Shown: positions 1-33,387 of the stretch, one piece after another
How positions within the stretch are numbered: position 1 is the first letter of the stretch
Layout of the letters: each line of letters starts with the position of its first letter
Origin: Acidobacteriota bacterium
Lineage (GTDB): Bacteria; Acidobacteriota; Terriglobia; Terriglobales; Acidobacteriaceae
DNA length: 33,387 nucleotides
Direction of reading: 5' to 3'
NCBI GenBank assembly: GCA_021805025.1
Contig: JAJZGF010000024.1
Coordinates: 1 to 33,387, forward strand
Program-made: the position numbers and the translations under genes
Notes under the pieces: model-generated
Seen by the model: only the letters and a program-made list of their open reading frames with translations
What the model was told of the DNA's origin: nothing
Databases searched by the model: none

Positions 1-81
1 CTCGACGGTCTTGCCTTCCGGCTGAAAGGTGACGCGAACCAGCTTGTCGGCGGGAATGTTTTTTGTATTCGCTTCGCTCAT
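1..81 (-). CDS. fdx: ISC-type 2Fe-2S ferredoxin, 5' part only (cut by window edge)
   Basis: The first 27 codons of a gene that runs off the left edge, starting MSEANTKNIPADKLVRVTF and continuing with QPEGKTVE. The K/RVTFxPEG-K pattern near the N-terminus is typical of adrenodoxin-like ISC ferredoxins, where it precedes the cluster-binding loop, which lies outside this window. It follows hscA on the same strand with a gap of about 43 bases, the usual last position of an isc operon. The identification leans on this context because no cluster cysteines are visible. In the family the protein supplies electrons for cluster assembly on IscU. Confidence 0.7.
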   Translation of the reverse strand, partial: MSEANTKNIPADKLVRVTFQPEGKTVE

Positions 82-124
82 AGGATTCTTCCTTGGCAGT
101 TGGCTGCCATCTTGCGGCCTCTCG

Positions 125-2065
125 CTATTTGAACTCCGCGGGCGCCATGGGGTGCGGCGCGGTCAGTTCGTCGCCGAGTTCTTCTCCGGCAGCGTCCATC
201 GTCTTGCCGCGAATGGCCGCGGTGACGGCGGCCTCCATCATCAGTTCGGCAAAGCGGCGCGTGGCATGGTCAAGAATCAGCGTTGCCTCGCGGATGGCAG
301 CCGAGTCCTCGGTCTTCTTGGCCTTGATCAGGTAGTCGCGGGCCAGGCCGATCGCCGTCCGCTCGTCGTTGGTCAGGTGCGCCCACGCCGGGCTGCGGGG
401 CGCGCGCTCAACGGCGGAAAGAATCGTCTCCGCCTCATTGCGCGCTTCGATGAGCAGGCGCGCGGCAAAGTCTTCTTCGGCGTGGTCGAAGGATTCCAGA
501 ATCATGCTCTCGACCTGCTCGTCCGTCAAACCGTAGGTGGGCTTCACCTCAATCTGCGCGGCCTTGCCGCTGCGTTGCTCGCGCGCGGAAACCTGCAGAA
601 TGCCGTCGGCGTCGATGAGAAATCTCACTTCGATGCGCGGCAGACCGGCTGACATGGGCGGAATGCCTTTGAGATCAAAGCGCGCCAGAGAACGGCAATC
701 GGCGGCAAGTTCGCGCTCGCCCTGCACAACGTGAATCGCAACGTTGGTCTGGCCATCGACGCCGGTGGTGAAGTGCTCCGTGGCCGAGGCCGGAATGGTG
801 GAGTTGCGCTGGATGATGCGCGCAACGGTTCCGCCAAGGGCTTCAATGCCGAGCGAGAGCGGCGTGACGTCAAGCAGCAGCATCTCCTCCGTGCTCTTGG
901 AGGTGCCGGCGAGAATGTCGGCTTGCACCGCGGCGCCCAGCGCAACAACCTCGTCGGGGTTGAGATTGATGTGGGGCTTCTTGCCACGCGCGCTCAGATG
1001 AAAGAGATCGTCCACAAGCTGGCGGACCGCGGGGATGCGCGTTGACCCGCCCACCATTACAACTTCATCGATCTGTGCGGGCGTGATGCCCGCATCGGCA
1101 ATAGCCTGTTTGCACGGGCCCGCGGTGCGCTCGAGGATAGGCTCGATGAGCTGCTCGAAAACCGCGCGCGGAATCTCGCGTTGATAGCGGTCGCCGTTGG
1201 GCAGCTCGATGTCGAACTGCGCCGCGGCCTCCGTCGAGAGTCTGATTTTGGCTTCAATGGCGGCCTTGCGCACGGCCTGCACGGCGCCGGGATGCTTGCG
1301 CAGATCCACTCCATGCTCGGCGTGTATCTCATCGAGCGCGATGGTCAGCAGAAGATTGTCAATGTCGTCGCCGCCCAGATGTGTGTCGCCGTTGGTCGAC
1401 TGCACCTCAAAGATTCCGTCGCGCAGCTTGAGGATGGAGATGTCAAAGGTGCCGCCGCCCAGATCATAAACCGCAATCGTGCCTTCCTTCGCGCGATCCA
1501 GACCATACGCCAGCGCCGCAGCCGTCGGCTCATTCACCAGCCGCAGCACCTGCAGTCCGGCCATGCGGCCCGCGTCCTTGGTGGCCTGGCGCTGCGCATC
1601 GTTAAAGTACGCAGGCACGGTGATGACGGCCTGCGTGACCGGCGCGCCGAAAAATCGCTCGGCGTTGCGCTTCAGCTGACGCAGAATGTAGGCGGAGATC
1701 TCCGGTGGAGTGAAGCGGAGTTCGCCAAGCTGAATGCGCGGCACTTCGCCTTCCTGCACATCGTCGGCAAGCTGGAAGGGAAAGAACTTGAGTTCGCTTT
1801 GCACTTCAGACAGACCGCGGCCCATAAGGCGCTTGACGGAATAGATGACGCGCTCCGGCGTCTCGATCAGCACTCGACGCGCGCTGTTGCCCACGGTAAC
1901 GGTGGGCCGGCTGCCGTCGGCCGGGATGGGATCGAGCGCGACGACGGACGGCACCAGATTGGAGCCGTCCACCCCCGGAATGACCACCGGCGCTTCGCCC
2001 TGCATGTATGCAACGAGGGAGTTGGTGGTTCCCAGGTCGATTCCTACTACGCGTCCTTCCGCCAT
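125..2065 (-). CDS. hscA: HscA, Hsp70-family chaperone for Fe-S cluster transfer
   Basis: A 646-aa Hsp70. The ATPase domain shows the phosphate-1 motif GIDLGTTNS near the N-terminus, an [17 protein letters not shown] segment, [10 protein letters not shown] and [10 protein letters not shown]. The interdomain linker reads [13 protein letters not shown], followed by a beta substrate-binding domain and a helical lid. In the family HscA, with HscB, binds the LPPVK motif of IscU and drives release of its cluster; IscU in this operon carries exactly that motif. hscB ends 9 bases upstream on the same strand, and a purine-rich AAGAGAA precedes the ATG. The length is slightly above the roughly 616 aa of the enterobacterial protein, with an extended C-terminal tail. 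A second, separate Hsp70 lies at 22,182-24,050. Confidence 0.95.
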
Positions 2066-2074
2066 GATTCTCTT

Positions 2075-2776
2075 TTAAGCTCCCAATGTCTCGGTCACAT
2101 CGCGGACCAGGTTGCTGAGGTAGCGCCGCCGGTCAAGCAGCGCCACCATGGTCTTCTGGGCTCCAGAGCGCACTCCTGCATCGCCCTCGTCCCACTTCTT
2201 CCACTCGGCGCGCAACTCGTCGTCGACTTCATCGAGCAGGCCGTCAAATTTGCGCTTTGCCTGCTCCAGACTCACCTGCAGCGCGGGATCCTCTTCGCCA
2301 ATCTTCCTGGCCATGCGCATCTCTTCCAGCTGCATATTCAGGTCAAAGACCTCTTCCAGCAGATCGGCCGGCACACGCGATGTATCCACTTGCCCTCTGC
2401 GGTCTTTGCCGGCGTGCTCTTCGCCGATTTCAGCGCCGTGCAGCTTGAGCAGATATTCCGTGCGATGAATCGGATCCTTGAGAGTGCGATAAGCGTCGTT
2501 GAGCAGCGCCGTATCGGCCAGACTCCACTCCCGTTCGTGCTCGCCCGAGCGGGCAAAACGATCGGGATGCAGCTTGCGGCTCAGGCGATGAAACTCGTGC
2601 TCCAGTCCCATAAGGTCAAGATTCAGGCATGGCTTCAACCCGAAGACGGAGAAGAAATCGCCGCCCGGAGGCGGCTGAATCTTGCTGCAATGCGGGCAGA
2701 AAAGCGTGGCGTCATTGTGCGCCACCGAGCAGGACCAGCACGCAACCGGGACTGCGGAATCGAGAATTTTAAGCAT
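2075..2776 (-). CDS. hscB: HscB, J-domain co-chaperone with N-terminal tetracysteine zinc site
   Basis: A 233-aa J-protein. The N-terminus has two CxxC pairs (C13/C16 and C27/C30), a tetracysteine arrangement known from eukaryotic HSC20 and absent from E. coli HscB. The J domain follows, with an intact HPD in RKLHPDRFA, then a helical C-terminal domain that in the family binds IscU. The ATG at 2776 is chosen because the open frame further upstream only offers a TTG. The gene sits between the fucosidase (85-base gap) and hscA (9-base gap), so it is probably co-transcribed and translationally linked with hscA. Its role is to deliver IscU to HscA and stimulate ATP hydrolysis. Confidence 0.92.
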   Translation of the reverse strand: MLKILDSAVPVACWSCSVAHNDATLFCPHCSKIQPPPGGDFFSVFGLKPCLNLDLMGLEHEFHRLSRKLHPDRFARSGEHEREWSLADTALLNDAYRTLKDPIHRTEYLLKLHGAEIGEEHAGKDRRGQVDTSRVPADLLEEVFDLNMQLEEMRMARKIGEEDPALQVSLEQAKRKFDGLLDEVDDELRAEWKKWDEGDAGVRSGAQKTMVALLDRRRYLSNLVRDVTETLGA

Positions 2777-2861
2777 GACTGAACCCTTACATTCTTTCCA
2801 GGACAACTTCGTAAAGTGAATCTCTCATTCACTCGTGACACAGGGGCGCCGGCAAGCCCTG

Positions 2862-4250
2862 TTACTCTCCAACGGCCGGCTTTGCGGTTAGCGGAGTGGG
2901 AATCGGCTTGATCTCCACCGCCGGAGATTCAAGAGTCATCTCGACGATCGTATCAACCGCATCCGGTTTGCTCCCCAGACTCACTTCCACGCCGTTCTCG
3001 CTCTGCCTGCAGGCGAGACTGCCGCCGCCGAGAAGAGAGCAGCCGAGGACTTTTACCGGCAGGGCAGGAAGAGTAAGCGTTGCACCGGCCGGGTTGAGAA
3101 TATGCAGAAAGATCGTGTTGCCGCGATACGTTGAGACTCCAAAGTCGCCGGGCAGATAAGGGCCGCCGCGCGTCGAGTAGATGCTTGCGCCATTCTGATG
3201 AAGCCAGGCGCCGATCTCGCGCAGCCGCGCTGCCTGTGCCGGGTCAATCTGCCCGTCGGGCCGGGGACCGACGTTGAGGATGAAGTTTCCGTCGCGCCCG
3301 GCGGCGGAGATCAGCAGGCGAATGAGGGTGTCGAACGGCTTGACCTTCGCGTTCGGCTGGTATCCCCAGGCCCCTGCGGTAATGGTGGTGCAGAGCTCCC
3401 ATGGATAGCGGCTCTCAAAATCGCCCAGCGCTCCGTCGCCTTCGCGGGAACGGAAATCCGCCGCGGCATCGGTGCGGTCGTTGATGATGACCGAGGGTTG
3501 CAGCTTTCTCAGATTGCTGACCGCTTCATCGTCCTGCCAGCTAAAGGACCCGGTATAGCGCTGATCCTTGGGGCGCGCGGCCCATCCGCTGCCGGTAAAG
3601 TGGACTCCGCCAAAACCCAGCCAATCGCCGCCGCCACCGTCAAACCACAATATGTCGACCTTGCCATAATGCGAGGCCAGCTCGTTCAACTGACGATGGT
3701 ACTGTGCGCGCATCGCTTCGGCGCTGGCCCGGTAAATGCCGGGAAAGAAGAAGCCGGGGTAACGCCAATCCAACGGAGAATAATAGAGCCCGACATGAAG
3801 CCCGGCCTTGTGCATGGCGGTCACATATTCGGCAACAATATCGCGATGCGCGGCGGATTTGACCGCCGTAAAGTTGGATTCAGGATCGTCGAAGAGCGCA
3901 AACCCGTCATGGTGGCGCGCGGTCAGCACTGTGTACTTCATGCCTGCTGCTTCGGCCAGCTCTGCCCATGCATTCGGATCGAAGTGATCGGGATGAAACT
4001 GCTCCGCCAGCTTGGCGTACTCTTCAACGGGAATCTGTTCCTGCCATTGAACCCATTCGCCCCGTCCTGGGATCGAGTAAACTCCCCAGTGAATGAAGAG
4101 GCCGAATTTGGCATCCCGCCACCAGGCAATGCGTGCCGCCGCGTCCTGATCGGAGACCATCTGCGCCCATTGCGCCTGAGCATGCGATGAAACAAAAAAA
4201 ATGGCGAATAGGAAACAAACAAATCTCGGATTACGAACCGCTTTGTTCAT
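2862..4250 (-). CDS. Secreted GH29 alpha-L-fucosidase embedded in the isc operon
   Basis: A 462-aa glycoside hydrolase family 29 enzyme. The N-terminus is a clear signal peptide: basic MNKAVRNPR, a hydrophobic core, then an SHAQA cleavage region. Family signatures follow in order: FGLFIHWG (around residue 50), ARHHDGFALF (around 112-120), and LWFDGG, where D204 is the expected nucleophile. The C-terminal part is a beta-sandwich-like extension. The ATG at 4250 is preferred because GGGAG lies a few bases upstream; an ATG at 4262 and a TTG at 4298 are possible. The enzyme would hydrolyse terminal alpha-L-fucose outside the cytoplasm. It lies between iscA and hscB on the same strand and has no role in Fe-S assembly, so it appears to have been inserted into the operon. 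A second acidic candidate for acid/base lies in the FESRYPWE region. Confidence 0.92.
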   Translation of the reverse strand: MNKAVRNPRFVCFLFAIFFVSSHAQAQWAQMVSDQDAAARIAWWRDAKFGLFIHWGVYSIPGRGEWVQWQEQIPVEEYAKLAEQFHPDHFDPNAWAELAEAAGMKYTVLTARHHDGFALFDDPESNFTAVKSAAHRDIVAEYVTAMHKAGLHVGLYYSPLDWRYPGFFFPGIYRASAEAMRAQYHRQLNELASHYGKVDILWFDGGGGDWLGFGGVHFTGSGWAARPKDQRYTGSFSWQDDEAVSNLRKLQPSVIINDRTDAAADFRSREGDGALGDFESRYPWELCTTITAGAWGYQPNAKVKPFDTLIRLLISAAGRDGNFILNVGPRPDGQIDPAQAARLREIGAWLHQNGASIYSTRGGPYLPGDFGVSTYRGNTIFLHILNPAGATLTLPALPVKVLGCSLLGGGSLACRQSENGVEVSLGSKPDAVDTIVEMTLESPAVEIKPIPTPLTAKPAVGE

Positions 4251-4359
4251 CTTTTCTCCCATCGCAGCCTCACCTTGCAGGTTTCTCCGGCAACGCAAGC
4301 GTCTTCCATCTTCATCATTTCATCCAGAAATGGCGCAAAAACCCGGCTCCTGGAAAAAG

Positions 4360-4779
4360 CTACGACGTGAAGGACGAACCGCAGCCGCAGGAACGCGAGG
4401 AGTTCGGATTGATGAAGTTGAAGCCCTGCCGCATCAGTGTCTCTTCGTAGTCCAGCGTCATGCCGTGCAGGTATAGAAACGACTTGGGATCGATGAAGAC
4501 GCGAACGCCGTCGAACTCATAAACGCGGTCGCGGTCGCGGGGTTGCGTATCGAATTTGATGGCGTAAGAAAGTCCGGAGCATCCGCCGCCCGTTACGCCC
4601 AGGCGCAGCCCGCCCTGCTCCGGCGAGATGCCTTCCTTGGCCATGGCCAGGCGAACGCGCTTGATGGCGTTCTCCGTGAGCAGAATGCCCTGCGCGGGCG
4701 CCTGCGGCACAGCCTGTTGAGGCTGCGCGGCAAATGCGCCCTGCGCGGGCTTTGCTTCAATGGACACTATATTCGACAT
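4360..4779 (-). CDS. iscA: IscA-type A-type Fe-S carrier
   Basis: A 139-aa A-type carrier with the three expected cysteines: C67 in GGGCSGL, and C131 and C133 in the terminal SCGCGSS. An Ala/Gln/Pro-rich N-terminal extension of about 30 residues makes it longer than the usual 107-120 aa. AGGAAA precedes the ATG. It follows iscU after 24 bases on the same strand. In the family it accepts clusters or iron from the scaffold and passes them to target apoproteins. ErpA and IscA cannot be separated by sequence alone here; position in the isc operon favours the IscA name. Confidence 0.9.
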   Translation of the reverse strand: MSNIVSIEAKPAQGAFAAQPQQAVPQAPAQGILLTENAIKRVRLAMAKEGISPEQGGLRLGVTGGGCSGLSYAIKFDTQPRDRDRVYEFDGVRVFIDPKSFLYLHGMTLDYEETLMRQGFNFINPNSSRSCGCGSSFTS

Positions 4780-4803
4780 GGTTTCCTGTCCAGTTAGTTC
4801 CGC

Positions 4804-5223
4804 TTAATTTGCCGAGACCGCTGCCTGCTCGGTCTCCGCAACGCCGTTCTTCTTCTTCCAGTCGCCGATGGCCGCGCGAATGGCATCCTCGGCCAGCACC
4901 GAGCAGTGAATCTTCACCGGCGGCAGCGATAGCTCCTTCACAATGTCCGTGTTCTTGATGGTCAGAGCCTCTTCCACCTTGCGGCCCTTGATCCACTCCG
5001 TCGCGAGCGATGAGCTCGCGATGGCCGAGCCGCAGCCGAAGGTCTTGAACTTGGCTTCTTCGATCACCTGCGTCTCAGGGTTCACGCGGATTTGCAGCCG
5101 CATCACGTCACCGCACTCCGGCGCGCCCACCAGGCCGGTGCCGACCTCGGCCGAACTCTTGTCCAGCGTGCCTACGTTGCGGGGATTGTTGTAGTGGTCT
5201 ACGACCTTATCGCTGTATGCCAT
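4804..5223 (-). CDS. iscU: IscU, Fe-S cluster assembly scaffold
   Basis: A 139-aa scaffold protein starting MAYSDKVVDHY. The ligand set is complete: C37 with D39 in PECGDVM, C64 in FGCGSA and C107 in HCSV. The HscA-recognition motif LPPVK is intact at 100-104. In the family, clusters form here from sulfur delivered by IscS, and HscA/HscB then discharge them. A lysine/alanine-rich tail of about 15 residues follows the conserved fold. It sits between iscS (132-base gap) and iscA (24-base gap). Confidence 0.96.
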   Translation of the reverse strand: MAYSDKVVDHYNNPRNVGTLDKSSAEVGTGLVGAPECGDVMRLQIRVNPETQVIEEAKFKTFGCGSAIASSSLATEWIKGRKVEEALTIKNTDIVKELSLPPVKIHCSVLAEDAIRAAIGDWKKKNGVAETEQAAVSAN

Positions 5224-5355
5224 GTGTCCGTCTCCTTGTGCGGGGAAGCCGCGTTCACTCTGTTTGATTCGGCGGCCACCGCCGCCGATTCGTTCAAAAC
5301 CATGTCAGGCACCTGACTTCTGCCGCGCAAGCGGCGTCTGCCCCACCGCAGGTGG

Positions 5356-6609
5356 TTAGTGCGCCTGCCACTCGATCTTGGTCAGGTCAATACCTTCCTT
5401 CACCATCTCGTAGAGCGGGGACAGCTCACGCAGATGCTTCACAATATCGATAACCTTGGCGGCCACGTAATCGACTTCCGCCTGCGTGTTGAAGCGGCCA
5501 AGACCAAAACGAATCGAGCTGTGCGCCACGTCGTCGCCCAACCCCAGCGCCTTCAGCACATAAGAGGGTTCGAGCGTGGCCGACGTGCAGGCCGAACCGC
5601 TGGAAACCGCCACATCATTGATGCCCATCAGCAGCGACTCGCCCTCGACATACACAAAGCTCATGTTCAGGTTGCCCGGCAGGCGATGCTCCCACGAGCC
5701 GTTGACATGGACGTAGTCGAGTTCGGTTTCAAACTTCGCCTTGAGCCGGTCGCGCAGGCCGCGCAGATAGGCGGCTTCGTTCTCCATCTCGTTCATCGCG
5801 ATCTCGCAGGCCTTGCCCAGGCCTACAATGCCGGGAACATTCAGCGTCCCTGACCTCATGCCGCGCTCGTGTCCGCCGCCGTCAATCTGCGCGGCAATCT
5901 GCACGCGCGGATTGCGCCGCCGCACATACAGCGCGCCCACGCCCTTCGGTCCGTAAATCTTGTGCGCCGTCAGCGAGAGCACATCGATGTTGTCGGCGAT
6001 GACGTTGACCGGAACCTTGCCCACGGCCTGCACAGCGTCACTGTGGAAGAGCACACCCTTCTCATGGCAGATCTTGCCGATTTCGCGAATCGGCTGCAGC
6101 ACGCCGATTTCGTTGTTGGCCGCCATGATCGTAACCAGAATCGTCTTGTCATCGATGGCGCGCTTCAGGTCTTCGATGTCGATAAGCCCATCGGCCTTCA
6201 CAGGCAGATACGTCACGCGGTAGCCGTACTTCTCCAGCCGCTTGCAGGTGTCCAGCACGGCCTTGTGTTCGGTGACCTGGGTGATGATGTGGTTGCCGCG
6301 CTCGCGATACATCTCCGCAATACCCTTGATGGCTAGGTTGTTCGACTCCGTCGCGCCCGAGGTGAAGATGATCTCCTTCGCCGTCGCGCCAATCAGTTTC
6401 GCAATCTGCTCGCGGGCCGTCTCCACAGCCTGCTCCGCCTCCCAGCCAAAGGAGTGGTTGCGGCTGGCGGCATTGCCGAACTTCTGCGTAAAGAATGGCA
6501 TCATCGCTTCCAGCACGCGGGGATCCATCGGGCTGGTGGCGTGATTATCCATATAGATGGGCAAGCTCACGCCTGCCGGAACTTCAATCTGGCTGCCAAC
6601 GGTACTCAT
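5356..6609 (-). CDS. iscS: IscS, PLP-dependent cysteine desulfurase
   Basis: A 417-aa class V aminotransferase-fold enzyme. The N-terminus reads [15 protein letters not shown], close to the IscS consensus. TSGATESNN and the PLP lysine in [11 protein letters not shown] are present, as is the mobile catalytic-loop cysteine in SSGSACTSA. In the family it converts L-cysteine to alanine and hands persulfide sulfur to IscU. The ATG at 6609 is chosen because GGAG lies about 8 bases upstream; the frame stays open to a TTG at 6648. It is followed by iscU and preceded by iscR, 67 bases away. Confidence 0.96.
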
Positions 6610-6676
6610 CTCAGGTCTCCATCCTTCGTTGCCGCTCCGCCCTTCCAATTGCTTCGGGCGGAGGAAAAATCTCGTG

Positions 6677-7135
6677 CTAAAGCGTTAGGGAAACCAGCGA
6701 GTTGGCTTCATGCGCCTGGCTCGCTGGGTGTTCGTGTTCGGCCAGGTCCTGAATGCTGATGCTCTTCAGGACGCCGGCGATGGTCTCGTTCACGCGCGCC
6801 AGGGGTTCCTTGATGGTGCAGCTCGGGGTCAGCTCGCAACCCTTGGCGCCCTTGGTGCAGGAGGTAATAAAAAACGGCCCATCGATGGAATGAATCACCT
6901 CGTAGGCCGAAATCTCGCGGGCGTCGCGCGACAGCGCGTAACCGCCATTCATGCCGGCGTGAGACTTGAGCAGGCCGGACTTGGTGAGCTGCTGCAGAAT
7001 CTTGGCCAGCAACTGGGCAGGAATCCCGTAGGCGTCGGCAATATCCTTGGCGCTCAACGCGGCCGTCTCCGGGTGCTCGGCGAGGTACTTGAGCGCCATC
7101 AGTCCGTAATCGGCCTTCTTGGTCAGTTTGAGCAT
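6677..7135 (-). CDS. iscR: IscR-like Rrf2-family Fe-S transcriptional regulator
   Basis: A 152-aa Rrf2 protein. Residues 1-70 form the winged helix ([16 protein letters not shown], then a recognition region with [15 protein letters not shown] and [10 protein letters not shown]). Three cysteines follow at 93, 100 and 106. The first spacing is six residues rather than the five of E. coli IscR (C92/C98/C104), so the cluster loop is slightly unusual. It is the first gene of the isc operon, and its own promoter carries an overlapping palindrome, which fits feedback control. A dedicated Rrf2 relative such as a cysteine-metabolism regulator is less likely given the cysteines and the location. Confidence 0.9.
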
Positions 7136-7150
7136 GGAATATGCGACTTC

Positions 7151-7194
7151 TTCGGTCCGTATTCAGTATACGACCGAATCCGTCCGCATTTCAA
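7151..7194 (-). promoter_or_regulatory. iscR/isc operon promoter with overlapping palindromic operator
   Basis: Read on the minus strand, TTGAAA (7189-7194) and TATACT (7165-7170) are separated by 18 bases, a good sigma-70-type pair located 30-60 bases ahead of the iscR start. An inverted repeat, TTCGGTCCGTAT (7151-7162) against ATACGACCGAA (7168-7178), covers the -10 and reaches into the spacer, with one extra base in one arm. A repressor bound there would block the promoter, so autoregulation by IscR is the simplest reading. Binding itself is inferred. Confidence 0.65.
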
Positions 7195-7271
7195 GCCGGG
7201 CTGAAAAACCGCACAGGACCCCCTCGGCACGCCGCGCATGACCCGTGGGATACGATTCACGAAAATGAGGC

Positions 7272-7299
7272 TTGAAAAAGCCGCAAAGGCCGCTACAAT
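7272..7299 (+). promoter_or_regulatory. Predicted promoter for the 54-aa zinc-ribbon gene
   Basis: TTGAAA (7272-7277) and TACAAT (7294-7299) are spaced by 16 bases on the plus strand, about 43 bases ahead of the ATG at 7342. No clear Shine-Dalgarno sequence is visible between the promoter and the start codon. Confidence 0.5.
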
Positions 7300-7341
7300 C
7301 GGCGGGAAGAGCACCTGAAAAATCAAACCAACAACAAACCG

Positions 7342-7506
7342 ATGGCAACCGCCTGCAAACATCCCAGGGTAAGAATCGTCTCCCGGCACGAGGACACGGA
7401 ATTTGTCGAGTGCCTGGAGTGTGGCGAAGTCTTTGACGCCGAAGAGTTTCACGACATGGAGATTGAAGAATCGACCGAAGAGCAACCGGCCGCAGAAGAC
7501 GAATGA
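7342..7506 (+). CDS. Small acidic zinc-ribbon-like protein, 54 aa
   Basis: A 54-aa frame starting MATACKHPRV. Potential metal ligands are C5, H7, C24 and C27 (CxH ... CxxC). The second half is strongly acidic (EEFHDMEIEESTEE, ending AAEDE). It is divergent from iscR and has its own promoter-like sequence. The Cys/His spacing supports a single zinc ribbon; no catalytic motif is present. I do not recognise a named family. A role in transcription or as an adaptor would be guesswork. Confidence 0.6.
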   Translation: MATACKHPRVRIVSRHEDTEFVECLECGEVFDAEEFHDMEIEESTEEQPAAEDE

Positions 7507-7564
7507 AGGCCTGAGGGATCGCTTCCTGACGACAAGTGCTTCCTGACAAGTGAAGGGCCTGCGG

Positions 7565-7583
7565 GCCGGGCAAGCCGCCCGGC
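7565..7583. terminator. GC hairpin between convergent genes
   Basis: GCCGGGC (7565-7571) and GCCCGGC (7577-7583) form a perfect 7-bp stem with a 5-base loop between the zinc-ribbon gene and pgsA, which converge here. There is no U-tract, so it may slow polymerase or protect 3' ends rather than act as a strong intrinsic terminator. Just upstream, CTTCCTGAC...CAAGTG is repeated in tandem (about 7523-7553). Confidence 0.35.
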
Positions 7584-7588
7584 GCGGC

Positions 7589-8185
7589 TCAGTGCGCTGC
7601 GGGCCCACCCGTGGCGGCCGGGTTGCCGCGCCGGGCGACAAGCCAGGCGTAGTGCAGGCCAGAGATCACCGTAAGAATCATGGTTCCATCCAGCGCCGCG
7701 GCTCGCAGCACGACCACCCATGTGGCTTGTGTGAGCTGATGCAGAAGCACCACGGCAACCGCGACAATCTGCACCAGCGTGTTGGCTTTGCCAAACAGGC
7801 TGGGGTGAAACTCGCGGCGGCCCGCGACGGCAAAAAGGATAGCCGAGACAAGCAGGATGCCGATGTCCCGCCCGAAGACCATGACTGTAACTTCCAGCGG
7901 AATGAGCCCCTTGTACATCAGAACAAGGAACAGCGCGCTCAGCAGCAGCTTATCCGCAACGGGGTCAAGGTACTCGCCCAGCAAGGTGTGTTGCTTGAGC
8001 TTGCGGGCCAGCAGACCGTCAAGCGCATCGCTCAACCCTGCGACGACGAACATCACGAATCCCGCCTGGTAGCGGTTATCCAGCACAGCCGCAACAAGGA
8101 ACGGCGCCAGGCAAATCCGCAGAAGAGTCAGAATATTAGGCGCCGAGCGGAAGGGATTGAGCCGGAGTTTCGTATCGTCCGTCAT
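7589..8185 (-). CDS. pgsA: CDP-diacylglycerol-glycerol-3-phosphate 3-phosphatidyltransferase
   Basis: A 198-aa integral membrane CDP-alcohol phosphatidyltransferase. The family signature D-G-x2-A-R-x8-G-x3-D-x3-D is exact: D56 G57, A60 R61, G70, D74 and D78. Hydrophobic segments surround it (around 17-35, 42-50, 80-95, 100-118 and 125-145). The N-terminus LNPFRSAPNILTLLR resembles PgsA. In the family it makes phosphatidylglycerophosphate, the committed step to phosphatidylglycerol. A different CDP-alcohol transferase such as cardiolipin synthase (ClsC type) cannot be fully excluded. It appears to be a single gene. Confidence 0.85.
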   Translation of the reverse strand: MTDDTKLRLNPFRSAPNILTLLRICLAPFLVAAVLDNRYQAGFVMFVVAGLSDALDGLLARKLKQHTLLGEYLDPVADKLLLSALFLVLMYKGLIPLEVTVMVFGRDIGILLVSAILFAVAGRREFHPSLFGKANTLVQIVAVAVVLLHQLTQATWVVVLRAAALDGTMILTVISGLHYAWLVARRGNPAATGGPAAH

Positions 8186-8448
8186 GATGCTTTCAACAGG
8201 CCGTGCAGCAGCAATCGAATTCGATATACGCCGCCCGGGCAGAACGCGCAGCTTCGAAGTCCTTATTGATCCTTGCCGGAACTCGCTCTCCCGATGACCG
8301 GAAGATTCGCTGGCGCAGTGCGTCAGCCAAAGGCTAACTCCTGCATCCTCAGATGGTACAGCATGAAGGGCTACGGCCGGCGGGTTCCCTGCTTAGTCTC
8401 TTCGAATTCAAAGGTGCGCCTGAAGAAAGCGACCGGTTGCCCGCATCC

Positions 8449-9078
8449 TCAGTCGTCGAAGAGAGTGGCTTCTGCCGTTCGCTGAATCGGTTTCGCCTGC
8501 ATCGCTTCATCTGGCAGCAGACGCAGCAGATGCACCGGCGGGCGCTCGCTTGCAGCAAGCCATTCCCGGTAGTCGCGCGGCTCAAGGATCGTGGGTTGGC
8601 GGTCGTGGATGGGGCGCATGACACCGTTGGCTTCTGAAGTCAGAATGGCGAAGGTCGGCTCCCGTTCTCCGGTCTTCGCATTCTTCCACAGCGACCATAC
8701 GCCGGCCATCCCGAAGGGTTCGCGGCCACGCACGGTGAACTCATATTTCGGCTTTTTGCCGCTCTTCACTTTCGCCCACTCATAAAAGCTGTCCGCGGGA
8801 ACGATGCAGCGCCGCTGCACGAAGGCTTCTTTCCAGAAGCTGGCAGTAGCAACGCCTTCGCTGCGCGCGTTGAAGAGCAGCCGCTCCGGTGTCTTGAAAC
8901 CCCAGCGCATCGGCTCAACCTGCCGCTCCCCGTCCGGATGCGCCACCACCACCGGCTGAATCGAACCCGGCGCGATATCGTCGTCGGGCTCGAGATACAG
9001 ATCATCCAGTCCGATCCCTGCATCAAAGGCCTCGGCAATGCGCTGCTTGTCCGAGCGTCGGCGATAGCGTCCGCACAT
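8449..9078 (-). CDS. SRAP-domain protein (YedK/HMCES type), abasic-site DNA-protein crosslinker
   Basis: A 209-aa SRAP protein. It begins MCGRY, so C2 becomes the N-terminal nucleophile after Met removal. The other conserved active-site positions are present: N70 in LFNARSEG, E100 in DSFYEWAK and H158 in RPIHDRQP. In the family the Cys forms a thiazolidine link with abasic sites in single-stranded DNA and shields them from strand cleavage. It is divergent from the imuA-imuB-dnaE2 translesion operon, 150 bases away, so both sides of this intergenic region serve DNA damage tolerance. Confidence 0.92.
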   Translation of the reverse strand: MCGRYRRRSDKQRIAEAFDAGIGLDDLYLEPDDDIAPGSIQPVVVAHPDGERQVEPMRWGFKTPERLLFNARSEGVATASFWKEAFVQRRCIVPADSFYEWAKVKSGKKPKYEFTVRGREPFGMAGVWSLWKNAKTGEREPTFAILTSEANGVMRPIHDRQPTILEPRDYREWLAASERPPVHLLRLLPDEAMQAKPIQRTAEATLFDD

Positions 9079-9178
9079 GAGCCCAGTGTAGAGGAACCGG
9101 GCATGATAATACGATTTTTATCTGCAATGAATGGCCGGATTTAGCCCTCGAATGCACTGAGACTGGTGCGCTCGGCGG

Positions 9179-9221
9179 TTGACAGAATGGGCTCACAATA
9201 GGCGAATATAAGGCGAATATA
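9179..9221 (+). promoter_or_regulatory. imuA promoter region with tandem 11-bp repeats
   Basis: A perfect -35 hexamer TTGACA (9179-9184) is followed by two head-to-tail copies of AGGCGAATATA (9200-9210 and 9211-9221). These lie where the -10 and start point should be and end 7 bases before the imuA ATG. Tandem sites with an 11-bp period place a repressor on one DNA face. On the complementary strand they read ATTC-N7-ATTC, reminiscent of direct-repeat LexA boxes (GTTC-N7-GTTC) of some bacteria. SOS control is inferred. Confidence 0.5.
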
Positions 9222-9228
9222 GAACGCC

Positions 9229-10011
9229 ATGAAACCTGCCGCTGCAGCCCTTCGTCTCCAGATCGAATCCGCGCTGGCTGATCGCATCCCTTCCGCGCTG
9301 ACCCCGGCGCAAAGGGCGATCCGGCCCGTTGCGTCTACCGGCGTGGCGGAGGTGGACACACTGCTAGCGGGCGGCCTGCCGGTCGGCACAATCACAGAGA
9401 TGACCGGGCCGGAGTCGAGCGGGCGCACCTCGCTTGCCTATTCCTTTCTGGCGAAAACGACCCACGCCGGCAATGTTGCGGCATGGATCGACGTAACCGA
9501 TGCGCTTGATCCGGAATCAGCGGCCGCTGCGGGAGTGGAGCTGTCCCAACTGCTCTGGGTGCGGTGCGGGACGGTTGCGGGGCACTCGCGAATGCATCGC
9601 TCGAAGCCGTGGCCGCGCATTGAGCAGGGACTTCGCGTCGCCGATCTGCTGCTGCAGGCCGGAGGCTTCCGCGCCATCGTACTCGACATGGCGAGTCTTG
9701 ATGCCGAGTATCCGTCGCGCGTGCCTCTGGCCACATGGTTCCGCTATCGCGCCGCTGCGGAGCGGACGCAGACCTGTCTTCTTTTGCTGACGCAGCATCC
9801 CTGCGCAAAAAGCAGTGCGGAGCTGCTGCTGCGTTTTCATTCCGCCACAGCGCGCAGCAGCGAGGCAACCGTCTTTGCCGGAGTCGAGTATGCGCTGGAG
9901 GTCGAGCGCAGACGCTTCACTGACACATCCGTCATCCCCATGCGCAAGCCGCCGCGGAGCACGCACATGGGCGCGTGGCGCAGCCGGGCCGTATGGGCAG
10001 GCCCGCGATGA
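9229..10011 (+). CDS. imuA: ImuA, RecA-like mutasome accessory protein
   Basis: A 260-aa RecA-fold protein. The phosphate-binding loop reads GPESSGRTS (residues 60-68), matching RecA GPESSGKT except that the Walker lysine is arginine (R66). AIVLDMASLD gives a Walker-B-like strand. The N-terminal helix and GVAEVDTLLAGGLPVGTITE segment are typical of ImuA. It overlaps imuB by ATGA (10008-10011), so translation is coupled. In the family ImuA works with ImuB and DnaE2 in damage-induced mutagenic bypass. The K-to-R change makes efficient ATP hydrolysis doubtful. The start lacks a strong Shine-Dalgarno sequence. Confidence 0.88.
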   Translation: MKPAAAALRLQIESALADRIPSALTPAQRAIRPVASTGVAEVDTLLAGGLPVGTITEMTGPESSGRTSLAYSFLAKTTHAGNVAAWIDVTDALDPESAAAAGVELSQLLWVRCGTVAGHSRMHRSKPWPRIEQGLRVADLLLQAGGFRAIVLDMASLDAEYPSRVPLATWFRYRAAAERTQTCLLLLTQHPCAKSSAELLLRFHSATARSSEATVFAGVEYALEVERRRFTDTSVIPMRKPPRSTHMGAWRSRAVWAGPR

Positions 10012-11522
10012 CGAAGACCGCGGAGTTGTATCTGTGTGTTTACGTACCGGAGTTTTCAGCCCAGGCACTGTCGCGTCTGCGTCCTGAACTCGACGGCAAG
10101 CCCAGTGTGGTGATGGAGGGCGAACCGCCGTCCGAGCAAGTGTGTTCGATCCATCGCAGGGCACGGGCCCTCGGCGTGCAACATGGCATGAGCAGGGTTG
10201 AGGTGGAGGCATTTCCGGCTGTCACCATGCTGGCGCGGTCAGAGCGCGAGGAAGAGGCCGCACGCACTGCCCTGCTTGATTGCGTCGGCAGTTTTACGCC
10301 GCGTGTCGAAGATTGCTCGGAGCCGAATGCATTTCTCTGCGTCCTCGATATTGTGGGTACGGAAAAGCTCTTTGGACCGCCGGCGACTCTGGCGCGAACT
10401 CTCCTCAACCGTGCCCGTGATCTGCGCATCCATGCCTGCGCCGCCGCCAGCGGCAACTTCCATGCGGCGATCGCGCTGGCGAAAGGAATCACCTCTTCCA
10501 CGCGAGTCGAGGTCATTGCTGCCGGCGATGAGAGTGCCGCCCTTGCGCCCCTGCCGCTGGGTGTTCTCGACCTGAACACCGAACAGGCGCAGACATTCGC
10601 GCGATGGGGCATCCGCACGCTCGGCATGTTGGCGGCTCTGCCGGAAGTGGAGTTGATCGCGCGCATGGGGCAGGAGGGCAAACGCCTGCGCCAGTCAGCG
10701 CGCGGCGATCTGCCCCACCTGTTTCGCCCGGCAGAGGCGCCGTTTCTGCTGCAGGAGACGATGGAATTCGATGCGCCTGTTGAATCGCTCGATGCCCTGC
10801 TTTTTGCCGTGAATCGGATGCTGGAACAACTCATCCTTCGAGCGAATGCCCGCATCCTTGCTCTCGTTTCTGTCTCTCTCACGCTCCGGCTCGACAGGCG
10901 CACGAACCATGTCCGCACAGTCCGTCCTGCGCTCCCGACCGGCGATCGTCAGCTCTGGCTGAAACTGCTACACCTCGATCTTGAAGCCCATCCTCCGCAG
11001 GCGGCCATTCTTGCCGTTACGCTCGAAGCCGAGCCGGGCAGAGCCGGCAAGGTGCAGCTTGGATTGTTTGCTCCGCAGACGCCGGAGCCTTCGCGGCTCG
11101 ATCTGACACTGGCCCGCATCCGCGCCATCGTCGGCGAAGAGCAGGTGGGCCGCCCCGTTCTCAAGGACTCGCGGCGGCCCGACGCATTTCATGTCGAACC
11201 ATTTCGCATTCGCCCCGCGCGTCCTTCAGATGCTCCACACACCGCTATGCGCCCTGCACTGCGAAGGCTCCGGCCGCGAGAAACGATCTCGGTCGCCTTG
11301 GAAAATAATCGCCCCGTGGCGTTTGTGTTTCGCGAGCGGCGTTATACCGTCGAAAACGCCTACGGTCCGTGGTGCGGCGATGGCGACTGGTGGAGCGCGA
11401 CGCTGTGGAGCAGCGAGCAGTGGGACTTGATTGCCCGTTCTCCGCAGAACTCGCTGTTCTGCTGCTGCATCGAGCGTGAACGGACGAGCACGGCCTGGAC
11501 CATGGCGGCGCTCTATGACTGA
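10008..11522 (+). CDS. imuB: ImuB, catalytically degenerate Y-family polymerase-like mutasome hub
   Basis: A 504-aa Y-family-fold protein. The ATG at 10008 is chosen because it overlaps the imuA stop (ATGA). The catalytic acidic sites of active Y-family polymerases are absent: the first motif reads CVYVPEFSAQ and the SIDE-like motif is LDIVGTEKLFG. This is the hallmark of ImuB, which serves as an adaptor. A beta-clamp motif QLGLF is visible at 350-354. A fingers/HhH region (GVLDL..EQAQTFARWGIRTLGMLAALP) follows the palm. The stop overlaps the dnaE2 start. In the family ImuB links ImuA, DnaE2 and the sliding clamp. Confidence 0.92.
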   Translation: MTKTAELYLCVYVPEFSAQALSRLRPELDGKPSVVMEGEPPSEQVCSIHRRARALGVQHGMSRVEVEAFPAVTMLARSEREEEAARTALLDCVGSFTPRVEDCSEPNAFLCVLDIVGTEKLFGPPATLARTLLNRARDLRIHACAAASGNFHAAIALAKGITSSTRVEVIAAGDESAALAPLPLGVLDLNTEQAQTFARWGIRTLGMLAALPEVELIARMGQEGKRLRQSARGDLPHLFRPAEAPFLLQETMEFDAPVESLDALLFAVNRMLEQLILRANARILALVSVSLTLRLDRRTNHVRTVRPALPTGDRQLWLKLLHLDLEAHPPQAAILAVTLEAEPGRAGKVQLGLFAPQTPEPSRLDLTLARIRAIVGEEQVGRPVLKDSRRPDAFHVEPFRIRPARPSDAPHTAMRPALRRLRPRETISVALENNRPVAFVFRERRYTVENAYGPWCGDGDWWSATLWSSEQWDLIARSPQNSLFCCCIERERTSTAWTMAALYD

Positions 11523-14500
11523 GCAATACATCGAGCTGCATGCAGCCAGCGCCTTCAGCTTTCTTGAGGGCGCGTCGCAGCCGGAGTCTCTCGTGGATCG
11601 CGCCGTCGAATTGGAGATGCGGGCTATAGCGCTGCTTGACCGCAACGGTGTCTATGGCGCGGCCCGCTTTCATACCGGCGCCCAGCGCAGCGGGGTACGC
11701 GCACTCGTGGGCGCTGAGATCGCAGTCGCGAGTTTTGCTCAGCGTCTCACTCCGCCTGCCTGGCTCCCGCATCAGCACAAGCCGGAACCGTCGCGCCTGC
11801 CCGTGCTCTGCGCCTCCCGCGCGGGATACCAGAACCTCTGCCAGCTCATCACGCAGTTCAAAATGCGCGAGCCGGCGAAGGCCGAGGGCGCGGCAACGCT
11901 CGACGATCTGCGCCGGTATGCCGCGGGCCTTATCTGCCTCACGGGCGGCAACGAAGGCCCGCTCGCCGCGGCCCTTATCCGTGGCGGCGAGGCCGAAGGC
12001 CGGGCGGTGGTCGAAGGCCTGACGCGCATCTTTGGCCGCGATTGTGTCTATGTCGAGTTGCAGCGGCATCAGGAACGCGAAGAGGAGTGGCGCAATCAGG
12101 CAGCGCTCCGCATCGCCCGTTCTCTCAAGCTGCCCGTGATAGCCACCAACGGCGTTCGCTATGCGCGTGCCCGCGACCGTGAGATTCTCGATCTCTTTAC
12201 CGCCATCCGCCACCATGTCCCGCTCGAGCAGGCGGGCCGCCTGCTCGCCGTCAACAGCGCGCGTCATCTGCGCGGTGCGCGCGAGATGGCCGCGCTCTTC
12301 CAGGACGTTGCCGGCGCAGTCGAGAACACCGTCGAACTCTCGTCCCGGCTCACCTTTGCCTTGAGCGATCTCGGCTACGAGTTTCCTCGCTATCCCGTAC
12401 CCGATGGCGAGACGATGGACAGCTTCCTCGCAAACCGTGTTGCCGAAGGAGTCCGGCGCCGCTATGGGACAAAGAACGATCCCGCCCTGCTTCAGCGGGC
12501 GAAAAAACAGGTCGACCACGAGCTTGCGCTCATTGCGCGCCTCGGCTTCGCCGGATACTTCCTCATCGTCTGGGACATCATTCAGTTCTGCAAAGAGCAC
12601 GGCATTCTGGTGCAGGGCCGGGGCAGCGCCGCCAACTCCGCCGTCTGCTATGCGCTGGAAATCACGGCCATCGATCCGGTCGGCATGGAGCTGTTGTTTG
12701 AGCGCTTCCTCAGCGAGAACCGCAAGGAGTGGCCGGACATAGACCTCGACCTGCCTTCGGAAGACAAGCGCGAGCAGGCGATCCAGTATGTCTACCGCCG
12801 CTATGGCGAGCTTGGCGCCGCGATGACGGCGAACGTTATCACCTACCGCGGAAAGTCCGCCGCGCGTGAAACCGGAAAGGCCCTGGGCTTTGATGAGGAG
12901 ATGCTGAGTCGCTTGTCGAGCCTGGTCAGCCAGTGGGAGTGGCGCGGCAAGACTGACACTATGCAGCACTCGTTCAAGCACGCCGGGTTCGACCTTCGCC
13001 ATCCGCGCATCGCCAAATATCTCGATCTGTCCATGCGCATCGAGGACCTGCCCCGTCACCTCGGCCAGCACTCAGGCGGCATGGTCATCTGCCAGGGCCG
13101 GTTGAACAAGGTGGTTCCGCTCGAGCGCGCCTCCATGCCGGGCCGCTCTGTCGTGCAGTGGGACAAGGAAGACTGCGCCGACCTCGGCATCATCAAGGTG
13201 GACCTGCTCGGACTCGGCATGATGGCCGTCCTCAAGGATTGTATCGAGCTGATTCCGCAACACTACGGCAAACCGATCGACCTCGCGCATCTGCCCGAGG
13301 ATGACGAGGTCTATCGCACCCTCCAAAAGGCCGACACCGTGGGCATGTTTCAGGTTGAAAGCCGCGCGCAGATGGCCTCCCTGCCCAGAAATTATCCGGA
13401 AAGATTTTACGACCTCGTCGTACAGGTGGCCATCATTCGCCCCGGCCCTATCGTCGGCAAGATGATGCACCCATACATGCGCCGACGCCAAAAGAAAGAG
13501 GCTGTAACCTATCCGCATCCCTCGCTGGAACCGGTGCTGAAACGCACCCTCGGCGTTCCGCTCTTTCAGGAGCAGTTGCTGCGCATCGCCATGACAGTGG
13601 CCAACTTTACCGGCGCTGAGGCTGAAGAGCTCCGCCGCGCCGTCGGCATGCGCCGCTCCTGGGAACGCATGAAGAATCTCGAAGGCCGTCTGCGCGCCGG
13701 TATGGCCGCCAACGGAATCGACCCGGCCACGCAGGAGAACATCGTCCAGCAAATCAGCTCGTTCGCGCTCTATGGCTTTCCGGAGTCGCACGCGGCCAGC
13801 TTTGCCCTCATCGCCTACGCCTCGGCCTATCTCAAGGTGAAGTACCTCGCCGCGTTTACATGCGCGATTCTCAACAATCAGCCAATGGGATTCTACTCGC
13901 CCGCCGTGCTCATCAAAGACGCGCAGCGGCATGGCCTGCGGGTTCGACCCATCGATGTACAACAATCAGACTGGCCCTGCACCATCGAGCACGAGCCGGA
14001 TGCGTCCTTGTCTGTGCGCCTCGGCCTCGGTTACGCCAAAGGCCTCGGCAGGCGCGCCGCAGAGTCGCTTGTTGCTGCCCTCGGCCGTGATGGAGCATTC
14101 CGTTCCATCGAAGACCTTGTACACCGTGTCCCGGCGCTCACACCACGCGATCTCGCGCGTCTCGCCGAAATCGGCGCATTGAATCAGCTCGATGGCATCC
14201 GTCACCGCCGCGACGCGCTCTGGCAGGTCGAGCGCGCGGGCAAGCCGGAAGGTCCGCTCCTGCGCCAGTCGAGCGAGAGAATGCGCGAAGACTCCGCTTC
14301 CCTTCCTCTGCGGCAGATGAACGTCGAAGAGCGGTTGATCGCCGACTACGCCGGAACCGGCCTCACCATTGGCAGGCACCCGATGTACTATCGCCGTGAC
14401 GCACTCCGCCGCAGCCATGTCCTCACGGCTCAGGAATTACGCACCCGTCGCAACGGCGAATTCGTGCGCACCGCCGGATGCGTCATCGCACGCCAACGCC

Positions 14501-14733
14501 CCGGAACGGCAAAAGGCTTCCTCTTCCTCTCGATGGAAGACGAAACCGGCATCGCCAACATCATCATCACACCCGACCTCTACGAACAGAACCGCCTCAT
14601 CGTCTCGCGAGGCAGATTCCTGCTCGTCGAAGGCCCGCTCCAGAACCAGGACACCGTGATCCACGTAAAGGCGACTCGCCTGATCGCTCTTGCAGACGGC
14701 GCCTTGGAGTTAAGCTCGCATGACTTTCATTAG
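11515..14733 (+). CDS. dnaE2: DnaE2 (ImuC), error-prone C-family DNA polymerase
   Basis: A 1,072-aa C-family polymerase. The start ATGACTGAG at 11515 overlaps the imuB stop. The N-terminal PHP domain begins YIELHAASAFSFLEGAS. Catalytic acidic residues are visible: D408 and D410 in PDIDLD, and D563 in KVDLLGLG. GQGRGSAAN-type phosphate-binding and LFQEQLLRIA motifs are present, and an OB-fold (SMEDETGIANIII) lies near the C-terminus. The length fits DnaE2 rather than the roughly 1,160 aa replicative DnaE. With ImuA/ImuB it performs translesion synthesis and is the main source of damage-induced mutation in many non-enteric bacteria. Confidence 0.95.
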   Translation: MTEQYIELHAASAFSFLEGASQPESLVDRAVELEMRAIALLDRNGVYGAARFHTGAQRSGVRALVGAEIAVASFAQRLTPPAWLPHQHKPEPSRLPVLCASRAGYQNLCQLITQFKMREPAKAEGAATLDDLRRYAAGLICLTGGNEGPLAAALIRGGEAEGRAVVEGLTRIFGRDCVYVELQRHQEREEEWRNQAALRIARSLKLPVIATNGVRYARARDREILDLFTAIRHHVPLEQAGRLLAVNSARHLRGAREMAALFQDVAGAVENTVELSSRLTFALSDLGYEFPRYPVPDGETMDSFLANRVAEGVRRRYGTKNDPALLQRAKKQVDHELALIARLGFAGYFLIVWDIIQFCKEHGILVQGRGSAANSAVCYALEITAIDPVGMELLFERFLSENRKEWPDIDLDLPSEDKREQAIQYVYRRYGELGAAMTANVITYRGKSAARETGKALGFDEEMLSRLSSLVSQWEWRGKTDTMQHSFKHAGFDLRHPRIAKYLDLSMRIEDLPRHLGQHSGGMVICQGRLNKVVPLERASMPGRSVVQWDKEDCADLGIIKVDLLGLGMMAVLKDCIELIPQHYGKPIDLAHLPEDDEVYRTLQKADTVGMFQVESRAQMASLPRNYPERFYDLVVQVAIIRPGPIVGKMMHPYMRRRQKKEAVTYPHPSLEPVLKRTLGVPLFQEQLLRIAMTVANFTGAEAEELRRAVGMRRSWERMKNLEGRLRAGMAANGIDPATQENIVQQISSFALYGFPESHAASFALIAYASAYLKVKYLAAFTCAILNNQPMGFYSPAVLIKDAQRHGLRVRPIDVQQSDWPCTIEHEPDASLSVRLGLGYAKGLGRRAAESLVAALGRDGAFRSIEDLVHRVPALTPRDLARLAEIGALNQLDGIRHRRDALWQVERAGKPEGPLLRQSSERMREDSASLPLRQMNVEERLIADYAGTGLTIGRHPMYYRRDALRRSHVLTAQELRTRRNGEFVRTAGCVIARQRPGTAKGFLFLSMEDETGIANIIITPDLYEQNRLIVSRGRFLLVEGPLQNQDTVIHVKATRLIALADGALELSSHDFH

Positions 14734-14925
14734 TCATCTGCTCACGCATACGCCGTGTGCCTTCCGCATGGACGGCAGCAGATGCTTATCGGAAGAATCG
14801 CCAGACAACAAGAGGCTACTGAATCACCGCCGGGACGCTGTTGAGTACCGTGGCATGAAACCCGAAATACTCATGGACGGAGTTCAAGCCGCATCGACGG
14901 CGCTTCGCAACCGTGAAAAGCAAAC

Positions 14926-14946
14926 GGCCGGGGACAAGCCCCGGCC
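14926..14946 (-). terminator. Rho-independent-type terminator after rho
   Basis: GGCCGGGG (14926-14933) and CCCCGGCC (14939-14946) form a perfect 8-bp stem with a 5-base loop, just beyond the rho stop codon. On the minus strand it is followed by GTTTGCTTTT, an interrupted U-tract. It could also stop dnaE2 transcripts coming the other way. The rest of 14,734-14,967 holds nothing recognisable. Confidence 0.65.
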
Positions 14947-14967
14947 TCTGCTTCCTCTGCTCCTGCG

Positions 14968-16218
14968 CTAAAGCTGGTTCATGTTCTGCAGGAACTCGGC
15001 GTTGTTCCGCACCTTCTCCAGGCGGCTGATCAGCAGCTCCATGGCTTCCACAGGCGACAGCGGGTTGAGCACCTTGCGCAGCACCCAGATCCGCTGCAGG
15101 TCTTCCTTGGGGATGAGCAGCTCTTCCTTGCGCGTGCCCGAGCGCTGGATGTCGATGGCCGGGAAGACACGCTTGTCTACCAGCTTCCGGTCCAGAATGA
15201 TTTCCATGTTGCCCGTGCCCTTGAACTCCTCGAAGATCACTTCGTCCATGCGCGAGCCCGTATCCACCAGCGCCGTCGCGATAATCGTCAGCGATCCGCC
15301 TTCTTCGATGTTGCGCGCCGCGCCGAAGAACCGCTTCGGCCGCTGCAGCGCGTTCGAATCCACACCGCCCGAGAGTACCTTGCCCGATGGCGGCACGATG
15401 GTGTTGTAAGCGCGCGCCAGGCGCGTGATCGAGTCCAGCAGAATCACCACATCGCGCTTGTGCTCCACCAGGCGCTTGGCCTTTTCAATCACCATCTCGG
15501 CCACCTGCACGTGCCGCGCCGCCGGCTCGTCAAAGGTCGAGCTGATCACTTCGCCCTTCACCGAACGCTGCATGTCGGTGACTTCCTCGGGCCGCTCGTC
15601 GATCAGCAGCACAATCAGCACCACTTCAGGTTGGTTGGCGGTGATGGAGTTCGCCAGCGACTGCAACAGCATCGTCTTGCCGGTGCGCGGCGGAGCGACA
15701 ATAAGTCCGCGCTGGCCCTTGCCCACCGGGGTCAGCAGGTCCATCACGCGGCCGCTCACGGCCTCGCGCGTCGTCTCCAGCTTGATGCGCTCCTGCGGAT
15801 AGAGCGGCGTCAGGTTGTCGAAGAGGATCTTGTTGCGCGTCTCCTCGGGCGACTCAAAGTTGATCGCCTCGATCTTGACCAGCGCGAAATACTTCTCTCC
15901 TTCGTGCGGCGGCCGCACATTGCCGCTGATCGAGTCGCCCGTCTTCAAGTCAAACTTGCGAATCTGCGAGGGCGAAACATAAATATCGTCCGGGCCGGGC
16001 AGGTAGTTGTAGTCAGGAGAACGCAGGAAGCCATAGCCGTCGGGCAGAATCTCCAGCACACCATCGGCGAAGATGTGGCCTTCCTTTTCGCTCTGTGCCT
16101 GAAGAATCTTGAAGATCAGGTCTTGCTTGCGAAGGCCGCTCGCGCCCGGAATCTCCAGGGTGCGCGCAATGCGGCTCAGTTCCGTAATGTTCTTTTCTTT
16201 GAGTTCAGCGATGGTCAT
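14968..16218 (-). CDS. rho: Transcription termination factor Rho
   Basis: A 416-aa hexameric RNA helicase. The N-terminal helical domain (residues 1-45) is followed by the cold-shock-like RNA-binding domain ([27 protein letters not shown]). Walker A is APPRTGKT at 175-182, and Walker B is [10 protein letters not shown]. The Q/R-loop and GALT-like C-terminal regions follow, ending [12 protein letters not shown]. The ATG at 16218 is chosen because AGGTGA sits just upstream and the protein then starts [10 protein letters not shown] at the expected length (E. coli 419 aa), although the frame stays open upstream. Possible co-transcription with the small omega-like gene 223 bases upstream. Confidence 0.97.
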
Positions 16219-16441
16219 GTTCACCTGCGGTCGGACGAGATAGGAGGTAGAGGAGGTCCAAGAGGGGGAAGTGCTCTGGGAACGTTCAGGAGGGATTTGC
16301 TTTGAACAGCAGCGTTCAATACTTTCCGGTCTCTCTTGACCAGACAAGACTACCCGCACAGGCCAGATCGCGCTTTGCACATCTTGCGTGCTGTCACAAT
16401 TGCTGGCGGTAGCTTGACTCTATGCCAAGGGCGAGTGAGGG

Positions 16442-16663
16442 TCAGGCCGCGCGACGCGCCTGGACGGGTGGCTCCACGGACGCCTTTACAGGCGCTGCAG
16501 AGGCTGGATTGGTGGAGTGAAAGCGGACCAGGACTTCGTTGGTGGTTTCCTGAAGCCGCGAGTTTGGCTTGTGGAGCTTACGAGTCGCCTTGCTGGCCAA
16601 CTGGCAGAGCTGGTAGCGGTTGGACACATGAGAAAGTGCCCCAAATACAAGATCAGAACGCAT
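16442..16663 (-). CDS. Small conserved-looking protein, possibly RNA polymerase omega-like
   Basis: A 73-aa frame with a strong Shine-Dalgarno (AGAAGGAGAAA) 6-8 bases before the ATG. It starts MRSDLVFGALSHVSNRYQLC. The stretch NRYQLCQLASKATRKLH followed by QETTNEVL resembles the omega subunit pattern NRFDLVLVAARRARQM followed by a short acidic/Thr segment. If so it would be RpoZ, which aids assembly of RNA polymerase. The match is by eye, covers only about 40 residues, and could be coincidental. The C-terminal 25 residues are Ala/Pro-rich and look disordered. It lies upstream of rho on the same strand. Confidence 0.6.
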   Translation of the reverse strand: MRSDLVFGALSHVSNRYQLCQLASKATRKLHKPNSRLQETTNEVLVRFHSTNPASAAPVKASVEPPVQARRAA

Positions 16664-16834
16664 GATATGTTTCTCCTTCTCTTATTCAGCCGCCGGATGG
16701 AGCTCCTTGGCGCCTCCGGTGCGACTGGCAGTCATACAGTGTTGAGCCGCTCCCACGACCCCCGCCCAATTGCTTAGACGTAATACGTACTCATCAAGTT
16801 TTACGGTTCCAAAAACATTTGACGCAGTTCCGTG

Positions 16835-17030
16835 CTAAAAGGTACAGGCAAATTACCTGTCAGGGATTCAAACTGTCGAACCGGAATTGGTTCGCCGCAT
16901 CGTGCCATTTCGGTTCGTACGATCTTCACGCACCAATGCATCAACGGCTGAGCCCTGGCTCAAGACTGACGCGGGACACGACAGATTTACGCTGGATCGC
17001 GTTGTGCAATCTGCCCTAGTGGATGGCACC
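16835..17030 (-). ncRNA. Candidate structured small RNA, about 195 nt
   Basis: Four stem-loops follow one another: CAGATT/AATCTG (16982-17013) enclosing ACGC/GCGT; TGAGCC/GGCTCA (16949-16962); CGAACC-6-GGTTCG (16877-16894); and ACAGG-7-CCTGT (16844-16860). On the minus strand the last is followed by ACCTTTTAG, a weak terminator-like tail, and the first is preceded by a promoter-like pair. The size resembles 6S RNA, but I could not confirm a 6S closing stem or any other known class. The strand is inferred from promoter and tail. Confidence 0.33.
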
Positions 17031-17035
17031 CTCGA

Positions 17036-17063
17036 ATCTATACCCGCTCCCGTTGTGGGTCAA
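17036..17063 (-). promoter_or_regulatory. Predicted promoter for the candidate small RNA
   Basis: On the minus strand TTGACC (17058-17063) and TATAGA (17037-17042, or ATAGAT one base further downstream) are spaced 15-16 bases apart, slightly short. It is preceded by an A-rich stretch (rc of ttttttt at 17064-17072). Transcription would enter the hairpin-rich segment and then the omega-like gene. Confidence 0.35.
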
Positions 17064-17253
17064 CATTTTTTTACGCGATCTTGATACTGCGACTCACTCT
17101 GCAAACGCTATCATAAAGTCGATTAACATATTCCATATCAATTACTTGCAATAGATACTCCGCCCCGGGGCAGTCTCCGGGCGTTTCACCATGTGGTCCA
17201 TTCTGCCGGATACCACCCGCAAATCCGCTCTGACCATGCTCGCCGGTGCCCCC

Positions 17254-17722
17254 TTACGCCCAGTAGCTCCGGTCGAGCGTCCTATATTGGATAGCCTCGG
17301 CCAGGTGCGCCACCGTCAGGCTCTCCGCACCCTCCAGATCGGCAATCGTCCGCGCCACCTTCAAAATCCGGTCGTGCGCCCGCGCCGTCAGCCCCTGCTG
17401 CTGCATCGCCCGCTCCAGCAACCGCTCCGCGTCCGGTCCCAGCTCGCAGTGCACGCGAATCTGCCGCGTCGTCATCTGCGCATTCGAGTAGATCTTCTCC
17501 CCATGCTTTTTGAACCGCTCCCGCGCCGTCAGGACCCGCGCGCGAATCTCGGCCGAACCCTCCGCCGCCGCTCCGCCGCGCAGCTCCTTGTATTGAACAG
17601 CCGGCACCTCGATGTGAATATCGATACGGTCCAGCAGCGGCCCTGAAATCTTCGCAATGTATCGCTGGATCACCGGCGGCGTACACTGGCACTCCCGCGA
17701 CTTGTCGTTGAAGTAGCCGCAC
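17254..17722 (-). pseudogene. comM: ComM/YifB 3' remnant (C-terminal about 156 codons)
   Basis: The minus-strand frame reads [17 protein letters not shown], then [20 protein letters not shown] and on to a normal end (TLDRSYWA, stop at 17254). This is the C-terminal part of the Mg-chelatase-like AAA+ protein ComM, including the sensor/arginine region and the C-terminal Mg_chelatase_C helices. Upstream of PCGYF the expected AMNPC is replaced by foreign sequence and the frame reaches a stop. The N-terminal part lies about 15 kb away at 32,848-33,321 in the same orientation. The Walker A and B region is in neither piece, so the gene is dead. In other bacteria ComM is a branch-migration helicase in natural transformation. 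Confidence 0.93.
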
Positions 17723-17753
17723 GGCTGCGGGTATCTTCATTGCTGAATCCCGC
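17723..17753 (+). repeat. 31-bp direct repeat, copy A, at the left island edge
   Basis: A 31-base sequence beginning GGCTGCGGGTATCTTC and ending GAATCCCGC, identical to copy B at 24,624-24,654 in the same orientation. It directly abuts the broken comM sequence. GCGGG and CCCGC near its ends can pair as a short stem. The next 18 bases after the two copies are also related (9 identities, 7 transitions), so the homologous unit is longer than the perfect part. Confidence 0.85.
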
Positions 17754-18246
17754 CTTTTCTATTTGCCAATCGTTTGTTCTCGAGCGACGTGACCTGAGAC
17801 CACGCTCGAGCCTGCGCGTCGTGTGCAACGCAACATGCTCATTCTTGTTAAAACTATGAAAAATAATAAGATAATTGTATATTCTGCTGCAATTCTCAAC
17901 GGCCTCTTGGCCTATATATGACGTGCGTGCAGACACTCAGCCGTCACTGGCCCAATGGGTGTCTCGGGGGACCTATCCTGGGTGGCGCGGTTCAGACAAA
18001 CAGGGGGTTCTGGTTTGTTGTGCCACCGCCCTGATTGATATTCCGCGGATTTTCCTTCGATTGAGCATGGATGCTGCTCACTCTCCGAGTCGCCGATCCT
18101 CCACGGCGAATGCAGCTTCCGCTTTGCCTCCGGGAGTTTCGTGCTACTTTTTCACAGACAAGATGACTTACGCACCCGCGCTGAGCCGCTTTTCCAGAAG
18201 GGGGAGGCGGAGTCTGCGCTTAAACTGTCTTAGACACTCTTATCTC
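17754..18246. other. Leader region of the Hsp70 operon: inverted repeat and possible promoter
   Basis: No convincing gene. CTCGAGCG (17779-17786) and CGCTCGAG (17803-17810) form a perfect 8-bp inverted repeat around a 16-base loop, with extra GTG/CAC pairing inside. A distinctly AT-rich stretch at 17,840-17,885 holds TTGTTA (17845-17850) and GATAAT (17870-17875), 19 bases apart, a plausible promoter reading towards the operon. The frame of the following gene stays open through here, but the translation looks non-coding (many Ser/Arg/Cys, no domain pattern). Confidence 0.4.
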
Positions 18247-21033
18247 ATGTCGCGCAAACAAAACCGGAGGAATAGTCCAGCGCCAAGCACAGCCGCCGAG
18301 GCGGCGGACACCGGGCTGTTGCCGCAAGAGATCGCGCGGGTGCGGGAGCAGATTGCTGGCCGGCATTCCAAGACCGCTCTGCAGCTTGCCAAGGATCTCT
18401 ACAAGCGCTCGGCGACGTCGGACTCGGAAGCTCTGCTGACCGATGCCTACAAGGCTCGCATCAACGATCTGCTCAAGCTGGGCATGACCGTGGAGGCCAA
18501 GACCCTGTTGGGGATCGTGCAGGAGCGGTTCCCCTCGGCGCTGCCGCGATTGACCGAACTCGGCCGGGAGATATCCGCGCAGGATGGCAAGTTGGAGGAG
18601 GTTGTCGCGCCGCTCGCCGATCCAGAACTCCCGGCGGGAGACCGCGAACTGATCGAAACCTTCCTCCGCCAGCGGATTCATGACCTGCCGGCATTGGCGG
18701 GGGTTTCATCCCTGCCACCGGAGCATTCCCTGCGCACGGCTGCATCGGCGCTGGCGGCTGCGTTCCAGGCCGTGACCAGCGGGCCGGTCGACGACGCGGT
18801 TCTGGCGCTGCCGGAGGTCTCACGGCGCAGCCCGCTGGCCCCGTGGAAGGCTCTGATCAGGGCGATTGGCTGTTACTATCGGCGCGAGGACGAAGAGTGC
18901 CACAGGTGGCTGCAGACGATTCCGATCGATTCTGTGCCCGCGCGCCTGCTTCCTGCATTCTCAGCGATGCTGAGGACCAAGCCCGTGTCCGGCGCGGAAG
19001 TCAAGCTCAGTCTGGCCGAAGAGAAGCTCGTCGGCCTGACCGCGGATCATGGCGCGGCTTTGCGCGCTGCCCTGACCAGCCTGGAAGATGCGCTGCATGA
19101 AAGGAAGCAGAAGCAGGTTCTGGATGCGGCGCGGAAAGCGATGGCGGCCAGCCAGCACTGCCGCCCCGAGGTGCGGGACCGACTGCGCCAGCACATCGCG
19201 GTGCGCGCCGATGCCCAGCAGGTCTCACGATTAGCTGTGGAATCCGCCATCGGAGGCGCTCCACGGGAGTGTGCTTACTACCTCCGGCTTCAGGCAATGG
19301 GGTTGGAAGAGCAGGGGCATGTGGATGCCCATGCGGAAGCGGCCTTGGCCTGGGCAGGTTTCCGCCGCGAGGCCATAAAGGAGAAATGGTTTGCCTCGGG
19401 CGGGCTGGAGGATGGCATCCTCTCACTGCACATGGGCCAGTTGATCGAGAAGGTGCCCGAGGAGCTCATCGATGAGATAAGGGCGGAGATGGGGAACTAC
19501 CGCAAGCCGCGCGATTGGGATAAGAACGACGGCCTGCCTTCTCCGGGAGCGCTGTATGAACGCGCCTGCAAGGCCGACCCCCATCCGGAGGCATTCCAGG
19601 CCTGGTTGAGCTGGGCGCGGAAGAACGAGTCTGGGGCGTTGGCCGACGAGGTTGCTGAGCAGTGGCGAAAGGCGCGGGCCACTGACATTCAACCGCTGCT
19701 TTACCTGATGGAATCGGCCGAGAAGCGCGCCGCATTCAAGAAGTCGCTGAAGTATCTGGAGGAAGCGGAGAATCTGGACCGGCTGAATCCCGAGGTGCGG
19801 CGAGACAAGCTGCGGCTGCTTCTATCCGCCGCCTTGCGCCATATGCAACAGCGCAAGACTCACTTGGCGCTGAAGGAAATTGAGCAGATTGAGACGATAC
19901 CCGAGGTGCGGCCGGGGGAAATTGCCTCGCTGGCCGCGGCGCTGCGTTGGTCCGCGGCCGCGGCGGACCGGGATAAGGCTGCCCAGGATGAGCAGGAGGC
20001 GCAACTGAATAGATTGATGGGAAGCGTGGCCGCGCATCTGCTGATCGTGTCTGTGGCAGGAAAGGCGGAGATGCTCTTTGCGGTCTCGTCGAAGGTGTTG
20101 AAGGCTGCCAAGATTCCCGCCGCCGAACTGCTGGCCGGCGTGGCCAAAGCCCGCGCACTGGGCGAGTGGGCAAGCATTCCCATCGAACTGCCGCGCGAAT
20201 GGATCGATCCACTGATGGCCTCGATGGAGCTGCCCAACTGCCCGGCGGATGCCGAGCAGATGCTGGTTGTTGGCGAGGCGGCCTTAGACGGCTATTCCGC
20301 GGAACTGGCTTATACCGTCTCGGTTGCCGGACTGGCCAAGGGCGGGGCGAACGCGGAGTTCCTCTTCCTGCGCGCCCGCTCGCTGCCGTCGTCGTCGGCC
20401 TCCGTCAGGCGCGAGGGCTGTTTGACGGCCTCTCTCGAACTCGCCCGGAGGGAGCGCAACACCGCACTGGCGGGCGGGATTCTGGATCATCTGAATGGGA
20501 TCAACTCCAGCCCAGGCAAGCGCTGGAGGCCGGGAAGCAATTTCGGAGACGATCCGGAGATTGCCAGCCGCGCCGTTCCCCCGCAGTTGCTTGGCAAGAT
20601 TCTGGAGGAAGAGCAGACGCTGAAGAAGTTTCCCGGCTACGGCTTCAATGAGGAGCCTAAGTATGCCGAGGATCTGAACGCTTCTCTTTGCGATTGCCCG
20701 AAGTGCCGGGCAAGGCGCGGGGAGACAGGCACGGGCGGCTACGAGTTTGTCGACGACGGCGACGAGGACGATTTCGAGGACGACGATTTCGCTCACCCCG
20801 GAGGCTTTGCCCTTTCGGAACTTCTCAAGGGACTTGGCAAGATGATGGGTCTTTCCGCTGCGAAGATCAAGGAACTGGAAAAGGCCAGGGCCAACGGAGA
20901 GGACCCAAAGACCGCTATGGACAGAATCCTGGGCGAGATATCTTTCGAGACGGGAGCGCCGGAAACGCCGAAGAGAAGAAAGACCGAAAAGTCCGCAAAG
21001 GTTCCACCGCCGGAGCAGGGCAGTTTGTTTTAG
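18247..21033 (+). CDS. Uncharacterised 928-aa helical-repeat protein, first gene of the Hsp70 operon
   Basis: I do not recognise the family. Apart from a basic, disordered N-terminus (MSRKQNRRN...) the protein is almost entirely alpha-helical, with Ala/Leu/Glu-rich segments of 30-40 residues that look like degenerate TPR-type solenoid repeats (for example around residues 35-110, 390-450 and 480-560). Near the C-terminus is CxCxxC (C815, C817, C820), then an acidic run (836-847, DDGDEDDFEDDD), a helical segment (ALSELLKGLGKMMGLSAAKIKELEKA) and a basic, Pro-rich end (QGSLF). The ATG at 18247 gives a sensible N-terminus but has no clear Shine-Dalgarno, so the start is uncertain. It lies 9 bases before the J-like gene. 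By position it may be the substrate-recruiting or target protein of the Hsp70; that is inference. Confidence 0.8.
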   Translation: MSRKQNRRNSPAPSTAAEAADTGLLPQEIARVREQIAGRHSKTALQLAKDLYKRSATSDSEALLTDAYKARINDLLKLGMTVEAKTLLGIVQERFPSALPRLTELGREISAQDGKLEEVVAPLADPELPAGDRELIETFLRQRIHDLPALAGVSSLPPEHSLRTAASALAAAFQAVTSGPVDDAVLALPEVSRRSPLAPWKALIRAIGCYYRREDEECHRWLQTIPIDSVPARLLPAFSAMLRTKPVSGAEVKLSLAEEKLVGLTADHGAALRAALTSLEDALHERKQKQVLDAARKAMAASQHCRPEVRDRLRQHIAVRADAQQVSRLAVESAIGGAPRECAYYLRLQAMGLEEQGHVDAHAEAALAWAGFRREAIKEKWFASGGLEDGILSLHMGQLIEKVPEELIDEIRAEMGNYRKPRDWDKNDGLPSPGALYERACKADPHPEAFQAWLSWARKNESGALADEVAEQWRKARATDIQPLLYLMESAEKRAAFKKSLKYLEEAENLDRLNPEVRRDKLRLLLSAALRHMQQRKTHLALKEIEQIETIPEVRPGEIASLAAALRWSAAAADRDKAAQDEQEAQLNRLMGSVAAHLLIVSVAGKAEMLFAVSSKVLKAAKIPAAELLAGVAKARALGEWASIPIELPREWIDPLMASMELPNCPADAEQMLVVGEAALDGYSAELAYTVSVAGLAKGGANAEFLFLRARSLPSSSASVRREGCLTASLELARRERNTALAGGILDHLNGINSSPGKRWRPGSNFGDDPEIASRAVPPQLLGKILEEEQTLKKFPGYGFNEEPKYAEDLNASLCDCPKCRARRGETGTGGYEFVDDGDEDDFEDDDFAHPGGFALSELLKGLGKMMGLSAAKIKELEKARANGEDPKTAMDRILGEISFETGAPETPKRRKTEKSAKVPPPEQGSLF

Positions 21034-21042
21034 GGAGAAACG

Positions 21043-21351
21043 ATGAACCAGAACGCGTTGCCGATTCCCGATCCCTATGACGTTCTGGGCCTTGTCCCCG
21101 GCGCCGATGACGAGCAGATTCGCGCCGCCTATCTGGCCAAACTCAAGCAGTTTCCGCCGGACAGGTCTCCGGCCGAGTTCGAGCAAGTTCGCGACGCGTA
21201 CGACCTTCTGCGCGACCGGCGCAGGCGTGCCCAACACACGCTGTTTTCGGTCAATCCGGAGGCGCCTCTGGAATCATTGGTGGATGGCAAGGACAATGAT
21301 CGACGATTCGCCGGCCCCGGCCCATGGCTGGCGGTACTGAAGGAAAGATAG
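21043..21351 (+). CDS. J-domain-like protein with PPD in place of HPD, 102 aa
   Basis: DPYDVLGLVPGADDEQIRAAYLAKL is a typical J-domain helix I/II region, and EFEQVRDAYDLLRD matches helix III. Between them the expected HPD reads P38-P39-D40 (QFPPDRSP), so the histidine needed to stimulate Hsp70 ATPase in canonical J-proteins is missing. A short tail of about 40 residues follows. AGGGAG lies 6-7 bases before the ATG, between the two genes. It is followed immediately (TAG then ATG) by the GrpE-like gene. It probably docks on or regulates the neighbouring Hsp70 in a non-canonical way. Confidence 0.85.
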   Translation: MNQNALPIPDPYDVLGLVPGADDEQIRAAYLAKLKQFPPDRSPAEFEQVRDAYDLLRDRRRRAQHTLFSVNPEAPLESLVDGKDNDRRFAGPGPWLAVLKER

Positions 21352-22185
21352 ATGGAGATGGAAGAAGATAATTCCTCCGCTGCGTTTTCGCCCCAGGAGC
21401 GGGAACGAATTGTACGCGGATTCGAGGCCTGGCTGGACCAATATCTTGACCGAGCGATGGCCGATGAGCCGGCGCCGCAAGGATTGACCGCCGGGCTACT
21501 GGCCGCGCTGGAGAACGGAGATCCGCTTCCACCTCTGGAGAGCGATCCGTCAGGCAGCGGCGGCTGCGACCTTTACTCCCTGTGGGCGGCCATGACCGCG
21601 CTGACGCAGGAGGTCAGACTGCAGGGCCGGACATTCAAGCAATTGAATGAAACCCTCAGCAAAAGCGCGCAGAGCCTGGAGACATCCGCCGCCGAAACAA
21701 GCGGCGGCGGGGACGCACCGTCTTGCGCCCAGCAGGCCGAAGCCCGGCCGGCCCGCAAGCAGGAGATTCACTTGCCCCTCAATATTCTGCTCGACCTGCG
21801 CGACCGGGTAGAGCGTGGCGGCAATACCGCGCGCAACGCTGCGGAGGAACTGACGCAAAAACGGTTGCCTACGTTGGCGCGCTGGCTGGGCGGTGGCGGA
21901 TACGCCGGCCACACCCAGGAGATTCTGGCCGCGCTCTCCCACGGCTACACCCTTACCCTGGACACGCTGGACGAGGCCCTGGTGGGCGCGGGCGTCAGCC
22001 GCATCGCTTGCCAGGGACAGATCTTCGATCCTCGGCGCATGACCGCTGTCGATATTGAGGAAACCAGCACCGTGGCCGAGGGAACGGTTGTCGAGGTCTA
22101 CCGTAACGGCTACGAATGGAACGGAGAAGTCCACCGCACGGCTCAGGTGAAGGTGGCGCGCACCCCCGAAAGGAAATCCGCATGA
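21352..22185 (+). CDS. GrpE-like nucleotide exchange factor
   Basis: A 277-aa protein. Its C-terminal 55 residues match the GrpE beta-head: FDPRRMTAVDIEE, then GTVVEVYRNGYEWNGEVHRTAQVKVAR. The centre has a helical/coiled segment (ALTQEVRLQGRTFKQLNETLSKS and LPLNILLDLRDRVERG) corresponding to the GrpE stalk. The first 70 residues are an extra domain (ERIVRGFEAWLDQYLDRA) not found in housekeeping GrpE, which is around 200 aa. The start follows the J-like stop without a gap, with AAGGAAAG upstream; ATG 21358 is an alternative. It overlaps the Hsp70 start by ATGA. It should promote ADP release from the operon's Hsp70. Confidence 0.85.
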   Translation: MEMEEDNSSAAFSPQERERIVRGFEAWLDQYLDRAMADEPAPQGLTAGLLAALENGDPLPPLESDPSGSGGCDLYSLWAAMTALTQEVRLQGRTFKQLNETLSKSAQSLETSAAETSGGGDAPSCAQQAEARPARKQEIHLPLNILLDLRDRVERGGNTARNAAEELTQKRLPTLARWLGGGGYAGHTQEILAALSHGYTLTLDTLDEALVGAGVSRIACQGQIFDPRRMTAVDIEETSTVAEGTVVEVYRNGYEWNGEVHRTAQVKVARTPERKSA

Positions 22186-24050
22186 GCGATTCGAACGAAC
22201 TGATTGTGGGCATCGATCTGGGTACCACCAACTCCGAGATAGCGGCCTTCGTCGATGGCAAGGTAACCATTCTCGGCTCCCTCAGCAAGAACATGCTGCC
22301 ATCGGTGGTGGGCCTTTCCCCGTCAGGAGAGCTGCTGGTGGGTGAGGCGGCGCGCAATCAGTCAGCGCTTTATCCCGAACGCACCGTGCGCAGCATCAAG
22401 CGCAAGATGGGCAGTAGCGAGACCGTTACGCTGGGAGACCGCGAGTTCACGCCGCCGGAGATCTCGGCGCTGATTCTGCGCGAGCTAGCCTCCTGGGCCA
22501 GCCAGCAACTCGGCCGCCCCGTGGCCAAGGCGGTCATTACCGTTCCCGCCTATTTCTCCGATGCTCAGCGCCAGGCCACGCGCGAGGCCACCACACTGGC
22601 AGGCCTTGAGGCCATCCGAATTCTGAACGAGCCGACAGCCGCAAGCCTGGCCTATGGAGAAGGGAGCCGTCATACCGCCATGGTCTACGACCTGGGTGGA
22701 GGCACCTTCGACGTCTCCATCGTCTCGCTCGAGGGCGACATCACCGAGGTGCTGGCCAGCCATGGCAACAATCGCCTGGGCGGGGACGACTTCAACGATC
22801 TGCTGGCCGAGCATCTGCTCGCTGCATTTCAGTCCCAGCACGGAATCGATCTGCGCAGCGGCCATCCCGTGGCCCGCGCCCGCATCTGGTGGGCCGCCGA
22901 GGAGGCCAAGCGCCGCTTGAGCTTCGATCCCGAGGTGACGGTGCGCGAAGAAGCGCTGGCCACCGTCGATGGAAAACCGCTGCACCTGGAACTGGAGATC
23001 ACCCGCGAGGAGTACGAGGACATGATCCGTCCCCTCGTCGGGCAGACGCTGGAGCACATGTCCAAGGCCCTCGGCGACGCCGGCAAAAGCCCCTCAGAGC
23101 TGGATGCGATCCTTCTAGTTGGTGGCTCCACGCGCACCCCGTTGGTCGCGCGCATGATCGAGGAGCGCACTGGCCTGACCCCGCGGGAAGAGATCCATCC
23201 CGACCTGTGCGTGGCCCTGGGCGCGGGCGTGATGGCCTCGCGGCTCGCCGGTCACGAAGTGGAACGGGTGCTGGTCGATGTAACTCCGTACTCCTTCGGC
23301 GTCTCCTTCCTCGGCGAGCGGGGCGGCGTTTCCTATCCCCACTGTTACAAGCCGATCATCCGCCGCAACACCCCTCTGCCGGTCACCCGCACCGAGCGGT
23401 TCTACACCAGTCATCCCTATCAGGAAGAGGTCGATGTCCGCGTCTATGAAGGCGAGGACGAGGATGCGCTGCGCAATATCCTGATCGGCGATTATCGCGT
23501 AACAGGCCTGACTCCGATGCGCGATTTCAACGAGGTGCTCTGCCGCATGAGCCTGGATCTGGACGGCATCCTCAACGTCACCTCGATCGAGAAGAAGTCT
23601 GGATTGTCCAAGCACATCACCGTCGCCCGCGCTCTGGAAGAACGCAGTGAAGCCGAGATTGCTGCCTCCCGCAATCGTCTCGAAGCCCTCTATGCCACCC
23701 GCCAGGACGATGATCTCGACGAAGAGAGCGACGACTTCGATGAGAAGAACGGCAATTTCGACGACGAAGATGCGCCTCAGATCGAAGGCGAGACCGATTT
23801 CACCATCTATCCCACGCCGAAAGACGCGCCTGTGGCCGGGGATGATTGGAGCGTGGCCGAGGACGAGGGCCGCAAGATGATCGAACGCTCCCGCCTTTTG
23901 CTCGATAAGATCCACGAGGAAGACCGCGAGGAAGCCATCGACCTGAATCAGGCCATCGAATCCGCAATCGAGAGCCGCGATGGGGCCGCACTCAAGCAGG
24001 CCGTTCGCGAGCTGCGCGAGATGCTGTTCTTTGTCGAGGGCTGCGCATGA
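22182..24050 (+). CDS. Island-borne Hsp70 chaperone, 622 aa
   Basis: A complete Hsp70. The ATPase domain has GIDLGTTNS (10-18), [39 protein letters not shown] and LLVGGSTRTP. The linker reads VLVDVTPYSFGVS, followed by a beta substrate-binding domain with an insertion-rich front (GERGGVSYPHCYKP). After it comes an acidic, probably flexible stretch (about 509-537, Asp/Glu-rich) and a short helical lid (EEAIDLNQAIESAIESRDGAALKQA). It is closer to HscA/DnaK-like proteins than to truncated HscC types, but it is clearly distinct from the window's HscA. The ATG at 22182 overlaps the GrpE-like stop, and its own stop overlaps the next start. Cytoplasmic. Confidence 0.93.
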   Translation: MSDSNELIVGIDLGTTNSEIAAFVDGKVTILGSLSKNMLPSVVGLSPSGELLVGEAARNQSALYPERTVRSIKRKMGSSETVTLGDREFTPPEISALILRELASWASQQLGRPVAKAVITVPAYFSDAQRQATREATTLAGLEAIRILNEPTAASLAYGEGSRHTAMVYDLGGGTFDVSIVSLEGDITEVLASHGNNRLGGDDFNDLLAEHLLAAFQSQHGIDLRSGHPVARARIWWAAEEAKRRLSFDPEVTVREEALATVDGKPLHLELEITREEYEDMIRPLVGQTLEHMSKALGDAGKSPSELDAILLVGGSTRTPLVARMIEERTGLTPREEIHPDLCVALGAGVMASRLAGHEVERVLVDVTPYSFGVSFLGERGGVSYPHCYKPIIRRNTPLPVTRTERFYTSHPYQEEVDVRVYEGEDEDALRNILIGDYRVTGLTPMRDFNEVLCRMSLDLDGILNVTSIEKKSGLSKHITVARALEERSEAEIAASRNRLEALYATRQDDDLDEESDDFDEKNGNFDDEDAPQIEGETDFTIYPTPKDAPVAGDDWSVAEDEGRKMIERSRLLLDKIHEEDREEAIDLNQAIESAIESRDGAALKQAVRELREMLFFVEGCA

Positions 24051-24343
24051 AGGACGATCTTTGCAGCCCGGCCGGCTGCCCAGTCTGCCGGGCTCGTTTT
24101 CGCGGTTCGCCCCGGTGCTCGCGTTGCGGCGCAGACCTCACCGCGCTGATGCTGCTGGCGGCTCACGCCTACGTCCTGCGTCAGGCCGCCCGGCAATCGT
24201 TGAGGCAAAGCGATTACCAAGCGGCCATGGCCTCCGCGCACGCCGCACAGCGGTTGCATTCCACTGCGGAAGGCATTCTTCTCAGCGTTCTCTCGACCGC
24301 GACGGCCAGCCCGCTTTCCGGACCACATCAAAAACCAGCCTGA
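24047..24343 (+). CDS. Zinc-ribbon plus helical protein, 98 aa, last gene of the Hsp70 operon
   Basis: The ATG overlaps the Hsp70 stop (ATGA). Residues 11-27 form a zinc ribbon, CPVC ... CSRC, followed by GADLTALMLLAA; an extra cysteine is at 6. The rest is helical (AYVLRQAARQSLRQSDYQAAMASAHAAQRLH), which resembles one TPR unit, and the last 12 residues look disordered. I do not recognise a named family. The coupling to Hsp70 and the helical-repeat character shared with the 928-aa protein suggest a small adaptor. No promoter of its own is visible. Confidence 0.75.
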   Translation: MKDDLCSPAGCPVCRARFRGSPRCSRCGADLTALMLLAAHAYVLRQAARQSLRQSDYQAAMASAHAAQRLHSTAEGILLSVLSTATASPLSGPHQKPA

Positions 24344-24796
24344 AACCTTGCCGATCCTCGCTGCCCATATCCGCGTGAGGCAAGACTGCGGAGTGGGCTC
24401 TTCGTGGACAAAAACGATGCTCACTGTGCCTTGCGCAGGAGCAGGGTAGGCGCGCCCGAGACGGGGCCAACTGCATTGAAATCCGCTGCTTATTGCCCTC
24501 TTCTAAGGATTAGACCCATAAGTCGGCATGGCGACTTAGATTCCTCATTCAACCTTTGATTTGTGCGAGTTAGACGGCAGCGAAGATGGTGTGGTCAGGG
24601 CGCCACAGCCAAAGGTACCACAGGGCTGCGGGTATCTTCATTGCTGAATCCCGCTTGATTTACCTACCGATTCGTCCTGCAACGGAATGGAAGCACGGTC
24701 AATAGCGATTTTGCGCTCCTGGTCTGGAAGTTCTTCTGCGCTTGTACGAAAATCCAACCAGCGCAGCATTATCAGCAGGTATTGAAGGGGTGTTAC
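24344..24796. other. 453-base intergenic region with hairpin and repeat copy B
   Basis: No supported gene. TAAGTCG-GCATGG-CGACTTA (24519-24538) is a perfect 7-bp hairpin without a U-tract. Copy B of the 31-bp repeat follows at 24,624-24,654. It marks the right end of the GC-rich Hsp70 module; the sequence beyond looks different in composition. Confidence 0.5.
24624..24654 (+). repeat. 31-bp direct repeat, copy B
   Basis: Identical over 31 bases to copy A at 17,723-17,753, same orientation. The two copies bracket 6.9 kb containing only the Hsp70 operon. I saw no inverted copy elsewhere in the window, which argues against simple transposon terminal inverted repeats. Confidence 0.85.
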
Positions 24797-25369
24797 ATGG
24801 GTTTCTCAAGGCGATTTTTTCTCGGGCTCGAAGAACGGAGCGAGGATCGACCGCCGATCGCGGTCACGATCGGTTTACTTGGGCTGGGTGTCTTCCTCGT
24901 GATCCGATCTCTCGTCCTCAGCCCAGGGTTGAGTTACAGCCTGATCATCCTCACGCCCGACGTTCAAGACGCAAGAGTAGTCGAGCCGGATTCAAAACAG
25001 ATCATAATCGATTCGTTGACCGCGGATGGTGTAGATGTGTCCGACACCCGGGTAGCTCGAGACATCGAAAATCTTGCCGACGCTATCCGGACCCTCAATG
25101 CGGCTACCCGGGCTGTCGACGCGGCATGGCCCAACCTGGTCCGGAGCCTTGACTCAGTACTTGCGCATTCCCGGCCGCGCGGGCACCGGGAGAGTATTCT
25201 CGACGCCGTCGCGCGGGATGCCAGATTATCATCATCGGCCTTTCGGAGACGCCAGGCAGAGCACTCGGAGAACAAATCAGCAGTCGCCGCCCCCGGCTTG
25301 TTCGAGGCGCTCCGGACAGAGGCGATCCAAGAATACAAGGAGCTGCAGACGAATGGCTCTGAAAGCTGA
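24797..25369 (+). CDS. Hypothetical single-pass membrane protein, 190 aa
   Basis: GAAGGGG lies 6 bases before the ATG at 24797. After a basic/aromatic N-terminus (MGFSRRFFLGLEER) there is one strong membrane segment at about residues 19-41 (PPIAVTIGLLGLGVFLVIRS). The remainder is hydrophilic and mostly helical (VARDIENLADAIRTLNAATRAVDAAW), ending in a charged tail. I do not recognise it. A cytoplasmic N-terminus and an outside or periplasmic C-terminal domain are suggested by the charges. It starts 142 bases after repeat copy B and may be accessory cargo. Confidence 0.55.
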   Translation: MGFSRRFFLGLEERSEDRPPIAVTIGLLGLGVFLVIRSLVLSPGLSYSLIILTPDVQDARVVEPDSKQIIIDSLTADGVDVSDTRVARDIENLADAIRTLNAATRAVDAAWPNLVRSLDSVLAHSRPRGHRESILDAVARDARLSSSAFRRRQAEHSENKSAVAAPGLFEALRTEAIQEYKELQTNGSES

Positions 25370-25446
25370 ATCCAGTCCCGGCCTCGGCAGGATCAGACGC
25401 GCAGGCCCTTATGCGTAGGTTGCAGAAATGAAAATTAGGCGGAGCT

Positions 25447-26511
25447 ATGGTGACCCTGATCATCGATCATGACCGCGCCAGCGTGGTGGATATCCTCGAC
25501 AGCCGCAGGACCTCAGATCTTGTGAGGAGGTTTTACGCTGCGAGCAACCGCGAGGAAGTGAAGATCCTTACGATGGACATGCTCGAGCAGTTTTACAGCG
25601 CGGCAAAAGAGCCGCATACGCTCGATCCGAAGAAGAAGGGGCTTTCGGATGAGGATCAAGAAGAGGCTCGGCAACTGGCTTTTTATTTCGCGGAAGGAGA
25701 CATGACGCAGTTCGTTCAAACGGGTAAGAGCAGGTCGCCGGAACTGGGCGAAGCTCTCCCTAATGCTCAAATCATCGTCGACCATTTTCACATCGCGAAG
25801 GCGATCTCGGACGCCTTTACCAGTGCGCGGCGCGCGGTTCAGAGAAAGATTGATCAACAAGTCAATAAAGACCCCTCTGGCAGGCTCGGAACCGAAGCCA
25901 TGGAAATGATGGAAAGGGAAATGGACGCGGTCAATTTGAAAGGGAAAAGGCAGAAGCGGACGAGCCCGGCTGCCTGGTTGAAAAGCAAACGGTTCGAACT
26001 GTCGAAGCGGAAAGGCAAGTACAAGGATCAGGGTCAGGTGCAACTCATCGTGGAGGTTTTCCTCGCACAAGATTCTTTGTTAAAGGCCGCATGGGAACTG
26101 AAAGAAGAAGGATTGGCGATTTTCGACAAGTCCCGGTCGCCAGAGAAAACAAAGTCGATGATTCAGGATTGGATGGACAAAGTCCAGACGAGCGAAGCGC
26201 AGAAGCACTATCAACCAGTAGTGGACACGATGAAGAGATGGATCGATGCCCTATTCGTCATCCCAGGTAGCAAGTACGACAACGCCAGGACCGAGGCGAA
26301 AGTCGGTTTCATGAAGTTGCGCAGAGCGCTTGGACGGGGAGTTTCCTTTAAGACAATTCGCGCACTGATGATTTGGGGGGACGCCCATCGCAGAAGGACG
26401 GTTTTGCCAGAGCACTTCGAGGTAGGAAAACGAAAAACTCTTGATCGCCTGCTTGAATGGATAGACCAGGATGAAGCGCGGCTGACTATCCAATATCCCG
26501 AACGCAAATAG
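25447..26511 (+). pseudogene. ISL3-family transposase, N-terminally truncated
   Basis: 354 residues resembling the C-terminal DDE part of ISL3 (IS204/IS1001/IS1096/IS1165) transposases. MVTLIIDHDRASVVDILDSR corresponds to the strand after the first catalytic Asp. LTMDML is the next acidic position, LPNAQIIVDHFHIAKAISDA matches the family LPNAxIVxDRFHV motif, and NARTEAKVGFMKLRRALGR holds the catalytic Glu. The zinc-finger/HTH region and first catalytic Asp expected ahead of it are missing, and a stop codon lies in frame just upstream, so the element is probably inactive. No terminal inverted repeats were identified. Confidence 0.75.
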
Positions 26512-26929
26512 AGACATCCGAGAGGGCGGACCGGCTGGGTTCTGGAAACCAGGCAACTCTGGAAGGGCTGATTGCGCGAGATTGGTTGGAATTCAATGCT
26601 CATGCCGGCCAGTGCACGTTGTGGTGATCAGAACCGCCAGCACCGTCCAGCGTGTGCCAGTGGCTGGCGGACAAAGTGTTAAGTCTGGAGCTATATAGGG
26701 GCGCGGTTGAGGCTGAGCAGGGGTAAGAGAGGACTCCCCATCAGAGGCTGGGAACACGGTCGGCGCAAGCCCCCGCGGAAGACGCTAGAGATGACGACAA
26801 TGGCGCCGGTGTCATCTCCGGTGCTCCCGATATAGCAGAGTTAGCCGTCAATGGCCGGAGTTGCTTTCGCCGCTCCAACCCGAGCTCGCTTCCGCTAATC
26901 CGTCGCAAAACAACTGAAAGGAGTGCCAA
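26512..26929. other. 418-base region without a gene
   Basis: Nothing convincing is coded here on either strand. It probably holds the 3' flank of the ISL3-type element and worn mobile-element sequence. A good Shine-Dalgarno (GAAAGGAG) at the right end belongs to the next gene. Confidence 0.4.
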
Positions 26930-27217
26930 ATGAATGCATGTACTAGTTGCGACGGCCGCCTCGATGATTGCAACGAGTCGCAGACTGTTTGCCCTTGGTG
27001 TGGCGAGCCCAACTGCTGGCCCAGGTTCCTGGATGCCCTCGGTTATCACTTTAAAACCGGCCATACGTTATCAGTTCAAAACCGGCCAACGGGATTGGCC
27101 GAAGACGTGATTGTTTTACCCTGCCGCAGCGTCTGCATGCAAGGCGAGTGCGAACTGTCCGCGCGGAAAAAGTTGCAAAAGCTGCGAGTAGACACTGCAT
27201 ACTTCAGTCATGGCTGA
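26930..27217 (+). CDS. Cys-rich ORF with antisense IS-derived C-terminus, 95 aa
   Basis: GAAAGGAG precedes the ATG by 6-7 bases. The first 60 residues have CTSC and CPWCGEPNC motifs, suggesting a zinc-binding fold (MNACTSCDGRLDDC...). The last 33 residues are the antisense translation of an IS4-type transposase start on the other strand, so the frame now ends in mobile-element sequence rather than at its original stop. Function unknown. It may be the surviving 5' part of a longer gene. Confidence 0.45.
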   Translation: MNACTSCDGRLDDCNESQTVCPWCGEPNCWPRFLDALGYHFKTGHTLSVQNRPTGLAEDVIVLPCRSVCMQGECELSARKKLQKLRVDTAYFSHG

Positions 27218-27279
27218 TCCTTTCCTCCTCTGAATGTGGCCCTGCTCAGGAACCTACTCCAGAGTAGCGGGGATCAGCC
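27119..27279 (-). mobile_element. IS4-family element remnant: leader and first 31 codons of the transposase
   Basis: On the minus strand AGAGGAGGAAAGG precedes an ATG at 27,211. The frame reads MTEVCSVYSQLLQLFPRGQF, then ten more codons to a stop. The (V/C)xSxLLQLFPRxxF pattern is the usual start of IS4-group transposases with the DUF4372-like N-terminal domain. The leader contains GGCTGATCC/GGATCAGCC (27212-27220 and 27271-27279), CCTGCTCAGG and CTACTCCAGAGTAG hairpins (27241-27267). The rest of the transposase is gone. Confidence 0.6.
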
Positions 27280-27723
27280 GCTTTGCGTGTCAGGCAGGCG
27301 TGATGAGCTACCTGCTATTTTGGACAGCAATGGTTCGGCACGTGAACGGTCTCCTCGCTGAGGGAACGAGGTAGACGGAGGTGAAGATAGGGATCTGCAG
27401 CCCACAGCAGACAACGCGATAGTAACGTCCGGTCGCTGCCTCGCGGAAACTTCCAACAAGTCCATAATTGTCAGCATTTAGGTGAGTTATAGGTCGATCG
27501 AGGCGCGTGTCGGCCAGGTAATGGCGCTAGATCTCGGATCGTTGTGCGTTTGCCCAAATCGGGGGATTGTATTGAGGTGAGTTCTCTAGTTTGCTTGTCG
27601 ATGACTACCCCATATTGCATACGGGACCTGCCGTGACATATCGTTTGGGTCTGGACCAGGAGAAGCGGCATTGTGGATAACCATCGTATGTAGGCGTTCG
27701 ATTGTCGCTGGAGACTGCAAAGG
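27280..27723. other. 444-base region upstream of the large c-di-GMP gene
   Basis: No gene supported. It contains the upstream edge of the IS4-type remnant and presumably the promoter of the following gene, but I see no convincing -35/-10 pair. GGAG about 9 bases before 27,724 can serve as its ribosome binding site. Confidence 0.4.
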
Positions 27724-30700
27724 ATGGCACAAGATACGGTGACCCTAAGTCAGCGTAAGTCAGAGATCCCGTTGCTCGGGACTCCTCGGTTGCTTCACTG
27801 GGAAGACCGATTTCGAATGGGTTTCGCGTCGATCGATGAAGCACATCGGGATCTCTTTTGTAGTTTCAATCGGCTTGTAGAAGTGCAGTGCGATCACGAA
27901 TGGCGAGGCGAGATTCTGCGAGCCTTCGATGAACTGGCATCTCGGGCATTCGAGCATTTTGCCATCGAACAGATTCTTCTGGACGAAGCGTCACACAAAG
28001 AAGGTTCCGAGTCCTGGAATCAGTGTGCACATCGCAGCTTTCTCCATTTTGTCGAAGTGACACGCGCCCTGTTTGAAGAGAGACGTTTGGGTATGATGCA
28101 GGGTGTGACGAGCTACCTCGGTCAGTGGATTCTCTTTCACGTTCTGGATTGCGGCCTTCATCAGTGCTCGAAACAAAATCCCCCGTTGCAACGGGCGCGA
28201 GATGCCGCTTCTGTGGGTACTGCTTCCGGGGAGACACAGGAGGGCTATGACGGCAGGAATGTCTACGATTCATTCGGCAATTTGATGCTGGGATGGATTG
28301 CGACTGCACACACCCTAGAACTTGAATTGCAGCGCGCGAATGAAGCCGACGTGCGTGCCTCACGATTACGCGATTTTCATGTCCTGCTCGCTCATGCAAA
28401 TCAAGCGGTGGCGGAAGCAGAAGACGAACAGGAACTGTTCGAGAGGATTTGCCAGCTGGCGTCGCAGTGCGGTGGTGTAGTGCTCGCATATATTGGCCGC
28501 CCCGACGAACGAGGTGCCTTCCAATTCCTGTGCAGCGCAGGGCCCGCCCGGGGATATCTTGACGGCAATCTCATATCCATCGATCCAGGTATTCCGGAAG
28601 GGCTTGGCAGCGCGGGGCGCGCCTGGCGCGAGCAAAGGGCCTACTTCAATGTTGGTTTTACAAGTACACCTTTTCTATTGCCCTGGCGCGAGCGCGCTTT
28701 GCGGTACGGACTAGAGGCAAGTGCGAGTCTCCCCATCAAGCAGGAAGGAAGTATTTCCGCCATGATGGGAATCTATGCGCGTGAGGAGGGGCTTTTCGAC
28801 GACGTCCTGCAAAGTGTTCTGGTCGAACTCGCAGAGAACGTATCGAGAGGCCTCGATCGGTTGGCTCTGATGCGCAGGGAGCGTGAGTCTCACCAGTTCA
28901 CCTCGAAGCTATTGGACTCCCTGAACGTAGGTGTCTGCGTAGTGACGCATCCGGAGGGCGGCATCGAGCTTGCGAATGCCTATTTTCGCGAGTTGATCGG
29001 AAGTCAGGACGGCAGGAGTAAGTTGCCTACGAGACTCAGCAGTCTAGTCGACGATTGCAAGGATCTGGATCGATTGCAGGAGTGCGGAGCGATTGCATGG
29101 CAGGCTGGCAGAGGCGCGATTCGCGATATTCAGATGAATCGGCTCAGCGGTGAAGTGTGGCACGCGGACCTATCAGCGATCCGACTGGAGAGCGAAGCCG
29201 CCAGACCCCGCATACTCTGGACGCTACTGGACGTCTCCGAGCGCCAGGAAAAGGAGGCGGCCATCCAGAAACTCAGCAAAATACGTGCGACTTTACTGGG
29301 CAACACCGTTGCAGGGATTGATTTAGTGCGCTATCCCGACCGTGTCATCGTCGAGGTGAATCAGGGGTTTCTGGACATTCTTGGGTATGCAAGCGCCGAG
29401 GAAATCGTCGGCAAGAAAACCAGCGAGCTCTACTTCAGAGAAGACGAAAGTGATCGTATGGCACAGCTGGCGGCGCGTATCTTGGCGGATGACAGCGGCG
29501 AACTGCGCGACGTGTGTATTCGACGCAGAGACGGCAGCGAGGCGTACGTGGACGTGTATGGACGCCGCCTGGAGGACAGCTGCCCAGATCAGCCCGTAAT
29601 TATCTACACGTCCGTAGAGGTGACCGAGCGGAGAAGACTGACCCTCGAACTGACGCGCCAGGCTCAGGTCGATCCTTTGACGGGTCTGCCCAATCGTAGA
29701 GCGCTCGAACAACACCTGAGCCGCGCCATTCATAGAGCCTCGAGACATAACACAGTCTGCGCAGTTGGAGTGATTGACCTAGACGACTTCAAACCTATTA
29801 ACGATGAATTCGGCCACGAAACCGGTGATGAGCTCCTCGTGCAAATTGGCCATCGTCTGCGGGCCGCAACGCGCACATCGGATTTCATTGCACGCTTCGG
29901 AGGCGACGAGTTCATTATTGTGATCGATGATCTCGAAGAATCCATCACGCTTGAGCAACTCGAACCCCTCCTTGATAGGCTGCACAGTCCGCTTGTCGAA
30001 CCATTCGAAATCGGGAAGGGTCATTCTGTACGAATCGACATGAGCATGGGTGTGGCTTTGTTTCCGATCGATGCGGAAGAACCAGATGCTCTTCTGCGCC
30101 TGGCAGATGCTGCGATGTATCAGGCGAAAGCCCAAAGGAAGGACCGAAAGCAGTGGTGGTGCCTGAGACCCATCGATGGAGCATCCATCACGCGTGGACA
30201 GTATGTTGAGCCGTTTGGGCCCGAGGCGCACGGACTTCTCGATAGGTTATCGAAGTATCTGAAGTCGGCCTCAGCCGAGTTTGTGCAGATGTTCTACACG
30301 ACGATTGAGAGTGATCCTGAAACTGAAGCAATTCTGCGGAACCTTGGAGAAGTGGAATATCAGAAGCTCCAGAGATCGCATCAGGGCTATTTTGAGTTCC
30401 TGCTGAGTCCGGAAGCAAGGATAGAGGAAATCCAATTCAGAGCCAAGAAGATGGGAGCAGCCCACGCATTGACTGGGATGGGGAGCGCTTGGATGGGGCA
30501 GACTACGATTCTCTACCGTGATCTGGTTCACCGGCAGCTCAGCCGAGTTCCCCATGCCTTAGGAGACCGACATCGCGCCGCCAAGATCTTTGATGCGCGA
30601 CTTGACGTTCATTCGAAAGCCCTGATCGCAGGGATGACAGACGTAGAGGAGGCCTACTCTCTCTATCTTTCCAGACCTTTGGCCAAAGAAGGGTCAAGCT

Positions 30701-32238
30701 GGGCGAGCGTCTGCCAGGATGAGCTTGATTCAATAGGCAAGCTTCCGGGGATCGTCGCCTGCGAGTTGCTCCGTCCTGATGCGAACGCTATGTTCTCGGT
30801 GGAGTTCAGTGCTGGATCGAAGGCGGCGGCAGTCTGCGAGATCGCACGGCATCCGGATTTGCAGCCAAGGCTGGATACACGGCATCCTGCTGGAAAGGGG
30901 TACATCCCTCTGGCATGGCGTACCGAGAAAATCCAACGTGCAGATTCCTATGCTCAAGACCCCCGAACGGATTTGTGGCGAACAGACTTTTCGAATCTGG
31001 GAGTCCGAAGCCTTGTTGCGATACCCCTGGGTGAGACCTCCAGAACGGAATTTGTTCTTTGTCTGCAAGGAGCCTATCCAGGGCAATTCTCATCCTCCTG
31101 GATGCAGACCTTTCTTTCTTCGCTCCAAAATCGCTGGTATCACCTGGCGTCTCTGGTAAGGCCTAATAAAATTCATGTTTCCCAGGACGAAGCGGCATCT
31201 TACAGGCAGCTACTGTATTCGGGTGGGCTGAGCCTTCATGTGCAGCCGATCGTGGACCTTCGGACAGGGAAGGTTGATCGCGCGGAAGCCCTTGCCCGAT
31301 TAGTTGCCTTAGATGGAAGGGTTGTTCCTCCAAGCCAATTTCTCCCGGCATTTCGGGACTCGGACCTCGATGCCTTGTTCCGCGCCGGCTTGGAGCAAGG
31401 ACTCGAACATTTGCGTTCCTGGGAGGACAAGGGGCTGGTAATTGGGCTCTCGATCAATCTGCTCCCCTCCACCATGGTGCACCCCGATTGTGCGCGGTGG
31501 ATTGAGGAAACTCTCCGCCGATTTGAGGTTCGTCCCGAACGAGTCACCATGGAGATGCTCGAATCGCAGCAGTTTGAAGAGAACCTGAAAGATGAGGCGA
31601 TGGGACGTTTGGTCCGCACAGGAGTCAAGCTAGCCGTCGATGATCTCGGATCCGGTTACAGCAATTTCCAGCGCCTTGCGAATTGTACGTATGACGTGGT
31701 GAAGGTGGATCAGGCGCTCATCCGCGAAATGCCAAGGGATCCTCTTCGCACCTTGAGTCTGATTCGGACCATACGACAAATGGGGGGCGATCTGGATCTT
31801 CAGGTCGTTGTGGAAGGATTGGAGACTCCAGCCCTAATTGAGGCTGCTTGTCTCCTCGGTACGCCATATGGGCAGGGCTACGGCATCTCCAAGCCGATGC
31901 CTGCAGAAGAATTTCCTGCATGGTGTGCACATTATTCGTACGAGGGCTGGGATGGGCATCAGCTGAAGTCCTTTCTTGGTGCACTGACCTATCACTGGCT
32001 GCTTGTTCATCAGGCTACGAAAATTCATGAACTTCCTTTGGATCAATGCCTGCTCACTGATTTCCTGCGCAGCAGAGGCCTGGAGATGAGCGAAGCTGCT
32101 CGCTTGCATGAGCGCGTGCACTCCCAGAGAGGATGCGAGGACGAGTCGCGGACGTTTGAGAGGGAGTTCACGCAATGGCTGATCCGACAAAGCCAACAGG
32201 AAGCCGAGGAGTACCGTGCAGGAGGCTCCTGCTATTGA
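27724..32238 (+). CDS. Multi-sensor GGDEF-EAL protein with hemerythrin-like and globin-like domains, 1,504 aa
   Basis: Domains in order: a bacteriohemerythrin-like domain (about 25-150; H41, H78xxxE82, H103, H108, H139); GAF (about 212-382); PAS (392-512); PAS (517-638); GGDEF (643-808); a helical domain resembling a globin-coupled sensor (836-985, possible proximal H914 in MGAAHALTG); a GAF-like stretch (985-1150); EAL (about 1165-1400); and a His/Cys-containing helical tail. GGDEF is intact (726-730) with an RxxD inhibitory site (717-720). EAL residues are also intact: E1188-A-L, SINLLP, MEML, D1306-D1307, KVDQALI, VVEGLET and GQGYGISKP. Both synthesis and hydrolysis of c-di-GMP are therefore possible. 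Hemerythrin ligands deviate: the usual HxxxH is HxxxxH and the final HxxxxD lacks its Asp at the right distance (D142 is at +3). No transmembrane segment is evident. The gene is less GC-rich than the backbone. Confidence 0.9.
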   Translation: MAQDTVTLSQRKSEIPLLGTPRLLHWEDRFRMGFASIDEAHRDLFCSFNRLVEVQCDHEWRGEILRAFDELASRAFEHFAIEQILLDEASHKEGSESWNQCAHRSFLHFVEVTRALFEERRLGMMQGVTSYLGQWILFHVLDCGLHQCSKQNPPLQRARDAASVGTASGETQEGYDGRNVYDSFGNLMLGWIATAHTLELELQRANEADVRASRLRDFHVLLAHANQAVAEAEDEQELFERICQLASQCGGVVLAYIGRPDERGAFQFLCSAGPARGYLDGNLISIDPGIPEGLGSAGRAWREQRAYFNVGFTSTPFLLPWRERALRYGLEASASLPIKQEGSISAMMGIYAREEGLFDDVLQSVLVELAENVSRGLDRLALMRRERESHQFTSKLLDSLNVGVCVVTHPEGGIELANAYFRELIGSQDGRSKLPTRLSSLVDDCKDLDRLQECGAIAWQAGRGAIRDIQMNRLSGEVWHADLSAIRLESEAARPRILWTLLDVSERQEKEAAIQKLSKIRATLLGNTVAGIDLVRYPDRVIVEVNQGFLDILGYASAEEIVGKKTSELYFREDESDRMAQLAARILADDSGELRDVCIRRRDGSEAYVDVYGRRLEDSCPDQPVIIYTSVEVTERRRLTLELTRQAQVDPLTGLPNRRALEQHLSRAIHRASRHNTVCAVGVIDLDDFKPINDEFGHETGDELLVQIGHRLRAATRTSDFIARFGGDEFIIVIDDLEESITLEQLEPLLDRLHSPLVEPFEIGKGHSVRIDMSMGVALFPIDAEEPDALLRLADAAMYQAKAQRKDRKQWWCLRPIDGASITRGQYVEPFGPEAHGLLDRLSKYLKSASAEFVQMFYTTIESDPETEAILRNLGEVEYQKLQRSHQGYFEFLLSPEARIEEIQFRAKKMGAAHALTGMGSAWMGQTTILYRDLVHRQLSRVPHALGDRHRAAKIFDARLDVHSKALIAGMTDVEEAYSLYLSRPLAKEGSSWASVCQDELDSIGKLPGIVACELLRPDANAMFSVEFSAGSKAAAVCEIARHPDLQPRLDTRHPAGKGYIPLAWRTEKIQRADSYAQDPRTDLWRTDFSNLGVRSLVAIPLGETSRTEFVLCLQGAYPGQFSSSWMQTFLSSLQNRWYHLASLVRPNKIHVSQDEAASYRQLLYSGGLSLHVQPIVDLRTGKVDRAEALARLVALDGRVVPPSQFLPAFRDSDLDALFRAGLEQGLEHLRSWEDKGLVIGLSINLLPSTMVHPDCARWIEETLRRFEVRPERVTMEMLESQQFEENLKDEAMGRLVRTGVKLAVDDLGSGYSNFQRLANCTYDVVKVDQALIREMPRDPLRTLSLIRTIRQMGGDLDLQVVVEGLETPALIEAACLLGTPYGQGYGISKPMPAEEFPAWCAHYSYEGWDGHQLKSFLGALTYHWLLVHQATKIHELPLDQCLLTDFLRSRGLEMSEAARLHERVHSQRGCEDESRTFEREFTQWLIRQSQQEAEEYRAGGSCY

Positions 32239-32258
32239 TCCGGCCCTGAAGAGTGTGA

Positions 32259-32285
32259 CCTATGCGGCATAGGCGACATCTTTTT
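32259..32285 (+). terminator. Possible terminator after the GGDEF-EAL gene
   Basis: CCTATG-CGG-CATAGG (32259-32273) is followed by CGACATC and then TTTTT (32281-32285). The stem is only 6 bp with a tight loop and the U-tract is offset by 7 bases, so it is a weak candidate, 21 bases after the stop codon. Confidence 0.35.
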
Positions 32286-32384
32286 GGCGAAGTAGCATTC
32301 AACCCTTCCTGGCTGTTTCTGGATGCTGCGCAGAGCCCCGATGGCGGTGCGGGTCAGGGCGATCTTGTTTCTGGCAGGAGCAGC

Positions 32385-32603
32385 TTTCGCTATCGGCGTC
32401 TGCACGTGCTGCTCGGCCGTGAAGGCGAGCAGGTGAACCACAAGCGGGTGCACCGGATCTATCGCGAAGCGGGCCTGGCGCTGCGTCGCAAGAAGCGCAA
32501 GCACTGCGTGCGCCTCAGTACCCCACAGGGGATATACACGGAGGCCAACCAGGAGTGGGCGCTGGACTTCGTGCACGACGCGGTGGCGTCAGGCCGCTCG
32601 ATC
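32385..32603 (+). pseudogene. IS3-family OrfB transposase fragment
   Basis: The plus frame reads FRYRRLHVLLGREGEQVNHK, then RVHRIYREAGLALRRKKRK and ANQEWALDFVHDAVASGRSI. This is the central part of an IS3-family OrfB: the RYRRLH helical region and the strand with the first catalytic Asp (ALDFVHD). It lacks the start, possibly with a frameshift just upstream (32,340-32,385), and it stops abruptly at about 32,603 where an IS66-type end begins. Inactive. Confidence 0.75.
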
Positions 32604-32847
32604 GTACGCGTTCGGGGAAACCCATGGTTGACGGGTCTGTGCAGGCGGGATAGGCTACTTCGCCAGACTGGCGGCGTAGGCTGCAGGGGTAAGGCCGGCC
32701 AGCGCCTGGATGGATCGATCGGCCAGACCGGGCAGCACGTCGGCTAGATACTGGCGAATAGGGACGCCTAGCTTGCGGCAGGTCTCGACGATTGAGAAGA
32801 GAGCGGCGATCTTCGGCCCTGCCTCTTTGCTTCCCACGTGCAACCAG
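32604..32847 (-). mobile_element. IS66-family element remnant with transposase C-terminus
   Basis: The minus frame upstream of a stop at 32,655 reads NWLHVGSKEAGPKIAALFSI, then VETCRKLGVPIRQYLADVLP and on to AAYAASLAK. This is the C-terminal part of an IS66 TnpC-type transposase (WLHxGSxxAGxxxAxLxSxxETCRxxGxxxxxYLxDVL). GTACGCGTTCGGGG at 32,604 is a plausible IS66 terminus inserted into the IS3 orfB. At the other side the coding sequence is cut within a codon or two of comM, so the element lost its other end. Confidence 0.7.
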
Positions 32848-33321
32848 TTAGACGTTCACGCCCTCCACCACCGCCGCCTCGGCCGCGTTCGCCGCCGGCA
32901 AAATCAGATTCGCAATCCCGCGCTCCCGCGCCAGAATCGCCACCGGCAGCATCCCCGGCACCGCGCGCACGCTGCCGTCGAGGCCCAGCTCGCCCACCAT
33001 CAGAAAATTACTGACGTCGCTCACCTGCAGCGCGCCATACGCGCCCAGAATGCCGAGAGCAATCGGCAGATCAAAGCCCGAGCCTTCTTTCTTCAAATCC
33101 GCGGGCGCCAGGTTGATCGTGATGTGCGTCGGCGGAATCAGGTAGCCGGAGTTCTTGATCGCCGCGCGCACGCGGTCGCGACTCTCCCGCACCGCCGCAT
33201 CCGGCAGCCCCACCGTATGAAAATGATCCTGGTCCGTGACTACGCCGCTGTAGTCAACTTCCACATCAATCAGATTGGCGTCGATTCCGTAGACAGCAGC
33301 GCTGAGAGCTTTAAAGAGCAT
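32848..33321 (-). pseudogene. comM: ComM/YifB 5' remnant (N-terminal 157 codons)
   Basis: The minus frame starts MLFKALSAAVYGIDANLIDV, the typical ComM N-terminus. It continues through the ChlI/Lon-protease-like domain (GLPDAAVRESRDRVRAAIKN, HITINLAPADLKKEGSGFDL, VGELGLDGSVRAVPGMLP) to EGVNV. It then hits a TAA formed at the junction with the IS66 fragment. The AAA+ Walker A/B region that should follow is missing, and the C-terminal remainder is at 17,254-17,722. The ATG at 33,321 is preferred over a GTG at 33,354. The 66 bases before the start hold nothing else recognisable. Confidence 0.93.
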
Positions 33322-33387
33322 GGAGTGTATTTGCAGCGAGTCTACCAGACCCACCCATCACTATTCCGTGTTCCCGCCCTCCGCTCC

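Follow-up and report, generated by a model that had tools for sequence, protein, structure and literature searches.

The window analysed here is a stretch of 33,387 nucleotides from an Acidobacteriota bacterium of the Acidobacteriaceae (assembly GCA_021805025.1, contig JAJZGF010000024.1, positions 1 to 33,387 of the forward strand); the host is described as a soil bacterium. Five open reading frames on the + strand, separated by gaps of 9, 0, -4, and -4 bases, encode an all-helical protein of 928 aa (gene 1, or A; 18247-21033), a J-like protein of 102 aa (gene 2; 21043-21351), a GrpE-type nucleotide exchange factor of 277 aa with an N-terminal extension (gene 3; 21352-22185), a DnaK-type Hsp70 of 622 aa with an acidic insert in its C-terminal region (gene 4; 22182-24050), and a zinc-ribbon protein of 98 aa (gene 5; 24047-24343). 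Coordinates and Pfam matches agree with an earlier sequence-only reading of this DNA, which had also set these genes apart from the ISC chaperones of the window. The HscA-type Hsp70 indeed lies separately on the - strand (236-2050), and a third Hsp70, DnaK-like, is encoded on another contig of the genome.

Gene 1 begins with MSRKQ, a start common to its close relatives. It matches no Pfam family at E <= 1 and no Pfam or NCBIfam family above cut-off, as the sequence-only reading had expected for genes 1 and 5. The earlier label of an unknown helical protein can be corrected: the structural model (mean pLDDT 81, pTM 0.53) is a repeat-type all-helical superhelix, and TPR Pfam matches occur in distant relatives. 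As modelled, the protein is a TPR/HAT-like alpha-solenoid, referred to below as the scaffold. No known specific fold could be assigned, the Foldseek and VIA-align matches listed being generic helical repeats. A cysteine knuckle, CDCPKC (codons 815-820; 20689..20706, + strand), precedes an acidic C-terminal linker modelled with low confidence. C815, C817, and C820 are at least 90% conserved in alignment A1, and the knuckle is missing from several distant rows of alignment A3. The near and far scaffold families are homologous (hhalign probability 99.7 over 531 columns) and differ in their C-terminal linkers, which are acidic in the near family and proline-rich in the far one.

The product of gene 2 scores 42.4 bits against the Pfam DnaJ profile (cut-off 27.8; E 7.5e-11) and matches J-domains in the PDB. 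Alignment and a direct reading of the DNA place PPD at codons 38-40 (21154..21162, + strand) instead of the canonical HPD needed to stimulate Hsp70, and we therefore call it a J-like protein. All 15 J-like proteins that were aligned carry PPD, as does the one in L100, and the divergent locus L045 has PPE, whereas the three other J-domain proteins found in the same genome have HPD. The earlier description of a complete private chaperone cycle is therefore not established. By eye, no tail anchor is apparent in the J-like protein, which looks soluble.

Gene 3 encodes a protein with both the GrpE profile (Pfam 2.7e-19) and the GrpE fold of long helices and a beta-wing; all 11 Foldseek matches of its model (mean pLDDT 68.6) with E <= 0.001 are GrpE chains. 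In gene 4, the Pfam HSP70 match covers residues 8-518 of 622 (6.6e-126), including the nucleotide- and substrate-binding domains, and residues 8-494 align with solved DnaK structures. Its scores against two curated DnaK models, 447.5 bits (cut-off 648) and 435.3 bits (cut-off 822.55), classify it as an Hsp70 family member that is not a DnaK equivalog. The matches of gene 5 in Pfam are all to zinc ribbons below the curated cut-offs. Its C11, C14, C24, and C27 are invariant in 14 of 14 proteins, which sharpens the earlier label of zinc-ribbon/helical to a four-cysteine zinc ribbon (CPVC...CSRCG) with a short helical part.

Co-inheritance and mobility of the operon

The order A-J-GrpE-Hsp70-Zn is complete in 14 of 19 GTDB loci. 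It runs up to the contig end in L011, L012, and L017; L006 has A, J, and a GrpE that is itself split over two frames, next to a reverse transcriptase of the group II intron type, and in L019 A is followed by 1.1 kb of contig with no match to J. All five genes also occur in the same order in the very divergent L045 (genome G159) and in L100 (G471). One copy, L005, belongs to the cultured Edaphobacter aggregans. Further, the distance matrices of the five proteins correlate across 14 loci (r 0.835-0.945 over 10 pairs), with 0 of 999 permutations as high as the observed correlation for each pair. Given this shared order, its persistence in L045, and the co-divergence, the five genes are a real co-inherited unit, a dedicated and self-contained Hsp70 operon; the co-occurrence that the sequence-only reading had asked for is thus borne out. 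A far-alignment search matched 151 of 396 genomes, a number inflated by generic TPR matches; the three of these that were inspected, G159, G368, and G471, were taken as true members, as was the window's own genome.

Relative to genome G026, an island (17725..32842) stands in place of about 0.6 kb of yifB. The two parts of the split gene flank it on the - strand: the 3' part at 17254..17724 (Pfam Mg_chelatase_C, 4.5e-31) and the 5' part at 32843..33354 (PF13541, 3.7e-43). Within the island, a block (17947..24528, + strand) aligns with the operon copy of L002 in genome G053 at 93% nucleotide identity. The operon itself is 93.5% identical between the two genomes, against 88-91% for rho and 72% for dnaE2. 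Because the island splits yifB and the operon is closer to the G053 copy than these genes are, the alignments indicate that the five-gene unit moves horizontally, in keeping with its earlier description as mobile cargo.

An exact 23-base repeat lies at the left island end (17729..17751, + strand) and again (24630..24652, + strand) between the operon and an ISL3-family transposase ORF (25447..26511, + strand; Pfam DDE_Tnp_ISL3, 9.6e-28). We considered these repeats as the ends of one known element and rejected this, the best inverted partner matching at only 17 of 31 positions (26300-32900). The repeat has two copies in this genome; among 79 genomes, G042 and G066 each hold a single copy when 2 mismatches are allowed, and tblastn found no match to the window's transposase near the latter two. 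Relatives of the operon were absent from IMG/VR, phage, and plasmid collections at the sensitivities used (26 IMG/VR pattern matches, none confirmed), which argues against a phage or plasmid origin and likewise gives no support to a defence role.

The surroundings of the operon vary. Across 20 loci, no family of neighbouring genes was shared by more than 3, the flanks are mostly metabolic or mobile genes, and no effector-like variable gene accompanies the operon. Pfam searches of 30 flanking proteins from 10 loci found no linkage to replication genes; besides reverse transcriptases and a transposase, the only DNA-related proteins were a RecD2-like helicase in L002 and an SNF2-type helicase in L015. 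Against PADLOC-DB 2.0.0, none of the five proteins gave a match below E 0.02 (gene 1 matched only HamA1, at E 0.022, and the other four matched 0 families), and among 10 flanking proteins only three matched, two to broad helicase families and one weakly. The possible defence function suggested earlier is thus not supported, and with no consistent theme emerging we do not adopt defence cargo as the main reading. As a rival, an anti-phage or anti-plasmid system in which an Hsp70 positioned on the clamp or on DNA breaks up invaders' replication complexes seems improbable to us. It would suit the patchy distribution and mobility of the operon and the several divergent copies within one MAG (G058), and it has parallels in the Hsp70-GrpE-DnaJ/TPR modules of proposed conflict systems (PMC7159879, from the text available) and in the phage and plasmid initiators described as Hsp70 targets in the consulted part of PMC8215388.

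The C-terminal tip of the scaffold

The scaffold ends in QGSLF (codons 924-928; 21016..21030, + strand), a putative sliding-clamp-binding motif of the QxxLF type. The accessible text of PMC12309361 gives QxxLF as the common bacterial clamp-binding consensus in which positions 1, 4, and 5 matter most. The corresponding Q924, L927, and F928 are invariant in alignment A1 and nearly so in A2. Against clamp docking, position 2 is usually glycine in the near family, and a five-residue motif could serve a partner other than the clamp.

The tip follows the QxxLF-type consensus in 119 of 120 near relatives, these being the best listed of 350 gene 1 homologues, and in 12 of 17 far relatives. An exact Qxx[LMF]F end is present in 115 of the near set, with the tip a few residues from the end in 4 more; the sole exception, P0120, has 571 aa and is seemingly cut short. 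Far-family tips include QLELF, QVDLF, and QMDLF; three further far relatives end in QNLELPF or QPELPF, and P0146 ends in RRLF, lacking the Q. As controls, the tip occurs in 0 of 195 other ORF calls, and shuffled tails yield it in a mean of 0.16 of 120 near and 0.035 of 17 far proteins. ImuB, encoded in the same window, carries QLGLF. With a motif of this type in a flexible and conserved place, the tip is predicted to bind the clamp.

When the last 110 residues are excluded from the tree, the tip label has to change three times, and supported branches force at least two of these changes, suggesting that the tip arose independently with at least two origins. In an intermediate group, mainly retrieved with Planctomycetota queries, only 3 of 25 new proteins have the tip and most have polybasic tails, a class that makes up 20 of 74 tree rows. 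Four scaffolds (P0126, P0136, P0143, and L016) have PF ends that can be read as SSB-like, a reading confined to one tree group with support 28; these ends may also be degenerate clamp motifs (compare QPELPF). Because most intermediate-group scaffolds do not have the tip, and the L014 scaffold lacks its Q, the machine cannot depend on the tip in every case.

These tails bear on two further alternatives. The operon might encode a mobile general-stress or client-specific Hsp70 system, unrelated to replication, in which the tip docks within the complex, on Hsp70, the J-like protein, or the zinc-ribbon protein. Conserved C-terminal peptides can act as signals inside a complex, specialisation is seen in bacteria that have two DnaKs, a GrpE-DnaK2 bicistron is known in Myxococcus (PMC11019930, from the part available), and the flanks have no replication theme. 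Yet L018, L020, and L100 lack the tip despite having all five genes, which means that assembly does not require it. The variation of the tip also follows the clamp consensus, and no CIRCE element occurs in the window at up to 3 mismatches, which counts against heat-shock control by CIRCE. We regard this alternative as unlikely, though the strongest of those weighed. Least probable is that the tails serve general nucleic-acid or nucleoid localisation, with polybasic tails ancestral and QxxLF and PF ends minor decorations, and that the operon acts in RNA or nucleoid protein quality control. Polybasic tails do prevail among intermediate-group scaffolds, and many others have basic residues ahead of the tip, but conservation in both the near and the far family is much stronger for the tip than for the basic stretch.

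Proposed mechanism and known Hsp70 systems

We favour, with a probability of roughly 0.5, a horizontally mobile Hsp70 machine of five genes, brought to DNA by the clamp-binding tip of its scaffold to remodel proteins there. The QxxLF tip would dock on DnaN (the beta clamp), and the solenoid would hold a client along with the other four subunits of the machine. Through cycles of ATP hydrolysis by Hsp70 and GrpE-driven exchange, protein complexes at the clamp or fork would then be dismantled or remodelled; clamp-bound polymerases and the complexes that replicate other replicons are candidate targets. As it lacks HPD, the J-like protein is probably a docking subunit, in which case the scaffold, the client, or a J protein of the host would stimulate the ATPase.

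Somewhat more tentatively, the operon may represent a new class: a mobile, replisome-stationed five-protein Hsp70 complex of Acidobacteriota and Planctomycetota (and probably of Verrucomicrobiota and Gemmatimonadota, where the evidence consists of scaffold homologues alone). It would be docked on the clamp by a QxxLF tail, with other tails binding SSB partners or nucleic acid in certain lineages, and would use an HPD-less J-like subunit to drive its Hsp70 cycle and so remodel complexes on replicating DNA. If so, it is a portable operon linking protein remodelling to the replication clamp, and a natural test of the Hsp70 cycle where the J subunit of a whole family lacks HPD. We know of no Hsp70 system with its own sliding-clamp address, and found none in the literature searched, which included that on clamp motifs. 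Hsp70 does act on phage and plasmid replication proteins. DnaK takes apart the lambda O-P-DnaB complex and remodels the initiators RepA and RepE, as described in the available sections of PMC8215388.

Several known systems resemble parts of the operon. Kaur et al. 2020 (PMC7159879) describe GAP1-N2 GTPase-centred systems, presumed conflict operons that likewise place HSP70 and GrpE genes beside proteins of the FNIII-DnaJ or FNIII-TPR type. In contrast, the five-gene operon has no GTPase or FNIII gene (no GTPase family was matched among the five proteins or, by Pfam, among 30 flanking proteins of 10 loci) and stands alone in unrelated surroundings. The MxDnaK2-GrpE2 bicistron of Myxococcus xanthus also joins an extra DnaK and its own GrpE in one operon, though the portion of PMC11019930 available, with which we compare by description only, describes no scaffold, J-like, or zinc-ribbon gene. 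Pam16/Pam18-type proteins share a J-like domain with a degenerate HPD, and in trypanosomes have been repurposed for mitochondrial DNA replication; they are eukaryotic and membrane-linked, and the accessible text of PMC11349236 does not report PPD for them.

HscC of E. coli, with DjlB and DjlC, is likewise a specialised Hsp70 with its own J proteins and a sporadic distribution. HscC has no GrpE signature, and tail anchors are present in its J proteins (PMC8215388, in the sections available), whereas the operon encodes GrpE and a soluble-looking J-like protein and does not qualify as an HscC system. HscA-HscB, encoded in the same window, is another specialised Hsp70 pair but has an iron-sulphur task and neither GrpE nor scaffold, according to the same sections of PMC8215388. 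Like DnaK-DnaJ-GrpE, finally, the operon combines an Hsp70 with nucleotide-binding and SBD-beta domains, a GrpE fold, and a J-type domain. It differs in its Hsp70, which falls below the DnaK cut-offs, and in its J-like protein of only 102 aa without HPD, and it adds mobility and two dedicated subunits.

Gene content and co-occurrence

ORF calls returned the five genes of the operon (window 18247-24343, forward strand) with the spacing that the sequence-only reading had given them, and genes 2, 3 and 4 match the J-domain, GrpE and Hsp70 families of Pfam, as that reading had proposed. The GrpE identity is backed by both profile (Pfam) and fold: 11/11 PDB matches with E <= 0.001 to its predicted structure, which is of middling confidence, are GrpE chains. 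The Hsp70 is DnaK-type by profile, with a score under the DnaK equivalog cut-offs. Gene 1, encoding the 928-aa scaffold, is without any Pfam match, and the zinc-ribbon matches of gene 5 in Pfam are all sub-threshold; NCBIfam and PADLOC name neither above cut-off. Four cysteines invariant in 14/14 sequences and a conserved helical part fit the description of gene 5 as a zinc-ribbon/helical protein.

Scanning GTDB contigs yielded 19 loci. Sixteen carry titles that name Acidobacteriota, members of that phylum or Granulicella/Edaphobacter; two (L018, L020) are titled Planctomycetota, and one is labelled just 'bacterium'. In 14 of these loci the five genes are all present and stand in one and the same order, which answers the question of whether they co-occur. 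Order is kept as far as the contig end in L011, L012 and L017; L019 has gene 1 alone, with 1.1 kb of contig remaining; and in L006 GrpE is split into two frames, next to a group II intron reverse transcriptase on the other strand. The broken frame and adjoining reverse transcriptase (L006 4280-6829) belong to one of the three operon copies in MAG SKS5.bin94. Two further loci, L100 (genome G471) and the very divergent L045 (G159), have the five genes complete and in order, the zinc-ribbon match in L045 being weak (E 0.0022). Pairwise distances of the five proteins correlate across 14 loci (r 0.835 to 0.945), and for each of the ten protein pairs 0/999 permutations were as high as the observed correlation. 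No neighbour family recurs in >3/20 loci compared. It is unlikely, in our estimation, that the operon is a defence system.

Island and horizontal transfer

The proposal that the operon is mobile cargo held up. Window 6002-17724 and 32843-33370 match the closest genome, G026, at 95-96%, while the intervening island (17725-32842) is missing there and its flanks are contiguous except for 598 bases; gene 1 has no match in G026. The island splits yifB (Mg-chelatase-like ComM family; 17254-17724 and 32843-33354, reverse strand), a single open frame of 531 codons in G026, relative to which ~0.6 kb of the middle is missing. The operon DNA is 93.5% identical to the copy in genome G053, against 88-91% for rho and 72% for dnaE2 between the same genomes, which points to recent horizontal transfer.

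Few genomes of the phylum carry gene 1 (4/347, near-family alignment); within the genus, 5/59 genomes searched have a match, the window's own counted. One of these, G058, holds three divergent copies; in G032 the match is only a fragment, part of a degraded copy in which stretches of gene 1 and of GrpE are left (L041 9747-10434). Since G032 is listed as 100% complete, we take this to mean that the genus has seen the operon lost.

At the flanks of the operon lie a transposase of the ISL3 family and a 23-base direct repeat with identical copies (17729-17751 and 24630-24652). The repeat, of which the window's genome has only these two copies, sits inside a longer 54-base repeat of 81% identity, and no inverted partner was found in window 26300-32900. 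Close to the right island border lies a transposase remnant with an HTH_21 match (32262-32744, forward strand). The island also carries a 1504-aa ORF (27724-32238, forward strand) resembling, by eye, a sensor-domain signalling protein of the GGDEF/EAL type, and two tandem 25-base units of 80% identity (27035-27084) inside a small ORF (26930-27217).

The C-terminal tip of the gene 1 protein

The 928-aa query found 350 relatives, and among the best 120 of these (the near family) 115 end exactly in Qxx[LMF]F. Four more (P0038, P0062, P0090, P0100) have the motif a few residues before the end, and P0120 (571 aa), without it, looks cut short. The far family, with 20-35% identity within its alignment, is homologous to the near family (hhalign probability 99.7, 531 columns). 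Some members are named Pedosphaera sp. and BH09GEM1; read from these names, the far scaffolds, as scaffold homologues alone, seem to reach Verrucomicrobiota and Gemmatimonadota. Here the tip is terminal in 12/17 (QLELF, QVDLF, QMDLF, QMTLF, QPDLF, QRNLF, QGSLF, QLEFF); three others end QNLELPF or QPELPF, P0146 ends RRLF, and P0162 (513 aa) has no tip. Shuffling the last 30 residues left a tip in a mean of 0.16/120 near and 0.035/17 far sequences, and the tip occurs in 0/195 other ORF calls from the loci.

On a quick 74-row tree, which was built with the last 110 residues removed and has several long branches, three changes of the QxxLF label are required, at least two of them forced by supported branches. 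The tip is not uniform, however: among 25 new proteins found with a Planctomycetota query, only three have QxxLF and most end in basic runs, and P0126, P0136 and P0143, like L016, end in PF, which resembles the tip of SSB. General nucleic-acid localisation by the gene 1 tails is an improbable explanation.

QxxLF is described, in the available text of PMC12309361, as the common bacterial clamp-binding consensus, in which positions 1, 4 and 5 matter most, and an ImuB-like ORF in the window carries QLGLF. These two points, with conservation of the tip, lead us to predict that gene 1 docks on the sliding clamp, DnaN. By the look of its genes, window 9229-14733 (forward strand) holds an ImuA-ImuB-DnaE2-like mutagenesis cassette.

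Our preferred reading, at a probability of about 0.5, is a mobile Hsp70 machine with the sliding clamp as its address: the scaffold tip would bring the machine to the clamp, where it would reshape or remove complexes of proteins on DNA undergoing replication. The part of PMC8215388 consulted offers a precedent in that Hsp70 acts on replication complexes. The tip might instead be an internal docking signal in a stress or client-specific Hsp70 system, a possible reading of which we are doubtful.

The J-like protein and published Hsp70 systems

All 15 aligned J-like proteins have PPD at the HPD position of J domains, as does that of L100, and L045 has PPE; three further J-domain proteins were identified in the window's genome, and all have HPD. 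The operon had been taken for a complete private chaperone cycle, which PPD in place of HPD does not bear out. HPD is described as essential to stimulate Hsp70, in the passages seen of PMC11349236, so the J-like protein may be a docking subunit, or the operon's Hsp70 may have adapted to PPD.

A literature search, with subscription journals and preprints outside its reach, found no publication on the operon. The closest published arrangement found is that of the GAP1-N2 GTPase neighbourhoods, where HSP70 and GrpE occur with DnaJ- or TPR-bearing FNIII proteins. As far as the excerpts of PMC7159879 go, nothing is missing from the Hsp70 logic of these systems, but they centre on a GTPase, and none is among the operon's five genes.
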